Source of the DNA: Aquitalea aquatilis
GTDB lineage: Bacteria; Pseudomonadota; Gammaproteobacteria; Burkholderiales; Chromobacteriaceae
NCBI RefSeq assembly: GCF_005155025.1
Contig: NZ_CP039731.1
Coordinates: 2,728,001-2,792,000, forward strand
Length of the DNA: 64,000 nucleotides
Direction: 5' to 3'
Shown: positions 1 to 64,000 of the stretch, piece by piece
Layout of the letters: each line of letters opens with the position of its first letter
Numbering within the stretch: position 1 is the first letter of the stretch
The notes under the pieces: model-generated
Database searches by the model: none
What the model was told of the DNA's origin: nothing
The model's input: the letters and a program-made list of their open reading frames with translations, nothing else
Translations under genes and position numbers: made by a program

Positions 1-135
1 CATGGCACAGCGGCAAGCATGCGCCCGGTCTGGCCTGCGCAGGCTTGTACGTCATGTAACGTATTTTGCAGGCCCGGCGCGGATCGTACTCTGATGACGC
101 AGCGCAACATCCATAGCAATCATCAGGGGAATCTC

Positions 136-1404
136 ATGGCATCTACTCGTCGCATGTTTCTGAAGTCCGCTCCGCTGGTCCTGGCCGCCGCCGGCCTCGT
201 GTCCATGCCAGCCTTTGCCGCCGACACCATCAAGGTAGGGGTGTTGCACTCCCTGTCTGGCACCATGGCCATTTCGGAAACCTCGCTCAAGGACATGGCG
301 CTGTTTGCCATCGACCAGATCAATGCCAAGGGCGGCGTGCTGGGCAAGAAGCTGGAACCGGTGGTGGTGGACCCGGCCTCCAACTGGCCGCTGTTTGCCG
401 AAAAGGCGCGTCAGCTGCTGAGCAAGGACAAGGTGGCGGTGACCTTCGGCTGTTGGACTTCGGTCTCGCGCAAGTCGGTGCTGCCGGTGTTCGAGGAGTT
501 GAACGGCCTGCTGTTCTACCCGGTGCAGTACGAGGGTGAGGAAATGTCACCCAATGTGTTCTACACCGGTGCTGCGCCCAACCAGCAGGCCATTCCGGCG
601 GTGGAGTACCTGATGAGCAAGGAGGGCGGCAGTGCCAAGCGCTTCTTCCTGCTGGGGACCGACTATGTCTACCCGCGCACCACCAACAAGATCCTGCGGG
701 CCTTCCTGCACTCCAAGGGGGTGAAGGACGAAAACATCCAGGAGATGTACACCCCCTTCGGCCACAGCGATTACCAGACCATCGTCGGCAACATCAAGAA
801 GTTTGCCGCCGGCGGCAAGACTGCCGTCATCTCCACCATTAATGGCGACTCCAACGTGCCTTTCTACAAGGAACTGGGCAATCAGGGCCTGAAGGCGACC
901 GACGTGCCGGTGGTGGCCTTCTCGGTGGGTGAGGAAGAACTCAAGGGCATCGATGCCAAGCCGCTGGTGGGCCATCTGGCCGCCTGGAACTACTTCATGA
1001 GCGTGAAGAACCCGGTCAACAGCAAGTGGATTGCCGACTACCGCGCCTGGGCCAAGAAGAAGGGCCTGGCCAATGCCGACAAGCTGGTCACCAACGACCC
1101 GATGGAAGCCACTTATGTGGGTATCAATATGTGGGCCGAAGCGGTGAAGAAAGCCGGCACCACCGATGTGGCCGCCGTGACCAAGGCCATGGCCGGTATC
1201 AAGCTGGCCGCGCCGTCCGGCTTCACCCTGGAAATGGACCCGAAAAACCATCACCTGCACAAGCCGGTGATGATTGGCGAGATTCAGTCCAATGGCCAGT
1301 TCTCGGTGGTGTGGAAGACCAAGACCCCGATCCGCGCCCAGCCGTGGAGCCCCTTTATCCCGGGGAATGACAAGAAGCCCGACACCCCGGTCAAGAGCAA
1401 GTAA
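136..1404 (+). CDS. urtA: Urea ABC transporter, substrate-binding protein UrtA
   Basis: Periplasmic receptor that delivers urea (or short amides) to the UrtBC permease; 422 residues, normal for the family. The N-terminus carries a twin-arginine-type motif (TRRMFLK, residues 3-9), a hydrophobic stretch and an AFA-A cleavage site near residue 27, so export by Tat is likely. The mature part has the Leu/Ile/Val-binding-protein fold typical of UrtA (IKVGVLHSLSGTMA, then VLPVFEELNGLLFYPVQYEG). The reading frame is open upstream to base 19, but the ATG at 136 is preceded by AGGGGA and starts exactly at the signal peptide. It is first of the urt-ure gene run. No gene precedes it in the window; bases 1-135 are presumably its promoter region. 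Confidence 0.96.
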   Translation: MASTRRMFLKSAPLVLAAAGLVSMPAFAADTIKVGVLHSLSGTMAISETSLKDMALFAIDQINAKGGVLGKKLEPVVVDPASNWPLFAEKARQLLSKDKVAVTFGCWTSVSRKSVLPVFEELNGLLFYPVQYEGEEMSPNVFYTGAAPNQQAIPAVEYLMSKEGGSAKRFFLLGTDYVYPRTTNKILRAFLHSKGVKDENIQEMYTPFGHSDYQTIVGNIKKFAAGGKTAVISTINGDSNVPFYKELGNQGLKATDVPVVAFSVGEEELKGIDAKPLVGHLAAWNYFMSVKNPVNSKWIADYRAWAKKKGLANADKLVTNDPMEATYVGINMWAEAVKKAGTTDVAAVTKAMAGIKLAAPSGFTLEMDPKNHHLHKPVMIGEIQSNGQFSVVWKTKTPIRAQPWSPFIPGNDKKPDTPVKSK

Positions 1405-1491
1405 CAGCGGCTGACAACATCGCTGCTGCGCCTGTTTCTCAGCCGCTTTGATTGATTGTTCCAAGTGCAGTACGGGACGACTCGCGCCCTT

Positions 1492-1538
1492 GACCGCCAG
1501 GCCGCCCTGCCCGCAACAGGCAGGGCGGCCTGGCGGTC
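1492..1538 (+). promoter_or_regulatory. Perfect 20-bp stem-loop between urtA and urtB
   Basis: Bases 1492-1511 and 1519-1538 are exact reverse complements around a 7-base loop. No T-run follows, and the urtB ribosome site (TAAGGA, 1546-1551) comes 8 bases later. It may act as a 3' stabiliser of urtA mRNA or a partial terminator, so that the abundant binding protein is made in excess of the membrane parts. Role inferred. Confidence 0.75.
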
Positions 1539-1558
1539 CATTCAGTAAGGAATGCACC

Positions 1559-3139
1559 ATGCAATTGTTCAAACCCTTGCTCCTGCTGCTGTTGCTGTAC
1601 AGCGGCCTGACGGCGGCCGGCCCGCTGGCCGAGCTAGCCCATGCCGACCCGGCCGACCGTGCCGGCCTGATCGAGGGCTGGACCATCCAGCCCGATGCCG
1701 CCCGCCGTCAGGCGGTGGCCGCACTGGAAGAGGGCAGGCTGTTCGCCAGCAGCGACGGCAAGCACATGCTGTTGCAAGCCGAGGACGGCAAGCTGAGCGA
1801 TGTCGATACTGCCCAGGCTGTCGCCGGCGATGCCAGCAGTCTGGACGCGCAGCCAGTCAACAACAGCGTGCGCAGCGCGCTGCAAGCCTTTCATGCCGCC
1901 AGCGATCTGGCCGACCCGGAGTGCAGCAAACGGCTGGCGGCCATCCAGTCCTTGCAGGACAGTGCCAACCCGGCCCTGCTGCCCTTGCTACTGAGTCGGC
2001 AACAACAGGAACAAGACAGCCAGGTGCAACAGGCCCTGCATATGGCCAGCGCCCGTCTGCAACTGGCCAGCCCGGATGCCACCCAGCGCCTGAAGGCCAT
2101 CCTTACCCTGGCGGATAGTGCCGACCCGGCCACGCAGACGCTGCTGGCGCCGCTGGCCGACAGTGCCAGTGAACCAGACTCCCGCGTGCGGGTGGCAGCG
2201 GCCCAAGCTTTGCTTGATCTGAAAAACAGCCAGTGGCGTTACAACATGCTGGGCTATGCCTTCAGCGGCGTCAGCCTGGGCTCGGTGCTGTTGCTGGCCG
2301 CCCTGGGGCTGGCCATTACCTATGGCCTGTTGGGCGTCATCAATATGGCGCATGGCGAGATGCTGATGATTGGTGCCTACGCCAGCTATGTGGTGCAGAA
2401 CCTGTTCCGCAGCTGGTGGCCGGGCGCTTTCGATGCCTATCTGCTGGCTGCGCTGCCGGTGGCCTTTGCCGTCACCTTTGTCATCGGCATGGCGCTGGAG
2501 CGGCTGATCATCCGCCACCTGTATGGCCGTCCGCTGGAAACCCTGCTCGCCACCTGGGGCATCAGCCTGATGCTGATCCAGGCGGTGCGCATGCTGTTTG
2601 GCGCGCAGAACGTGGAGGTGGCCAATCCGTCCTGGCTGTCCGGTGGCTGGGCGATCACCCCGGCGCTGACATTGCCGTACAACCGGCTGGCCATCATCGG
2701 CTTCGTGGCTGCCGTACTGGTGCTGACCTGGCTGGCGCTGAACAAGACGCGGCTGGGCCTGTTCGTGCGTGCGGTCACGCAAAACCGCCGCATGGCCGAC
2801 AGCGTGGGCGTGCCCACCGGCAAGGTGGACATGCTGGCCTTCGGCCTGGGCTCGGGCATTGCCGGGCTGGGCGGGGTGGCGCTGAGCCAGATCGGTAACG
2901 TCGGGCCGGAGCTGGGCCAGGGCTATATCGTGGACAGCTTCATGGTGGTGGTGCTGGGCGGGGTGGGCCAACTGGCCGGTACCGTGACCGGGGCCATGGG
3001 CCTGGGCATCGTCAACAAGATTCTGGAGCCGTCGCTGGGGGCGGTGCTGGGCAAGATCCTCATCCTCGGCTTCATCATCCTGTTCATCCAGAAGCGTCCG
3101 CAAGGCCTGTTTGCCCTCAAGGGCCGGGTACTGGACTAG
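1559..3139 (+). CDS. urtB: Urea ABC transporter, permease UrtB
   Basis: Membrane permease of the urea importer, 526 residues. It has an N-terminal signal-like segment (MQLFKPLLLLLLLYSGLTA), then an extra-cytoplasmic region to about residue 215 with helical-repeat character, which is usual for UrtB and absent from plain LivH. A LivH-like permease domain follows (about 225-520) with the signature LGLAITYGLLGVINMAHGE. Start chosen at the ATG behind TAAGGA; the longer frame back to 1448 runs through the stem-loop and has no ribosome site. It pairs with UrtC, 11 bases downstream. Confidence 0.95.
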   Translation: MQLFKPLLLLLLLYSGLTAAGPLAELAHADPADRAGLIEGWTIQPDAARRQAVAALEEGRLFASSDGKHMLLQAEDGKLSDVDTAQAVAGDASSLDAQPVNNSVRSALQAFHAASDLADPECSKRLAAIQSLQDSANPALLPLLLSRQQQEQDSQVQQALHMASARLQLASPDATQRLKAILTLADSADPATQTLLAPLADSASEPDSRVRVAAAQALLDLKNSQWRYNMLGYAFSGVSLGSVLLLAALGLAITYGLLGVINMAHGEMLMIGAYASYVVQNLFRSWWPGAFDAYLLAALPVAFAVTFVIGMALERLIIRHLYGRPLETLLATWGISLMLIQAVRMLFGAQNVEVANPSWLSGGWAITPALTLPYNRLAIIGFVAAVLVLTWLALNKTRLGLFVRAVTQNRRMADSVGVPTGKVDMLAFGLGSGIAGLGGVALSQIGNVGPELGQGYIVDSFMVVVLGGVGQLAGTVTGAMGLGIVNKILEPSLGAVLGKILILGFIILFIQKRPQGLFALKGRVLD

Positions 3140-3150
3140 GAGAGACCATC

Positions 3151-4251
3151 ATGCAAACCGCACTTTCCCTGCGGCTGGCCGCCCGTGTGGGGCCGCAGCC
3201 GCTCAAGCTGGCCGGCGCGGCAGTCCTCGCCGTGCTGCTGGCCATGCCGGCGCTTTATCTGTGGACCGCACCGTCCAGCAGCCTGCATGTGTCGGCCTAT
3301 GCGCTGATGCTGACCGGCAAGATCCTGTGCTATGCCATCGTGGCGCTGGCCATGGACCTGGTATGGGGCTATACCGGCCTGCTCAGCCTGGGCCACGGCC
3401 TGTTCTTTGCCCTGGGTGGCTACGGCATGGGCATGTATCTGATGCGTGCCATCGGCCATGACGGCAATTACCAGAGCGATCTGCCCGACTTCATGGTGTT
3501 TCTCGACTGGAAAACCCTGCCCTGGTTCTGGCAGGGCAGCGAGCATCTGGCCTGGGCGCTGTGTCTGGCGGTGGGTGTGCCCGGCCTGCTGGCGCTGGTG
3601 TTTGGCTGGCTGGCTTTCCGATCGCGCATCAAGGGCGTGTATTTTTCCATCATGACCCAGGCGCTCACCTATGCCGCCATGTTGCTGTTTTTCCGCAATG
3701 AAACCGGCTTTGGCGGCAATAACGGCTTTACCGACTTCAAGCGCATCCTTGGCTATGGTATTGCCGAGCCGGCCACCCGCGCCACCTTGTTCCTGCTGAC
3801 CGTGCTGTTGCTCTTGGCCGCGCTGGCGGCCGGTTTCTGGCTGGTGCACAGCAAGTTCGGGCGCATCCTCACTGCCATTCGCGATGCCGAGTCGCGGCTG
3901 ATGTTCTGCGGCTACAACCCGCTGTATTACAAGCTGTTCATCTGGGTGGCTTCGGCCATGTTGTGCGGCCTGGCCGGGGCGCTGTACGTGCCGCAGGTGG
4001 GCATTATCAATCCGGGGGAAATGTCGCCGGCCAACTCCATTGAAATCGCCATCTGGGTGGCGGTGGGTGGGCGCGGCAGCCTGATTGGCCCGGTGCTGGG
4101 CGCGGGCTTCATCAATGTGGCCAAGAGCTGGTTTACCGTGGCCTTTCCCGAATACTGGCTGTTCTTCCTGGGTGGGCTGTTCATTGCCACCACGCTGTTC
4201 CTGCCGCGCGGCCTGTTGGGCCTGATGCGTGGCCACAAGGAGAATGCATGA
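3151..4251 (+). CDS. urtC: Urea ABC transporter, permease UrtC
   Basis: Second permease subunit, LivM-like, 366 residues, about 8-10 membrane segments. Recognisable stretches are MDLVWGYTGLLSLGHGLFFA (near residue 70) and the C-terminal VGGRGSLIGPVLGAGFINV. A good ribosome site (GGAGAGACC) precedes the ATG. Its stop codon overlaps the urtD start (ATGA), which indicates translational coupling of the membrane and ATPase subunits. Confidence 0.95.
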   Translation: MQTALSLRLAARVGPQPLKLAGAAVLAVLLAMPALYLWTAPSSSLHVSAYALMLTGKILCYAIVALAMDLVWGYTGLLSLGHGLFFALGGYGMGMYLMRAIGHDGNYQSDLPDFMVFLDWKTLPWFWQGSEHLAWALCLAVGVPGLLALVFGWLAFRSRIKGVYFSIMTQALTYAAMLLFFRNETGFGGNNGFTDFKRILGYGIAEPATRATLFLLTVLLLLAALAAGFWLVHSKFGRILTAIRDAESRLMFCGYNPLYYKLFIWVASAMLCGLAGALYVPQVGIINPGEMSPANSIEIAIWVAVGGRGSLIGPVLGAGFINVAKSWFTVAFPEYWLFFLGGLFIATTLFLPRGLLGLMRGHKENA

Positions 4252-5084
4252 TGCCTGCCACCACCTCGCAAACGGTGCAGCGTGAAAGCTGGGATGGCGA
4301 TACCGCTGCCAGTGGCCGCTTGCTGCAGCCGGGACTGGATGTGACCCACGGCCAGATTCTCTATCTGGATGACATCAGTGTCAGCTTTGATGGCTTCCGT
4401 GCGCTCAACCGCCTGTCGCTGTCCATCGCCGTGGGCGAGCTGCGCTGCATCATCGGCCCCAACGGCGCGGGCAAGACCACCATGATGGACGTGATTACCG
4501 GCAAGACCCGCGCCGACAGCGGCTCGGCCTTTTTCGGCCAGACCATCAATCTGGCCCAGCATTCCGAGGCGGAAATCGTCCAACTGGGCATAGGGCGCAA
4601 ATTCCAGAAACCCACGGTGTTCGAGGCGATGACGGTGCAGGAAAACCTGGAACTGGCGCTGGCCGGGCCGCGTTCGGTGTGGGCCAGCCTGCGCGCCCGT
4701 CTCTCCGGGCAGCAGCGTGACCGTATCGACGAATTGCTGACGCTGATCCGCCTGGGCGAGCAGCGGGCGCGGCTGGCCGGGCTGCTGTCGCATGGCCAGA
4801 AGCAGTGGCTGGAAATCGGCATGTTGCTGGCGCAGGAGCCACAGCTATTGCTGCTGGACGAACCGGTGGCCGGCATGACCGATGCCGAAACCGAAAAGAC
4901 CGCCGAGCTGCTGCTCACCCTCAAGGGCCGGCATTCGCTGATGGTGGTGGAACACGATATGGATTTCATCGCCAGCATTGCCGGCAAGGTGACGGTGCTG
5001 GCCGAGGGCGCGGTACTGGCCGAGGGCAGCCTGCAGCAAGTGCAGGCGGATGAACGGGTGATCGAAGTCTATCTGGGGCGCTGA
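4248..5084 (+). CDS. urtD: Urea ABC transporter, ATP-binding protein UrtD
   Basis: LivG-like ATPase, 278 residues. Walker A GPNGAGKTT sits near residue 74, the ABC signature is LSHGQKQ (LSGGQ variant usual for UrtD), and Walker B is LLLLDEP. It carries about 35 residues of N-terminal extension before the ABC core begins at ILYLDDISVSF, which is often seen in UrtD. Two consecutive ATG codons at 4248 and 4251 are possible starts; the first overlaps the urtC stop by four bases. UrtE begins 1 base after its stop. Confidence 0.95.
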   Translation: MMPATTSQTVQRESWDGDTAASGRLLQPGLDVTHGQILYLDDISVSFDGFRALNRLSLSIAVGELRCIIGPNGAGKTTMMDVITGKTRADSGSAFFGQTINLAQHSEAEIVQLGIGRKFQKPTVFEAMTVQENLELALAGPRSVWASLRARLSGQQRDRIDELLTLIRLGEQRARLAGLLSHGQKQWLEIGMLLAQEPQLLLLDEPVAGMTDAETEKTAELLLTLKGRHSLMVVEHDMDFIASIAGKVTVLAEGAVLAEGSLQQVQADERVIEVYLGR

Positions 5085-5085
5085 C

Positions 5086-5784
5086 ATGCTGGACATACAA
5101 GAACTGGACCAATACTACGGCGGCAGCCACATTCTGCGCCGCGTCAGCCTGCAGGCCGAAATCGGCCAGGTGACCTGCCTGCTCGGCCGTAACGGCGTGG
5201 GCAAATCCACCTTGCTGCGCTGCCTGATGGGGCAGCTGCCGGCCAAAAGCGGCAGCATACGCTGGCAGGGAGAGGACATCAGCCGCTGTGCACCGCACCA
5301 GCGCGTGGCGCGTGGCATTGCTTATGTGCCGCAGGGGCGGGAGATTTTTGGCCGGCTGACGGTGGAAGAAAACCTGCGCATGGGGCTGGCGCGCTTTGGC
5401 GGCAAGGCCGGGCGCGAGATTCCGGCCTCGGTGTACGAGATGTTCCCGGTGCTGTACGACATGCGCCAGCGCCGTGGCGGCGACCTGTCCGGCGGCCAGC
5501 AGCAACAACTGGCCATCGGCCGGGCGCTGGTCAGCCAGCCTTCGCTGCTGGTGCTGGACGAACCCACCGAGGGCATCCAGCCCTCCATCATCAAGCAGAT
5601 CGGCGAAGTCATCCGCAGCCTGGCGGCGCGGCGCGACATGGCCATCCTGTTGGTGGAGCAGTACTACGATTTTGCCGAAGCACTGGCCGACCGCTATCTG
5701 GTGATGTCGCGCGGCGAAGTGATCCGCAGCGGGCAGGGCAGCCAGATGGCCAGCGATGGCGTGCGCGAACTGTTGGCCATCTGA
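5086..5784 (+). CDS. urtE: Urea ABC transporter, ATP-binding protein UrtE
   Basis: LivF-like ATPase, 232 residues, partner of UrtD. Walker A GRNGVGKST near residue 36, signature LSGGQQQQLAIGRAL, Walker B LLVLDEPTEGIQPSI; the TEGIQPSI run is characteristic of UrtE. It closes the five-gene importer operon. The urease accessory gene ureD follows after 60 bases with no visible terminator, so importer and enzyme are probably co-transcribed. Confidence 0.95.
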   Translation: MLDIQELDQYYGGSHILRRVSLQAEIGQVTCLLGRNGVGKSTLLRCLMGQLPAKSGSIRWQGEDISRCAPHQRVARGIAYVPQGREIFGRLTVEENLRMGLARFGGKAGREIPASVYEMFPVLYDMRQRRGGDLSGGQQQQLAIGRALVSQPSLLVLDEPTEGIQPSIIKQIGEVIRSLAARRDMAILLVEQYYDFAEALADRYLVMSRGEVIRSGQGSQMASDGVRELLAI

Positions 5785-5844
5785 TGATGGCCCCGGCATG
5801 GTAATTGCTGATTCAAGTGCATTCGCCTTGCTGGTTGACTGCTG

Positions 5845-6705
5845 ATGAACATGAACGAGCTGCCCTCTGCCAGCCCCTTGCCGAGCGGGCTGCTGGCCGG
5901 CTGGCCGGCTGCACTGGAATTGGGCTATGCCGTGGTGCAGGGCCGCACCGTGCCGGTGCATCGCCGCCATCAGGGGCCGCTGCGGGTGCAGAAACACTTT
6001 ATCGATGGCCACGGCCAGTGCCAGCACATCGTGGTGCATCCGCCCGGCGGCATGGCCGGTGGCGACCGGCTGACGCTGGACATTCATCTGGCCGAGGGGG
6101 CTGCCGTGCTGCTGACCAGCCCCGGTGCGGCCAAGTGGTATGACGGTTTTGGCCGGGCCTCCTCCCAGCAGCTGCGGGTGGAGCAGCAGCCGGGCAGCCT
6201 GCTGGAATGGCTGCCACAGGAAACCATTCTGTATGCCGGCAGCGTGGTGGCACTCGACAACCGCTTCCAGCTGCAGGGCGATGCCTGTCTGCTGGCCGGC
6301 GAGGTCATGTGCCTGGGGCGACCGGCCAGTGCCGAGCGCTTTGATCGCGGCTGCTGGCAGCAAAGCGGTGAAGTGTGGCGGGATGAGCAGCTGCTGTGGT
6401 GCGAGCACAGCCATGTGCCGGGTGACTGCCCCTTGCTGGCCTCGCCGGTGGGCATGGGCGGCCACAGCGTGCTGGCCACCCTGCTGTGGGCCGGGCCGGA
6501 CTTGCCGCCCGAACTGCATCAGGCCTGCCTGGAACTGCCCTGTGCCGGGCGTGCCGCAGCCAGCCAGTTGCCTGGCGTCTGGCTGGCCCGTTTCATCGGC
6601 GACAGTGCCGAAGCAGCCCATCACTGGCTGCGTGGCTGTCGCGACCTGATCTATCCCTTCAGCCACGGACGTGCGGCCAGCCAGCCGCGCATCTGGGCGA
6701 GCTGA
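5845..6705 (+). CDS. ureD: Urease accessory protein UreD
   Basis: Scaffold protein that binds apo-urease and, with UreF and UreG, delivers nickel to the active site; 286 residues. Family features include [10 protein letters not shown] near residue 42, [15 protein letters not shown] (about 60-74) and [14 protein letters not shown]. The ATG at 5845 and another at 5851 have no strong ribosome site; the first is kept because it gives the usual length. Position directly ahead of ureABC is typical for betaproteobacteria. Confidence 0.94.
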
Positions 6706-6719
6706 CAAGAAAGCATTCC

Positions 6720-7022
6720 ATGGAACTGACCCCCCGCGAAAAAGACAAGCTGCTGATCTTCACCGCCGGACTGGTGGCGGAGCGCCGGCTGGCGCGTGGC
6801 CTGCAACTGAATTACCCCGAGGCCGTGGCCTATATCAGCGCGGCCATTCTGGAAGGCGCGCGCGATGGCCGTAGCGTGGCCGAACTGATGCATTACGGCA
6901 CCACGCTGCTATCACGTGTACAGGTGATGGCGGGCGTGCCGGAGATGATTCCGGACATCCAGGTGGAAGCCACTTTCCCGGACGGCACCAAGCTGGTCAC
7001 CGTGCACCAGCCCATTGTCTGA
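6720..7022 (+). CDS. ureA: Urease gamma subunit
   Basis: Smallest structural subunit of the three-chain urease, exactly 100 residues, the standard length. It begins [20 protein letters not shown] and contains [21 protein letters not shown], both diagnostic. The frame is open much further upstream (to 6486) but that part overlaps ureD out of frame. Separated from ureD by 14 bases and from ureB by 27. Confidence 0.97.
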
Positions 7023-7049
7023 ACCACAGTCTGCCCACAGGAGATACAG

Positions 7050-7351
7050 ATGATTCCAGGAGAACTGCGCGTGCAGGATGGCGAGATCGCCCTCAATGCC
7101 GGCCGCGACACCATCAGCCTGGTGGTGGCCAATAGTGGCGACCGGCCAATACAGGTGGGCTCGCATTATCACTTTGCCGAAACCAATGACGCGCTGCTGT
7201 TTGACCGCGCCGCGGCACGCGGCTTCCGGCTGAATATTGCCGCCGGCACCGCCGTGCGTTTCGAGCCGGGGCAGACACGCACGGTGGAGCTGGTGGCGCT
7301 GGCTGGTGCGCGCCGGGTATTCGGCTTTCAGGGCCGGGTGATGGGGGACTT

Positions 7352-7355
<4 letters not shown>
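7050..7355 (+). CDS. ureB: Urease beta subunit
   Basis: Structural subunit of urease, 101 residues. Begins [19 protein letters not shown] and includes [14 protein letters not shown] and [12 protein letters not shown], all diagnostic. Ribosome site AGGAG lies 8 bases ahead. Its last codons overlap the ureC start by four bases, so beta and alpha subunits are translationally coupled. Confidence 0.97.
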
Positions 7356-9052
<1,697 letters not shown>

Positions 9053-9119
9053 TAATGAAAAATCCGGACACGGCAAATGGTGTTTCCCCACCAGGAAAAC
9101 AAGAAAGCGAGACAGGAAA

Positions 9120-9617
9120 ATGCTGATCATCAATCAACGGCTGGAACAGGCTGCTGGCTGGGATGCCGAGCTGCGGCTGACCTTCGAGCTGCGCAGCAAG
9201 ACCCGCTTGCGTACCCGCGCCAGCAATGGCGAAGAAGTCGGCCTGTTCCTGTCGGCAGGCGCGCCACTGGCCGATGGTCAGCTGCTGCAGGCCGAAGACG
9301 GGCGGGTGCTGCGGGTGCTGGCGGCGGACGAGGCTCTACTGCATGTGCGCTGTGCCAATGCACAGGAGCTGTGCCGCGCTGCCTACCATCTGGGCAATCG
9401 CCATGTGCATCTGCAGGTGGGCGATGGCTGGCTGCGGCTGCTGGACGACAGCGTGCTGGAACAGATGCTGCAACAACTGGGGGTCGAAGTGAGCCGCCTG
9501 CAGGCACCGTTCCATCCGGAAAGCGGTGCCTACGGTGGCGGCCATCATCATTCGCACGGCAAGGATGCCGCCTTCCAGTACGCGCCCAAGCTGCATCTGT
9601 TCGGCCAGCCGGCATGA
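9120..9617 (+). CDS. ureE: Urease accessory protein UreE (nickel metallochaperone)
   Basis: Dimeric nickel carrier that hands the metal to UreG; 165 residues. The N-terminal UreE fold starts MLIINQRLEQ, and the C-terminal domain contains the metal-site region CRAAYHLGNRHVHLQV. Near the end is a short His tail, GGGHHHSHG, adding nickel-binding capacity. Start is the ATG at 9120 behind an AGGA; the frame extends upstream into ureC without a start signal. Its stop overlaps the ureF start (ATGA). Confidence 0.95.
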   Translation: MLIINQRLEQAAGWDAELRLTFELRSKTRLRTRASNGEEVGLFLSAGAPLADGQLLQAEDGRVLRVLAADEALLHVRCANAQELCRAAYHLGNRHVHLQVGDGWLRLLDDSVLEQMLQQLGVEVSRLQAPFHPESGAYGGGHHHSHGKDAAFQYAPKLHLFGQPA

Positions 9618-10297
9618 CGACGCTGCTGTCTCTGCTGCAACTGTTGCGTCTGGCCAGCCCCGGCCTGCCAATTGGCGGCTTCAGCTATTCGCAAGGGCTG
9701 GAAAGTGCGCTGGAGCTGGGCCTGGTACACGATGCCGCCAGTGCCCGCCTGTGGCTGGCGGATGTCTTGCAAGGCCCGGCCTGCCAGTTTGACGCGGCCA
9801 TGCTGGTGCAGATGATGCAGGCCATCGCGGCTGACGATGAGCATTGCCTGTACCGGCTCAACCAGCGCTATCTGGCCAGCCGTGACAGCCGCGAACAGCG
9901 GCAGGAAACCGTGCAGATGGGCTATTCGCTGCGCCAGCTGCTGGTCAGCCTGCCGGAAAGCCAGGCCATGTGCTGGCCAGCCGGGGTGGCAGACGAGGAA
10001 ATCTGCCTGCCCACAGCCTGGGCCATGGCGGCGCAGGCACTGGGTATTGCCGAGCGCGAAGCGGTTACCGCCCTCTTGTGGAGCTGGCTGGAAAATCAGG
10101 TGATGGTACTGCTCAAGGCCATGCCCATGGGGCAGACTGCCGGCCAGCAACTGCTGTCTGCGCTGTTGCCGGTACTGGCCCGTGTGGTGGAGCGCGCCAT
10201 CAGCCTGCCTGCAACACAATGCAGCAACTTCGCCCCCGGCCTGATGTGGGCGGCGATGAAACACGAAAGCCAATACAGCAGGCTGTTCCGATCATGA
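9614..10297 (+). CDS. ureF: Urease accessory protein UreF
   Basis: Helical protein that bridges UreD and UreG in the nickel-loading complex; 227 residues. Diagnostic opening LLQLLRLASPGLPIGGFSYSQGLE. ATG overlaps the ureE stop by four bases, implying coupling. The frame is open far upstream (to 9077) but that part is a shadow of ureE. Normally ureG would follow directly; here an acetyltransferase gene intervenes after 83 bases. Confidence 0.94.
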   Translation: MTTLLSLLQLLRLASPGLPIGGFSYSQGLESALELGLVHDAASARLWLADVLQGPACQFDAAMLVQMMQAIAADDEHCLYRLNQRYLASRDSREQRQETVQMGYSLRQLLVSLPESQAMCWPAGVADEEICLPTAWAMAAQALGIAEREAVTALLWSWLENQVMVLLKAMPMGQTAGQQLLSALLPVLARVVERAISLPATQCSNFAPGLMWAAMKHESQYSRLFRS

Positions 10298-10380
10298 GGC
10301 AGCAGATAGCCCGTGCGCCGGTCGGGCTGGCGCGACAAGGCAGCAAGCCTTCGTTTTAACGTTTCAACAAGCGTAACACT

Positions 10381-10890
10381 ATGCAAATCATCATCGATCA
10401 CCTGACTGACCCGCGCGTGCACGCGCTGTTGCAAGAGCATCTGGCCGGCATGTATGCCAACTCCCCGCCGGAAAGCGTACACGCGCTGGACCTGACCGGC
10501 TTGAAGGCCGCTGCGGTCACCTTCTGGACCGCGTGGGAGGGCGAGGAAGTGCTGGGTTGCGGCGCGCTCAAACAGCTTGACCCCACGCATGGCGAAATCA
10601 AATCCATGCGCACTGCTGCCGCCCATCTGCGCCAGGGGGTGGCGCAGCGCATTCTGGCGCACATTCTGCAGACAGCGCAGCAACGCGGCTATCAGCGGCT
10701 CAGCCTGGAAACCGGCAGCACTGCGGCATTCCAGCCCGCCCTGGCCTTGTATGAAAGCTTTGGCTTTAGCCGCTGTGGGCCGTTTGCCGATTACCGTGAA
10801 GATCCCTTCAGCATTTTCATGAGCCTGGAAATCCAGGCTAAGCCCTTATCTGCCACCGCATTACCTCAGCACAAAGGACATCCGGCATGA
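10381..10890 (+). CDS. GNAT-family N-acetyltransferase inside the urease operon
   Basis: 169 residues with a full GNAT core: [20 protein letters not shown] (beta4 region), the acetyl-CoA loop region [14 protein letters not shown] (about 80-93), then [20 protein letters not shown] near the end, the typical GNAT motif B. Many relatives acetylate small amines, amino acids or peptides, but the substrate here cannot be read. No strong ribosome site precedes the ATG, so it may depend on readthrough from ureF. Its TGA overlaps the ureG ATG, so ureG translation is tied to it. Not a known urease maturation factor. Confidence 0.88.
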
Positions 10891-11498
10891 AACAGAGCGC
10901 ACTTCGCGTGGGTATTGGCGGGCCGGTCGGCTCGGGCAAGACCCACCTCACCTGGGCACTGTGCAGCGCCCTGCGCGACAGCTACAACGTGGCCGTGGTT
11001 ACCAACGACATCTACACCCAGGAAGACGCGCAGTTCCTGGTGAAGAACGAAGCCCTGTCACCAGACCGCATCATCGGCGTGGAAACCGGCGGTTGTCCGC
11101 ACACCGCCATCCGCGAGGATGCGTCGATCAATCTGGAGGCCGTGGCACGGCTGAATGCCCGCCATCCGGGGCTGGACGTGATCTTCATCGAAAGTGGTGG
11201 CGACAATCTGGCGGCCACCTTCAGCCCGGAGCTGTCCGACTTCACCATCTACGTGATCGATGTGTCCGCCGGCGACAAGATTCCGCGCAAGGGCGGGCCG
11301 GGCATTTGCAAGTCGGACCTCTTGGTGATCAACAAGATCGACCTGGCCCCGCTGGTGGGGGCTTCGCTGGAAGTGATGGAGCGGGATGCGCGCAAGATGC
11401 GTGGCGAACGGCCGTTTGTGTTCAGTAATCTGAAAAGCGGGCAGGGGCTGGCCGACATCATCGCCATCATCGAAGAGAAGGGCATGCTCAAGCTGTAA
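10887..11498 (+). CDS. ureG: Urease accessory GTPase UreG
   Basis: SIMIBI-class GTPase that powers nickel insertion into urease; 203 residues, standard. P-loop GPVGSGKT at residues 12-19, nickel-binding Cys-Pro-His in [11 protein letters not shown], a switch/Walker B-like stretch [15 protein letters not shown], and guanine-specificity NKID. A good ribosome site (AAAGGA) lies within the end of the acetyltransferase gene, and start and stop overlap as ATGA. Last gene of the urea run; a stem-loop follows. Confidence 0.97.
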
Positions 11499-11536
11499 GC
11501 ATGGCGCAGCGGCCAGAGCGGCTATTGGTAAACGAG

Positions 11537-11563
11537 ACAAGGCCGGGCAATGCCCGGCCTTGT
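11537..11563. terminator. Stem-loop terminator after ureG
   Basis: Inverted repeat with arms ACAAGGCCGGG and CCCGGCCTTGT around CAATG. It sits between the convergent ureG (+) and the His-rich gene (-). Only short T-rich sequence follows (TTACGTTT), so it could serve both strands. Confidence 0.75.
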
Positions 11564-11579
11564 TACGTTTACAGGGAAC

Positions 11580-11984
11580 TCACTCTGTCGGGTGCGGCGC
11601 GTCTTGCGGCGGCGCGGGCGGCACCAGCGGGCGCAGCGGTTTGGCCAGTAGCATGCCATCGTAGGGCTGGCAGACGGCGGGAATGCTGTCGCCATGCCAA
11701 TACACGGTGGTTTTGGCGCCCACCTTTTTGCCAAGGCAGGCTTTTACTGCAGCCAGCGGTGCTTCGTGCGGCGGCGGGGGCGGCTGGTGGCCGTGTTCAT
11801 CAGCGGCATGCGGATCGCGGCTAGCGCAGTGCTGGTGTTCGGCGGCCGAGGCATCATGGTGTTCGGCCTGGCAGTGATGAGGAGAGGCAGCATCGAACGG
11901 TGCGGATGACTCTGCAGCATGGCTGGTGCTGCTCAGCAGCAGGGCCAGGCTGGTGCTGGCAAACAGAAAGAGGGTGGGGCGCAT
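11580..11984 (-). CDS. Exported His/Cys-rich small protein, possible metal binder
   Basis: 134 residues. Signal peptide MRPTLFLFASTSLALLLSST with cleavage about residue 23. Residues 36-73 hold ten histidines and two cysteines among acidic residues and a run of five prolines, a metal-chelating composition. The C-terminal part has two cysteines (C83 and C104) in a glycine-punctuated module (ACLGKKVG ... AVC), so a disulfide is possible. Convergent with ureG and next to the nickel enzyme, so a periplasmic nickel or other metal buffer is an attractive idea, but no function is established by sequence. Could equally bind zinc or copper. Confidence 0.7.
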   Translation of the reverse strand: MRPTLFLFASTSLALLLSSTSHAAESSAPFDAASPHHCQAEHHDASAAEHQHCASRDPHAADEHGHQPPPPPHEAPLAAVKACLGKKVGAKTTVYWHGDSIPAVCQPYDGMLLAKPLRPLVPPAPPQDAPHPTE

Positions 11985-12168
11985 GATGGGCCTGCATTCA
12001 TGGTGAACAATGCGCTCACCTTAGTCAGGCCGGCACAGCGCGACAAGCCAGCTGCGGCCGGCTTTACACCGCTTTGAGTGAAGTGAAGCCAATTAGCCCC
12101 GTTTTACATGCTTTACATGCTGCGGCCGTGGCTGGCGGCCGCCTCATCACTGCCTGCGCTTCCCTGTG

Positions 12169-12723
12169 CTAGAAGTTGTAATGCGCAAAGGTGAACAGCA
12201 CATTGCCATTGCCCTGGCCGCCGGGGATGTAGGTGCTGTTGATGGTGAACTTGCCATAGCTGATGCCGACCAGCGGCAGCACGCCGGGGAAGGGGAAGGA
12301 GTGCAGGGTGTCGGTACGCGAGGTGATGAAGGCGGTATAGCCGATTTCCGCCCGCCATTCGCCGGCGCGGGCAAAGGGGTGGGTGTAGGCGTAGCCGACG
12401 ATGGGCTCTACTTTCTTGTGCGAGTCCAGAAAGGCCATGGCATACAGCGCATGCCAGTTGTCCTTGTCGTCACGCAGGCTGCGGCCCAGGCCAAAGCCCC
12501 AGGGGTTTTCGTTGAACTCGGCAATTTTCTCTTGGGTATAGGCCCAGCGCATGTGATAGGTGTTCAGCGGCAGGTAGGCATCCAGCGTGCCGTCATCCCA
12601 GACATGCTGTACTTCGTTGCGGGCAGACTCCCACAGCGATTCGGCGTGTGCCGGGGTGGACAGGCTACAGGACAGTACGGTGCCAAGGGCAAGTGCGGTG
12701 GTCAGGCGGGTGTGTGAAAGCAT
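12169..12723 (-). CDS. pagP: Lipid A palmitoyltransferase PagP
   Basis: Outer-membrane enzyme that moves palmitate from phospholipid to lipid A, strengthening the barrier against cationic peptides; 184 residues. Signal peptide ends AHA near residue 27. An amphipathic helix follows (SLWESARNEVQHVW), then the barrel with the catalytic residues of the family: H57 (LNTYHMRW), D100 and S101 (AFLDSHKK). PWGFGLGRS and the C-terminal aromatic HYNF are typical of the barrel. Stands alone: 184 bases separate it from the His-rich gene downstream, and 113 bases of plain sequence lie upstream. Confidence 0.9.
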   Translation of the reverse strand: MLSHTRLTTALALGTVLSCSLSTPAHAESLWESARNEVQHVWDDGTLDAYLPLNTYHMRWAYTQEKIAEFNENPWGFGLGRSLRDDKDNWHALYAMAFLDSHKKVEPIVGYAYTHPFARAGEWRAEIGYTAFITSRTDTLHSFPFPGVLPLVGISYGKFTINSTYIPGGQGNGNVLFTFAHYNF

Positions 12724-12836
12724 GTGATTCGGCTAGCAGCAGGGCGCACAGGGCGACATGGCGGTTTCAGAAATGGGAGGGAGTGGATATTACCTGTCCG
12801 ATAGTACGGGTCAAGTCAGGACGGCAGACTGGCAGA

Positions 12837-13199
12837 TCAAGCGAGAAGTTCCCGTGCCACGCGGTCAGCCGCGCGCATGTCGCTAGTGAGCCGCATCAGT
12901 CTGGCGGCTGCGCTGGGTGAATGGCCATGCAGCCGCAGGGCGGCCGCTTCCAGCAGGGCCAGCGCCTTCTGCCATTGGCCAAACTCCAGATACAGGCAGG
13001 CGCGTTCGTAAAGATTCATGCTGTCTTCGTTGCGCGGTGACGGCATGTTTGCCAGCTTGCCCTGCCATGCATCCAGCCGCTGGCGGCACAGGGTCTGCAC
13101 CACCGGCAGAAACTGCGCGCACAGGCGGCTTTCGCTGGCGCTATCCAGTTCGGCAGGGGCCTGACGACGGGAGAGGAGGCGGACAATCAGCTGGCGCAT
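12837..13199 (-). CDS. Hypothetical protein, helical, 120 residues
   Basis: Begins MRQLIVRLLSRRQAPAELDS; the ATG at 13199 has AAGGA ten bases ahead, while the frame's longer upstream extension lacks a start signal. Rich in Ala, Leu and Arg, predicted all-helical; the middle (NLYERACLYLEFGQWQKALALLEAAAL) resembles a single TPR-like helical pair. No signal peptide. Not recognised. Lies downstream of cysB in the same direction, with about 190 bases between them. Confidence 0.6.
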   Translation of the reverse strand: MRQLIVRLLSRRQAPAELDSASESRLCAQFLPVVQTLCRQRLDAWQGKLANMPSPRNEDSMNLYERACLYLEFGQWQKALALLEAAALRLHGHSPSAAARLMRLTSDMRAADRVARELLA

Positions 13200-13389
13200 G
13201 AAACAGGAATTCCTTGCCGGTGCTGCCGCCGGGTATTCGGCAGCTGTGGGCGGCAGAATACCCCGGCGGGCTGTCAACTTGCGGCAAGAAACATCAATTC
13301 CTGTAATGGCCCGTTGCGGGCGGCGACGGTAGCCGATGGCTTGTTGAGTACCCGGCGCGGTGGATCGGAAATCCTGTTCGTGGCCGGCC

Positions 13390-14319
13390 TTAGTCCTGCA
13401 TGGCCGGGCTGAGCGCGCTGCGCACCGTGCTTTCATCCAGTGCCGCCGAGCACAGCTCGATAAAGCGGTAGGCATAGCTGCGCAGGTAGTGGCCACGGCG
13501 GATGGCAATGCGGGTGGTCTGCTGGCCGAACAGCGGTTCGCCGGCCACCACTTTTACCGCCTGGTCACGCACGGGGTCCACCGCCATCGACGCCACGATG
13601 CCTACCGCCAGCTCCAGCTCGACATAGGTCTTGATCACGTCGGCATCCAGCGCCGACATCACGATGTCCGGCACCAGCCCGGCGCGGGCAAAGGCCCGGT
13701 CGATCTGGGCGCGGCCGGTAAAGCCCTGGTGATAGGTGACGATGGGGTATTCCGCCAGCGTTTCCAGCGACAGCGTCTGCTGATGCAAGGGGTGGTGCGG
13801 CGGGGCGATCACGCTGTGATACCAGCCGTAGTAGGGAAAGGACACCAGTTCCGGCACTTCGGCCACGGCCTCGGTGGCGATGCCGATGTCAGCGTCACCC
13901 GATTGCAGCAGGCGTACCAGCTCTTCCGGGCTGGCCTGATGCAACACCAGATGCACCTTGGGGAAGGCCTTCTTGAAGGCGGTGACCACCTGCGGCAGTG
14001 CATAGCGCGCCTGGGTATGGGTGGTGGCAATGGTGAGCTGGCCTTCGTCACGCTGGCTGAATTGTTCGGCCAGCCGCTTGATGTTGCCGGCGTCCAGCAA
14101 CATGCGTTCCACGATGGTGAGCAATTCCTTGCCCGGATCGGTCAGGCCGAGAAAACGCTTGCCCTTGCGCACGAACAGCTCCACGCCCAGTTCGTCTTCC
14201 AGGTCCTTGATGTGTTTGCTGACGCCGGATTGCGAGGTGTACAGCGCATTGGCCACTTCAGTCAGGTTGAAGTTCTGCCGCACGGTTTCACGGATGATGC
14301 GCAGTTGCTGGAAGTTCAT
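13390..14319 (-). CDS. cysB: LysR-type regulator CysB
   Basis: Master regulator of cysteine biosynthesis and sulfate assimilation, responding to N- or O-acetylserine; 309 residues. N-terminal helix-turn-helix in LTEVANALYTSQSGVSKHIK (about 19-38) with the CysB start MNFQQLRIIRETVRQNFNLT, then GVELFVRKGKRFLGLTDPG. The effector domain includes IATTHTQARYALP and VTYHQGFTGRAQID, both typical of CysB/Cbl. Closely related Cbl is the alternative, but the absence of a second copy and the sequence style favour CysB. The start overlaps the stop of a 26-codon upstream ORF. Confidence 0.9.
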   Translation of the reverse strand: MNFQQLRIIRETVRQNFNLTEVANALYTSQSGVSKHIKDLEDELGVELFVRKGKRFLGLTDPGKELLTIVERMLLDAGNIKRLAEQFSQRDEGQLTIATTHTQARYALPQVVTAFKKAFPKVHLVLHQASPEELVRLLQSGDADIGIATEAVAEVPELVSFPYYGWYHSVIAPPHHPLHQQTLSLETLAEYPIVTYHQGFTGRAQIDRAFARAGLVPDIVMSALDADVIKTYVELELAVGIVASMAVDPVRDQAVKVVAGEPLFGQQTTRIAIRRGHYLRSYAYRFIELCSAALDESTVRSALSPAMQD

Positions 14320-14396
14320 GCCACGGCCCCCCTGCGGGACAGCGACAGAAGGGGCTGCGGCGGCGTGCTCGCGGCACGAAGGAAGAAACTGGCCAT
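14316..14396 (-). CDS. Putative 26-residue leader peptide coupled to cysB
   Basis: ATG at 14396 with CAGGA about 9 bases ahead; reads MASFFLRAASTPPQPLLSLS then RRGAVA and stops with TGA overlapping the cysB ATG (ATGA). No cysteine codons, four serine codons, four prolines. Too short for a homology judgement. The coupling suggests cysB translation depends on, or is tuned by, passage of ribosomes through this ORF. Could be fortuitous. Confidence 0.45.
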   Translation of the reverse strand: MASFFLRAASTPPQPLLSLSRRGAVA

Positions 14397-14402
14397 GACG
14401 CT

Positions 14403-14460
14403 ATCCTGATTTATATAACTTAAAACAGGATATTTCTGTTTTTAATATAACAAAAATAAC
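14403..14460 (-). promoter_or_regulatory. cysB: AT-rich cysB promoter/operator region
   Basis: A block far more AT-rich than the rest of the window, directly upstream of the leader ORF. It holds a perfect inverted repeat AAAACAG (14422-14428) and CTGTTTT (14436-14442), flanked outside by TATATAA and AATATAA. AT-rich sites upstream of their own gene are usual for CysB autoregulation. Exact promoter elements not assigned. Confidence 0.5.
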
Positions 14461-14508
14461 GTTTTCTTGTTTGCATATGCCATCTTGATCTCAGCGCGGC
14501 GCTGGCTG

Positions 14509-15276
14509 TCACACCAGCCAGACTTCTCCTGCCTGTGCTGTCAGCGCCTGGCAGGCCGGCATGTCGGCGGCCTTGCGGTTGCTGATCAGCAAATCGATAT
14601 CGTTGGCCGCGCAGGTGCTGATGCGGCTGCTGATGCCCAGCTTGCTGAAATCGGCCAGCATGTATACCTGATCCGCCTGGGCGCACATGGCGCGCGCCAC
14701 TTCCGCCTCGCGCGGGTCGTAATTGCTGGCGCCCATGGCGGTGCTGACGCCGACTGGCGACAACAGGGCGATGTCGGCGTGGTAACGGCCGATTTCCGCC
14801 ACGGTGCTACCCCCCACCGTGGCCGGGGCGCGTTCGCCCAGCTCCCCGCCCAGCATGATGAGCTGATGGCCGCCGCCCTGCGCGGGCCGGCGTAGCGCGA
14901 GTGCCACGTCGAAGGCATTGGTGATGATGGTCAGGCCGCTGAGCGTGGCCAGTTCGCGCGCCAGCAGTGCGGTGGTGGTGCCGGCATCGATAAACAGGGT
15001 CTGCCCCTGGCGCAGCCGGCTGCAGGCGGCGCGGGCAATGTCCTGCTTGTAGCGCACCTGCTGCAGGGCGCGCTCGGCAATCGGTGCTTCCTCGCCGCTG
15101 CGGGCAATCACGCCACCGTGGATGCGGCGCAGCTCGCCCATGGCTTCCAGTGCCGCCACATCGCGGCGCACGGTTTCACGCGACACCTGCAAGGCACTGA
15201 CCAGTTGCTCGGTGCTCAGGCGTTGTTGCGCGGACAGCAAGGCGCGGATGCGCTGGTAACGCTCCTGTTGCCACAT
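14509..15276 (-). CDS. DeoR/GlpR-family transcriptional regulator
   Basis: 255 residues. N-terminal HTH of the DeoR type (QERYQRIRALLSAQQRLSTE, then LVSALQVSRETVRRDVAALE) and a C-terminal sugar-phosphate-sensing domain with the phosphate loop DAGTTTALLARELA and TNAFDVALALRRP. Repressors of this type respond to a phosphorylated sugar or glycerol phosphate. Start chosen at the ATG at 15276 behind GGAG, dropping 14 residues. No sugar catabolic gene adjoins it, so the target is unclear; the divergent exported phosphatase gene is the only neighbour facing away. Confidence 0.85.
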   Translation of the reverse strand: MWQQERYQRIRALLSAQQRLSTEQLVSALQVSRETVRRDVAALEAMGELRRIHGGVIARSGEEAPIAERALQQVRYKQDIARAACSRLRQGQTLFIDAGTTTALLARELATLSGLTIITNAFDVALALRRPAQGGGHQLIMLGGELGERAPATVGGSTVAEIGRYHADIALLSPVGVSTAMGASNYDPREAEVARAMCAQADQVYMLADFSKLGISSRISTCAANDIDLLISNRKAADMPACQALTAQAGEVWLV

Positions 15277-15493
15277 GGGCTTCTCCTGCGGGAGTGCGGT
15301 GGAAGAAAGGCAGTGCACATTGCGAGAGAGGGCGGGGCGCTGTCAAGCCGTTTGCCACGGGAGTGGGCGGCGTCGCATTTCGGCATTTTGTGTACTTTTG
15401 TGGCAAAGTTGTAATATTGGGTGTTTATTATGCTGGGCATGCTGACGGGCAGACTGCCTGCCCGTCTACCCCTACACCGCCCCGGGAGAGACC

Positions 15494-16771
15494 ATGCAGC
15501 GTCGCCAGTTCATCCATGCCCTTGCCGCCGTATCCGCCAGCAGCCCCCTGTTGCTGGCTTCCGCCACCGCCCGTGCCGCTAGCGGCAAAGTCACCGTACC
15601 GTTGCATAGTGCGCGCTGGTCGCCGCGCAATGCACAGCGGCTGCAATTGCTGCTGAGCCAGCATGGCAGTGCCAGCGCCAGCTATCGGGCAGATCGCAAG
15701 CCGTATGCGGTGTTCGACTGGGACAACACCTGCATCATGAACGACTGCGAAGAAGCGCTGCTGATGTACCAGATCAACCATCTGCAATACAAGCTGACGC
15801 CGGATGAGTTCGCCCGGGTGTTGTGGCGCGATGTGCCGGATGCCACCTTCATGGCCGACTACAAGACGGTGGACGGCAAGCCGGTGCGGATGGCAGATAT
15901 CGCGGCGGACGTGGAGTCCGACTACCGCTGGCTGCATGCCAATTACCAGGGCCTGGCCGGCAGCCGCAGCCTGGAGGAAATCCAGGCCAGCGACCAGTTC
16001 AAGGATTTCCGCGCCAAGCTCTATTTCATGTATGACGCCATCTGCGACAGCTTCCCGCTGGAGATCGGCTACAAGTGGATCATCTATTTCTACAAGAACA
16101 TGAGCCCGGCGGAATTGCAGGCGATGGCGCTGGCCTCCAACAAGGCCGCGCTGGGCGATGCCTTGCGCAAGGTGCGCTACGAAAGCCCGCACAGCTTGCC
16201 GGGCAAGGCTGGCGTGGTGGCCGATACCCATTTTCACGGCATCCGCGTGCACGAGGAAATCCGTGGCCTGATGCATACCCTGCGCGCCAACGGCATTGAT
16301 GTGTATGTCAGCACCGCCTCCATCGACGATGTGGTGCGGGTATTTGCCGGTCATGAAGATTTTGGCTACGGCGTGCCGGCGGAAAATGTCATCGGCCTGC
16401 GGCTGGAGATGGCGGATGGCAAATACACCGACCGCTATCAGCCGGGCTGGCATTTCAACTGGGGGCCGGGCAAGACCGTGGGCATTCGCCAGCAGCTGCA
16501 GGCGAAAAAGGGTTATGGCCCTATCCTGGTCGCCGGTGACAGCGATGGCGATGCCTGGATGCTGCGTGACTTTGCCGATACTTCGGTGGGGCTGATTGTG
16601 AACCGCATGAAAAAAGGCGAGATCGGGGCCGACAGCAAGCTGGCTGCCGAGCAGCTGGGGCAGCCGCAGGCACGCTTCATTCTGCAGGGACGGGATGAAA
16701 GCACCGGCCTGATGTTGCCGGATGAGAAGTCGCTGAAATACGGCAAGAGCGAACGCAAGCTACTGGCCTGA
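15494..16771 (+). CDS. Exported HAD-superfamily phosphatase
   Basis: 425 residues. N-terminus MQRRQFIHALAAVSASSPLL has a twin-arginine-like start and an ATARAA cleavage site near residue 28, so it acts in the periplasm. HAD motif I is FDWDNTC with nucleophile D75 and acid/base D77; motif IV is GDSDGDAWML near residue 355. A large helical cap lies between. Overall layout resembles phosphorylcholine phosphatases (PchP type) and phosphoserine-phosphatase-like HADs; substrate not certain. Good ribosome site GGGAGAG. Convergent with the binding protein gene 16 bases downstream. Confidence 0.8.
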   Translation: MQRRQFIHALAAVSASSPLLLASATARAASGKVTVPLHSARWSPRNAQRLQLLLSQHGSASASYRADRKPYAVFDWDNTCIMNDCEEALLMYQINHLQYKLTPDEFARVLWRDVPDATFMADYKTVDGKPVRMADIAADVESDYRWLHANYQGLAGSRSLEEIQASDQFKDFRAKLYFMYDAICDSFPLEIGYKWIIYFYKNMSPAELQAMALASNKAALGDALRKVRYESPHSLPGKAGVVADTHFHGIRVHEEIRGLMHTLRANGIDVYVSTASIDDVVRVFAGHEDFGYGVPAENVIGLRLEMADGKYTDRYQPGWHFNWGPGKTVGIRQQLQAKKGYGPILVAGDSDGDAWMLRDFADTSVGLIVNRMKKGEIGADSKLAAEQLGQPQARFILQGRDESTGLMLPDEKSLKYGKSERKLLA

Positions 16772-16787
16772 GCCGCCGGCTGCCTGC

Positions 16788-17831
16788 TCAGCGGGGGAAC
16801 CAGATGGCCCGGTAAGCCTGCTGGTAGGGCAGGCTGGCGTCGATATCCTGATTGCCCAGCTGTTGCAGCAAGTCGCGGGTCACCAGTATCGGCTTGCTGA
16901 TATAGCCACTGGGCTTGGCACCGGCAAAGGCCCGGTTCATTTCATCCGCCAGCTGCCAGCCCTGTGCACCCAGCGGTTCGGCCACGGTTGCCAGTTGCTG
17001 TGACAGCCCGGCGCGGATGCGGTTGATGGCCTTGCTGGAGCCGTCGCCGGCTGACACATTGCGCACGTCGCCACGGCCGGCATGCAGCAAGGGGTAGTTC
17101 ATCTCGTCGAAATAGACATCGTTGATGGCCAGGGTGTGGGTCCAGCGCCGGCCATGACGCTGGTTCAGCTCCTTCACCACGGCATCCATGCGCTGGTCGG
17201 CATGGTTGAGCGGCAGGTTTTGCACTTCCAGCATCTGGCAGCCGCTGCAGTGCTGGATCAGCTCTTGCATGAAGCGGGTTTTGGCGTTGGCAATGTCAAA
17301 GCGTTCGTCATTGAAAATCACCACGCCAGCCTTGCCACGACTGTCCTGGATGACATGCTCGGCGGCGCGGCGCGCCACGGCCAGCGGGTCGCTGCTGACA
17401 TTGAAAAACAGCCCCGGCACCACGCCGGGCTGGGCGGCGGCATGCCAGCCCACCAGCACGATGCGGGCACGCTGCGCGGCGGCGACTTCGGCTGCCAGAT
17501 CACTGGCCTGAAAACCTCCCAGAATGATGCCGTCGCTGCGCGAGGCCATCGCTTCGGCAAATCCCTTGCGCAGCAAAATAGTGCTGCCCTGCGCATCCAG
17601 CACCTGTATTTGCCAGCCCAGCAGCCGGGCGGCACTGGCAAAACCGCGATAACTGCCGCCTATGCCACCATTGCGCAAATCCTGGGCGATGAAGGTGACC
17701 TTGTGCACGCCACTCTGGCGGGCCGGGCCATCACGCGGGCCATCCCAGCTCAGCGCCTGCGGCGGGGCCGCTTGTGCCAGCCCCAGTCCCAACGCAAGCA
17801 GCAACAGCAAGCCAAGTGTTTTCATCGCCAT
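16788..17831 (-). CDS. Orphan periplasmic binding protein (Peripla_BP_4 type)
   Basis: 347 residues. Signal peptide with a poly-leucine core (KTLGLLLLLALGLGLAQA). Mature part has the RbsB-like two-lobed pattern: KVTFIAQDLRNGGIGGSYRG, SDGIILGGFQASDLAAEV, THTLAINDVYFD and NVSAGDGSSKAI. Two close cysteines (HCSGC) may form a disulfide. No permease or ATPase gene is next to it, so it could feed a remote transporter or a membrane sensor. ATG at 17831 or the second ATG at 17825 are both possible starts. Confidence 0.75.
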   Translation of the reverse strand: MAMKTLGLLLLLALGLGLAQAAPPQALSWDGPRDGPARQSGVHKVTFIAQDLRNGGIGGSYRGFASAARLLGWQIQVLDAQGSTILLRKGFAEAMASRSDGIILGGFQASDLAAEVAAAQRARIVLVGWHAAAQPGVVPGLFFNVSSDPLAVARRAAEHVIQDSRGKAGVVIFNDERFDIANAKTRFMQELIQHCSGCQMLEVQNLPLNHADQRMDAVVKELNQRHGRRWTHTLAINDVYFDEMNYPLLHAGRGDVRNVSAGDGSSKAINRIRAGLSQQLATVAEPLGAQGWQLADEMNRAFAGAKPSGYISKPILVTRDLLQQLGNQDIDASLPYQQAYRAIWFPR

Positions 17832-18002
17832 GGCAACTTTCTGGCGGCAGGGCCAGTGATGTGGGTTGGAACAGGGAAGGGTGGACGGCCGTGGCTACCC
17901 GGTCAGCTCAGGCTGATCTCCTGTCATTTTATACGGTAATCCGGTATTGACAGCTTTTATGTTGATCGCATTTGTGCCAGAGCAGACAGCCGGCAATGCA
18001 AA

Positions 18003-18023
18003 ACCGCCCGGCAAGCGGGCGGT
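18003..18023 (-). terminator. Intrinsic terminator after the thiolase gene
   Basis: Stem ACCGCCCG / CGGGCGGT with a 5-base loop. Reading on the minus strand it is followed by TTTTGC. It lies 25 bases past the thiolase stop. Confidence 0.8.
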
Positions 18024-18047
18024 GTGCGGGCGGCGAAAAGCGCTGAT

Positions 18048-19229
18048 TTACAGCCGTTCGAAAATCACCGCAATACCCTGGCCACCGCCGATACACATGG
18101 TGGCGATGGCATAGCGGCCCTTGATGCGCTGCAGTTCGTACAGCGCCTTGGTGGCGATCACGCCGCCGCTGGCACCCACCGGATGCCCCAGCGCAATGGC
18201 CCCGCCATTGGGGTTGGTCTTGTCGGCAGGCAGGCCCAGTGCCTTGCTCACCGCCAGCGACTGGGCGGCAAAGGCTTCGTTGGATTCGATCACGTCGATC
18301 TGGTCCAGGCTAAGCCCGGCACGCTGCAGTGCTGCCTGGGTGGCCGGAATCGGGCCTTCGCCCATGATGTGATTGGGCACGCCACACACGGCATAAGACA
18401 CGATACGGGCCAGCGGCTGCTGGCCGGCGGCTGCGGCGGCATCGGCTGCAGCCAGCACCAGGAAGGCTGCGCCGTCATTGATGCCGGAAGCGTTGCCGGC
18501 GGTGACCGAGCCATCTTTCTTGAAGGCAGGTTTCATCTTGGCCAGCGCATCCAGCGTGGTGGCGCGCGGATGTTCATCGGTATCGAATACCACTTCGCCC
18601 TTGCGGGTCTGGGTGACGATGGGGACGATCTGCGAAACGAAACGGCCATCCGCGATGGCTGCGGCGGCACGCTGCTGCGAGGCAAGGGCGAAGGCATCCT
18701 GCTCTTCGCGCGTCAGCTGCCATTTGTCGACCAGGTTTTCCGCCGTGATGCCCATGTGGCCGACGCCGAAGGGGTCGGTCAGTGCGGCGGTCATCATGTC
18801 GATGGCGGTGGCATTGCCCATGCGCGCACCGCTGCGCAGTTGCGGCAGCAGATAGCCGCCGCGCGACATGACTTCCACCCCGCCGCCGATGGCGTAATCA
18901 CAGTCGCCCAGCATGATGGCCTGGGCGCTGGATACCACGGCTTGCAGGCCGGAGCCGCACAGGCGGTTTACCGCCATGGCCACCGATTCCATCGGCAGAC
19001 CGGCGGCGATGGAGGCCAGCCGTGCTACATAGGCGTAACGGGCTTCGGTGGGAATGCAATTGCCCACGGTGACATGGTGGATGTGTTCGGCAGCCACGCC
19101 GGAGCGGGCAATGGCTTCCTTCATGACCAGGCCGCCCAGTTCGGCCGGCTCCAGGTGGCTGAGTGCGCCGCCAAAGGTGCCAATGGCGGAGCGTACCGCG
19201 CTCAGTACCACGATCTCGCGTTGTTTCAT
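18048..19229 (-). CDS. bktB: Thiolase (acetyl-CoA acetyltransferase / BktB-like beta-ketothiolase)
   Basis: Condenses or cleaves acyl-CoA and acetyl-CoA; 393 residues, the family length. Active-site residues are in place: C91 (VNRLCGSGLQA), H349 (GHPVGASGG) and C379 (MCIGGGQG). Stretches such as DPFGVGHMGITAEN, VTAGNASGINDGAAF and the C-terminal GGGQGIAVIFERL closely resemble BktB of Cupriavidus, so a role in beta-ketoacyl-CoA or polyhydroxyalkanoate metabolism is plausible; general acetyl-CoA acetyltransferase is the alternative. Start taken at the ATG at 19229 behind GGGAG. No phaB/phaC nearby. Confidence 0.88.
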   Translation of the reverse strand: MKQREIVVLSAVRSAIGTFGGALSHLEPAELGGLVMKEAIARSGVAAEHIHHVTVGNCIPTEARYAYVARLASIAAGLPMESVAMAVNRLCGSGLQAVVSSAQAIMLGDCDYAIGGGVEVMSRGGYLLPQLRSGARMGNATAIDMMTAALTDPFGVGHMGITAENLVDKWQLTREEQDAFALASQQRAAAAIADGRFVSQIVPIVTQTRKGEVVFDTDEHPRATTLDALAKMKPAFKKDGSVTAGNASGINDGAAFLVLAAADAAAAAGQQPLARIVSYAVCGVPNHIMGEGPIPATQAALQRAGLSLDQIDVIESNEAFAAQSLAVSKALGLPADKTNPNGGAIALGHPVGASGGVIATKALYELQRIKGRYAIATMCIGGGQGIAVIFERL

Positions 19230-19341
19230 CTTCTGTTTCTCCCGTTTTGTGCTGCTTGTGCAGTGCATCAAATGTGCCTGCCAACGATACCAGCGTCACC
19301 GGGGCTTTGCCAGCCATGCGGCGTGGCCGGCCCCAGCCAGC

Positions 19342-20238
19342 CTAGCCGTCCGTTGCCATGGCCAGGCGCTGGATTTCCTCACGTGGCGGCAGGCCGAACA
19401 GGCGCTTGAACTCGCGGCTGAACTGCGAAGGGCTGGCATAGCCCACGGCATAAGCGGCCTGGCTGATATTGTGGCCATCCTGCAGCAATAAATGGCGTGC
19501 CTGATGCAGGCGGGTGTTTTTCAGATACTGGATGGGGGCATAGCCGGTGACGGCCTTGAAGCTTTCATGAAAGGCGCTGCTGCTCATACCGGCCAGTTCG
19601 GCCAGCAGGGCCACGCTGAGCGGCAAGGCGTAATGGCGGTGGATGTGTTCGATGCTGCGTTGTATCTGGCGCAGCCGCCCATGGCGGGCAAACAAGGCCC
19701 GCAGGGTTTGTCCGGCATCGGCCAGCAGGATGCGGTAGAGGATTTCCCGCACGATGCCCGGCCCCAGCACCCGGCTTTCCTGCTCCTGCTGCAGGCTGTG
19801 CAACAAGCGCCGCGCTGCGTCCTGCAGCGCTGGCGTCATGGGACAAAGCAGCATGCCCTGTGGTTTGCCGCTGGTTTTGTGCTGGGGCGGGTCATCCATC
19901 AGCCGCAGTAGCTGGTCTACCAGGCTGGGGTCGATGCGGATGACCAGTGCCAGCAGGTGTTCGTCTTGCTGCAGGCTGGTATCGCATTCGAACTGCATGG
20001 GGGTGGCGACCACCAGGCAATGCCCGGGATCGACACTCAGCACCTGCTCACCCAGATAGCCGCGCTGGCAGCCCTGAGCCACGATCACCACGCTGGCTTC
20101 ATGCAATACCGGAGTGGGGGGGCTGTTACTGTCCTGGCGCAGCAGGCTGACGCCATCCAGCCGGCTGGGGTGCCAGCCTGCTTGCGCTGCCTGTTGCAAT
20201 ATATGGGTGGCCAGATCGATTGCCTTGTTCGCAGTCAT
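19342..20238 (-). CDS. AraC-family transcriptional regulator (AraC_N type)
   Basis: 298 residues. N-terminal AraC_N domain (VVIVAQGCQRGYLGEQVLSV, then DPGHCLVVATPMQFECDTS) and C-terminal double helix-turn-helix (VALLAELAGMSSSAFHESFK, and ISQAAYAVGYASPSQFSREF). Resembles YqhC-type regulators that sense reactive aldehydes, which fits the divergent DJ-1-like gene, though this is inference. Three ATG codons in a row at 20244, 20241 and 20238; the last has the best spacing from AAGGGG. Confidence 0.85.
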   Translation of the reverse strand: MTANKAIDLATHILQQAAQAGWHPSRLDGVSLLRQDSNSPPTPVLHEASVVIVAQGCQRGYLGEQVLSVDPGHCLVVATPMQFECDTSLQQDEHLLALVIRIDPSLVDQLLRLMDDPPQHKTSGKPQGMLLCPMTPALQDAARRLLHSLQQEQESRVLGPGIVREILYRILLADAGQTLRALFARHGRLRQIQRSIEHIHRHYALPLSVALLAELAGMSSSAFHESFKAVTGYAPIQYLKNTRLHQARHLLLQDGHNISQAAYAVGYASPSQFSREFKRLFGLPPREEIQRLAMATDG

Positions 20239-20512
20239 CATCATTCCCCTTATCTCGGCCAACACGATAGCGGCGCTGCCGGGCAGCCTGCTGCCTGCCC
20301 AACTGCCTGTTTTGGTGAGATGCTGTTTGCACGCGGTGCTAAGCGGCAAAATGCATAGGAATAGGCAAGGCTGGCGGAGTTTGCGCACTTGTCCAGCCTT
20401 GCGTGATCTCCTACTCTGCCTGAGTGCTACTTTTCATTTACTACAGTTTAAATTGTTTACTAAGTCAATAGCGGTGCGCAGGGCAGGTGGCAAGCCGGCA
20501 AAGGACGCAGTC
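20239..20512. promoter_or_regulatory. Divergent control region between AraC regulator and DJ-1-like gene
   Basis: Contains a perfect 10-bp inverted repeat GCAAGGCTGG (20365-20374) / CCAGCCTTGC (20393-20402) with an 18-base spacer. It also contains two direct copies of TTTACTA at 20437-20443 and 20456-20462, 19 bases apart. Direct repeats at roughly two helical turns are the usual layout for AraC-family half-sites. The AT-rich stretch around them probably holds the DJ-1-like gene promoter. Confidence 0.5.
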
Positions 20513-21205
20513 ATGAAAAAGATCTTGATGGTGGTAAGCAGTTTTGAAAAATACCCGCAAAGCGCCAGGGCCTGTGGGCTATGGCTGGGGGAGGCCGTCC
20601 ATTTTGTCAGTCGGGTAGAGGCTGCGCGCTATACCGTGGACATCGTCAGTCCGCGTGGTGGTTACACGCCGATAGATCCGCTCAGCCTGGCATTGGCCGA
20701 CGAGCTGGATTGGGAGTGGTATCAGAACAAGAGCTTCATGAACCGGCTGGGCAGCACGCTGCAGCCCGCCGCGGTGCGTCCGCAAGACTATGCCGCCATT
20801 TATTTCGCCGGCGGCCATGGTGCGGTGTGGGATTTTCCGGACAATGCCGCGCTGCAAGCCATAGCCCGCGAGATCTACCAGCAGGGTGGCGTGGTGTGTG
20901 CGGTTTGTCACGGCGTGGCCGGCTTGCTGAATATCCGGCTGGACGATGGCAGCCTGCTGGTTGAAGGCAAGCAGATGAGCTGTTTTTCCAATACCGAGGA
21001 ACGGCTATCCGGGCTGGCCGGGCAGCTGCCTTTTCTGCCGGAAAACGAGCTGGTCAAACGGGGTGCCCGCTATCACAAGGCACCAGAACCATGGGACCCG
21101 TTCGCGCTGGTGGACCAGCGTGTGATCAGCGGTCAGAACCCGGCCTCCACCGCACGGGTGGCCGAATTACTGCTGGAGGCATTGCGCACACACTCATGGC
21201 CGTGA
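20513..21205 (+). CDS. DJ-1/PfpI-family protein (Hsp31/glyoxalase III-like)
   Basis: 230 residues. Nucleophile elbow AVCHGVAGL with C132 and H133, plus conserved E27 in CGLWLGEAVHF; the combination is characteristic of the HchA-like branch of DJ-1 proteins, which detoxify methylglyoxal or act as chaperones. YFAGGHGAVWDFP (98-110) is also typical. Start at 20513 behind AAGGA; the frame stays open upstream across the control region without a start. Divergent from an AraC regulator and followed by a small monooxygenase gene, possibly an aldehyde/quinone stress unit. Confidence 0.88.
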   Translation: MKKILMVVSSFEKYPQSARACGLWLGEAVHFVSRVEAARYTVDIVSPRGGYTPIDPLSLALADELDWEWYQNKSFMNRLGSTLQPAAVRPQDYAAIYFAGGHGAVWDFPDNAALQAIAREIYQQGGVVCAVCHGVAGLLNIRLDDGSLLVEGKQMSCFSNTEERLSGLAGQLPFLPENELVKRGARYHKAPEPWDPFALVDQRVISGQNPASTARVAELLLEALRTHSWP

Positions 21206-21276
21206 CTGCACGGCCGGATCACAGCGTAAGATACGCCTGTTCCGGCCCGAGGCCGCAGTCAGCACAAGGAATCGTC

Positions 21277-21567
21277 ATGAGTGTATTCATCTTTGCCACC
21301 TTGCAATGCAAGCCGGAGTGTACTGCCGCGGTGGGTGCCGCCATGCGCGACATGCAGCAAGCCAGCCGGCAGGAGGCTGGCTGCCAGCAATACCAGGTAT
21401 TGCAGCCGGCGGATCAGCCCGATGTGCTGCATGTGTTCGAGGCTTATCAGGATATGGCGGCGGTCGAGGCGCATCGGGCCGCCGCGCATTATCTGGCTTA
21501 CCGCGAGTGGGTGGCGGACAAGCTGGCCGCACCGGTTGAGGTAAAACTGCTGCAGCCCTTGGACTGA
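21277..21567 (+). CDS. Antibiotic-biosynthesis-monooxygenase-fold protein (YgiN-like)
   Basis: 96 residues, a single ABM domain: MSVFIFATLQCKPECTAAVG, ASRQEAGCQQYQVLQ, then VLHVFEAYQDMAAVEAHRAA and a C-terminal HYLAYREWVADKL. Small cofactor-free enzymes of this fold oxidise quinols or degrade haem-like compounds; exact reaction unknown. Ribosome site AAGGA 8 bases ahead. Lies 71 bases after the DJ-1-like gene on the same strand, so it may share its transcript. Confidence 0.85.
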   Translation: MSVFIFATLQCKPECTAAVGAAMRDMQQASRQEAGCQQYQVLQPADQPDVLHVFEAYQDMAAVEAHRAAAHYLAYREWVADKLAAPVEVKLLQPLD

Positions 21568-21600
21568 TACCCCCTTTTATCGCGAAAGGCTTCTGTCGAA

Positions 21601-21627
21601 ACAAGGCCCGCTGCTCGCGGGCCTTGT
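21601..21627. terminator. Stem-loop between convergent genes
   Basis: Arms ACAAGGCCCGC and GCGGGCCTTGT around TGCTC. It separates the monooxygenase gene (+) from the MFS gene (-). T-run is weak on both sides. Arm sequence resembles that of the stem-loop after ureG. Confidence 0.65.
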
Positions 21628-21649
21628 CATTGCTGTTGCGACTGCTTCC

Positions 21650-22957
21650 TCAGCGACTGGCGCGTGCTGCCGGCGGTTCTGCAATGGCTTCGATACGTCC
21701 CAGCAGGAAGACAAAGGCCAGCATGCCGATGATCAGCATCACCCCGGCGACCAGAAAGGCATTGGTAAAGGAGTGGGTGCTGCCCACGATATAGCCGGTG
21801 ACGATGGGGGCTACCGCACCCATCATATTGTTGGCGAAGTTCATGATGCCGCCCACCGTGCCGGTGCCGCCATGCGGTGCAATCAGCGAGGGCAGCGACC
21901 AGCCCACCGGTGCGGCAGCCGCCAGCCCGCTGAGCGCGATGGTGATCCAGATGATGGCGATGACCGGGTCGCTGGTGGTGGTGGCACCGAAAACCGCCAG
22001 CCCCAGCAGCATGCCGCCCAGCAACACGCCTTTGCGCACGCGGGTTTCATCGTGGCCACGGGCAATCAGGTGGTCGATCAGCCAGCCGCCTACCAGCAGG
22101 TCCGACAGGGTGGCGAATATCCACGGAATGGCGGCATAGCTGGCCGATTTCAGAATGCTCATATGCATGGTCTGCACCAGATAGCCGGGCAGCCAGGTGA
22201 GAAACAGATAGAACACATAGCCATAGGCGGCAAAGCCGATGGACAGCCCCCATACCTTGCGTTGCCGCAACAGGTAAGCCAGCATGGCCAGCGATCCGCT
22301 CTGGCCCACTCCTTCCGCTGTGGCTCCCCCCTCCACGATATGGCGGTATTCGGCGGCCGACAGCTTGCTGTCCTGGCTAGGGTCGCGATAGATCAGGGTA
22401 AAGGCGATGAAGTAAGCCACGCTGAGTAGTGCGGTCAGGCCAAAACCCCAGCGCCAGCCCAGATGCACCACGGTCAGCGCCACCAGTGGCACGCCAATCA
22501 CATTGGAAAACTTGGCCGCAGCATCGAAAACTGCCGTCGCCATGGCGCGCTCACGGCGCGGAAACCAGTAGCCGGTGGCCTTGGCGCTGACCGGAAAGCC
22601 TGGTGCCTCGGCCACACCCAGCAGGGCACGCGCCACGAAAATACCGCCAAAGCCGCCGGCACAGGCGGTCAGGGTGGAGGCCACCCCCCACAGCAATGCC
22701 CCCCAGCGGCCCACCCGGGTCACGCCAAACCGGTCCAGAATCATGCCGGTCGGAATCTGCAGTAGCGCATAGGTCCAGAAAAAGGCACTGAACAGCAGGC
22801 CCAGATCACTGTTGGACAGGTGAAATTCCTGTTGCAGCTGCGGTGCGGCCACCGACAGGCTGATGCGGTCGAAATAATTGACCAGTACGCCAATGCCCAG
22901 CAGGCCGCCTATGCGCCAGCGACGTTGCGGCATGGCCATGGTGTGTTGTGTTGTCAC
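21650..22957 (-). CDS. MFS transporter, anion:cation symporter family (probable sugar-acid uptake)
   Basis: 435 residues, twelve predicted membrane segments. The early GVLVNYFDRISLSVAAPQL is the hallmark of the ACS family (galactonate, glucarate, gluconate, hexuronate carriers). Start assigned to a GTG at 22957 because AAGGAG sits 7 bases ahead; the ATGs at 22939 and 22933 in the same frame have poorer spacing. Lies 28 bases after gntK in the same direction, so gluconate or a related sugar acid is the likely substrate; this differs from the usual GntP-type permease. Confidence 0.87.
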   Translation of the reverse strand: MTTQHTMAMPQRRWRIGGLLGIGVLVNYFDRISLSVAAPQLQQEFHLSNSDLGLLFSAFFWTYALLQIPTGMILDRFGVTRVGRWGALLWGVASTLTACAGGFGGIFVARALLGVAEAPGFPVSAKATGYWFPRRERAMATAVFDAAAKFSNVIGVPLVALTVVHLGWRWGFGLTALLSVAYFIAFTLIYRDPSQDSKLSAAEYRHIVEGGATAEGVGQSGSLAMLAYLLRQRKVWGLSIGFAAYGYVFYLFLTWLPGYLVQTMHMSILKSASYAAIPWIFATLSDLLVGGWLIDHLIARGHDETRVRKGVLLGGMLLGLAVFGATTTSDPVIAIIWITIALSGLAAAAPVGWSLPSLIAPHGGTGTVGGIMNFANNMMGAVAPIVTGYIVGSTHSFTNAFLVAGVMLIIGMLAFVFLLGRIEAIAEPPAARASR

Positions 22958-22985
22958 CTGAATTCTCCTTGGTAGGGATGTGTTG

Positions 22986-23495
22986 TTATTGGTCTTGCAC
23001 CAGCTGTTGCAGCAGCTGCTGTAACAGGCTGTCCACTGGCTGGCTGACATCACAGCGGATAAAGCTTTCATCGCCAGCGGGTTCTTCCAGATCGCGGAAC
23101 TGGCTGTCCAGCAGGGTGCCGGGCATGAAATGGGCGCTGCGGGCGGCCATGCGTTCGGCAATCAGTGCTTTGCTGCCAGCAAGATGCACAAACAGCAGCT
23201 CCGGATCGCCCCGGCGCAGCGTATCGCGGTAGCGACGCTTGAGTGCCGAGCAAGCCAGCACCATGGCTTCGCCCTGGGCCACCCCGCTGGCCAGCCGCTG
23301 TGCCAGCAGGTCCAGCCAGCTGGCCCGGTCGGCATCGGTCAGCGGGATGCCGGCCGACATGCGCGCAATATTCTGCGCCGGGTGATAGCTGTCGCCTTCG
23401 ATGTAGCTGGCATGGAGCGCATTGGCCAGAGCCAGGCCCAGGCTGCTTTTGCCACAGCCGGCCACCCCCATGACCACGATATTGGGAATTTTCAT
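22986..23495 (-). CDS. gntK: Gluconokinase GntK
   Basis: Phosphorylates gluconate to 6-phosphogluconate in the cytoplasm; 169 residues. P-loop GVAGCGKSS at residues 10-18, then EGDSYHPAQNIARMSAGIPL (33-52) with DADRASWL, and VLACSALKRRYRDTLR, all diagnostic. The ATG at 23495 overlaps a GntR-type operator, and no Shine-Dalgarno sequence precedes it. Second gene of a gntR-gntK-MFS series; the ED-pathway genes edd/eda are not in the window. Confidence 0.93.
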   Translation of the reverse strand: MKIPNIVVMGVAGCGKSSLGLALANALHASYIEGDSYHPAQNIARMSAGIPLTDADRASWLDLLAQRLASGVAQGEAMVLACSALKRRYRDTLRRGDPELLFVHLAGSKALIAERMAARSAHFMPGTLLDSQFRDLEEPAGDESFIRCDVSQPVDSLLQQLLQQLVQDQ

Positions 23496-23509
23496 GTTAG
23501 CGCTAACAT
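23494..23509. promoter_or_regulatory. GntR-type operator overlapping the gntK start
   Basis: Perfect 16-bp palindrome ATGTTAGCGCTAACAT, matching the known GntR/LacI-family gluconate operator pattern. It overlaps the gntK start codon and fills the place of its ribosome site. Confidence 0.85.
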
Positions 23510-23549
23510 ATTGCGGTGAAAGAAAACCGCCGAAGCGGTGAGTGCGAAA

Positions 23550-23563
23550 TGTTAGCGCTAACA
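23550..23563. promoter_or_regulatory. Second GntR-type operator upstream of gntK
   Basis: Perfect 14-bp palindrome TGTTAGCGCTAACA. Its centre is 55 bases from that of the first operator, about five helical turns, so the same repressor could bind both and loop the DNA. Confidence 0.85.
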
Positions 23564-23779
23564 AATTTGCGACGGCAATGTCTTTTCATGCTGCATGGCA
23601 GCAGAACATGGCCGCTTTGCCAGCGCATGCGTTGCCGGTCAGCGCACGGCTGGCGCGTCACGCAATTGGCTGTTGCTGAAAGCGTATGTGAATCAAGGGT
23701 TTGGTTTGCTGGCGTGGATGGTCTGGGGCGGTTTGCCAGCGGGGGCGCTACTGTGGGCAAGCCACCACAGCAGCTGTGC

Positions 23780-24805
23780 TCAGGTACTGCCGCGCTGTTG
23801 TAGCTGGAAGCCCAGATCCAGGCAGCGGCTGCCAGTATCGTCGTGCTGTCCCTGCAGCTGTTGCAGCAGCAGACGGGCAGCGGCTTCGCCGATGGCAAAG
23901 CGTGGGGTGGCGATGGTGCTCAGTGCCGGGGTGGTCCAGGCTGCGGCCTGCAAATCGTTGAAGCCGCCAATGGCCAGTTGTGCGGGAACAGCAATGCCGC
24001 GCTGCTGGCAACGGGCAATGGCACCGATGGCCAGGTCGTCATTGCAGCAGAATACGGCGTCGCAGTCGGGATGGGCGGCCAGCAGCTGATCGAGCATGTC
24101 CGCGCCCAACTGCATGCTGGACGGTGCCGGGTTCAGCCATTCCAGCGCCGGATCATGGCAGCCGGCAGCTGACAGTTCCAGCCGGTAGCCTTGCAGCCGC
24201 TTCAGCACCCGCTCGTCCAGCTGGGCAGCCAGATAGGCGATGCGCCGTCTGCCGCGTTGCAGCAGATGGCGGGTCATGGCGGCACCGGCTGCTTCCTGCG
24301 ACAGCCCGACACAGGGCCTGCCATCGTCACTCAGATCCATCATGTACACCGCTGGTAACTGGCGTTCCTCGACAATGCGGCTGAATGCTTCGGCCTGCTG
24401 CAGCCCGGTGACCAGCAAACCGTCCGGGCTGTGTTGCAGATAGGCGCGCAGCAGCGCCAGCTCTTCGCTGTCGCTGTAATGGGTATTGCCGATCAGCATC
24501 TGGTAGCCGGCCGGCTGCAGCACCGATTCGATGCCGGCCAGCGCGTCGATGAATACGGTATTGCTCAGCGAGGGGATCAGCACCAGTACGGTGTGCGAGC
24601 GGGCTGATGCCAGCTGGCGGGCCGAGCGGTTGGGTACATAGCCCAGTTGTTCGACCACCTGCAGGATTTTTTCACGCAGGGCCGGTGTGACCCGCTCTGG
24701 CGAGTGCAAGGCGCGGGAAACGGTAATGGCGCTGACGCCGGCAGCCAGACCGACATCATGCATGGTGACGCCGGTGCCGGAACGAAGGCGCGGTTTTCTC
24801 GACAT
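23780..24805 (-). CDS. gntR: LacI-family gluconate repressor GntR
   Basis: 341 residues. N-terminal LacI helix-turn-helix TMHDVGLAAGVSAITVSRAL (14-33) and hinge LGYVPNRSARQLASARS, then a sugar-binding domain (TVLVLIPSLSNTVFIDALAG, FCCNDDLAIGAIARCQQRGI). GntR regulators bind the palindromes seen upstream of gntK and are released by gluconate. The 284 bases between its stop and the gntK start hold those two operators and otherwise nothing recognisable, so gntK likely has its own promoter. Confidence 0.9.
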   Translation of the reverse strand: MSRKPRLRSGTGVTMHDVGLAAGVSAITVSRALHSPERVTPALREKILQVVEQLGYVPNRSARQLASARSHTVLVLIPSLSNTVFIDALAGIESVLQPAGYQMLIGNTHYSDSEELALLRAYLQHSPDGLLVTGLQQAEAFSRIVEERQLPAVYMMDLSDDGRPCVGLSQEAAGAAMTRHLLQRGRRRIAYLAAQLDERVLKRLQGYRLELSAAGCHDPALEWLNPAPSSMQLGADMLDQLLAAHPDCDAVFCCNDDLAIGAIARCQQRGIAVPAQLAIGGFNDLQAAAWTTPALSTIATPRFAIGEAAARLLLQQLQGQHDDTGSRCLDLGFQLQQRGST

Positions 24806-24901
24806 GCTCTACCTGCTGTGAAAGCCGGGCGACGCTGCCCGGTGGCGGAATTGTAACGCAGTCAGGCCCGCCCACGCTGTTTGCCGCTTGCTCTGCCCTG
24901 T

Positions 24902-24929
24902 TTGAAAATGCGGCGGCGGCGGTTATAGT
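24902..24929 (+). promoter_or_regulatory. Sigma-70-like promoter for endonuclease I gene
   Basis: TTGAAA (24902-24907) and TATAGT (24924-24929) with a 16-base spacer. The expected start point leads into AGGAG and the GTG start at 24962. Confidence 0.55.
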
Positions 24930-24961
24930 GCCCCTCCCCAAAGTACAGGAGTCGACCCGGC

Positions 24962-25846
24962 GTGATCGCACGCGGTGGTGGCACGGTAGAAATGCAAAAA
25001 CTGTTTTATGGCTTGTTGCTGCTGGCATTGTGCGGCTGCGACCGGGACGGTGGCGTCAAGCTGCCGCGTGAGGTGAAGGCGCTGGCCCAGTTGGGCGAAA
25101 CCGTGATGCGGCAGCTGGAGGGTGCCAGTGGCCAGGCGGCAGGGCCGGTGGGTGGGCAACAGGGCAAGGTGGTGCTGTCTGCGCTGGTGCGGGGTGACAA
25201 GGCGGTGGGCCATCGCGATTTTAACGGGGCCAAGCGTGTGCTGCCCAAGGTGTTTGCCGGCATGCAGGAGGATTTTTATTGCGGCTGTGCTTACGAGGGC
25301 AAGGCGGTGGACTGGTTGTCCTGCGGTTATGTGCCGCGCAAGAACCCGGAACGCGCCCGTCGCATCGAGTGGGAACACGTGGTGCCGGCCTGGGTGCTGG
25401 GCCACCAGCGCCAGTGTTGGCAGCAGGGCGGCCGCAAGAATTGCTCGAGCAATGATGAGGTTTACCGGCTGGCGGAAGGTGACCTGAACAATCTGGTGCC
25501 GGCAGTGGGCGAGGTGAATGCCGATCGCAGCAATCTGTCCTATGGTGCCTGGGCCAAACAACCGACCCGCATCTACGGCCAGTGCGGCACCGTAGTCGAT
25601 TTTGCCGGCAAGCGGGTTCAGCCGCGTGAAGAGGTGCGTGGGCGTGCGGCCCGCATCACCTTGTACATGCATCAGCGTTACGGGCTGAACATGAGCCGGC
25701 AGGACCGACAGCTGATGTGTGCCTGGGCCAGGCAATATCCGGTGGATGGCTGGGAGACACGGCGCAATGCCCGCATCGTCAGCCTGCAGGGCGAGGGTAA
25801 CTTCCTGGTCAGCCAGCCGGCGCGGCTGGCTGATGTCTGCGGCTAA
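24962..25846 (+). CDS. endA: Exported endonuclease I
   Basis: Secreted or periplasmic DNase of the EndA/Dns family; 294 residues from a GTG start. Core motif RRIEWEHVVPAWVLG (catalytic His of the beta-beta-metal site), then NDEVYRLAEGDLNNLVPAVG and EVNADRSNLSYG. N-terminus has a hydrophobic segment ending LLALCGCD, so it may be a lipoprotein. AGGAG lies 10 bases before the GTG at 24962; an internal ATG at 24992 (MQKLFYGLLLLA) lacks a ribosome site but would give a cleaner signal peptide. Several cysteines suggest disulfides outside the cytoplasm. Confidence 0.88.
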   Translation: MIARGGGTVEMQKLFYGLLLLALCGCDRDGGVKLPREVKALAQLGETVMRQLEGASGQAAGPVGGQQGKVVLSALVRGDKAVGHRDFNGAKRVLPKVFAGMQEDFYCGCAYEGKAVDWLSCGYVPRKNPERARRIEWEHVVPAWVLGHQRQCWQQGGRKNCSSNDEVYRLAEGDLNNLVPAVGEVNADRSNLSYGAWAKQPTRIYGQCGTVVDFAGKRVQPREEVRGRAARITLYMHQRYGLNMSRQDRQLMCAWARQYPVDGWETRRNARIVSLQGEGNFLVSQPARLADVCG

Positions 25847-25973
25847 GACTCGCTAACGATAGCCGCCCTGCTGCTGGGGTGCGCCTCCTTGCCGTACGAC
25901 TTGTCGTGTCGGCGTCGGCACGCCCTGGCCGGGGGCATCTGCGAGATTGTTTGCAGCTTTAGTCCTGTGCTAC

Positions 25974-26372
25974 TCAGGCAGCGGGGCTGTTCTTGCGCCG
26001 GCTGCGCGCGGGTTTGGCGGCGACGGCTTCGCTGGCGGCCGGCTGTTCTGCCTCTGGTGCGGCGATCTCGGCGGCCGGTTTGTCTGTACTGGCTGCGGCC
26101 GGGGTGCTGCTGTCATCCACACGCAGGTCGGGGGCGATTTCGGTGAGCAGTTGTTCCAGCAGTTTGCTGCGGGCGGCAATATGGTGATCGAAGCGCCAGT
26201 CTTTCAGCAGATCCAATGCCACTTCGAAATAGCGCATATCGATCTGGTATAGCGTACCCAAGTCAAAGGGCCGGCCCATTTCCAGTGCGGCGGCCAGGTC
26301 CTTCAATACCTGGACTTGCTCATGATCCTTGTTTTCTTCGATAAAACGGCGGATTTTCTTGGCGGCGTTCAT
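25974..26372 (-). CDS. Hypothetical protein with charged Ala/Pro tail, 132 residues
   Basis: ATG at 26372 with GAGGAA ahead. Residues 1-80 are compact and helical (MNAAKKIRRFIEENKDHEQV, LGTLYQIDMRYFEVALDLLK). Residues 85-132 are low complexity, rich in Ala, Pro, Glu, ending in basic KPARSRRKN. The tail resembles those of nucleoid- or granule-associated proteins, but no family is recognised. The 127 bases downstream, to endonuclease I, hold nothing clear. Confidence 0.65.
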   Translation of the reverse strand: MNAAKKIRRFIEENKDHEQVQVLKDLAAALEMGRPFDLGTLYQIDMRYFEVALDLLKDWRFDHHIAARSKLLEQLLTEIAPDLRVDDSSTPAAASTDKPAAEIAAPEAEQPAASEAVAAKPARSRRKNSPAA

Positions 26373-26555
26373 GATGGCATTCCTCGGTGTCACAGCGCTG
26401 ACTTAATCATGTCAAGTAACAACAGCTGAACTTAAGTGTTGTAAAAACCGGGGTACAGTCTGCCACAGGCTTTGTTTGAAAATGATGACCAATTTATGAC
26501 AGTGAGCGAAATTGTCATCTGCGCTCAGCGTAAAGAATGCCAGCGGGGTGTGCGC

Positions 26556-26580
26556 AGCCGCCCAGACCAGCCGGGCGGCT
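26556..26580 (-). terminator. Stem-loop after the C45 hydrolase gene
   Basis: Arms AGCCGCCC and GGGCGGCT with a 9-base loop, 22 bases past the stop of the - strand operon. No T-run, so it is at best a weak or factor-assisted terminator. Confidence 0.4.
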
Positions 26581-26601
26581 TGTGGACTGGCTACCGAGTG
26601 A

Positions 26602-27594
26602 CTAGCCGCCGTGATTGGCGTCGAAGCGCATGTTCAGTACGCCTTCCTGCACATCCAGGCAGTACTGTGACCAGCGCATGTCTGGCCACAGCAGTTCGGC
26701 GGTCAGGGTTTGCGGATGGTAGGCCGCGGTGTAGAGCGTGCCATAACCACGGCCATAGGCGGTCTGGAACAGTGGCGGCCGCAGCAGGGTACGCAGTACG
26801 TCATCGGCGCTTTCCGCCTTGCGCACGCCCTGGCTCAGCATCCATTCCCGCTCTTCCGACAAGGTGGCACGGGCATGGGCCTGCCATTCCACCCCGTGTT
26901 GATGGTTGGCTACTGCGGTGCGGCTGACTACTTCGGTGGGCCGGTCCGGGGCGACGAATACCGTTGCCCAGTGGCTGTGCTTGTCCAGCAGGCTGATGTT
27001 GTAGGTCATGTGCACCGGCAGGCGCTGCAGGATGGCCACGGCTTCTGCGGTGGTGCTGGCGGTTTCCAGCAGATAGCGCATCACCAGCGGAATACCGAAG
27101 CCCTCGCCAACGGCGGTGCGGCCACCAAAGGACAGCGAGGCCGCCAGCCCGTCCTCGTTGATGCCATCCAGCGCACCCCACAGGCAGTCGCTCATTGCCA
27201 GCACCTGGCGGCCCAGCCAGCGTGTGGACAACCAGCTGCCTTCCAGCAGGGCCGGAGCGTAGTCGTAATTGCGTGCCAGCAAGGGGCCTGCTACGCCGTA
27301 GGGATCGATCCATACCGCTTGCGAGCAGCCGGAAATATACGATGGCGGACACCATTGCGACAGAAAACGCGCTTCCAGATCGCCGCCACCGGCCAGTTCG
27401 CATAGTTGTTGATACAGCCCGGCCAGCTCGGGCATGTGCTGGCGCAGCGCCCGCCGGCCAGCCAGATACGAGGGCCGGGCACGATGGCCATCGCGCAAAA
27501 ACCATTGCTGATAAGCCGGCCAGCGCAGCTGAAACAGCCCTTGCCAGCGCGCTCCCGGCGTGTCTTCCCGGATTGCTTCGAATGTACAGCGCAT
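26602..27594 (-). CDS. C45-type Ntn acyltransferase/hydrolase
   Basis: 330 residues, related to the acyl-coenzyme A:6-aminopenicillanate acyltransferase and ceramidase-like Ntn hydrolases. These self-cleave before a cysteine that becomes the nucleophile and make or break amide bonds. The candidate is C90 in YISGCSQAV; supporting residues are R108/D111 (LLARNYDY), the GINEDGLAASLSFGG stretch and NH in AVANHQHG. ATG at 27594 leaves a 64-base gap to the ATP-grasp gene; a longer start would overlap that gene. Last gene of the nitrilase/ATP-grasp/C45 operon. Substrate unknown. Confidence 0.8.
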   Translation of the reverse strand: MRCTFEAIREDTPGARWQGLFQLRWPAYQQWFLRDGHRARPSYLAGRRALRQHMPELAGLYQQLCELAGGGDLEARFLSQWCPPSYISGCSQAVWIDPYGVAGPLLARNYDYAPALLEGSWLSTRWLGRQVLAMSDCLWGALDGINEDGLAASLSFGGRTAVGEGFGIPLVMRYLLETASTTAEAVAILQRLPVHMTYNISLLDKHSHWATVFVAPDRPTEVVSRTAVANHQHGVEWQAHARATLSEEREWMLSQGVRKAESADDVLRTLLRPPLFQTAYGRGYGTLYTAAYHPQTLTAELLWPDMRWSQYCLDVQEGVLNMRFDANHGG

Positions 27595-27658
27595 GTGTCT
27601 CACTAGGTTGATGGCCGCCACCCTCTTGCCGACGGCGGCCAGGGTGGCGCTGAGCGGA

Positions 27659-29239
27659 TTATAGGATCTTGAAGGCACCAGGGGCGGGGACTTGCTCTTC
27701 GTGCACGGCCATGATGGGCTTGGCGGCATAGTATTTCTTGATGCCGGTGATCCAGTTTCGTGCGCGCTCGTTGAGGGCGAAGTCGTCTGTCATGGAGCGG
27801 CCACGGGTGATCAGGATGCCCAGGTCGGCACCTTCATAACGGTAGTCACCCGGCCCGCTGATGCGCAGGAAGAAAGCCTCGTTTTCCGATTCGATGTCCT
27901 GACGCTTGTAGTCGAAGCGGTGGTAGGACACCGAGCCATCGTCTGCCATGCGATAGATGCCGGTGGCTGGAGCATGGGTGATGATGTCCACATTGTTGGC
28001 CGTATGCTTGATCACCAGCTGGCTCCAGCTGTCGATGAAGGCCGGATTGGCCCAGCGCGCGTTGAGTTCCTCCACGTCCAGTTCGAACTCGATGCCGGAA
28101 AATTCCAGCAGATGGAACAGGAAGAGCGGGACATCGGCATAGGCGAAGGCGGCGTGGTTGGTCATCGGGCTGGCACCGCAGATACGCGGATTCAGTTCGC
28201 CCAGATAGACCTCGTCGGTGTCCTTGTCGATGAGGAAGTCCAGGTCAAAGTAGCCGCGATAGCCCTCGGCCATCAGTTGGTTACCGAAGCGGTAAGCCAT
28301 GTCGCGTGCCTTGGCACGGACTTCCTCGCTGAAGGCACCGGGGAAGATTTCATTGCCGCACCAGCCGCCGCGATAGGGGGTCAGTTCTGCCTCGCCGACG
28401 ACCTCGGTCAGCAAGGGGCCGACCAGCGTGCCGCTGCGGGTGGCACAGGCTTCCAGCGTGGCGCCCCGGCAGTTGATGCGCTTCATGATCTTGACTTCCG
28501 GGTCCTGGATGATTTCCTCGGCATGCCGGTCGAAGTCGCTTTCGCTGGAGATGAAGAAGGTGGTATGGCCGGAATCGCCAAAGGCAGTCTGCACCACCAG
28601 CTGTTCGCCCAGACCATGTGCTGCGGCAATCTCACGCAGATGGGCATAGCTGTCCACCTTGCACAGGGCATTGGGGACCGATGGCACACCGGCCTTGTTG
28701 CCGATGCGCACGGTTTCCATCTTGTTGTCACAGCGTTCACGCAAGGCGGCGCTGGGGAACCACACTTCAATGCCCAGCTCCTCGCACAGCCGTTCGGTTT
28801 CGGCATCGAACATCAGAAACACCGCCACCGGGCGGCCGCCGGCGCGCTCGACGTAATCCACCACATCCTTGTGCTGCAGCAGATAGTTGTTGATGTCCTC
28901 GATGGACTGGAATTCTTCATGCGGGAGTTGCGGCGGCACGAAGACATTGGGATGGCGGCCGTCGAAGCAGTCGATGTAGTTGATGTATTTGAAGCGGTTG
29001 ACCCACTGGTCTATGCCCAGCAGGTTGAAGTTGGTGGCGCTGATGAAGTAGATCGGCCGTTCATTGCGGTGAAACAGCAGACGCAGATCGGAAATATTGC
29101 TGACTTTTTGCATGGGGTGCTCTCCCTGAGCGGCTCGCGGTGGGGGTTTCGGTGTCTGCTGCTGAGCTGCTTGCAGCCAGGCCAGCAGCCATTGGCGGCA
29201 GTAGCGCAGCCAGCCTGATACCAGGGTGTGATCTTTCAT
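27659..29239 (-). CDS. ATP-grasp ligase (biotin-carboxylase-like)
   Basis: 526 residues from the ATG at 29239, whose ATGA overlaps the amidase stop. A second start at 29113 (MQKVSNISDLR), with GGGAG ahead, would give 484 residues. ATP-grasp features in order: CDNKMETVRIGNKAGVPSVP, nucleotide loop TAFGDSGHTTFFIS, and the metal/ATP signature LDFLIDKDTD then GELNPRICGASPMTN. Such enzymes activate a carboxylate as acyl phosphate and join it to an amine or thiol. There is no biotin domain and no carboxyltransferase nearby, so a peptide- or amide-forming ligase is more likely than a carboxylase. The first 42 residues are Gln/Pro-rich and may not be translated. Confidence 0.85.
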   Translation of the reverse strand: MKDHTLVSGWLRYCRQWLLAWLQAAQQQTPKPPPRAAQGEHPMQKVSNISDLRLLFHRNERPIYFISATNFNLLGIDQWVNRFKYINYIDCFDGRHPNVFVPPQLPHEEFQSIEDINNYLLQHKDVVDYVERAGGRPVAVFLMFDAETERLCEELGIEVWFPSAALRERCDNKMETVRIGNKAGVPSVPNALCKVDSYAHLREIAAAHGLGEQLVVQTAFGDSGHTTFFISSESDFDRHAEEIIQDPEVKIMKRINCRGATLEACATRSGTLVGPLLTEVVGEAELTPYRGGWCGNEIFPGAFSEEVRAKARDMAYRFGNQLMAEGYRGYFDLDFLIDKDTDEVYLGELNPRICGASPMTNHAAFAYADVPLFLFHLLEFSGIEFELDVEELNARWANPAFIDSWSQLVIKHTANNVDIITHAPATGIYRMADDGSVSYHRFDYKRQDIESENEAFFLRISGPGDYRYEGADLGILITRGRSMTDDFALNERARNWITGIKKYYAAKPIMAVHEEQVPAPGAFKIL

Positions 29240-30177
29240 TCCTGGCTCTGGCTGGCGGCCAGTGCGTCGCTGTCGGCCTTGATTTCCGCCATCGGGCCGC
29301 CCGGGCCGGACAATTCACCCTGATGGTGGTCTTCCGGTTTGGTCAGTGGGCCCAGCTGGTATAGATAGCTGTCCAGGCCGCTGTCGCGCTGGTACACCGG
29401 GAAGTCGCAGCGCCGGTCGCGGAAGCTCTTGAGCGGCTGGCCCAGGCCACGCAGGCCGCGTTCGCGTTCACGTCTGACCTTGTCGAAGTCGATTTCCACC
29501 GGGATGATTTCCGGGCCATTGCCCGCCTGATGCAGCACGTAGCCGGCAGGATCCACCAGGATGGAGCGGCCGACACCGCCATCACCCACCCCGTTGATGT
29601 CGAGGAAATACACCTGGTTGGTGACGGCGGAGGCACGGGCGATGGCCAGTTCCACCTCGCGGTCTATGGTGTCGGTCATGGTGGGGTGCAGGATCACCTC
29701 TGCGCCCATGGCGGCCAGCGTGCGGGTGGTTTCCGGGAACCACATGTCGTAGCAGATGGAGATGCCGATACGCCCGGCATCGGGCACGTCGAACACCACG
29801 AACTGGTCGCCGGCGGTAATGCCTTTTTCGTAGGGCAGGAAGGGAAACAGCTTGCTGAAGCGGGCGATGACCTCGCCTTGCGGATTGATCACCGGGCTGG
29901 TGTTGAAAACATGGCCATTGCGCAGTTCGAACAAGGAACCCGGAATCAGCCAGATGCCGTGCTGGGCCGCGATCTCGCACAGCCGCTGCTCGGCATCGCC
30001 CGGCATGGCCTCCGCTTTCAGCGGGCTGGGGCCGTAAGCGGCCAGCTCGGAAAACAGCACCATGTCGACCCAGGGAAAGCGGTGTTTGACATGGGCGACG
30101 TAATGCCCCATGCGCGTGATGTTTTCTTCGAAGGCGGAAACCGACATCTGGATGCCGGCAATGGCGAAGCGTTTCAA
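29236..30177 (-). CDS. Carbon-nitrogen hydrolase (nitrilase superfamily amidase)
   Basis: 313 residues from a TTG start with GGGAGA just ahead; the only longer start, a GTG at 30228, lacks a ribosome site. The catalytic triad is complete: E44 (LFSELAAYGP), K109 (RFSKLFPFLPYEKG) and C142 (ISICYDMWFPE). Family members cleave amides, N-carbamoyl groups or nitriles, or transfer ammonia from glutamine. C-terminal 40 residues are polar and disordered. First gene of the three-gene operon, translationally coupled to the ATP-grasp ligase. Branch suggests an aliphatic amidase-like enzyme; substrate unknown. Confidence 0.85.
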   Translation of the reverse strand: MKRFAIAGIQMSVSAFEENITRMGHYVAHVKHRFPWVDMVLFSELAAYGPSPLKAEAMPGDAEQRLCEIAAQHGIWLIPGSLFELRNGHVFNTSPVINPQGEVIARFSKLFPFLPYEKGITAGDQFVVFDVPDAGRIGISICYDMWFPETTRTLAAMGAEVILHPTMTDTIDREVELAIARASAVTNQVYFLDINGVGDGGVGRSILVDPAGYVLHQAGNGPEIIPVEIDFDKVRRERERGLRGLGQPLKSFRDRRCDFPVYQRDSGLDSYLYQLGPLTKPEDHHQGELSGPGGPMAEIKADSDALAASQSQE

Positions 30178-30496
30178 GGTCTCTCCCGTATGGATGCACG
30201 CGCTGCCGTGTGGCCAGGCGTGAAGCACAGGCCAGGCGTGCTGATGCAGCGCTTGGCGATGTTGGTGGGAGAGCAGTCTACAAATGTGGGAAGGCGGCCA
30301 GAAATAGCCGATTTCTGATTCACTAGCCGGGAAATGGACTATCCATTTGGCTGGAAATTTCCAGGCTATGCCGGATGGGAGAGTGGGGTCGTCGTAAAAT
30401 GCATTTTGCGGCGCGCAGCCTTGGTTTTGGCGTGCTGTCTGCCGGTCATGTGCGGTGGCCGCAGCCGCCCGCAGGGCGGATCATCCGCCTGCGGCT
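30178..30496. other. Intergenic region with stacked inverted repeats and a direct repeat
   Basis: 319 bases between kdpE and the amidase gene. It holds GAAAT/ATTTC (30301-30315), AAATGGA/TCCATTT (30332-30348) and the 14-bp palindrome CTGGAAATTTCCAG (30351-30364). Nearer the amidase are two copies of GGCCAGGCGTG (30212-30222, 30230-30240). A GC-rich hairpin abuts the kdpE stop. Probably the promoter/operator zone of the amidase operon; no -35/-10 pair assigned. Confidence 0.5.
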
Positions 30497-31192
30497 TCAG
30501 CTTTCCAGCAGGCGGTAGCCGACGCCGGTTTCGGTCAGGATGTGCTGCGGCATGGCCGGATTGTCTTCCAGTTTTTGCCGTAGATGACCCATGTAGACGC
30601 GCAGGTACTGGTTGTGTTCGGAGAAGGATGGCCCCCATACCGCCAGCAGCAGCTCGCGGTGGGTGATGACCTTGCCGGCATTGCGGATCAGCGTGGTCAG
30701 CAGGCGATATTCGATGGGCGTGAGGTGCACCATGGCTTCGCCCTTGTGCACGGTGCGCGCCACCAGATCAACCTTGATATCGCCAAAGGCAAAAGTCTGG
30801 GCCGGGGCTGCGCTGCCATTGCCACGCCGCCGCAGCAATACGCGGATGCGCGCCATGCATTCGGCCACGCCAAAGGGCTTGGTCAGGTAGTCGTCGGCGC
30901 CGGCGTCCAGGGCCAGCACTTTTTCGGCTTCCTGGGTGCGGGCAGACAGCACCAGGATGGGCAGGTCGGTCCATTCGCGCAGTTGACGGATGACATCGAT
31001 GCCGTTCATGTCCGGCAGGCCCAGGTCCAGTATCACCATGTCCGGTTTGCGGGTGGCCACTTCGATCAGGCCCTGCTTGCCGTTTTCCGCCTGGTGCACC
31101 ACCCAGTTGTCGCCATCCAGCGCCGAGGCCAGAAAGCGGCGGATCGGTTTTTCGTCCTCGATGACCACCAGTTTGACTGGGTTGTCGCTCAT
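30497..31192 (-). CDS. kdpE: Kdp response regulator KdpE
   Basis: OmpR-type regulator that switches on kdpFABC; 231 residues. Receiver domain with acidic pocket (VIEDEKPIRRFL) and phosphoacceptor Asp in MVILDLGLPDMNG near residue 54; DNA-binding winged helix in the C-terminal half (HLTPIEYRLLTTLIRNAGKV, then YLRVYMGHLRQKLE). ATG at 31192 overlaps the kdpD stop by four bases; the open frame further upstream lies inside kdpD. Last gene of the kdp operon. Confidence 0.95.
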   Translation of the reverse strand: MSDNPVKLVVIEDEKPIRRFLASALDGDNWVVHQAENGKQGLIEVATRKPDMVILDLGLPDMNGIDVIRQLREWTDLPILVLSARTQEAEKVLALDAGADDYLTKPFGVAECMARIRVLLRRRGNGSAAPAQTFAFGDIKVDLVARTVHKGEAMVHLTPIEYRLLTTLIRNAGKVITHRELLLAVWGPSFSEHNQYLRVYMGHLRQKLEDNPAMPQHILTETGVGYRLLES

Positions 31193-33885
31193 GGTTTGAT
31201 CTCCTCTTCGCCGGGCAGGGCCGGCATGGCGCGCACCGGCAGGGTGAAGCTGAAAGCTGCACCATGTGGCCGGAGATTGGCCGCCTGGATGGTGCCGCCG
31301 TGGGCTTCGACAATGCTGCGACAGATGGCCAGCCCCAGTCCCACGCCCGGCGTGGTGGATTCGCTGTTGCCACGGCTGAATTTGTCGAACAGTTTTTGTT
31401 CCTGGCCAGGTGGTAGGCCCGGCCCGTCGTCCTGCACGCAAACACGCATTGTAGCGCCCTCACAGCTGGCACTGAGCGTGATATGACTGCCGGGCAGAGT
31501 ATATTTGGCGGCATTTTCCAGCAAGTTCACCAATACCCGTTCGATCAGCACCGCGTCGTATTCCAGTACCGGCAGCCCGCTGGGCAGTTCGATCTGTAGT
31601 TGGTGCTGCTGCAGGCTGCGCTGGCAGGCGCGCACCGCGCTGCCCACCACGTCGTCCAGCAGCTGCCATTCCCGGTTCAGCTGTACGCCGGACTGCAGCT
31701 TGGCCATGTCCAGCAGATTGGTGACCAGATGGTTCATGCGCAGCGATTCTTCCTGGATCGACTGGGCGATGTCGGCCTGCTTGGCGGCATCGACCTGGCC
31801 AGTGGCCAGGATGCTGGACAAGCCCACCAGGGTGGTGAGCGGGGTGCGCAGATCGTGCGAAATCACCGCCAGCACGCTATTGCGCAGGCGTTCGGACTCC
31901 ATGGCGACGATGGCATCCTGGGCCACTTCGACATAATGCACGCGCTCCAGCGCCAGGGCGATCTGGGCGGCGCAGGTTTCCAGCAGGCGTTGCTGTTCGG
32001 GCAGGAAAACCTGATCGAGCTGCTCGGGCAGTACGGCCAGCACGCCGCGATTGCGCATGGGTGCTTTCAGCGGCAGATACAGCATGGTATTGGCCGGCAG
32101 GGTCTGGGTGCCGAGGCCGGCAGGCTGCTGCTTGTCATACACCCACTGCGCCACGCCCGGATCGGCCTGGGCATGGCTGTCGTTTTCAGCGCGCAGTTCT
32201 TCGTTGCTATTGGGGGTGAACAGCACGATGCTGGCATTGAATAGTGGCTGAAGGCGGCTGACTGCAGTATCGATGATCTGGTTGGCCGTCAGCGCACCGG
32301 CCAGCTCGCGCCCCAGATCATACAGGGCTCGGGTGCGGCGCTCGCGATAGGTGGCAATGGTGGCCTCGAAGCGCAGCCGTGCGGCCAGCTGGCTGATGAT
32401 GAGGGCGACGGCAAACATCACGGCAAAGGTCAGCAGGTATTGGGTATCCGATACCGAAAACGACATGCGCGGCGGCACGAAAAAGAAATCGAAGGTGGCC
32501 ACCGCCAGCAAGGACGCCAGTACCCCGGGGCCACGGCCAAAGCGCACGGCCACCAGCACCACCCCCAGCAGATACACCATCACCACATTGGATGGTTCGA
32601 AATACGGCGTGAGCAGGCTGGCGAGGCCGGTGGTCAGCAAGCAGGCCAGCAGGGCTGCCAGATAGCCGTGACGCTGTTGCTGGCGGCTGGCCTCGCCAAA
32701 CAGCAGGCTGTTGAAGCCGTCGCGTGTCTGTGGCTGTTCATCTTCCAGTTCGTGGGCCACCACATAGACATCGACATCATTGGCCTGTAACGACAGCTGC
32801 TCCAGCAATGGCCGTCGCCACAGTCGTTGCAGCTTGCTGCCGGCGGATTTGCCCACCACCAGCTTGGACACATTGCGGCTGCGGGCATAGGCCAGCAGGG
32901 TGGCGGCCAGATCGCTGCCACCCAGCACAGTGGTTTCCGCGCCCAGCTCCTGCGCCAGCTTCAGGCCTTTCATGATGCGGCTGCGCTTGGTTTCCGACAG
33001 GCCTTGCAGTTCGGGTGTTTCCACGAAGACGGCAATCCAGTCGGCATCCAGGCTGGCGGCCAGCCGTTTGCCGCTGCGCACCAGCTTTTCGGTACCGGGA
33101 CCATGCCCGACGCAGATCAGCAGCCGTTCGCGGGCATGCCACACCGGCTTGATCGACTGGTCGGCGCGGTAGGCGCGCATTTGCGCATCCACGCGGTCGG
33201 CGGTGCGGCGCAAGGCCAGTTCGCGCAAGGCCAGCAGATTGCCCTTGCGGAAGAAGTTTTTCACCGCACGCTCGGCCTGATGGGCCATATACACCTTGCC
33301 GGCAGCCAGGCGGGCCAGCAGCTCGTCCGGTGGCAGGTCGACCAGCGATACTTCTTCTGCCTGATCAAAGACGTGATCGGGCAGGGTTTCGCGCACCACG
33401 ATGCCGGTGATCTGGCCCACCACATCATTGAGACTTTCCAGGTGCTGCACATTCAGCGTGGTATAGACATCGATGCCGGCGGCCAGCAGTTCTTCCACGT
33501 CCTGCCAGCGCTTGCTGTGGCGCGAACCGGGGACATTGGAGTGGGCGAATTCATCCATCAGGATCAGTTGCGGCTGGCGTGCCAGCGCGCTGTCCAGATC
33601 AAACTCGGCCAGGCTGCGGCCCTTGTATGCGATCTGGGTGGGTGGCAGTACTTTCAGCTCTTGCAGCTGGGCTTCGGTTTCCTTGCGGCCATGGGTTTCC
33701 ACCACGCCCACCAGCACCTTGCAGCCTTCTTGCTGGCGCACGCGGGCGGCGCTGAGCATGGCATAGGTCTTGCCTACGCCGGCACAGGCACCAAAGAAAA
33801 TTTTCAGGCGGCCGCGCTGTGCAGCCAGTTCTCCCTGCTTCAGTTCATCCAGCAGGGCATCGGGGTCCGGGCGGATATCCGTCAT
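31189..33885 (-). CDS. kdpD: Osmosensitive potassium sensor kinase KdpD
   Basis: Membrane histidine kinase/phosphatase that responds to low potassium and osmotic stress; 898 residues, full length. N-terminal KdpD domain with Walker A GACAGVGKTYAML (about 32-44), then a universal-stress-like domain, four clustered membrane segments (about 400-500), a GAF-like region and the kinase core with phosphoacceptor His in VISHDLRTPLTT (about 670) and ATP site in DDGPGLPPGQ. Starts after a 118-base gap from kdpC that contains a strong hairpin. Confidence 0.96.
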   Translation of the reverse strand: MTDIRPDPDALLDELKQGELAAQRGRLKIFFGACAGVGKTYAMLSAARVRQQEGCKVLVGVVETHGRKETEAQLQELKVLPPTQIAYKGRSLAEFDLDSALARQPQLILMDEFAHSNVPGSRHSKRWQDVEELLAAGIDVYTTLNVQHLESLNDVVGQITGIVVRETLPDHVFDQAEEVSLVDLPPDELLARLAAGKVYMAHQAERAVKNFFRKGNLLALRELALRRTADRVDAQMRAYRADQSIKPVWHARERLLICVGHGPGTEKLVRSGKRLAASLDADWIAVFVETPELQGLSETKRSRIMKGLKLAQELGAETTVLGGSDLAATLLAYARSRNVSKLVVGKSAGSKLQRLWRRPLLEQLSLQANDVDVYVVAHELEDEQPQTRDGFNSLLFGEASRQQQRHGYLAALLACLLTTGLASLLTPYFEPSNVVMVYLLGVVLVAVRFGRGPGVLASLLAVATFDFFFVPPRMSFSVSDTQYLLTFAVMFAVALIISQLAARLRFEATIATYRERRTRALYDLGRELAGALTANQIIDTAVSRLQPLFNASIVLFTPNSNEELRAENDSHAQADPGVAQWVYDKQQPAGLGTQTLPANTMLYLPLKAPMRNRGVLAVLPEQLDQVFLPEQQRLLETCAAQIALALERVHYVEVAQDAIVAMESERLRNSVLAVISHDLRTPLTTLVGLSSILATGQVDAAKQADIAQSIQEESLRMNHLVTNLLDMAKLQSGVQLNREWQLLDDVVGSAVRACQRSLQQHQLQIELPSGLPVLEYDAVLIERVLVNLLENAAKYTLPGSHITLSASCEGATMRVCVQDDGPGLPPGQEQKLFDKFSRGNSESTTPGVGLGLAICRSIVEAHGGTIQAANLRPHGAAFSFTLPVRAMPALPGEEEIKP

Positions 33886-33957
33886 GTTCAGTCCGTCTAT
33901 GGCGGTACAGCATCATGCCCTGCCGGTGAAGGGCAGGGCGTCAGGGCGTCATGGGGG

Positions 33958-33983
33958 GCGCATCCGGCCGGGGCCGGATGCGC
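33958..33983 (-). promoter_or_regulatory. REP-like hairpin between kdpC and kdpD
   Basis: Near-perfect inverted repeat, arms GCGCATCCGGC and GCCGGATGCGC with a 4-base loop and no T-run. Similar in look to enterobacterial REP palindromes, but only one copy is seen here. It may protect upstream kdpFABC mRNA or reduce readthrough into kdpDE. Confidence 0.6.
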
Positions 33984-34003
33984 AGATCAAACGGCTGGCG
34001 GGT

Positions 34004-34576
34004 TTACTTGACCGCATCCAGCGCCAGATTCAGTTCCAGCACATTGACCCGGGGTTCACCCAACAGGCCAAAGGTTTCGCCAATGATGTGATCATCCACC
34101 AGTTGGTGCAGGCGAGCCAGCGGCATGCTGCGTGCGCGGGCGACACGGTCCAGCTGGTAATAGGCGGCAGCGACCGATATGTCCGGGTCCAGGCCACTGG
34201 CCGAGGCAGTCACCAGATCAACCGGTACGGTGGCCGTTTGCGTGGGGTGAGCCTGGCGCAGGTGGTCGAGATTAGCCTTTACCGCATCCAGCTGGGCCTT
34301 GTTGGTGGGGCCGAGGTTGGAGCCGCCGGAGCTGCCGGCATTGTAGGCCATGGGGCTGGTGGCTGATGGCCGGCCCCAGAAATACTTGTCAGCGCTAAAG
34401 TTCTGACCGATCAGGCGGGAGCCGATGATCTGGCCATTTTTTTCGATCAGGCTGCCATTGGCCTGCTGCGGAAACAGCGCCTGGGCCAGGGCCGTGGTCA
34501 GCAGTGGATAGGCCAGGCCGGTCAGCAAGGACAGGGTGGCAAACAGCAGCAGTGCGGGTCGCAAAGTCTTGAGCAT
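34004..34576 (-). CDS. kdpC: Potassium-transporting ATPase subunit KdpC
   Basis: Single-span subunit that stabilises the KdpFABC pump; 190 residues. One N-terminal membrane segment ([20 protein letters not shown]), then a periplasmic domain with [20 protein letters not shown] (about 50-69) and the C-terminal [16 protein letters not shown], all family hallmarks. It follows kdpB by 28 bases. Confidence 0.96.
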
Positions 34577-34604
34577 GATGAGTTCCTTGTTCGGGCGGGT
34601 CGGC

Positions 34605-36728
34605 TTACACCAGGCCCAGGCTGCCCAGCAGCATGTCGATCAGCTTGATGCCGGCAAAGGGCAGCAGCAGGCCGCCCAGGCCGTAGATCAGCAAATTGCC
34701 GCGCAGCAGTTCGGCTGCGCTTTTGGCGTGGTATTTCACCCCTTTGAGGGCCAGCGGAATCAGCACCACGATGATCAGCGCATTGAACACCACTGCCGAC
34801 ATGATGGCCGAGGCCGGGCTGTTCAGGCCCATCACGTTCAGCGCATTGAGCTGCGGATAGGTGCTGGCAAAGGCTGCCGGGATGATGGCGAAATACTTGG
34901 CCACATCGTTGGCGATGGAGAAGGTGGTGAGCGAGCCACGGGTCATCAGCATCTGTTTGCCGATTTCCACGATTTCGATCAGCTTGGTGGGGTTGGAGTC
35001 CAGATCCACCATATTGCCGGCCTCTTTTGCCGCCTGGGTGCCGGTGTTCATGGCCACGGCCACGTCGGCCTGGGCCAGCGCCGGTGCATCGTTGGTGCCG
35101 TCGCCGGTCATGGCGACCAGCTTGCCTTCGGCCTGATGGCTACGGATCAGCTTGAGTTTGGCTTCCGGCGTGGCTTCGGCCAGGAAGTCGTCCACGCCGG
35201 CTTCGGCGGCAATGGCGGCGGCGGTCAGCGGGTTGTCGCCGGTGATCATGATGGTCTTGATGCCCATCTGGCGCAGCTCGGCAAAGCGCTCCTTGATGCC
35301 GCCCTTGACGATGTCCTTCAGCTCGATCACCCCCAGTGCGCGATTGCCTTCGGCCACCAGCAGTGGAGTCGAGCCACGGCGGGCCACTTCATCGGCGCTC
35401 TTGCCCAGCGCGTCGGGGAAGACACCGCCTTGCTCGGCGATATGACGGCGAATGGCGTCGGTGGCGCCCTTGCGGATCTGCCGGCCATCGTAGTCGATGC
35501 CGCTCATGCGGGTTTGCGCGGTAAACGGGATGAAGGTGGCTTCGTGGCTGGCCAGTGCACGTTCGCGCAGGGCGAATTTCTGCTTGGCCAGTACCACGAT
35601 GCTGCGGCCTTCCGGCGTTTCGTCGGCCAGCGAGGCCAGCTGTGCGGCATCGGCCAGTTGCTGTTCGCTGACGCCCGGAGCCGGGATGAACAGCGCAGCC
35701 TGACGGTTGCCCAGGGTGATGGTGCCGGTCTTGTCCAGCAGCAGCACGTCCACGTCGCCTGCCGCTTCCACGGCGCGGCCGGAAGTGGCGATGACATTGG
35801 CCCCCATCATGCGGCTCATGCCAGCCACGCCAATGGCGGACAGCAAGCCACCGATGGTGGTGGGAATCAGGCAGACCAGCAGTGCCACCAGGGTGGTGAT
35901 GCTGATGGGCAAGCCAGCCTTGGCCGCATCCACGCTGAACAGCGAGTAGGGTAGCAGGGTGACGGTGACGATCAGGAACACGATGGTCAGTGCCACCAGC
36001 AAGATGGTCAGGGCGATTTCATTCGGGGTTTTCTGGCGTTTGGCGCCTTCCACCATGGCAATCATGCGGTCGAGGAAGGTTTCCCCCGGATTGGTGGTGA
36101 TTTTCACCACGATCCAGTCCGACAGCACGCGGGTGCCGCCGGTGACCGAGGAAAAGTCACCGCCGGATTCGCGAATCACCGGGGCCGATTCGCCAGTGAT
36201 GGCCGATTCGTCCACCGAGGCCACGCCATCGATGACTTCGCCGTCCACCGGGATGACATCGCCGGCTTCCACCAGCACGATGTCGCCCTTTTTCAGGCTG
36301 TGGCCATCCACGATGGTGATACCGGCTTCGCGGCGCGGGCCGGACAGCTTCTTGGCCACCACGTTTTTCTTGGCCGAGCGCAGGCTGGCGGCCTGGGCCT
36401 TGCTGCGGCCCTCGGCCAGTGCTTCGGCAAAGTTGGCAAACAGCACGGTAAACCATAGCCACAGCGCGATGGCCAGAATGAAGCCGGGTGCGGCCTCGCC
36501 CTTGCCGGCCAGCGCCTGCAGCCACAGCGCGGTGGTGAGGATGCTGCCTACATACACCACAAACATCACCGGATTGCGCCATTGGGTACGTGGCGACAGT
36601 TTCCTGAAAGAGTCGATGATGGCCGGTTTGATCAGGGCCGGGTCAAACATGCCCTTGCCCGGTTTGCTGTGCTGGCTGGCAGCGCTGTTGGCGGCAGCCG
36701 ACACAGTGGAATGATTGCGATCGTTCAT
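34605..36728 (-). CDS. kdpB: Potassium-transporting P-type ATPase subunit KdpB
   Basis: Catalytic P-type ATPase of the high-affinity pump; 707 residues. Phosphorylated Asp in [13 protein letters not shown] (about 310), actuator loop ITGESAPV, nucleotide-domain KGAT and hinge [20 protein letters not shown]. The N-terminal 30 residues are polar. Gene order A-B-C matches the canonical operon. Confidence 0.97.
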
Positions 36729-36767
36729 ATTGTTTTCCTTGATCCTGTTGCGTATCCACGCTCAGGA

Positions 36768-38576
36768 TTAATGTCCGCTCACCATTTGCAGATGCTCTAC
36801 CACTGGTCCCAGCGCCAGCGCCGGGACGTAGTTGAGCGCTCCCACCAGCAACACCGTGCCGATCAGCAACACCACGAACAGTGGGCCGCGGGTGGGCAGG
36901 GTGCCGCTGTTGACAGCCAGGCGTTTCTTGGCAGACAGCGAACCGGCAATGGCCAGGATGGGCACAATCATCAGGAAGCGGCCAAAGAACATGGCGATGG
37001 CGGTCATGATGTTGTAGAAGGGGGTGTTGGCGGACAGGCCGGCAAAGGCGCTGCCGTTATTGTTGGCGGCCGAGGTAAAGGCGTAGAGGATTTCGCTGAA
37101 ACCATGCGCACCGGGGTTGGCAATGCCAGCCTTGCCGGCATCCACACTCACCGCAATGGCGGTCAGCACCAGCACCAGGATCGGCGTCACCAGAATGGTG
37201 ATGGCGGTCATTTTCATTTCGTAGGTTTCAATCTTCTTGCCCAGATACTCCGGTGTGCGCCCCACCATCAGGCCGGCAATAAACACCGCCAGAATGGCAA
37301 ACACCAGCATGCCGTACAGGCCGGAGCCCACACCGCCGAATACCACTTCACCCAGCTGCATCAGGAAGGTTGGCACCATGCCGCCAATCGGGGTGAGCGA
37401 GTCATGCATGGCGTTCACCGCACCGCAGGAAGCCGAGGTGGTGACCACGGTAAACAGCGCAGTGTCGATGATGCCGAAGCGGCTTTCCTTGCCTTCCATA
37501 TTGCCGCCGGCTTGCAGGCTGCTGGCCTGCTGGTCGACGCCCATGGCGCTCAGTTGCGGCACACCGGTTTGTTCGGCGCGGGTTTCCACCACCACGGCGG
37601 TGGCAAACATCACCAGCATGGCGGCCAGAATGGCCCAGCCCTGACGGCGATCGCCCACCATGCGGCCAAAGACAAAGCACAAGGCCGCCGGAATCAGGAA
37701 GATGGCCAGGTCTTGCAGGAAGTTGGCCAGTGGCGTGGGGTTTTCATAAGGGTGGGCCGAGTTGGCATTGAAGAAACCACCACCGTTGGTGCCCAGCATC
37801 TTGATGGCTTCCTGCGAGGCGACCGGGCCCATCGGCAGGGTCTGCTGCTGGGTTTGGCTATCAACCATGACGGGTTTGCCATCCTTGCCGTTGACCGGAT
37901 TACCCTTGGCATCGACCTTGGCCTGCTGGAAGTGGCTGACTTCCACGGTATGGGCTGTCTGGTAAGGCAGCAGGTTCTGAATGACGCCCTGCTGGGTCAG
38001 ACCCAGTGCCAGCAGCAGTGACAAGGGGGCGAGGACATACAGGGTGAAGCGGGTCACATCGACCCAGAAATTACCTATCCTAGCCGAGCTGTGACGGGCA
38101 AAGCTACGAATCAAGGCAATCACCACGGCTGCGCCAGTCGCCGCCGACAGGAAATTCTGTACCGTCAGGCCCAGCATCTGGGTCAGATAGCTCATGGTGG
38201 TTTCGCCGCCATAGCCTTGCCAGTTGGTATTGGTGACAAAGGAAATGGCGGTGTTGAAGGAGGAATCAGGCGTAACCGCCGCCATGGCTTGCGGATTGAA
38301 AGGCAGCGCGCCTTGCAGACGCTGTAGCCCATATACGGCGAGTACCCCCAGCAGATTGAAAACCAGCAGGGAAATGGCGTAGGACTTCCAGCCCATTTCC
38401 TCTTCCTGGCGAATGCCTGCCAGGCGGTAGAGCAGTTTTTCCAATGGCGCGACCAAGCGCAGCGGACCGGGGTTTTCACCCCGCATGATGCGGGTAATCC
38501 AGCTGGACAATGGCCAGGCCAGTGCCAGCAAAACCAGCAGGAACAAACCGAGTTGGAGAATGGCAGGTGTGCTCAT
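36768..38576 (-). CDS. kdpA: Potassium-transporting ATPase subunit KdpA
   Basis: Channel-like potassium-binding subunit; 602 residues, ten or more membrane segments. Four selectivity-filter regions are visible, for example [53 protein letters not shown] and [14 protein letters not shown]. One base separates its start from the kdpF stop; 39 bases lead to kdpB. Confidence 0.97.
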
Positions 38577-38577
38577 G

Positions 38578-38667
38578 TCAGAAATTCTCCGGTTTGAACA
38601 GGGCGTACAGCAGGTAGGCCAGCAGCCCCAGGGCCAGCAGGGCGCTGATGAAGTAGAACAGGTTCAT
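38578..38667 (-). CDS. kdpF: Small potassium-ATPase subunit KdpF
   Basis: 29-residue single-span peptide: [20 protein letters not shown] then YALFKPENF. The FKPE(N/R)F ending is the KdpF signature. It stabilises the KdpABC complex in the membrane. Ribosome site GGAGG lies in the end of the preceding small ORF, and kdpA starts 1 base after its stop. Confidence 0.92.
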
Positions 38668-38669
38668 GG

Positions 38670-38759
38670 CTATTTGCCCTCCGCGTGCTGGCAGAGCCGC
38701 ACGAAAGCAAGCGTCAGCGCAGTGAATCCCAGAGTCAGGCCCAGATAGACCAAATCCAT
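38670..38759 (-). CDS. 29-residue membrane peptide preceding kdpF
   Basis: ATG at 38759 with AAGGAA 7 bases ahead; reads MDLVYLGLTLGFTALTLAFV then RLCQHAEGK. One hydrophobic span with a short basic/polar C-terminus. It ends 2 bases before the kdpF ATG and carries the kdpF ribosome site, so the two are coupled. Similar tiny proteins are found ahead of kdpF in other proteobacteria, often with misleading names; function unknown. Confidence 0.7.
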   Translation of the reverse strand: MDLVYLGLTLGFTALTLAFVRLCQHAEGK

Positions 38760-38844
38760 TTTGCATTTCCTTTACGAGGCGATATGTGCCAGTGAAAGGT
38801 ACGCAATCGGATGTCAAAAACCTGATAAAAAGCCAAGAGGGGGG

Positions 38845-38860
38845 GTAAAGAAACTATAAA
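38845..38860 (-). promoter_or_regulatory. KdpE-like operator upstream of the kdp operon
   Basis: On the minus strand this reads TTTATAGTTTCTTTAC followed by a C-run. That is two T-rich direct half-sites (TTTATA and TTTACC) 11 bases apart, followed by the C-rich flank. It closely resembles the E. coli kdp operator as I recall it. Located 86 bases ahead of the first small ORF. Confidence 0.7.
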
Positions 38861-38986
38861 GACGCTGCAAATGCTGCTGCAAAAGGGCAGCAGCCAGCAG
38901 AAAACGAGGAATTTTGACGACAGAAAAGGTAGTAAGCGCCAAGAGAGTGGCGCTTTGACAGAGGTCGGTGAGACTGCGTGGCCGCG

Positions 38987-39178
38987 CTAGAACAGATCGT
39001 CTTCGCTGCGCTCCGCCATGAAGCGGGCGTCGTCACGGTCATGGGCGCGCTGGCGGACTTTCTGTTGCCGGCAGCGTTCGGTGTCGCTCAACTGCGGCTT
39101 TGCCACCGCGTAAAGAAAACTTTCATGCTGGTCGCGTGCCTGCTTGCGGCGGACACTGAGAGGAATACGGGAAATCAT
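38987..39178 (-). CDS. Small charged hypothetical protein, 63 residues
   Basis: ATG at 39178 with a strong ribosome site, GGAGG, 7 bases ahead. Very rich in Arg, Lys, Asp, Glu and Gln (VRRKQARDQHESFL, AHDRDDARFMAERSEDDLF); no membrane segment or signal, predicted cytoplasmic and helical. Not recognised. Lies upstream of kdp on the same strand but with the kdp control region between, so probably independent. Confidence 0.6.
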   Translation of the reverse strand: MISRIPLSVRRKQARDQHESFLYAVAKPQLSDTERCRQQKVRQRAHDRDDARFMAERSEDDLF

Positions 39179-39475
39179 CCTTGCACCTCCAGATTGGGTA
39201 CATCACATGCGGTCGGTTGTGCCAACCATTAAAACTTGACTGTATTTCAAACATTTGTAAAGTCTGAAACGTCGCGCAATACGCAAAATGTTGTGTGTTT
39301 GCCGCGACAGTCTTCACTAGCTATGGTTATTTTTAGCAGATTTGCTGCTGAATTGCCGGCCAGTACTGGCTATGACACATCATAGATTTATATCGAATAT
39401 TGATTAAATCAAACAATCTAGTTGGTTATATGTTGTGTGCAGTAGGATAGCGCCAGAACTTAGTCTGGAGCTGTC

Positions 39476-40246
39476 ATGGAGTTGGGATACGCAGTAGCTG
39501 GTCTGGTGGTGGGCTTTATCGTCGGGCTGACCGGGGTAGGGGGTGGTTCCCTGATGACCCCAATCCTGCTGTGGTTTGGCATTTCGCCAGCAACAGCCGT
39601 CGGTACCGATCTGCTGTACGCCGCCCTGACCAAGGCCGGTGGCGTGTTCGTCCATCACAAGCAAAAGCATGTCGACTGGAAGCTGACAGCCTGGCTGGCT
39701 GCTGGCAGTGTGCCCGCTTCGCTGCTGACGCTGGGCCTGCTGTCCTGGCTGCACCTGTCCAGCCATGCGCTGGACTCGGTGTTCAAGCTGGTGCTGGGTG
39801 TGGCTCTGCTGCTGACGGCTGCTTCCATCCTGCTCAAGCCCCGCCTGATCAAGCTGATCAATCCGCAGGGACACCCGCCGGCCGAATTTGTACTGAAGCC
39901 GCTGCCTACCGTCCTGATCGGCGTTGGTCTGGGTGTGCTGGTTACCCTCAGCTCCATCGGTGCTGGCGCGCTGGGCACGCTGGCCTTGTTCCTGCTTTAT
40001 CCGGCCCTGCCCACCACCCGCCTGGTCGGCACGGAAATCGCCCATGCGGTACCGCTGACCCTGGTCGCCGGCCTGGGTCATGCCAGCATGGGTAACCTGA
40101 ACTACATGCTGCTGCTGAATCTGCTGATGGGCTCGCTGCCGGGTATCTGGCTGGGTAGCAAGCTCACCCGTCGCCTGACCGATGCCTGGCTGCGACCGGC
40201 GCTGGCGGTGATGCTGGCGGTAGTGGGTGCGAAACTGGTGATGTGA
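39476..40246 (+). CDS. TauE/SafE-family sulfite/organosulfonate exporter-like permease
   Basis: 256 residues, about eight membrane segments. N-terminal repeat GLVVGFIVGLTGVGGGSLMT and second-half repeat GVLVTLSSIGAGALGT are the paired TauE/SafE motifs. Members export sulfite, sulfoacetate or take up small anions; substrate not determined. Ribosome site GGAG 7 bases ahead. The 297 bases upstream are AT-rich with a TTGATT/AATCAA repeat and probably hold its promoter. Followed by a good terminator. Confidence 0.88.
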   Translation: MELGYAVAGLVVGFIVGLTGVGGGSLMTPILLWFGISPATAVGTDLLYAALTKAGGVFVHHKQKHVDWKLTAWLAAGSVPASLLTLGLLSWLHLSSHALDSVFKLVLGVALLLTAASILLKPRLIKLINPQGHPPAEFVLKPLPTVLIGVGLGVLVTLSSIGAGALGTLALFLLYPALPTTRLVGTEIAHAVPLTLVAGLGHASMGNLNYMLLLNLLMGSLPGIWLGSKLTRRLTDAWLRPALAVMLAVVGAKLVM

Positions 40247-40264
40247 TGCCCTGCTTGCTGCAAT

Positions 40265-40295
40265 AAAAAAGAGCCGCTGCTGCGGCTCTTTTTTT
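40265..40295. terminator. Bidirectional intrinsic terminator
   Basis: Arms of 13 bases (AAAAAAGAGCCGC and its complement) with a TGCT loop. A-run on one side and T-run on the other; serves the convergent permease and GntR-type regulator genes. Confidence 0.92.
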
Positions 40296-40313
40296 ATTAT
40301 CTGTCAGCCCGAC

Positions 40314-41036
40314 TCAGTCCGGCTTTGCTGGTGGCCGTGGTTTGCGCCCGCGTTTGCTGCTGGGGGGACTCTGGTGGGCGAGATACCAGGCTTCCAGCGC
40401 TTCTTCGGCATGCATGATGTGCTGCTTGAGAAAGGCGGCGGCGCTGATAGCGTCTTTCTGGCGGCACAATTCCAGCAGGTGGTTGTGCTCCAGATGCGCG
40501 CGGTCGTTGAAGCCGGTCAGCAGAATCTGCATGCGGGTGTAGCGGTCGGTGCGGTTATGCAATTGCGCGATCAATGCCAGTGTTTGAGGCCGCCCTGCTG
40601 CCTGATACAGCGCCAGGTGAAAGCTGGCATTCAACAGGCCCCAGGTGGCGACATCCTGATTTTTCAGCGCGACATCAAAGCGCGCCAGCAGCACTTCGGC
40701 CGCTGCGATGTCCGCTGTGGTTTGGCGCGGTATGGCTTCCAGCAGCATGTCGCATTCCAGCAGCACGCGCACGCGCAGCAGTTCGACGATTTCCGGCAGG
40801 GACAACTGGCTGACCACGGCTCCACGCCGTTCGATGATGCGCACCAGTCCTTCCGCTTCCAGCTGGCGCAAGGCTTCGCGTACCGGCACCCGGCTGACGC
40901 CCAGCTCGCGAGACAGCGCTTCCTGACGCAACTGGGTGCCATCCGGCCATTCGCCAGACAGAATGCGCTGGCGCAGTGTGTCAGTTGCGGTGGCGGTGAG
41001 GGTTTGTTGTGGGGATTCTGTTGTTCTGGCTGGCAT
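40314..41036 (-). CDS. GntR-family regulator with FCD domain
   Basis: 240 residues. N-terminal winged HTH (ATDTLRQRILSGEWPDGTQL, then ELGVSRVPVREALRQLEAEG) and a C-terminal all-helical FCD ligand domain with likely metal-binding histidines (NASFHLALYQAAGRP, HLEHNHLLELC, KQHIMHAEEAL). FCD regulators usually sense small carboxylates. ATG at 41036 with GGGAG ahead. The 5' region carries an unusual structured RNA with an intrinsic terminator, so the gene may be controlled by premature termination. Confidence 0.87.
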   Translation of the reverse strand: MPARTTESPQQTLTATATDTLRQRILSGEWPDGTQLRQEALSRELGVSRVPVREALRQLEAEGLVRIIERRGAVVSQLSLPEIVELLRVRVLLECDMLLEAIPRQTTADIAAAEVLLARFDVALKNQDVATWGLLNASFHLALYQAAGRPQTLALIAQLHNRTDRYTRMQILLTGFNDRAHLEHNHLLELCRQKDAISAAAFLKQHIMHAEEALEAWYLAHQSPPSSKRGRKPRPPAKPD

Positions 41037-41129
41037 GTTGTGGCTCCCGTCTGGCGCTACAGTAGCACAAGCGGCAAGCTCACCACAAAAACGCCGTGGG
41101 CGGGCTTTGCCCTATCGGGTTGGCGACAT

Positions 41130-41196
41130 AAAAAATGAGCCCCGGCCTTGGGGGGCGGGGCTCCAGCTTGCACCTTCGCTCAGGTGACTGGCAGCC
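41130..41196 (-). ncRNA. Candidate leader RNA / small RNA with mutually exclusive stems
   Basis: On the minus strand a 13-bp stem forms from GGCT (41196-41193), CCAG (41191-41188) and CACCT (41186-41182) pairing with AGGTG (41175-41171), CTGG (41166-41163) and AGCC (41162-41159). The last bases of that stem are also the first of a terminator hairpin: GAGCCCCG (41163-41156) with CGGGGCTC (41144-41137), then ATTTTTTA. The two cannot form together, the design of an attenuator. Downstream is the FCD regulator (start at 41036). No known riboswitch class recognised. It might instead be the 3' end of a small RNA or of mnmC readthrough. Confidence 0.5.
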
Positions 41197-41338
41197 AGGC
41201 AGCGTCGGGGGTTATCCACCAGCGCGGGCTGACAGTCATGCTGCCCTTGTATCAGAACAATACGCAGGCAGCAGTGGCAGTATGTCGGCTTCTGCTGGCT
41301 CGCTTTGACGTGATTGCATGGTTTTTTTGTGACGGACT

Positions 41339-41367
41339 TTGACGGCAGCGTTATGATGCAATACAAC
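41339..41367 (+). promoter_or_regulatory. Sigma-70-like promoter of the thioesterase gene
   Basis: TTGACG (41339-41344) and TACAAC (41362-41367) with a 17-base spacer. The transcript would start about 20 bases before the TTG start codon and include AAGGAG. Confidence 0.5.
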
Positions 41368-41393
41368 ATGACGTTAACGTAAGGAGCGCTGTC

Positions 41394-41816
41394 TTGGAAA
41401 AGTCCTATCCCATCATCGACCGCCAGACCATCACCATGCGCTGGGGCGATATGGATGCAGTCGGTCATCTCAACAATACCTATTACTTCCGCTATCTGGA
41501 GCAGATTCGCCTGAACTGGCTGGAAGCGCTGGGGCATGGTATCGATCCGCAAAGCACCGGCCCGGTACTGGCCAGTACTTCCTGCACTTTTCGCAAGCAG
41601 CTGACTTATCCGGCGGTGGTGGAAATCACCATCGAGCTGGAAAAACTGGGCCGCAGCAGCCTGCAGCTACGCCACCATTTCTATCGCCAGGGCGATCCGG
41701 ACACCGTATATGCCTATGCCGACGTGACGCTGGTGTGGGTGGATTACCAGGCTGGCGTGCCGGTGGCCATTCCGGATGACATCCGTCAGGCCATCGCGCG
41801 CGCCATCGCGGCTTGA
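41394..41816 (+). CDS. Acyl-CoA thioesterase (4HBT hotdog fold)
   Basis: 140 residues from a TTG start with AAGGAG 7 bases ahead. Hotdog motif with catalytic Asp: MRWGDMDAVGHLNNTYYFRY (15-34), then ASTSCTFRKQLTYPAVV and YADVTLVWVDYQAG. Members hydrolyse 4-hydroxybenzoyl- or other short acyl-CoAs; YbgC-like family, substrate unknown. Convergent with mnmC, 9 bases between stops, with no terminator there. Confidence 0.88.
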   Translation: MEKSYPIIDRQTITMRWGDMDAVGHLNNTYYFRYLEQIRLNWLEALGHGIDPQSTGPVLASTSCTFRKQLTYPAVVEITIELEKLGRSSLQLRHHFYRQGDPDTVYAYADVTLVWVDYQAGVPVAIPDDIRQAIARAIAA

Positions 41817-41825
41817 GCAGGGCTA

Positions 41826-43802
41826 TCAGCCCTGCTTGCGGATCAGCTTGCGCAGCAGGAAACGGCTGGGATGCACCGCCTGCATCAGCGCCTGCGGCAG
41901 CGGTGCCGCTTCATTGTCCAGATAGGCCGCCAGGATTTCGCCAGATAGCGGGGCGGTAATCATGCCGCGCGAACCATGGGCGGTATTGACATACAGGCCG
42001 CTGATCCAGGGTGAGGCAGTATCCAGCTTGAGCGTGGCGTCGTTGGCCAGCTCGCGATAGCACTCGACAAACTGGCGGCGATCGGCCACCGGGCCGATCA
42101 GCGGCAGGTAATCCGGGCTGGTGCAGCGGTAGGCGGCGCGGCCGCCTATGGCTTGCAGCTTGAGCTCTGCCGCACCCACCGCCTGATGCATGGCCGGGGC
42201 CAGCCCTGCCAGCATGTCCAGGTTTTCCTGGTGCTCCGCTTCGTTGGGTAGCAGATTGTCTGCTTCGAACTTGAAGGTGGCACCCAGGCAGTGCTGTTGC
42301 TGTCGTGCTGGCGAAATATAGCCTTCACCACACAATACGGTTTGCAACAGGCTGCTGGCTGCGGTGGCTGCCACCGTGCTGACCTGGCCGCGAATTGCCT
42401 TCAGTGGCAGGTGGCTGGTGCTGTCGAAGCGTGCCGTGTCAGCCGCCGCCGCCAGGATGACGGCACTGCCCATGGCCAGTGGGCCGTCTTCATTGCTGGC
42501 CAGCCAGCATTGTTCCAGCGGGTTCCAGTCCAGTTCCAGCACCGTGCTGGAGGTTCGCAGCTGGATATTGGGATGGCTGCACTGCGCATGGACCAGGCTG
42601 GGCGGATTCAGCCAGCCGCCCTGCGGGAAGAACAGCCCGCCAGCTGGCAGTGGCAAGCCGGCAATGGCGCTGGCTTCCTGCTGGCTGACCTGACGCAGCA
42701 GGCCATCGGGTAATCCGGCCGTTGCCAGCTGTGCCTGCCGTGCGGCTTCCTTGTCATCCTGCGCCAGTTGCAGCACGCCACAGGCGCACCAGCTGTCGTC
42801 GCCCTGTTCCAGCAACTGATGCAGCAGGCGCAGCGAATAGGCATAGCCAGACAATACCAGCCGGGTCAGCGGGGTGAAGTGAGGGGAGAGCTTGGTATAC
42901 AGCACGCCCTGTGGATTGCCCGAGGCGGCCTGCGCCAGTTGTGGCAGCCGTTCCACCAGTGTGACCTGCCAGCCGCGCTGGGCCAGGCTGTAGGCGGTGG
43001 AGGCACCGGCAATGCCGCCACCCACCACGATGGCTGAGCGCTCCTGTCCCGGCTGTGCTGCCGGGCGGGCATACCAGGGGGGCGACCATGGCTGGGCAGG
43101 TGCTGCGGCCAGCTGGCCGCAGCTCATCTCGCGCTTTTGGCCATGGCCTGCCACCTTGCGGACGCTGAAGCCCGCCTCTTTCAGGCCGCGCCGGACAAAA
43201 CCGGCACAGGTGAAGGTGGCGAAGGTGGCCTCTGCTGCCGACAAGCTGGCCATGGTCTGAAACAGCTGCGGCTGCCACATGTCCGGGTTTTTCGAAGGGG
43301 CGAAGCCATCCAGAAACCAGGCATCGATGCGTGCATCCAGCTGTGGCAGCACTTCGAGCACATCGCCCACCAGCAGGGTGAGGATGATGCGCCCTCCCTC
43401 CAGTACAAAGCGGTGCCAGCCGCTGCTCAGCACATCGTATTGTCTTAGCAGCTGCTGCGCCTGGCTGGCCAGCTCCGGCCACAAGGCCAGCGCCTGGCCG
43501 AGATCTTGCGCGGTCAGCGGGTATTTTTCAGCGCTGATGAAGTGCAGCCGGGCCGTGGCAGGGGCATATTGCAGGAAGTGTTGCCAGGCACAGAGAAAGT
43601 TGAGGCCGGTGCCGAAACCGGTTTCACCAATGCTGAACTGACTATCGGGCGGCAGGGCGGCAAAACGCTCGGCCAGCTGATTGTGCCGGAGAAAGACATG
43701 GCGGGTTTCTTCCAGCCCGCTGCTGCGGGAGAAGTAGACATCGCCAAAGGCGACCGAGACGGGCTGGCCGTCCAGCCAATCGAGTTGTGCGTATGAGCTC
43801 AT
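41826..43802 (-). CDS. mnmC: Bifunctional tRNA modification enzyme MnmC
   Basis: Performs the last two steps of mnm5s2U at tRNA wobble position 34; 658 residues. N-terminal SAM methyltransferase domain (MnmC2) with GETGFGTGLNFLCAW (about 60-74) and DAWFLDGFAPSKNPDMW; C-terminal FAD oxidase domain (MnmC1) with the dinucleotide motif IVVGGGIAGASTAYSLAQRG (about 260) and NTAHGSRGMITAPLSGE near the end. Begins MSSYAQLDWLDGQPVS, the usual start. Lies near mnmH and selD, which act on the same nucleoside. Confidence 0.95.
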   Translation of the reverse strand: MSSYAQLDWLDGQPVSVAFGDVYFSRSSGLEETRHVFLRHNQLAERFAALPPDSQFSIGETGFGTGLNFLCAWQHFLQYAPATARLHFISAEKYPLTAQDLGQALALWPELASQAQQLLRQYDVLSSGWHRFVLEGGRIILTLLVGDVLEVLPQLDARIDAWFLDGFAPSKNPDMWQPQLFQTMASLSAAEATFATFTCAGFVRRGLKEAGFSVRKVAGHGQKREMSCGQLAAAPAQPWSPPWYARPAAQPGQERSAIVVGGGIAGASTAYSLAQRGWQVTLVERLPQLAQAASGNPQGVLYTKLSPHFTPLTRLVLSGYAYSLRLLHQLLEQGDDSWCACGVLQLAQDDKEAARQAQLATAGLPDGLLRQVSQQEASAIAGLPLPAGGLFFPQGGWLNPPSLVHAQCSHPNIQLRTSSTVLELDWNPLEQCWLASNEDGPLAMGSAVILAAAADTARFDSTSHLPLKAIRGQVSTVAATAASSLLQTVLCGEGYISPARQQQHCLGATFKFEADNLLPNEAEHQENLDMLAGLAPAMHQAVGAAELKLQAIGGRAAYRCTSPDYLPLIGPVADRRQFVECYRELANDATLKLDTASPWISGLYVNTAHGSRGMITAPLSGEILAAYLDNEAAPLPQALMQAVHPSRFLLRKLIRKQG

Positions 43803-43934
43803 GCCAGCTGCGAGATGGATGCGGTAAGGAAGGCTGTCATTCTACTCTGTCTGCGGCGGTGCTAGCGCCGGATTGCATGGGAAAGATTGCAGCTGTTGCT
43901 GGTAAAACTTGTAAGGAGCGCTCCTGGAAGGTGC

Positions 43935-44050
43935 ACGCTCTAGTGAACGAAGGGTCAGACAAGGCGCAAGGGCGTAAAAAAGCGCAATGGACATGAGGTC
44001 CATGAGCATTTTGAACGTCCTTTCAACGCTGGATCACCCGAGTATCGCAG
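43935..44050. repeat. Possible dispersed repeat block upstream of mnmC
   Basis: A non-coding stretch with an inverted repeat ATGGAC/GTCCAT (43987-44003), flanked by AAGGCGCAAGGGCG and GAGCATTTTGAACG. The style resembles short interspersed elements of this bacterial group, from memory rather than a search. Only one copy is found here. The rest of 43803-44065 shows nothing else except a GGAGCGCTCC palindrome at 43917-43926. Confidence 0.3.
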
Positions 44051-44065
44051 AGCGTGAGCAGGCTC

Positions 44066-45106
44066 TTATTCGCGAATCACGCCGGCTACCGCATCCAGGA
44101 GAGCCGGGCTCAGGCCGGGCACCGTCAGTAACTGCGACTGTTGCAGATGGGTGTAATGGCGGTTCATCGAGCGGAAATACAAGGGGTCGTAATGCTGGGT
44201 CAGCAGTTGTTCCACCAGGCTGGCAAACTGGCCCTGCTCAATCATATCCTGCCATTGCTGTAGCTGTTCGCGCGAGTGTACCGCCTTGAGAAAGCCCAGC
44301 TGGGTGACCAGCCTGGCTGGTTGCTGCAGATAGAAATCATAGTCTTCCAGCAAGAAGCGTACGCGCTCGGCCAGCGCAACTTCCATGCTCAGGCATTCGC
44401 TGGCGTGCATGCGTGAAAACAGGCTGTCCGGCAAGCTGAGCGTGCCGATTTTCCGGCTTTCGGATTCGATGAATACCGGCCGCGCCGGATCCAGCTGTAG
44501 CATGGCCAGACGCAACATGCTGTCGAACCATTTTTGCGAGGGCTGCGGCTGGTCGGGCAGCCGCCCCAGCACCGAGCCGCGATGCACGGCCAGGGCTTCC
44601 AGATCCAGCACCTGCTTGCCATTGCGTTGCAGAGCATGCAGCAAGCGGCTTTTGCCCGAGCCGGTCGGGCCGCAGATGACCTTGAGCCGCAGCGTGGCCG
44701 GCAGGCTGGCCAGGTCGGCCAGTACCTGATGGCGATAGCTTTTGTAGCCGCCCTCCAGCTGGTGGGTGCTCCAGCCGATCTGGCTGAAAATGATGGCCAT
44801 CGAGGCCGAGCGCTGGCCGCCGCGCCAGCAGTAGATCAGCGGTTTCCAGGATTTTGGTTTCGCATGGAACTGCTGCTGCAGGTGACTGGCGATATTTTGT
44901 GCCACCAGCGCGGCACCCAGCTTGCGTGCCTCGAAGGGGCTGACCTGCTTGTAGAGGGTGCCCACCCGGATGCGTTCTTCGTCATCCAGTACCGGGCAAT
45001 TGATGGCGCCGGGCAGGTGATCTTCGGCGAATTCGGCTGGCGAGCGCACGTCGATGATCTCGTCAAACTCGGCCAGCTGTGATAGTTTCGCGACCTTGAA
45101 AAGCAT
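44066..45106 (-). CDS. mnmH: tRNA 2-selenouridine synthase MnmH (SelU)
   Basis: Replaces sulfur by selenium in wobble 2-thiouridine, via a geranylated intermediate, using selenophosphate; 346 residues. N-terminal rhodanese domain with catalytic C93 in IYCWRGGQRS, then a P-loop domain with GPTGSGKS at 146-153. Start taken at 45106 (MLFKVAKLSQL); a 14-residue longer form from 45148 would overlap the selD start. Divergent from selD, whose product it consumes, with only 18 bases between start codons. Confidence 0.93.
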   Translation of the reverse strand: MLFKVAKLSQLAEFDEIIDVRSPAEFAEDHLPGAINCPVLDDEERIRVGTLYKQVSPFEARKLGAALVAQNIASHLQQQFHAKPKSWKPLIYCWRGGQRSASMAIIFSQIGWSTHQLEGGYKSYRHQVLADLASLPATLRLKVICGPTGSGKSRLLHALQRNGKQVLDLEALAVHRGSVLGRLPDQPQPSQKWFDSMLRLAMLQLDPARPVFIESESRKIGTLSLPDSLFSRMHASECLSMEVALAERVRFLLEDYDFYLQQPARLVTQLGFLKAVHSREQLQQWQDMIEQGQFASLVEQLLTQHYDPLYFRSMNRHYTHLQQSQLLTVPGLSPALLDAVAGVIRE

Positions 45107-45124
45107 GGTGGGAGTTGCCCTGAA

Positions 45125-46165
45125 ATGGCTGAAATCAAACTGACGCAATTATCCCACGGCGGTGGCTGTGGCTGCAAAATTGCCCCTGCGGTACTGGAGT
45201 CCATCCTGTCGACAGCGCGGGAAAAAATGGTGTTCCCGCAACTGCTGGTCGGCACGGAAACCAGTGACGATGCGGCAGTGTACCGCCTCAACGATCAGCA
45301 GGCGATTGTTGCCACCACCGATTTCTTCATGCCCATTGTGGACGATGCCTTTGATTTTGGCCGCATCGCTGCCACCAATGCGCTGTCAGACATCTACGCC
45401 ATGGGCGCGACGCCCATCATGGCACTGGCCATTGTCGGCATGCCGGTCAATGTGCTGCCGGTGGAAACCATCCGCGCCATTCTCGATGGTGGACAGGCAG
45501 TGTGTGCCGACGCCGGCATTCCCATCGCCGGTGGCCATTCCATTGATTCTCCCGAACCGATTTACGGCCTGGTGGCGCTGGGGGTGGTCCATCCCGACCA
45601 GCTCAAGCGCAATTGCGATGCCAGGGCTGACGATGTGCTGATCATGGGCAAGGCGTTGGGCGTGGGCATTCTGGCGCAGGCAATGAAAAAGGGAGTGCTG
45701 GATGAGGCCGGCTATCAGGCGCTGATCGCCACCACCACCCAGCTGAACAAGGTGGGTGCCACGCTGGCCGGCATGGAGGGTGTGCATGCGCTGACCGATG
45801 TCACCGGCTTTGGTTTGCTCGGTCATCTGCTGGAGATCTGCAAGGGCTCCGGCCTGCAGGCACAGGTGGAGATGGCCGCAGTACCGCTGATCCCGGCAGC
45901 CCGTCCGTTTGCCGAGCAAGGCTATGGTCCTGGTGCCATCGAGCGCAATCAGGCCAGCTTTGGCCAGCATGTCCGCTTTGCCGATGGCCTGCCCGACTGG
46001 CAGCAGCGCGTGCTGGCCGATCCGCAAACCAGTGGTGGCTTGCTGGTTGCCGTGGCGGCGGAGCAAGCCCCTGCCGTGCTGGCCGCTTTCCAGGCAGCAG
46101 GTTTTGACCACGCCTCGGTCATCGGCCAGTTGCAGGCTGGCGAGGCGCAGATAGTCGTCCGCTGA
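45125..46165 (+). CDS. selD: Selenophosphate synthetase SelD
   Basis: Makes selenophosphate from selenide and ATP; 346 residues. Catalytic pair C15 and K18 in HGGGCGCKIAP; the active residue is cysteine, not selenocysteine. ATP-binding glycine and Asp motifs: TSDDAAVYRL, TTDFFMPIVDDAFDFGRIAA and GGHSIDSPEPIYGL. GGGAG is 10 bases ahead of the ATG. With mnmH alongside and no selA/selB in view, its local role is tRNA selenouridine; selenoproteins elsewhere cannot be excluded. Confidence 0.96.
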   Translation: MAEIKLTQLSHGGGCGCKIAPAVLESILSTAREKMVFPQLLVGTETSDDAAVYRLNDQQAIVATTDFFMPIVDDAFDFGRIAATNALSDIYAMGATPIMALAIVGMPVNVLPVETIRAILDGGQAVCADAGIPIAGGHSIDSPEPIYGLVALGVVHPDQLKRNCDARADDVLIMGKALGVGILAQAMKKGVLDEAGYQALIATTTQLNKVGATLAGMEGVHALTDVTGFGLLGHLLEICKGSGLQAQVEMAAVPLIPAARPFAEQGYGPGAIERNQASFGQHVRFADGLPDWQQRVLADPQTSGGLLVAVAAEQAPAVLAAFQAAGFDHASVIGQLQAGEAQIVVR

Positions 46166-46195
46166 ATGCGGCTGTGCGAAGCAAGTAATACTCTC

Positions 46196-46219
46196 AACCC
46201 GGCCCTGGCCGGGTTTTTT
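46196..46219 (+). terminator. Intrinsic terminator after selD
   Basis: Stem AACCCGGC / GCCGGGTT with a 4-base loop, ending in six T residues. Confidence 0.9.
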
Positions 46220-46499
46220 CATGGCCAGCGCTTGGACTGGGCGGCCTGGCGGCTCTTGCAGTAAAAGCGGTCTATGCTGTGAAAGCAGCCAGGGATTCTG
46301 CCACGCATAAAGCAGGGCTGATCTGGCGTTGTTCTTGCTTTGAATATGCTGAGCACGGGCTTGAGTGATTACATTGACAAGTGCATGTTTCTCACGCATT
46401 TTGCTGGTTTGCATCTATTAAGCCAGCATTTCAAAAAGACGCTAAATTATAAATAAACAATCCCGTACAGCGGGTGCGGCAGTGGAGAGGGTGAAGCGA
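46220..46499. other. Intergenic region upstream of the chemoreceptor
   Basis: 280 bases between the selD terminator and the chemoreceptor. The last 80 bases are AT-rich (CTAAATTATAAATAAAC) and likely contain the promoter; I could not find a FliA-type consensus. Nothing else is seen. Confidence 0.5.
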
Positions 46500-48530
46500 A
46501 TGAAGCGAGGCATGAGCATCGGGTCGCGGCTGGTATCGACCCAGGTAGTGTTGATGGTAGTGGTGGCGATGACCTTGGCGCTGCCGCTGTATGTCTTTAC
46601 CGGGCGGGTGATGCAGGAGCGTACCGAAAAGGTCCAGTCGCAGTTGCTGACCCAGTCCATCAACATGATTGACGCGTTTAACGAGTCGCTGAAAATCACC
46701 ACCCGCCAGTTTGAGAAAGTGCTGCTGGGCGAGATCGGCGGAGCATTCGCCCTCAATCCGGCCAGCAAGATAGACGTTTCCGGCACGCCAACCCCGGCCC
46801 TGCTGCTGGGCAGTGCGGCAGTCAACGGCAATAACGATATTGTCGACCGCTTCTCCTCCAAGACCGGTAACGTCGCCACGCTGTTCGTCAAGGATGGCGA
46901 CGAGTTTGTCCGCATCGCCACTTCGGTGCTGAAGGAAGACGGCGGCCGTGCGCTGGGCACCAAGCTGGATCACGCCAGCCCGGCTTATGCGCAGCTGATG
47001 AATGGCGAAAACTATTCCGGCCGGGTCGACCTCTATGGCCGTGACTACATCACCAGCTATAGCCCGATCAAGGACGCCAGCCAGAATGTGATCGGTGCCA
47101 CCTTTGTCGGCGTCGGCGCGACCGAAGGCATTGCCGGCCTGCTGGTACGCCTGTCCAAAGTGAAACTGGGCGAGGGCGGACATATCGATATCGTCGATAT
47201 CAACAAGAATTCCAAATTATTTGGCCAATACGTGCAGCACCCGAAACTTTCCGGCCGCCCGGTCAGCAAGGACGTGGATGCAGCCGGCAAGGCCTATGTC
47301 AACGATCTGATGGCCGCAGGGCAGGGGGCGCTTACCGTCAAACTGCCGGGGGACAACGGCGCGGCCGAGCATATGCTGTCCTATGCCACGTACAAACCGT
47401 GGGGCTGGATGATTGTCAGCAACGAAACCCGCAGCGAACTGGAAAAAGAAAACCACCAGTTACTGCTGTGGCTGGCCGGCGGTGCCGGTTTGCTGTTGCT
47501 GATTCTGGCGCTGGCCCTGCTGCTGTTTACCAATCGCCTGGTAGCGCGCCCGGTGCGACAGCTGGTTGAGGAAGTGGGCGGCATTCGCGACAGCCGTGAT
47601 CTGACGCGGCGGCTGGCGATCAACCGCAAGGATGAGGTAGGGCAGGTGGCCGATGCCATGAACAGCCTGCTGGACAGCTTTCAGCAGGCACTCAATCGCA
47701 CCAGTTCGCATGCCATTGATCTGGACCATGCCGCACAGGAGCTGTCGGACAAGGCCAGCTCTGCCGCCGCCAGTTCGGGCGAGCAGCGTACCAGTGCCCA
47801 GGCCATGTCTGAGCACACCGGCATGCTGATCGCCGGGGTGCAACAGATTGAAAAAGTCGCCGGCGAAGCCAGCGATGCGGCACGTGCCTCCAGCGAAGCG
47901 GCCCAGGCCGGCAGTGAAAGCCTGGTGGCGGCAGTGGATGGCGTCAGCCATATTTCGGCGACACTCAGCCAGGCTGCCGACAGCCTGAAGGCACTGGAAA
48001 GCAGCGCACAGCAGATTACCGCCATCGTCAACGTGATTCACGATATCGCCGACCAGACCAATTTGCTGGCCCTTAACGCTGCCATCGAGGCTGCCCGGGC
48101 CGGCGAGATGGGTCGCGGCTTTGCCGTGGTGGCTGATGAAGTGCGCAAGCTGGCCGAGCGCACCAGCGTGTCCACCCAGGAAATCAGCGGCATGATCAGT
48201 ACGATTCAGTCGGCCACGGATGCGGCCGTCAGATCGATGCGGCAGTCGGTGGTGCAGGCGTCGGAAGGGGCGGCCATCACCTCGTCGGCGCGCCAGGCCA
48301 TTGGCTCCATCGTGGAAGACTCGCGTCGTGCCATGGAAGTGGTGCAGCGCATCAACCGCGAACTGTCACAGCAACGCGATATCGTGCAGCAAATGGCCGA
48401 GCGGGTGAATTCGGTGGCCAGTCAGGCAGAAAGCAGCAATCAGGCCGCCGAGCGCTCGGCCGAAACGGCCCGCCACATGGCGGGGCTGGCTGATTCGCTG
48501 AAGGAAGAAGTCCGCGCCTTCCGTACCTGA
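46500..48530 (+). CDS. Methyl-accepting chemotaxis protein with Cache-type sensor
   Basis: 676 residues. Membrane span at about 12-35, a large periplasmic sensor (36-318) of double-Cache character ([31 protein letters not shown]), second span 320-345, HAMP, then the cytoplasmic signalling hairpin with [20 protein letters not shown] and [18 protein letters not shown]. Ligand unknown; Cache domains often bind amino or organic acids. ATG at 46500 is best placed behind GGAGAGG; a GTG at 46482 is possible. No C-terminal NWETF-like pentapeptide. Confidence 0.93.
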
Positions 48531-48552
48531 TCCGGTGGCAGTGACATAAGCT

Positions 48553-48581
48553 AAGGGGACGCTAAGTGCGTCCCCTTTTTT
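48553..48581 (+). terminator. Intrinsic terminator after the chemoreceptor gene
   Basis: Ten-base arms AAGGGGACGC / GCGTCCCCTT with loop TAAGT, followed by T residues. Confidence 0.93.
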
Positions 48582-48596
48582 ATTGGTGTCAGTGAT

Positions 48597-49094
48597 TCAG
48601 AAGCTCCAGCGCAGGCTGAAGGTGGTGACATTGACCCGCTTGTGCTGGCCGACGGTATTGGTCTTGGGGGCATAACCGATTTCCAGTGCCACGTCCTTGC
48701 TGCCCAAGCTGATCATGGGCAGCGCGGCCAAGCCCTTGATGCCAGAGCCATCCAGATAACCAGCTTGCACACCTGCTCCCAGGTAGACCGGGCCGATGAT
48801 CCGCCATTCTTTGCGATAGCCGGCCGACACATACCAGGCCTGCTGCTCGAATGAGTCGCGGTACGTTGCTACCCGAGTAAACCAGCGGCCATTGTCCTCA
48901 TTCCCGGCAAAGGCCCACTCCAGCCCTAGCCCCGGATTGTTGTTATTGAACTCACAACTTTTCGCCTTTTCTCCCTTGCCTTGCTGACAGCCACTGTGGA
49001 TGGACGCACCGCTGAGCAGCAGGGAAAAACTGCTGTCGGCATATGCGCCGCTACTGCTTAGCAGCCCGGCTAGCATGATGATGAATTTATGCAT
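48597..49094 (-). CDS. Small outer-membrane beta-barrel protein
   Basis: 165 residues. Signal peptide MHKFIIMLAGLLSSSGAYA. Mature part alternates hydrophobic and polar residues as in a small (about eight-strand) barrel: NNNNPGLGLEWAF, FEQQAWYVSAGYRKEW and VYLGAGVQAGYLDG. It ends with the outer-membrane signature LRWSF. Two cysteines near the first loop. No catalytic motif of PagL or PagP is evident, so function is unassigned. Convergent with the chemoreceptor. Confidence 0.7.
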   Translation of the reverse strand: MHKFIIMLAGLLSSSGAYADSSFSLLLSGASIHSGCQQGKGEKAKSCEFNNNNPGLGLEWAFAGNEDNGRWFTRVATYRDSFEQQAWYVSAGYRKEWRIIGPVYLGAGVQAGYLDGSGIKGLAALPMISLGSKDVALEIGYAPKTNTVGQHKRVNVTTFSLRWSF

Positions 49095-49461
49095 TTCTCG
49101 CCCCTTGTCTGAATTTCAACCCATGGCTGGCATGGTGATGTTCCCTGGGAAGTTGCCTTGGCATGGTTGGAAAATGGCCAATAAATGCCAAGAAATTTCC
49201 ATAAGACTAGGCGATAGCTATCGAGAATATTCTGATCGAAAGACGGGTTGCATTCCTTGCCGCACCGGCCAACCCGCCGGCATTGTTCAGCAGCAGCAAG
49301 CGGGTACTGACGGCGCTAATTGTTCCGACATTTATCTTGTAGTGTTCAAATCCGCCCACATATCGTGGTTAATACCGTTGCGTTTTCCTACAGGACAGCC
49401 CGGCGGACCATTATTGAAAATGCAAAAGAAATCAGAGTCATATTCTTGAAGGAGCTTCTCT
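49095..49461. other. Divergent intergenic region, outer-membrane barrel / clpB
   Basis: 367 bases. It contains two abutting perfect palindromes, CGATAGCTATCG (49212-49223) and AGAATATTCT (49224-49233), and further on a heat-shock-like promoter ahead of clpB. No other open frame with a ribosome site is seen. Confidence 0.5.
49336..49362 (+). promoter_or_regulatory. Possible heat-shock (sigma-32) promoter of clpB
   Basis: CTTGTAG (49336-49342), 12 bases, then CCCACATA (49355-49362), compared with the CTTGAAA / CCCCATNT pattern. It would give a leader of about 90 bases. Match is partial. Confidence 0.4.
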
Positions 49462-52041
<2,580 letters not shown>

Positions 52042-52058
52042 GCCTGAAGCAAGCAGAG

Positions 52059-52088
52059 AAGCCGGCCCGTTGTGGTCGGCTTTTTTTT
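52059..52088 (+). terminator. Intrinsic terminator after clpB
   Basis: Nine-base stem AAGCCGGCC / GGTCGGCTT (one G-T pair), 6-base loop, then eight T residues. Confidence 0.92.
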
Positions 52089-52162
52089 GCTAGGTAGTTT
52101 CAGGAATGGAGCTGCTGGTGGAAGCCGCAGGATAATCAGGTTTTCATCCTGGAGCGCCCACC

Positions 52163-52645
52163 ATGCCGAACTCCCTGCCTCAAGCCGCAGATTACCCGTT
52201 TCGAGACCAGCACCAGGCCCGTTGCCTGAGCGCGGATGTCGACGCAGCCCAGCTGCTGACAGCGTTTGCCAGTGCCGCTCCAGGCTGGGCGGCCACGCTG
52301 ATGGCCTGGCGCAACCGTCTGGCCGCACGCTGCGGCCTCAAGACCGGTCCGATGCAGCAAGCCGGCACGCTGTGCTTGCAGCCCGGCAGCTATATCGGCA
52401 TGTTTCGCATCCTGCACCTTGGTCCGCAGCTGGCGGTACTGGGTGAGGATGACCGTCATCTGGATTTCCGCATCCTGCTATCGGCCTGTCCCGAGGCTGG
52501 TGCAAGCCGGCTGCAGGTTGAAACCTGGGTGCGGCCGCATCACTGGGGTGGCTGGCTGTATCTGGCACTGGTGCTGCCGGTGCACTGGCTGCTCAGCAAG
52601 CTGATGTTGCGCAGCATGGCGCAGCGACTGGGCGCGCCGCACTGA
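52163..52645 (+). CDS. DUF2867-like protein
   Basis: 160 residues. The pattern AWRNRLAARCGLKTG, RILHLGPQLAVLGEDDRHLD, FRILLSACPE and the C-terminal VRPHHWGGWLYLALVLPVHW is that of DUF2867 proteins, with a hydrophobic C-terminal segment. Function unknown; some relatives are fused to NAD-binding domains. GGAG precedes the ATG. Followed after 63 bases by a cupin gene on the same strand. Confidence 0.75.
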   Translation: MPNSLPQAADYPFRDQHQARCLSADVDAAQLLTAFASAAPGWAATLMAWRNRLAARCGLKTGPMQQAGTLCLQPGSYIGMFRILHLGPQLAVLGEDDRHLDFRILLSACPEAGASRLQVETWVRPHHWGGWLYLALVLPVHWLLSKLMLRSMAQRLGAPH

Positions 52646-52708
52646 GTCTGGCCCCGCTACGCTGCAGCGGCGATAATGGCCGCTTTCTTCTGCCGGAAGT
52701 GAGCCGCC

Positions 52709-53068
52709 ATGGCCGCCATCACCCATTTTTCCCAAAGCGTGACGCCGGTTGCCGACCAGCCCCGCCCTGATCGTCTGTTGACGGGTAAGCCGCAACGCCT
52801 GACCTGGACCCATTATGAAACGGCCGACGAGGCTCTGAGCTGCGGCATCTGGGCATGTGAGCCAGGGGCGTGGCGCATTCGTTTTGCCGATAACAAGCAC
52901 GAATTTTTCTGTGTGATCGAAGGTGTGGTGCGCCTGCACGACGAGGCGGGCGTAGTGGTGCAAGTAAGCGCAGGTGAGGCCGCAGTGATACCCGCCGGCT
53001 TTGTCGGCGTGTTCGAAGTGGTGCAAGCGGTGCGCAAATACTTTGTGGTGTGCCAGACTCCTGCATAG
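52709..53068 (+). CDS. Cupin-domain protein
   Basis: 119 residues with a single small cupin barrel. Metal-site stretch CEPGAWRIRFADNKHEFFCV then IEGVVRLHDEAG, and second motif AVIPAGFVGVFEVVQAVRKY. Closest in feel to Cupin_3 proteins of the ureidoglycine-aminohydrolase / EutQ group. Substrate unknown. Ribosome site GGAAGTGAG. Confidence 0.8.
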   Translation: MAAITHFSQSVTPVADQPRPDRLLTGKPQRLTWTHYETADEALSCGIWACEPGAWRIRFADNKHEFFCVIEGVVRLHDEAGVVVQVSAGEAAVIPAGFVGVFEVVQAVRKYFVVCQTPA

Positions 53069-53141
53069 CTGATGGGCGTGATGCTCGGGGGTGTGGCAAT
53101 GAGAAAGGGCGACCAGAGTCGCCCTTTTGCTTGGTGGCTGC

Positions 53142-53426
53142 TTAGTTGCGCAGCGGGTCTTCCGCATCATCCATGGGCTGGACTGGTGGCGGTGTAAAGC
53201 CGTTGATGTCGCGGGAGGATTTTTCCAGTACCAGCACGATGGCGGTATTCAGTGCGCCAAAAGCCCAACTGATCAGGAAAAATACCGAATAGGCCGATAA
53301 CTTGTCGGCAAACAGGGCATTGCCATGCAGCTTGAGTTCGGCAGGGTCGAAAATCGAGAAAAACACGCTGGTGGCCAGTACGGCGATGATAAAGGACGGC
53401 CAAAACAGCAAAATACCTTTTTTCAT
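53142..53426 (-). CDS. Small inner-membrane protein, two spans
   Basis: 94 residues from the ATG at 53426 behind GGAGAG. Two membrane segments (about 4-25 and 46-67), a short loop between, and a cytoplasmic Pro-rich tail (GFTPPPVQPMDDAEDPLRN). No family recognised. Convergent with the cupin gene. The 285 bases upstream, to the aminotransferase, contain no other gene. Confidence 0.65.
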   Translation of the reverse strand: MKKGILLFWPSFIIAVLATSVFFSIFDPAELKLHGNALFADKLSAYSVFFLISWAFGALNTAIVLVLEKSSRDINGFTPPPVQPMDDAEDPLRN

Positions 53427-53711
53427 GAGCGCTCTCCGGGATATGCGTTTGTGCTTGAGGTAGGACTGGGCAAGCTGCCACATGGTTCAGCGCTTGGCAC
53501 GGATGCCTGCCTGCCCTTGCAGAATATGCCAATTGTCCTGCGAGCGAGTAACAGGATGGCAGCATGTTGTTTTGTCGGGTTTGCAGCGCAGCAAGCCGGC
53601 AGATGGTGGTAAACTTTGTGCCGGACAAAGATTTTCATCAATCAGCCGCGGCCCGCTGCATGTGCCAGCGCCCCGGTTGCGGCTGTTCTGCAAAGCAAAT
53701 GGAGCCCCTGC

Positions 53712-54920
53712 ATGACCTCTTCGATCTTCGCCGCGGTAGAACTGGCCCCGCGCGACCCGATTCTTGGCCTGAACGAAGCTTTCAACGCCGATACCCGTCC
53801 CTTCAAGGTGAATCTGGGTGTGGGTGTATACAGCGACGATAATGGCAAGATTCCGCTGCTGGCTGCCGTCAAGGCTGCGGAAAAGGCCCGTGTTGATGCC
53901 ATGCTGCCGCGTGGTTATCAGCCGATCGAAGGCCCGGCCGCTTACGACAGCGCCGTGCAAAACCTGCTGTTCGGTGCGGATAGCGAGCTGATCTCTGCCG
54001 GTCGCGTGGTGACTGCTCAGGCGCTGGGTGGTACTGGTGCACTGAAAATCGGTGCCGATTTCCTCAAGCGTCTGAACCCGGAATCCAAGGTTTACATCAG
54101 CAATCCGTCGTGGGAAAACCACCGCGCGCTGTTCGAATCCGCCGGTTTCGAAGTGGAAAACTATCCTTACTACGATGCCGCCACCCGTGGTGTCGACTTT
54201 GCCGGCATGAAGTCCTTCCTGCAAAGCCTGGCGGCTGGTTCCGTGATTGTGCTGCACGCTTGCTGCCACAACCCGACCGGTGCCGATCTGTCCGATGCGC
54301 AGTGGGCTGAAGTCGTGGAAGTCTGCCGCGCCCAGGGCCTGGTTCCCTTCCTGGATATGGCGTATCAGGGCTTTGCCGATGGTATCGATGCCGATGCCGT
54401 GGCCGTACGCCTGTTCTCCGCTTCCGGTCTGCAGTTCTTCGTGTCCAGCTCTTTCTCCAAGAGCTTCTCGCTGTACGGCGAGCGTGTTGGCGCGCTGTCC
54501 ATCGTGACCGCCAGCAAGGAAGAAACCAGCCGCGTGCTGTCGCAACTGAAGCGTGTGATCCGTACCAACTACTCCAACCCGCCGATCCATGGTGCCGCCA
54601 TGGTGGCTGCCGTACTGTCCAGCCCGGAGCTGCGCCAGCAGTGGGAAGATGAGCTGGCTGGCATGCGTGACCGCATCCGCGCCATGCGCACCGGTCTGGT
54701 CGATGCCATCAAGGCGCAGGGCGTGGAGCAGGATTTCTCCTTCGTGGCCCAGCAGCGCGGTATGTTCTCCTACACCGGCCTGACCGCCGCACAGGTTGAA
54801 GTCCTGCGCAGCGAATTCGGCATCTATGCTGTTTCCACCGGCCGCATCTGTCTGGCCGCGCTGAACAGCAAGAACCTGCCGTATGTGGCTGAAGCCATCG
54901 CCAAGGTCGTTAAGAGCTGA
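53712..54920 (+). CDS. tyrB: Aromatic/aspartate aminotransferase (class I, TyrB/AspC type)
   Basis: PLP enzyme that moves amino groups between aromatic amino acids or aspartate and 2-oxoglutarate; 402 residues. PLP lysine is K250 in SSSFSKSFSLYGERVGA; CCHNPTG (185-190), D215 and Y218 in FLDMAYQGF are the usual cofactor contacts; the N-terminus PRDPILGLNEAF is typical of the Ia subgroup. TyrB and AspC cannot be separated by reading alone. GGAG precedes the ATG at 53712. Confidence 0.9.
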   Translation: MTSSIFAAVELAPRDPILGLNEAFNADTRPFKVNLGVGVYSDDNGKIPLLAAVKAAEKARVDAMLPRGYQPIEGPAAYDSAVQNLLFGADSELISAGRVVTAQALGGTGALKIGADFLKRLNPESKVYISNPSWENHRALFESAGFEVENYPYYDAATRGVDFAGMKSFLQSLAAGSVIVLHACCHNPTGADLSDAQWAEVVEVCRAQGLVPFLDMAYQGFADGIDADAVAVRLFSASGLQFFVSSSFSKSFSLYGERVGALSIVTASKEETSRVLSQLKRVIRTNYSNPPIHGAAMVAAVLSSPELRQQWEDELAGMRDRIRAMRTGLVDAIKAQGVEQDFSFVAQQRGMFSYTGLTAAQVEVLRSEFGIYAVSTGRICLAALNSKNLPYVAEAIAKVVKS

Positions 54921-54940
54921 TTTTTCAGCCTTGATGCGAA

Positions 54941-54966
54941 AAACCCCGCTGCGGCGGGGTTTTTTT
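54941..54966 (+). terminator. Intrinsic terminator after the aminotransferase gene
   Basis: Stem AAACCCCGC / GCGGGGTTT with loop TGCG and a T-run. Confidence 0.93.
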
Positions 54967-54994
54967 ATTGTGAGATGTGCAGGCCCAGGTGTGT

Positions 54995-55570
54995 TCAGTC
55001 TGCGGGTGGTGGCGTGCGGGTCAGCCGGATGCGTAATTGGCCGGGCAATGTCTCGATGGCCTTGATGGCCAGGTGCTCCCCCAGTGGCTTGCCCAGCAGG
55101 GAGTAGTCCAGCCATGGCTGCAGGGCAGGCAGGCGCTGCAGGTCGATGTAGGCGATGTCTTGTTCCAGCGTCAGCCAGTCCAGTGGTTTGGCCAGCTGCT
55201 GCAGGGCCTTGTGGCCAAAAGCCCCTTCCAGCACACCAAGCAATAGGCCGCCCAGCAAGCGACGGGTGGCCGAGGGAGAGATGGCTTCGCCCTGAACGTG
55301 ATAGCGCAAGCGGATCTGCCTGCTGTTCCAGTCTATGGGCAGGAAGTCGAAATGCAGGGTCAGCCGAGCGGCCACAGGCTGATGCGCAGTCAGATGCAGG
55401 GTGCTGTCGCGGCTGAGCAGCGACAGGCCATCAATTTGCAGGCTGTCGCCATTCAGGGCTTGCTGCAGCTTGCGCAGCAGCCAGGCCTCCTGCAGGGACA
55501 CGCCATCCCGGTGCAGGCTGGGGCGGTGCTGCCAGCTGCGTTGCAGTCGACTGGCCCAGGATGTACTCAT
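54995..55570 (-). CDS. Hypothetical protein, 191 residues
   Basis: No signal peptide; alternating hydrophobic pattern with likely beta strands (LTLHFDFLPIDWNSRQIRLR) and a hydrophobic helical middle (RRLLGGLLLGVLEGAFGH). Resembles a lipid- or membrane-associating small domain but no family is recognised. Starts 2 bases after the NlpC/P60 stop, so it is the third gene of the uup operon and probably translationally coupled. Confidence 0.65.
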   Translation of the reverse strand: MSTSWASRLQRSWQHRPSLHRDGVSLQEAWLLRKLQQALNGDSLQIDGLSLLSRDSTLHLTAHQPVAARLTLHFDFLPIDWNSRQIRLRYHVQGEAISPSATRRLLGGLLLGVLEGAFGHKALQQLAKPLDWLTLEQDIAYIDLQRLPALQPWLDYSLLGKPLGEHLAIKAIETLPGQLRIRLTRTPPPAD

Positions 55571-55572
55571 GC

Positions 55573-56124
55573 TCAGGCAAACAGCGTGCGTGCGCCTTCA
55601 AAGTGGGCCGCGAAGTAGCTGTTGTCCAGCCGGTCGATACGGATGGCGCTATTGGTGCGCGGGGCGTGCACGAACTTGCTGTCCCCAATGTAAATGCCCA
55701 TGTGCGAGAAGGAGCGGTTCATGGTGTTGAAAAACACCAGGTCGCCCACCTGCATCTGGCTATTGCTGATGGGGCGGGCCAGGCCGGCGATCTGGGCGGC
55801 ATTGTGCGGCAGGCGGACGCCTACGGCATTCTGGTAGATGTAGCTGACCATGCCGCTGCAATCCAGCCCGGCTTCCGGGTTGGCGCCGCCGAATTTATAG
55901 TCCAGATCAAGCAGGCCCAGCGTGTACATGAGAATCTCCCGGCCCGCCCCGTCCGCCTTCAGCGCGGACAGCGTCTTGTCCTGTGAGGGACGAGGGCGCA
56001 CCTGGCTGGTTTTTCTGGGTGGTGTGCCGCAGGCACTCAGCCACAGTGCCAGTGAACTCAGCATGGCACCGCCGAGAAAACGTCGACGTTCGGGCGAGGG
56101 CGGGGTGGGCCGGCTTGTACTCAT
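55573..56124 (-). CDS. NlpC/P60 cell-wall peptidase, lipoprotein
   Basis: 183 residues. Export signal with Arg-rich start (ERRRFLGGAML) and lipobox LSAC, so a lipid-anchored envelope protein. NlpC/P60 catalytic residues: Cys in LDCSGMVSYIY (about 89), His in SHMGIYIGDS and a third in FVHAPRT. Cleaves or remodels peptidoglycan stems. Start overlaps the uup stop by four bases. Confidence 0.9.
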   Translation of the reverse strand: MSTSRPTPPSPERRRFLGGAMLSSLALWLSACGTPPRKTSQVRPRPSQDKTLSALKADGAGREILMYTLGLLDLDYKFGGANPEAGLDCSGMVSYIYQNAVGVRLPHNAAQIAGLARPISNSQMQVGDLVFFNTMNRSFSHMGIYIGDSKFVHAPRTNSAIRIDRLDNSYFAAHFEGARTLFA

Positions 56125-58037
56125 TTTTGTTTTGCCTCCAGTTCTTCCCAGCGCGCCAGCTTGTCCAGCAGTAGCTCATCAATGGCCTCGATGCGTTGCT
56201 GCCAGGCAATGGCGTCCTTGGGGTGGTCGCGATAGCAATTAGGGTCCAGCAATTGCTGGTTCAGGCTAGCCTGCTCGGTTTCCAGTGCGGCGATTTCGTC
56301 CGGCAAGGCCGCCAGCTCACGACCTTCATTGTAGGAAAGCTTGCTGCGAGCGGGTTTGGCTTTGTCCTGACGAGCTGGCGCGGCGCTGGCGGCAGCGGCC
56401 GGCTTGCTGCTTTCTGCCGGTTTCATCGCAACCATGCGGGCGCGGGTGTCGATCCAGTCCTGATAGCCGCCTGGATATTCTTCCAGCTGGCCTGCGCCTT
56501 CAAAGGCAATGACCTGGGTGACGACATTATCGAGGAAGGCGCGGTCGTGGCTGACCAGGAACACGGTGCCGGAGTATTGGGCGATGACATCTTCCAGGAG
56601 TTCCAGCGTATCGATATCCAGATCGTTGGTGGGTTCGTCCAGCACCAGTACATTGGCCGGACGGGTAAACAGCCGGGCCAGCAGCAGACGGTTGCGTTCT
56701 CCACCCGACAGCGAGCGTACCGGACTGCGTGCGCGTTGCGGCGAGAACAGGAAGTCTTCCAGATAGCTCATCACATGCTTTTTGACGCCGCCGATTTCCA
56801 CGAAGTCGTTACCCTGGCTGATGATGTCAGCCACGCTGGTGTCTTCGTCCAGCTGCTCGCGGAACTGGTCGAAGTAGGCGATATCCAGCTTGCTACCCTG
56901 CTTGATGCTGCCGCTGTCGGCCTCCAGCTGGCCGAGGATCAGCTTGAGCAAGGTGGTCTTGCCGGCACCATTAGGGCCGATCAGGCCGATCTTGTCGCCA
57001 CGCAAGATGCGGGTGGTGAAATTTTTGATCAGTGTGCGCCCTTCGAAGCCCTTGCTCACACCTTCCAGTTCGGCCACCAGCTTGCCGGAGCGTTCGCCCG
57101 GGTCCAGCTGGAAATTGACCTGGCCTACGCGTTCACGCCGGGAGCTGCGCTCACGGCGGATGGCTTCCAGTCGGCGCACCCGGCCTTCATTGCGGGTGCG
57201 GCGCGCCTCAATGCCCTTGCGAATCCACACTTCTTCCTGGGCGTGGAATTTGTCGAAGATGCGGTTCTGTTCTTCTTCGATGGCAATCTCTTCGGTCTTG
57301 CGCACCTGATAGGCGGAAAAGCTGCCCGGGTAGCTGCGCAGAATGCCGCGGTCCAGCTCGATGATGCGGGTGGCCACATTGTCCAGAAAGCGCCGGTCGT
57401 GGGTAATCAGCAATACGCTGCCGGCAAAGTTCTTGATCAGGCCTTCCAGCCATTCGATGGCCGAGACGTCCAGATGGTTGGTCGGCTCGTCCAGCAGCAG
57501 CACTTCCGGCTTGGCTGCCAGCGCGCGTGCCAGCGCCACCCGTTTTTTCCAGCCGCCGGACAGCTCGTTGATCAGGGTGTCCGGGTTCAGGTTCAGGTGG
57601 GACAGCGTGGTGGCAATCAGGGCGTCGAACTGCCAGCCGTCGCGGGCTTCCAGCTCATGCTGCAGGATTTCCATACGTGCCAGCGCAGTCTCGTGATCGG
57701 CATCGGCCAGGGTCAGCTGCTGGGTAATATGATGATATTCGCTCAGTAGTGCCTGCAGATCGCCCAGCCCTTCGGCAACCGCTTCGAACACGGTTTGTTC
57801 CGGGTTGAATTCCGGTTCCTGCGCCACATAGGCCACGCGCACGTCGCCCTTGATGTTGATGCGCCCGTCGTCCAGGGTAATGGCACCGGCAATGCCCTTG
57901 AGCAGGGACGACTTGCCCGCGCCGTTGCGGCCGATAAGGCCGACCACTTCGCCAGGCTCCAGTGCGAAATCCACATTATCCAGCAGGGCGTGGTGGCCAA
58001 AAGCCAGGCAGGCCTTTTCAACAGAAATCAATGACAT
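56121..58037 (-). CDS. uup: ABC-F ATPase Uup
   Basis: Soluble tandem ATPase of the ABC-F class, implicated in ribosome function and in DNA-transposon precise excision; 638 residues. First Walker A GRNGAGKSS (about 36-44), second GPNGAGKTT (about 350), two LSGG signatures, the inter-domain linker rich in Arg and Glu, and a C-terminal coiled-coil (about 570-638) typical of Uup. Leads a three-gene operon and is divergent from the next gene by 109 bases. Confidence 0.93.
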   Translation of the reverse strand: MSLISVEKACLAFGHHALLDNVDFALEPGEVVGLIGRNGAGKSSLLKGIAGAITLDDGRINIKGDVRVAYVAQEPEFNPEQTVFEAVAEGLGDLQALLSEYHHITQQLTLADADHETALARMEILQHELEARDGWQFDALIATTLSHLNLNPDTLINELSGGWKKRVALARALAAKPEVLLLDEPTNHLDVSAIEWLEGLIKNFAGSVLLITHDRRFLDNVATRIIELDRGILRSYPGSFSAYQVRKTEEIAIEEEQNRIFDKFHAQEEVWIRKGIEARRTRNEGRVRRLEAIRRERSSRRERVGQVNFQLDPGERSGKLVAELEGVSKGFEGRTLIKNFTTRILRGDKIGLIGPNGAGKTTLLKLILGQLEADSGSIKQGSKLDIAYFDQFREQLDEDTSVADIISQGNDFVEIGGVKKHVMSYLEDFLFSPQRARSPVRSLSGGERNRLLLARLFTRPANVLVLDEPTNDLDIDTLELLEDVIAQYSGTVFLVSHDRAFLDNVVTQVIAFEGAGQLEEYPGGYQDWIDTRARMVAMKPAESSKPAAAASAAPARQDKAKPARSKLSYNEGRELAALPDEIAALETEQASLNQQLLDPNCYRDHPKDAIAWQQRIEAIDELLLDKLARWEELEAKQK

Positions 58038-58146
58038 TGAGGCATCTTGTAATCGGGTGACAATGGCCGCAATTGTAGCATGCGGCGTGCTGGCCCTTGC
58101 CGACTTGGGTTACAATGCGCGCCAACTCGGAATTGAAAGGATTGCC

Positions 58147-58503
58147 ATGTATTTTGTTGACCGCTCGGTGGCTGTGATCAAGCCCAAGCAAGCGTTTCTG
58201 GACTGGCTCAATGCCGTGCCCGGCAACGATATGGTGGATTTGACCCTGGACAGCCTGCGCAGCGACTGCACGGTGATCCTGTTGCCGGAATTCAACGAGC
58301 CGGAAGAGGCGGTTGCCCATATCGACGAGCAGTACGAGCAGCTGTTCAAGGTGGAAGTCGCTTCCTGGTATGACGATGAAGACCTGTGGCCCAAGGACAT
58401 GTCGCTGAAGGCGTTCTGGGAGTGGTTTGACGTGGAGATCCACTCCACCGTGCTGGATACTGTCGACGCCGACATCAGCAATACGCCGACCAGCGAGCTG
58501 TAA
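58147..58503 (+). CDS. Acidic conserved hypothetical protein, 118 residues
   Basis: Starts MYFVDRSVAVIKPKQAFLDW; strongly acidic (about 27 Asp/Glu against 7 Lys/Arg), with a Trp-rich segment ASWYDDEDLWPKDMSLKAFW. No signal or membrane span. Appears familiar as a betaproteobacterial protein of unknown function, but no domain name can be given. AAAGGA precedes the ATG. A YgfX-like gene follows after 11 bases, then folC. Confidence 0.75.
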   Translation: MYFVDRSVAVIKPKQAFLDWLNAVPGNDMVDLTLDSLRSDCTVILLPEFNEPEEAVAHIDEQYEQLFKVEVASWYDDEDLWPKDMSLKAFWEWFDVEIHSTVLDTVDADISNTPTSEL

Positions 58504-58514
58504 GCGCGCCGGCC

Positions 58515-58976
58515 ATGCGCGCGCGCCAGTTGCTGCCACCCTTTGCCCTGAGCCTCCGCCCGTCGCGCTACTGGCTGGGGCTGTTGTCCGGCTTGTGGCT
58601 GCTGTCTGCCCTGGCCGTGTTGATCTATGTGGATGACTTGTGGTGGCTGCTGCCCTTGCAGGGTGTGCTTGGCTCGCTGGCCTTGCGCGCCAATGGCTGG
58701 TGGCGGCGCAATCCATTGCAAGGTATCGCAGTGGATAGCCTGGGCCGGATGCACTGGCACTATGCCGAGCGCTCGCTTGTGGTATTACCCGGGGACGACT
58801 GTTTCATCTCGCCGTTTCTCATTATTGTCAATGTGATGGCCGCAGGCCGTCGTCACAGTTGCCTGTTGTTGCCGGATAGTGCTGAAGCCCAAGCATTGCG
58901 GCAGTTTCGGGTTTATCTGCTGTGGTTTCATGCAGGCGTGGAGACTGACCCGTCTGCTGTCGTAGAGCATCCATGA
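58515..58976 (+). CDS. YgfX/CptA-like inner-membrane protein
   Basis: 153 residues. Two close membrane segments (LGLLSGLWLLSALAVLIY, then WWLLPLQGVLGSLAL) followed by a soluble domain (IAVDSLGRMHWHYAE, CLLLPDSAEAQALRQFRVYL). The layout and the LLLPDS-ALRQFR ending fit YgfX, the partner of SdhE/YgfY in E. coli, but no SdhE gene adjoins. Its stop overlaps the folC start (ATGA). Confidence 0.65.
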   Translation: MRARQLLPPFALSLRPSRYWLGLLSGLWLLSALAVLIYVDDLWWLLPLQGVLGSLALRANGWWRRNPLQGIAVDSLGRMHWHYAERSLVVLPGDDCFISPFLIIVNVMAAGRRHSCLLLPDSAEAQALRQFRVYLLWFHAGVETDPSAVVEHP

Positions 58977-60241
58977 CGCAAAAAACAACTCTGAACGAAT
59001 GGCTGAACTGGCTCGAGGGCCTGCATGCCAGCACTATCGACATGGGGCTGGACCGGGTGCGCCAGGTCTGGGATGCCATGCAGCTCAAGCCGGCCTTTCC
59101 GGTCATCATGGTGGCAGGTACCAATGGCAAGGGTTCGGTCTGTGCCATGCTCTCCACCATGTACCAGCGTGCCGGTTTCAAGGTGGGTTGCTACACCTCG
59201 CCGCACATCCATCGCTACAACGAGCGCGTGGCCATCGACCTGCAGCCGGTCAGCGATGCGCGCATCATGCAGAGCTTTGCTGCCATCGATGCTGCCCGTG
59301 GTGACACCTCGCTGACCTATTTCGAATTCGGCACGCTGGGCGCCATGCACAGCTTTATCGAAGAAAAGGTCGATGTGGCCATCATGGAGGTCGGTCTGGG
59401 CGGGCGTCTGGATGCGGTCAATATCTTTGAACCGGATGTGTCGGTGGTGGTCAGTGTGGATATTGATCACGCGGCCATTCTGGGTGACAACCGCGAAGAC
59501 ATCGGCTTCGAAAAAGCGGGTATTTATCGCCCGGGCAAGCCGGCCATCTGTGCCGATCCAACGCCGCCGCAGCGCTTGCTGGCGCATGCCGCCGCCATTG
59601 GGGCTGATCTCAAGCTGCTAGGCCGCGATTACAGCTATCACCGCATGGAAAACCAGTGGTCTTTCCAGATGGGTGCGGCGCGGCGACATGCTTTGCCGAT
59701 GCCTGCCTTGCGTGGTGGCTATCAGTTGGGCAATGCCGCAGCGGCACTGGCGGTGCTGGATTGTCTGCATGAGCGCCTGCCGGTGGGCATCGGCGCGCTG
59801 AAGCAGGGTTTGGTCGAGGTGGACTGGCCGGGGCGTTTCCAGGTATTGCCGGGCCGTCCGCTGGTGGTGCTGGATGTGGGCCATAATCCGCATGCGGTCA
59901 AGGCCATGGTGGCCAGCTTGCGCCAGTTGCCGTTTGCGGAAAACCGCTATGCGGTGTTTTCCATGCTGGCCGACAAGGATCTGTCTGCTGTGGCAGAACT
60001 GGCACGTGGCGAATTCGATGGCTGGTTTGTGGCCGGACTGGATATGCCGCGCGGGCAGAGCGGGGCGGATATTGCCACACGCCTGCAGGCATTGGGTATT
60101 GGCAAGGTACAGGCTTTCGTCGATGTGGCCTCTGCCTGGCAAGCTGCCTTATCGGCAGCGGGCGAGAATGATAGAATTACCGTTTTCGGCTCTTTCCACA
60201 CCGTGGCCGAGGTGATGGAAGCCCGTCAGCAACGAATTTGA
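58973..60241 (+). CDS. folC: Dihydrofolate synthase / folylpolyglutamate synthase FolC
   Basis: Adds glutamate to dihydropteroate and then further glutamates to folates; 422 residues. Mur-ligase-like P-loop VAGTNGKGSVCAML (about 46), omega loop SPHIHRYNERV, EVGLGGRLDAVN and the C-terminal domain DVGHNPHAVKAMV. Overlaps the YgfX-like stop by four bases; a SPOR protein follows after 7 bases. Confidence 0.96.
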   Translation: MTQKTTLNEWLNWLEGLHASTIDMGLDRVRQVWDAMQLKPAFPVIMVAGTNGKGSVCAMLSTMYQRAGFKVGCYTSPHIHRYNERVAIDLQPVSDARIMQSFAAIDAARGDTSLTYFEFGTLGAMHSFIEEKVDVAIMEVGLGGRLDAVNIFEPDVSVVVSVDIDHAAILGDNREDIGFEKAGIYRPGKPAICADPTPPQRLLAHAAAIGADLKLLGRDYSYHRMENQWSFQMGAARRHALPMPALRGGYQLGNAAAALAVLDCLHERLPVGIGALKQGLVEVDWPGRFQVLPGRPLVVLDVGHNPHAVKAMVASLRQLPFAENRYAVFSMLADKDLSAVAELARGEFDGWFVAGLDMPRGQSGADIATRLQALGIGKVQAFVDVASAWQAALSAAGENDRITVFGSFHTVAEVMEARQQRI

Positions 60242-60248
60242 GGATTGC

Positions 60249-61205
60249 ATGGCTCTGTCTGCTCACGATGAACTGATTCTGTTGCGCAAGCGCGCCAGGC
60301 GTCGCCTGGTGGGGGCGGTTGTGCTGGTCACGGTTTCCACCGGTGTTCTGTGGAATGTCGTTGGCCACCTGCCCGAGCAGCAAATGCGCCCTGAGTCGGT
60401 GGAGATCGCCAGCGAGGCCTCCGGCACGCCGGCGGATGCAGCCCTGCCGCCTGCAGAGACGGTAGCGGGTGCCAGCTCCGCTCCGCTTGCCAGCAAGGTG
60501 CAAGCCTCGGCCGCGCATCTGGCGGCAGCCTCTGCCCCGGCGGCCAAGCCTGCGGGTACGCAGTTGCCGGCCGACCTGGCTTCGGTGGAGCCGGACCGGC
60601 CGGCTGCAACGGCCAGCCATGCCGCACCGGCAGTTGCAGCGGTGGCTGCCGTCGGTGCAGTCGCTGCGGTGCAGGCCAGCAAGCCCAAGCCCGTCGCGGC
60701 AGCCAGCCAGCCAGCGGTGCATGAGCCGGTGAAGAAGAAAGCAGCCAGCAAACCGGCGGAAGCCAAGCCGGTGGTGGCGCACACGGAAAGCAAACCGCCC
60801 AAGACTGACACTAAACAGGCCAGCAAGCCGGAGCAGCCCAAACACAAGCAGGCTGATCCTGCGGCCATTCTGGCTGGGCATTTCGACGAAGAGCCGGCTG
60901 CCAAGGCCAGTCCGCCCAAGAGTAGTCCGACAAAGAAAAGTGAGTCCAAGCCGGAAAAAGTGGATAATGTCGCCAGCGGCAAGTCGAGCATTCAGTTGGC
61001 AGCCCTGTCCGACCCGGCCAAGGCCGATGCACTCAAGAGCAAGCTGGCCGGCTTGGGTATAGCAGCCCACTTCAGCAAGGTCGAAACCAGCAAGGGTGAA
61101 GTGACCCGGGTGCGAGTGGGGCCGTTTGCCTCGCGTGCCGAGGCCGAAGCGGCCTTGCACAAGCTGTCGCAGGCTGGCGTGTCCGGCATCATTGTCAACA
61201 AGTAA
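60249..61205 (+). CDS. SPOR-domain cell-division protein (DedD-like)
   Basis: 318 residues. Short cytoplasmic start, one membrane span (about 18-38), a long Ala/Pro/Lys-rich periplasmic linker (about 45-245) and a C-terminal SPOR domain (about 246-318: SIQLAALSDPAKADALKSKL, RVRVGPFASRAEAEAALHKL). SPOR domains bind glycan strands stripped of peptides at the septum. Position folC-SPOR-cvpA-purF matches E. coli folC-dedD-cvpA-purF, so it is probably the DedD equivalent. GAGGA lies at the folC stop. Confidence 0.9.
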   Translation: MALSAHDELILLRKRARRRLVGAVVLVTVSTGVLWNVVGHLPEQQMRPESVEIASEASGTPADAALPPAETVAGASSAPLASKVQASAAHLAAASAPAAKPAGTQLPADLASVEPDRPAATASHAAPAVAAVAAVGAVAAVQASKPKPVAAASQPAVHEPVKKKAASKPAEAKPVVAHTESKPPKTDTKQASKPEQPKHKQADPAAILAGHFDEEPAAKASPPKSSPTKKSESKPEKVDNVASGKSSIQLAALSDPAKADALKSKLAGLGIAAHFSKVETSKGEVTRVRVGPFASRAEAEAALHKLSQAGVSGIIVNK

Positions 61206-61211
61206 GCGCCG

Positions 61212-61706
61212 ATGACAGTCTTCGACTACATTGTGATAGCCATCGTGCTGGGTTCGGTGCTGGTGGCGCTGGTGCGTGGCTTGGTGGCCGAAGTGCTGTC
61301 GCTGGGTTCCTGGTTGCTGGCCTTCTGGTGTGCCAAGGAGTTGTCGCCCTTGCTGGCAACCTTCATGCCGAATGAGCTGCCCAGCCAGGGCTTGCGCCTG
61401 GTGGCCTCGTTTGTGCTGCTGTTTTTCCTGTCGTGGCTGGCCACGGCTTTATTGCGTATCACCCTGACCAGTTTGCTGGATTCGACCGGGCTGGGTGGTC
61501 TGAACCGATTGATGGGTGCGGTGTTCGGTCTGGCTCGCGGGCTGGTGCTGGTCACGGTGCTGGTGCTGGTGGGCGGTCTGAGTGATCTGCCGCGCCAGCC
61601 TATGTGGAGGAATGCGGTATTGGCCGCTCCATTTGAATCATTGGCCTTGTCATTAAGGCCCTGGCTGCCGGCGATGCTGGCAGACAACCTGCATTACACG
61701 GGATAG
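61212..61706 (+). CDS. cvpA: CvpA-family membrane protein
   Basis: 164 residues with four membrane segments: FDYIVIAIVLGSVLVALVRG, VLSLGSWLLAFWCAKELSPL, FVLLFFLSWLATALLRITLT and LMGAVFGLARGLVLVTVLVL. Matches CvpA (colicin V production), needed for envelope homeostasis; precise role unclear. Conserved neighbour of purF. Begins 6 bases after the SPOR gene; a hairpin separates it from purF. Confidence 0.92.
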   Translation: MTVFDYIVIAIVLGSVLVALVRGLVAEVLSLGSWLLAFWCAKELSPLLATFMPNELPSQGLRLVASFVLLFFLSWLATALLRITLTSLLDSTGLGGLNRLMGAVFGLARGLVLVTVLVLVGGLSDLPRQPMWRNAVLAAPFESLALSLRPWLPAMLADNLHYTG

Positions 61707-61717
61707 TGTGATGAAAC

Positions 61718-61765
61718 AGGCGGAATATCTTGATATCTTCACTTCAAGATTTCCGCCTTTTTCTT
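61718..61765 (+). terminator. Stem-loop terminator/attenuator between cvpA and purF
   Basis: Long stem: AGGCGGA and ATCTTGA pair with TCAAGAT and TCCGCCT, with a small bulge and a loop of about 10 bases, followed by a T-rich run. It lies 53 bases before the purF start, so it may reduce readthrough into purF. Confidence 0.8.
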
Positions 61766-61818
61766 TGGCTGTATGTTTTGTTTGAAAATCCAGGTAGTTG
61801 GGAAGAGAGAGTAGAGCA

Positions 61819-63354
61819 ATGTGTGGAATCCTAGGCGTGGTAGGGCAGTCTCCCGTCAACCAGTTGTTGTATGACGGACTGCAAGTGCTGCAGCACCGTG
61901 GACAGGATGCGGCGGGTATTGTCACTTCCAGTGGCAAGACCTTTCACATGCACAAGGGCAGCGGCATGGTGCGCGATGTGTTCCGCACCCGCAATATGCG
62001 TTCGCTGATGGGCAATGCCGGTATCGCCCATGTGCGTTACCCCACGGCAGGTTCTGCTTCCAGTCTGGCGGAAGCCCAGCCTTTCTATGTCAACTCGCCG
62101 TTTGGCATCGTGCTGGCGCACAACGGCAATCTGACCAATACCGAAGAGTTGAAGGCGGACATGTTCCGTCACGACCTGCGTCATATCAACACCAACTCCG
62201 ACTCTGAAGTCCTGCTCAACGTGTTTGCCCATGAATTGGCCGAACGTGTAGTAGGTTTCGAACTGAGCGTGGATGCCATTTTTGGCGCGGTTGAGGCCGT
62301 GCATCGCCGTGTGCGTGGTGCCTATGCCGTGGTGGCCCTGATTGCAGGTTACGGCCTGGTGGCCTTCCGTGACCCCAATGGGATCCGCCCGCTGGTGATC
62401 GGCAGCACTCATGTGACGGGCAAAGCCGAATACATGTTTGCGTCGGAATCGGTGGCGCTGGATTGCTCCGGTTTCAGCATCTTGCGCGATGTTGAGCCGG
62501 GCGAAGGGGTGTTCGTCAGCTTCGATGGTGACTTCCATGCCCGCCCGTGTGCCAAGGAAGTGCGTCATGCACCCTGCTTGTTTGAGTATGTTTACTTTGC
62601 CCGGCCGGATTCGGTGATCGACGGTGCCTCGGTTTATCAGGCTCGTATCGTGATGGGTGAAAAGCTGGGTGAGAAAATCCGCCAGGTGCTGCCGCAGCTG
62701 GATATCGACGTGGTGATGCCGATTCCGGATACCAGCCGTCCGAGTGCGCTGGCGCTGGCCAATAGCCTGGGTCTGCCGTATCGCGAAGGTTTCATCAAGA
62801 ACCGCTACATCGGCCGCACCTTCATCATGCCGGGCCAGGCAGTACGCAAAAAATCGGTACGTCAGAAGCTCAATCCGGTGGCTTGCGAATTCAAGGATCG
62901 CAATGTGCTGCTGGTGGATGACTCCATCGTGCGCGGCACCACTTCCAAGGAAATCGTACAGATGGCGCGCGATGCGGGTGCCCGCAAGGTGTACTTCGCC
63001 TCAGCCGCTCCGGCGGTGCGTTTCCCCAATGTCTATGGTATCGACATGCCGACCCGTGCCGAATTGCTGGCAACCGGGCGTACCGAGCAGGAGATTGCCG
63101 AAGAAATCGGTGCCGATGCCGTGATCTATCAGGATCTGGCTGCCCTGCAGGAGGCGGTACACTCGGTCAATCCCAAGCTGCACGAGTTTGAAACTTCCTG
63201 CTTCGACGGCCAGTACATTACCGGCGACATTACCGCAGCCTATCTGGATGCGATCGAATGCGCCCGTGGCGATAGCGGCAAGAAAGAGGAAAATCCGGTC
63301 AGCACCCAGATGATCGACTTGAACCTGAATGTGGCTGAACAAAACCTGATGTAA
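61819..63354 (+). CDS. purF: Amidophosphoribosyltransferase PurF
   Basis: First committed step of purine synthesis: PRPP plus glutamine to phosphoribosylamine; 511 residues. N-terminal Ntn glutaminase with catalytic C2 ([10 protein letters not shown]), so the initiator Met must be removed; PRPP motif [17 protein letters not shown] (about 365) in the transferase domain. No cysteine-rich iron-sulfur pattern, so of the E. coli type. Start at 61819, not the longer frame. Confidence 0.97.
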
Positions 63355-63366
63355 GTCAGGGCTTGC

Positions 63367-63392
63367 AAAAAACCGGCTGCGGCCGGTTTTTT
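63367..63392 (+). terminator. Intrinsic terminator after purF
   Basis: Eleven-base arms AAAAAACCGGC / GCCGGTTTTTT with a TGCG loop. Confidence 0.93.
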
Positions 63393-63541
63393 CTTTGTAG
63401 CTGCCGCACATAGCGCTGGTAGCTGACATCCATATGCCGCAATTTCATTTAAATAATGCCGGGCGATCAGGCAATATAGGCAGCACAAGGCGGTGGCCGG
63501 TCATGGTGACCTGCAGCCGATAACAAGACCCGAGAATCATC

Positions 63542-64000
63542 ATGTCAGTTGAAAATACCCCGGAGCAATACCACGCTGAGACGCTGGCGATCCGTGGTGG
63601 TCGTGAAAGCAGCGACTATCGCGAACATAGCCAGGCGCTGCATCTTACTTCCAGCTTTTGCTACGAATCTGCCGAACAGGCTGCTGCCATGTTCATGGGC
63701 GAGATCGAAGGCTATACCTATTCCCGCTTCACCAATCCCACGGTGAATGCATTTCAGCAGCGCCTGGCGCTGATGGAAGGTGGCGAGCGCGCCATTGCCA
63801 CAGCCACCGGCATGGCGGCCATCCAGGCCATCATGATGAGCCTGCTGAAAGCAGGCGATCATATTGTTTCCTCGCAAAGCCTGTTTGGCTCGACCACCAA
63901 TCTTTTTGCCGGTTTGCTGGCGAAGTTTGGCGTGGAAACCACCTTTGTCGATGCGACTGATTTGTCGGCTTGGGAGGCTGCAGCCAAGCCTAACAGCAAG
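63542..64000 (+). CDS. metZ: O-succinylhomoserine sulfhydrylase MetZ (partial, cut by window end)
   Basis: Only the first 153 residues are in the window; the gene continues past base 64000. PLP enzyme making homocysteine directly from O-succinylhomoserine and sulfide. Recognisable stretches are ALHLTSSFCYESAEQAAAMF, YSRFTNPTVNAFQQRLALME and TATGMAAIQAIMMSLLKAGD (cofactor-phosphate region). Other Cys/Met-metabolism enzymes (MetB, MetY) are alternatives, but purF-metZ adjacency is common in beta- and gammaproteobacteria. Ribosome site is weak (GAGAA). Confidence 0.88.
   Translation, partial: MSVENTPEQYHAETLAIRGGRESSDYREHSQALHLTSSFCYESAEQAAAMFMGEIEGYTYSRFTNPTVNAFQQRLALMEGGERAIATATGMAAIQAIMMSLLKAGDHIVSSQSLFGSTTNLFAGLLAKFGVETTFVDATDLSAWEAAAKPNSK

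Follow-up and report, generated by a model that had tools for sequence, protein, structure and literature searches.

An ATP-grasp ligase and a C45-type N-terminal-nucleophile (Ntn) hydrolase, encoded side by side in Proteobacteria, may form an undescribed, exchangeable amide-masking core of ectoine, ornithine/arginine and GABA catabolism. In this reading, to which we assign a probability of about 0.4, the C45 enzyme would serve as the unmasking hydrolase, and PLP decarboxylases of the Rv2531c family would act on amino acids in masked, amide-bearing form and not on free basic ones. The two genes are part of a three-gene group in Aquitalea aquatilis, located in the window analyzed here, a stretch of 64,000 nucleotides. 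These three genes are members of a widespread and apparently uncharacterised ligase–hydrolase module; we found no paper on this gene set in the open-licence literature.

The Aquitalea locus

An earlier, sequence-only reading of the window had described three amide-chemistry enzymes on one strand, none of them with a biotin or carrier domain. Family profile matches confirm all three as real genes on the minus strand, with intact catalytic residues, and neither Pfam nor NCBIfam reports a biotin or carrier domain for any of the proteins. The features of the locus are as follows:

30299..30317: a perfect inverted repeat (CAGAAAT-N5-ATTTCTG) ahead of the operon, a possible operator
29236..30177, minus strand: C-N hydrolase of the nitrilase superfamily (PF00795), with a TTG start at 30177 behind GGGAGAG
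27659..29113, minus strand: ATP-grasp protein of the NF005096 family, with a likely ATG start at 29113; a longer open reading frame opens at 29239
26602..27594, minus strand: C45 (AAT-type) Ntn amidohydrolase/acyltransferase (PF03417, NF040521; nucleophile Cys90), with a likely ATG start at 27594

The start of the C-N hydrolase lies in a region that is nearly invariant in seven Aquitalea sequences, in contrast to the indel-bearing bases that precede it. For the C45 protein, 27594 is a more probable start than the first ATG, at 27729. For the ATP-grasp gene, translational coupling to the C-N hydrolase by an ATGA had been assumed. This ATGA exists at 29239-29236 and is kept in all seven aligned Aquitalea sequences, with indels in multiples of three in the otherwise poorly conserved stretch from 29239 to 29113. 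Yet similarity to most relatives outside the genus begins only at the equivalent of 29113, 42 codons into the reading frame, and the ATG at this position is preceded by an invariant, Shine-Dalgarno-like GGGAGA in the seven sequences. We regard the ATG at 29113 as the most likely start and the coupling as doubtful, that is, as unproven rather than excluded.

The statement that no transporter is adjacent was not quite right, since kdp genes lie upstream of the operon (KdpD, 31189-33885; KdpB, 34605-36728). They are separated from the three-gene group by an apparently non-coding stretch with its own palindrome, which makes it unlikely that the three genes are members of a kdp operon. The palindrome occurs only once in the 4.36 Mb genome (reversed-pattern control: 0). 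It is exact in seven of the eight other same-genus loci of our search (the exception being L008) and in five of the six named Aquitalea loci, two overlapping sets; in the remaining named locus, L033, one arm differs, and no fetched locus outside Aquitalea has the exact sequence. A consensus scan returned one promoter-like site (expected 0.9) and six terminator-like sites (expected 3.3, sd 2.1), none of clear use.

The three enzymes and the biotin carboxylase label

The active-site residues that the sequence-only reading had named in the two Aquitalea hydrolases are invariant among the aligned sequences. In the C-N hydrolase, which matches PF00795 at 115 bits, the Glu-Lys-Cys triad E44/K109/C142 (numbered from the TTG at 30177) is invariant in 36 of 36 aligned sequences; the protein falls below the cut-off of every named NCBIfam equivalog (AguB, formamidase, aliphatic amidase and others), with AguB scoring best at 70 of 410 bits. 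The C45 protein matches PF03417 (C45/AAT) at 103 bits and NF040521 at 161 bits (cut-off 85), and its predicted nucleophile Cys90 (numbered from the ATG at 27594) is present in 43 of 43 aligned sequences, preceded by Gly89 in at least 90% of them. A member of the C45 family, AzsT, takes off a succinyl protecting group in vitro (PMC10445470).

The ATP-grasp protein has no Pfam match at 1e-3, but it exceeds the cut-off of the NCBIfam family NF005096, 'biotin carboxylase' (797 vs 684 bits). In view of this score and of weak matches to carboxylase profiles (best E 7e-4), it could be a true biotin carboxylase or a carbamoyl-forming enzyme with unrelated neighbors, and the joint-pathway proposal had been made dependent on the absence of such a known role. 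The family name is indeed that of a carboxylase, but the carboxylase signature is absent. Residues E306, N308 and R310 of the C-terminal E-x-N-P-R metal/phosphate motif align with the carboxylase motif and are invariant in 56 of 56 sequences, whereas NPRICGAS stands in place of the carboxylase stretch NPRIQVEH, and a glutamine (Q175) in place of the lysine of the carboxylase Gly-rich loop; Q175 and the frame NPR..G..S are likewise invariant in the 56 sequences. On account of these replacements, we reject a biotin carboxylase function. Furthermore, the three proteins have no biotin or carrier domain, and the C45 partner is nearly constant (see below). We therefore give the carboxylase or carbamoyl alternative hardly any credence. 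A biotin carrier or carboxyltransferase partner was seen neither in the three proteins nor among the recurrent neighbor clusters that could be identified. No paper describing the role of an NF005096-type protein was found in the open-licence literature.

Spread of the core

Given that the gene caller misses some genes, we took all locus counts from tblastn. Among the 80 named loci, the most similar of at least 483 confirmed ones, a C45 gene was found at 79 and directly downstream of the ATP-grasp gene at 77. According to their record titles, the organisms span Alpha-, Beta- and Gammaproteobacteria, and the two genes are adjacent even in the distant loci L135-L138, where the identity of the ATP-grasp proteins is down to 42-48%. 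Locus L043 comes from Acinetobacter baylyi. The pairing of ATP-grasp and C45 is therefore not confined to close kin, a limitation under which the joint-pathway idea would have fallen. In three of the five most distant loci listed, L134-L138, namely L135, L136 and L138, the gene after C45 resembles an outer-membrane barrel by eye and has no Pfam match.

Of the three genes, that for the C-N hydrolase varies most. Among the 51 of the best 80 loci whose flanks extend 9 kb or more to either side (the other 29 are short on one side and were left out), it lies within the stretch in 47, on the opposite strand in 12 of these, and is absent in 4; it was not seen at L135-L138. In 43 of the 51 loci, other enzymes are added. 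The notion that the three genes alone make up a pathway is thus not supported. The Aquitalea locus itself contains the core only, with no further set of enzymes at this place.

Catabolic operons carrying the core

The added enzymes belong to two alternative middle sets: among the 51 long-flank loci, a PLP decarboxylase is found at 35 and a set of racemase, D-amino acid dehydrogenase (DadA), AruI and aldehyde dehydrogenase at 8, while none has both and 8 have neither, five of the latter being Aquitalea. The decarboxylase type is exemplified by one bacterial family, in which the ATP-grasp gene is present in 40 of 151 genomes. At all 14 of the 40 loci that we read, the genes for C-N hydrolase, ATP-grasp protein, C45 enzyme and decarboxylase lie co-directionally in an ectoine degradation operon, between doeB/Lrp and doeC/doeD; DoeA and DoeB of L148 exceed their curated cut-offs, while doeC and doeD are named from place and family only. 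The core also occurs in GabT/GabD operons, and representatives of both enzymes exceed their curated cut-offs. GabT is found at 22 of 35 decarboxylase loci vs 2 of 8 AruI loci, as expected if the aminotransferase were needed only in the decarboxylase route.

At the 8 loci with the other set, AruI exceeds its cut-off (739 vs 500 bits) and is accompanied by an aldehyde dehydrogenase, an annotated D-amino acid dehydrogenase and an Orr-type racemase with a fused arginase-like domain, as well as, in 6 of the 8, by an agmatinase-like ureohydrolase. The ATP-grasp genes of this type (11 of 42 rows) do not form one clade (AU p 1.46e-5), in a test that used a quick tree of 42 chosen rows, without the very long branches L134, L135 and L136 of a larger tree, and that counted among the 11 the locus L068, on whose short contig racemase, DadA and aldehyde dehydrogenase are seen, though no AruI. 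The AruI set thus joined the core at least twice.

Other neighbors are less frequent. Among the best 80 of at least 483 loci, a PuuR-like regulator is found at 15 (representative, 143 of 211 bits) and a PuuC-like aldehyde dehydrogenase at 2 (L065, 655 of 850 bits), both below the curated cut-offs, and a large glutamate dehydrogenase lies next to the module at 3. An agmatinase above its cut-off is encoded near the module at L142. The 35 decarboxylase-type loci include a Glu/Asp-type binding protein (5) and a dicarboxylate-type symporter (6), whose representatives score below their cut-offs, and a TAXI protein (9); TAXI, TRAP and NAD-glutamate dehydrogenase were identified from the sequence by eye rather than by a family search.

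The Rv2531c-family decarboxylase

The module decarboxylase belongs to the family of Rv2531c, which it matches over nearly its full length (1109 bits). Rv2531c is deposited as a 'probable amino acid decarboxylase' (PDB 9n0n/9n0o/9n0p), and its activity is not clarified in the accessible part of PMC12910592. In lysine decarboxylase, Glu526 has been proposed from docking to bind the distal amine of the substrate (PMC5607190). In the Rv2531c family, including Rv2531c itself, this residue is replaced in the alignment by Asn, and a Ser close to the PLP lysine by Arg. The two positions are Asn and Arg in 92 of 92 scored members, many of them closely related (five of 97 rows were left unscored: four fragments and L135, in which the motif is absent), and Glu and Ser in both canonical decarboxylases of the Aquitalea genome. 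Because the acidic residue of the canonical lysine and arginine decarboxylases compared here is replaced, free arginine, lysine or ornithine are unlikely substrates; the Asn/Arg pocket fits a masked, uncharged side chain. The Aquitalea genome has no full-length member of the family; its two canonical Ser/Glu decarboxylases match only in part, at 37-39% in the best pieces.

A proposed masking scheme and its alternatives

With low confidence, we propose that the core serves short diamino compounds as a protect–transform–deprotect module, which would follow a Puu-like logic with unrelated enzymes. In such a scheme, the ATP-grasp enzyme would use ATP to join a dicarboxylic acyl group, most likely gamma-glutamyl or succinyl, to the omega-amine of a diamino acid or diamine, such as ornithine, an arginine-derived compound or diaminobutyrate, and thereby stop the ring closure of the later keto acid or aldehyde. 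The masked compound would then be processed by the middle set of the host operon: either by the Rv2531c-family decarboxylase and, after it, an aminotransferase of class III and an aldehyde dehydrogenase (GabT with GabD, or DoeD with DoeC), or by racemase, D-amino acid dehydrogenase, the 2-oxoacid decarboxylase AruI and aldehyde dehydrogenase. Lastly, the C45 enzyme, with AzsT as a precedent, would hydrolyze the amide, with GABA or beta-alanine as the freed product. The C-N hydrolase could be an accessory amidase, and Aquitalea would draw the middle enzymes from genes elsewhere in its genome.

The ligate-and-deprotect idea of the sequence-only reading is thus sustained in part, by the catabolic contexts and by the in vitro succinyl removal described for AzsT (PMC10445470); further support comes from the constancy of the core, the alternative middle sets and the decarboxylase pocket. 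The PuuR-like regulator, the PuuC-like aldehyde dehydrogenase and the agmatinase at L142 are additional hints. Several observations count against the scheme: in a general reading of the neighbors, no basic-amino-acid transporter was recognized at decarboxylase-type loci; usually one aminotransferase and one aldehyde dehydrogenase are linked, whereas two rounds of each reaction are required to take putrescine to succinate; ectoine degradation by the known doe route does without the module; and the C-N hydrolase has no step. The Glu/Asp-type binding protein, the dicarboxylate-type symporter, the TAXI protein and glutamate dehydrogenase point to glutamate instead.

These last neighbors suggest the main rival, a masked decarboxylation of glutamate (or aspartate), in which the ATP-grasp enzyme would join the side-chain carboxylate of glutamate to an amine X, the Rv2531c-family enzyme would convert gamma-Glu-X to GABA-X, and the C45 enzyme would free GABA for GabT and GabD to turn into succinate. 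Such a route accounts for the binding protein and symporter, which share their stretches with GabT and GabD, and for the glutamate dehydrogenase (identified by eye) that adjoins the module at 3 of the best 80 of at least 483 loci; it does not require an amine oxidase, and its substrate would meet a side-chain pocket with Asn and Arg. However, it costs ATP, which ordinary glutamate decarboxylase does not require, and leaves unexplained both the ectoine operons and the AruI/racemase sets, whose association with the core has at least two origins. We consider this rival unlikely. Less likely still is a conjugation cycle of the end product, with GABA or beta-alanine from the middle enzymes being coupled to an amine or amino acid by the ATP-grasp enzyme and released again by C45, for storage, detoxification or export. 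GABA could be the end point of both middle sets, the core stands without either set at 8 of the 51 full-flank loci, Aquitalea accounting for five, and a barrel-like gene follows C45 in L135, L136 and L138; but a make-and-break pair would be futile within catabolic operons, and GabT/GabD at the same loci use up GABA directly.

The C-N hydrolase, for its part, might be a glutaminase that feeds ammonia to the ATP-grasp enzyme, with C45 acting on the resulting primary amide. A nitrilase-like glutaminase domain fused to NAD synthetase is known (PMC3376133), and the C-N hydrolase accompanies the core at most full-flank loci (47/51). Its absence from four, its opposite orientation in 12 of the 47 and its absence from view at L135-L138 make this amide synthetase a very improbable solution.

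Comparison with known systems

The closest analogy to the masking scheme is the gamma-glutamylputrescine (Puu) pathway of Escherichia coli, which proceeds by ATP-dependent acylation, oxidation and hydrolysis to GABA. The acylate–oxidise–hydrolyse logic would be the same, and a PuuR-like regulator and a PuuC-like dehydrogenase, both below cut-offs, occur at some module loci. By contrast, the module has neither a PuuA-type ligase, of the glutamine-synthetase type, nor a PuuD-type hydrolase, of the class-I amidotransferase type; the candidates for these roles are the ATP-grasp (NF005096) and C45 (NF040521) proteins, and a PuuB-type oxidase was not recognized near the module in the general neighbor reading. 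Two strong hydrolases of the PuuD family PF07722, along with two PuuC-like dehydrogenases, are already present in the Aquitalea genome, and the core is therefore not needed, nor supported, as a Puu substitute there. If the masking scheme is true, it represents a second, unrelated protecting-group chemistry in bacterial amine catabolism, and provides a function for a family, NF005096, that is probably misnamed.

The ectoine operon doeA-doeB-Lrp-doeC-doeD hosts the module in 14 of 14 loci read, although the described route turns diaminobutyrate into aspartate with none of the four module enzymes; if the masking scheme is true, the module would constitute an extra branch of ectoine degradation. 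Likewise, the arginine route via AruI shares AruI, D-amino acid dehydrogenase and aldehyde dehydrogenase with 8 of 51 module loci, but these also contain an Orr-type racemase with an arginase-like domain and the ATP-grasp–C45 core, and the core has no part in the described route.

AzsT is likened to the module hydrolase by family, not by sequence: it too removes a protecting acyl group within a multi-step pathway, but it acts on a carrier-protein-bound hydrazine in azaserine biosynthesis, encoded in a Streptomyces cluster (PMC10445470). Finally, Rv2531c represents the very family of the module decarboxylase, with identical changes to Asn and Arg, whereas Aquitalea has only canonical relatives and no close family member. 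For this family of PLP decarboxylases, the masking scheme, if true, suggests a substrate class.

Gene set in the window

The C–N hydrolase, ATP-grasp and C45 genes are a real gene set, conserved well past close relatives and tied to amine and amino acid catabolism. No description of it was found in the open-licence literature searched. The three genes and their surroundings in the window are as follows:

30177–29236, minus strand: C–N hydrolase (Pfam domain assignment)
29113–27659, minus strand: ATP-grasp protein (NCBIfam assignment; likely start at 29113)
27594–26602, minus strand: C45 enzyme (Pfam and NCBIfam domain assignment)
30299–30317: palindrome before the operon, with a single occurrence in the genome
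31189–38576: flank upstream of the core with kdp potassium-transport genes, ordinary by Pfam/NCBIfam (parts searched)
20114–25735 and 31189–38576: flanks with a GntR (gluconate-type) regulator, an MFS transporter and a DJ-1/PfpI-domain ORF, of which the regulator and the MFS transporter lie downstream

The catalytic residues that the sequence-only reading had assigned to the C–N hydrolase and the C45 enzyme proved invariant across alignments of their relatives. The true starts are likely to be other than those of the longest ORFs. For the ATP-grasp gene, 29113 is favored because the similarity to relatives outside the genus mostly begins only at its equivalent, and because in seven Aquitalea sequences the stretch from GGGAGA through the first codons is nearly invariant, while the 120 bases before it vary.

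Distribution and conservation

The ATP-grasp protein is 91–97% identical to other Aquitalea proteins, and its gene is found in 8 of 9 other genomes of the genus. In 27 genomes of other Chromobacteriaceae genera, 23 gave no match and four only weak, partial ones (E about 1e-4). Counted to E 1e-60, with the window's own or the centre genome included in each tally, matches to the family (NF005096) occur in 10/369 genomes of the class, 11/398 of the phylum and 11/385 of the class of G670, the centre genome of one sampling draw, and in 0/14 control genomes. This scattered distribution suggests horizontal spread by transfer.

The sequence-only reading had made its joint pathway depend on the three genes co-occurring in more than close relatives; the core is indeed conserved well beyond close kin. 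Among the best 80 of at least 483 confirmed loci of ATP-grasp relatives (designated L), C45 is present in 79, on the same strand and at most 500 bases downstream of the ATP-grasp gene in 77 and at 568 and 1131 bases from it in the remaining two; the stretch of the one exception, L051, stops just past the ATP-grasp match. Even at L135–L138, where ATP-grasp identity is just 42–48%, C45 still follows. Of these 80 loci, 51 extend at least 9 kb to both sides, and a C–N hydrolase is found in 47 of them, in 35 on the same strand.

Some loci depart from this picture. L142 carries near its first C45 gene a second, diverged paralog (44%) with a C-terminal extension (12088–13392). Some rhizobial plasmids carry what looks like a decayed module: at L023 (10001–14400), C45 is shortened and transposases lie alongside, and on Sinorhizobium medicae plasmid sequence (matches H46–H52), the ATP-grasp pieces amount to 36% of the query. 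Just upstream of the distant decarboxylase–ATP-grasp–C45 set of L136, a urea-transporter domain is fused to an M23 peptidase domain (3483–5657), and L137 has a 723-residue ORF at the equivalent place. Genes after C45 look by eye like outer-membrane β-barrels (L135:5666–6778, L136:11765–12736, L138:2042–4831); the first such gene of each had no Pfam match at 1e-5, and TPR proteins stand beside them at L138 and, judged by eye, at L135. This may mean that a substrate or product passes through the outer membrane in these organisms.

The linked PLP decarboxylase

At 35 of the 51 loci the core is accompanied by a PLP enzyme some 940 residues long. Its representative belongs to PF01276 and falls under all ornithine, lysine and arginine decarboxylase cut-offs; its nearest solved relative is PDB 9n0n, a 'probable amino acid decarboxylase'. 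In a review from 2026, 9N0O is entered as Rv2531c, an enzyme whose activity was not clarified (PMC12910592). Aligned to inducible lysine decarboxylase (9e0m, numbered from the printed coordinates), the PLP enzyme has Asn for Glu526, which docking-based work proposed as a substrate site (PMC5607190), and Arg for Ser373, six residues past the PLP lysine Lys367. Both replacements occur in all 92 scored family members (97 in all). The window's genome has no Rv2531c-type decarboxylase, and both of its canonical decarboxylases retain Glu and Ser. From the sequences, we infer that the side chain of the PLP enzyme's substrate is probably not a free cation.

On Rhizobium plasmids, the decarboxylase–ATP-grasp–C45 genes and a dipeptide-type ABC transporter adjoin nifHDKEN (L021) or have a Nif11-type RiPP cluster with a Glu-type dehydrogenase close by (L019, L022).

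Genomic contexts

One context is ectoine degradation (doe genes). In one family of the window's class, the ATP-grasp gene occurs in 40 of 151 genomes, and all 14 loci read show doeB, an Lrp-type gene, C–N hydrolase, ATP-grasp, C45, PLP decarboxylase, doeC and doeD in the same order on a single strand. doeA is visible in 13, the stretch of L166 ending within doeB. About 7 kb are inserted ahead of the C–N hydrolase in L166, and about 3 kb separate the PLP decarboxylase from doeC in L174. In L148, DoeA and DoeB score above the cut-offs of curated models; doeC and doeD are named by place (in L148, 608 vs 646 bits for doeC with the SSADH model, and a doeD aminotransferase above the PRK07482 cut-off).

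Eight of the 51 loci, every one from Rhizobiales-type bacteria, instead carry the AruI set of ornithine/arginine catabolism: an Orr-type racemase with an arginase-like tail, a D-amino acid dehydrogenase, AruI (representative above its cut-off) and an aldehyde dehydrogenase, joined in six by an agmatinase-like ureohydrolase. At L060 (13888–15729) and other AruI-type loci, the ornithine-racemase-like protein (NF040742; representative 416 bits, cut-off 480) carries a fused arginase-family domain; judged by eye, the metal-binding motifs of this domain appear degenerate. In L139, which also comes from the window's class, the AruI set and a C–N hydrolase form one run. The AruI-type ATP-grasp genes do not form a single clade (AU p 1.46e-5; quick tree of 42 chosen rows). 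None of the 51 loci has both the decarboxylase and the AruI set; because the loci are mutually related, we give no p-value for this exclusion.

Neither set is present at five Aquitalea loci and at L039, L058 (akin to L017 and L065 by neighbor clusters) and L080; one of these eight has a PuuC-like dehydrogenase.

Proposed chemistry and comparison with known pathways

These contexts suggest a candidate chemistry for the core. In the simplest scheme, which uses nearly every gene of the ectoine and ornithine/arginine loci, an ω-amine would be masked, the masked compound decarboxylated or deaminated and then oxidized, and the product unmasked by C45. As its family name says, AruI takes an N5-substituted 2-oxo acid as substrate in the known route, which makes an N5-acyl analog plausible. 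The main rival, decarboxylation of a masked glutamate, better fits the GABA/glutamate loci: the 35 decarboxylase loci include GabT in 22 and GabD in 16 (representatives above curated cut-offs), a Glu/Asp-type binding protein in five (283/375 bits, below cut-off), a dicarboxylate-type symporter in six (362/513 bits, likewise below) and a TAXI protein in nine. Against the ω-amine scheme, no basic-amino-acid transporter was recognized at these 35 loci, albeit without a dedicated search.

For the unmasking step of the ω-amine scheme, the C45 family offers parallels. Penicillin acyltransferase-type members cut an α-aminoadipyl amide, and fly Tan cuts β-alanyl amides. A precedent is the C45 enzyme AzsT, reported to hydrolyze a succinyl group in vitro, a step that, as its authors note, another group ascribes to a different enzyme (PMC10445470). 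The logic also recalls the γ-glutamylputrescine (Puu) route, and we considered the core as its simple substitute. This is not supported for the window's genome, where other loci already encode hydrolases of PF07722, the PuuD family (235 and 188 bits), as well as PuuC-like dehydrogenases (59% and 57%).
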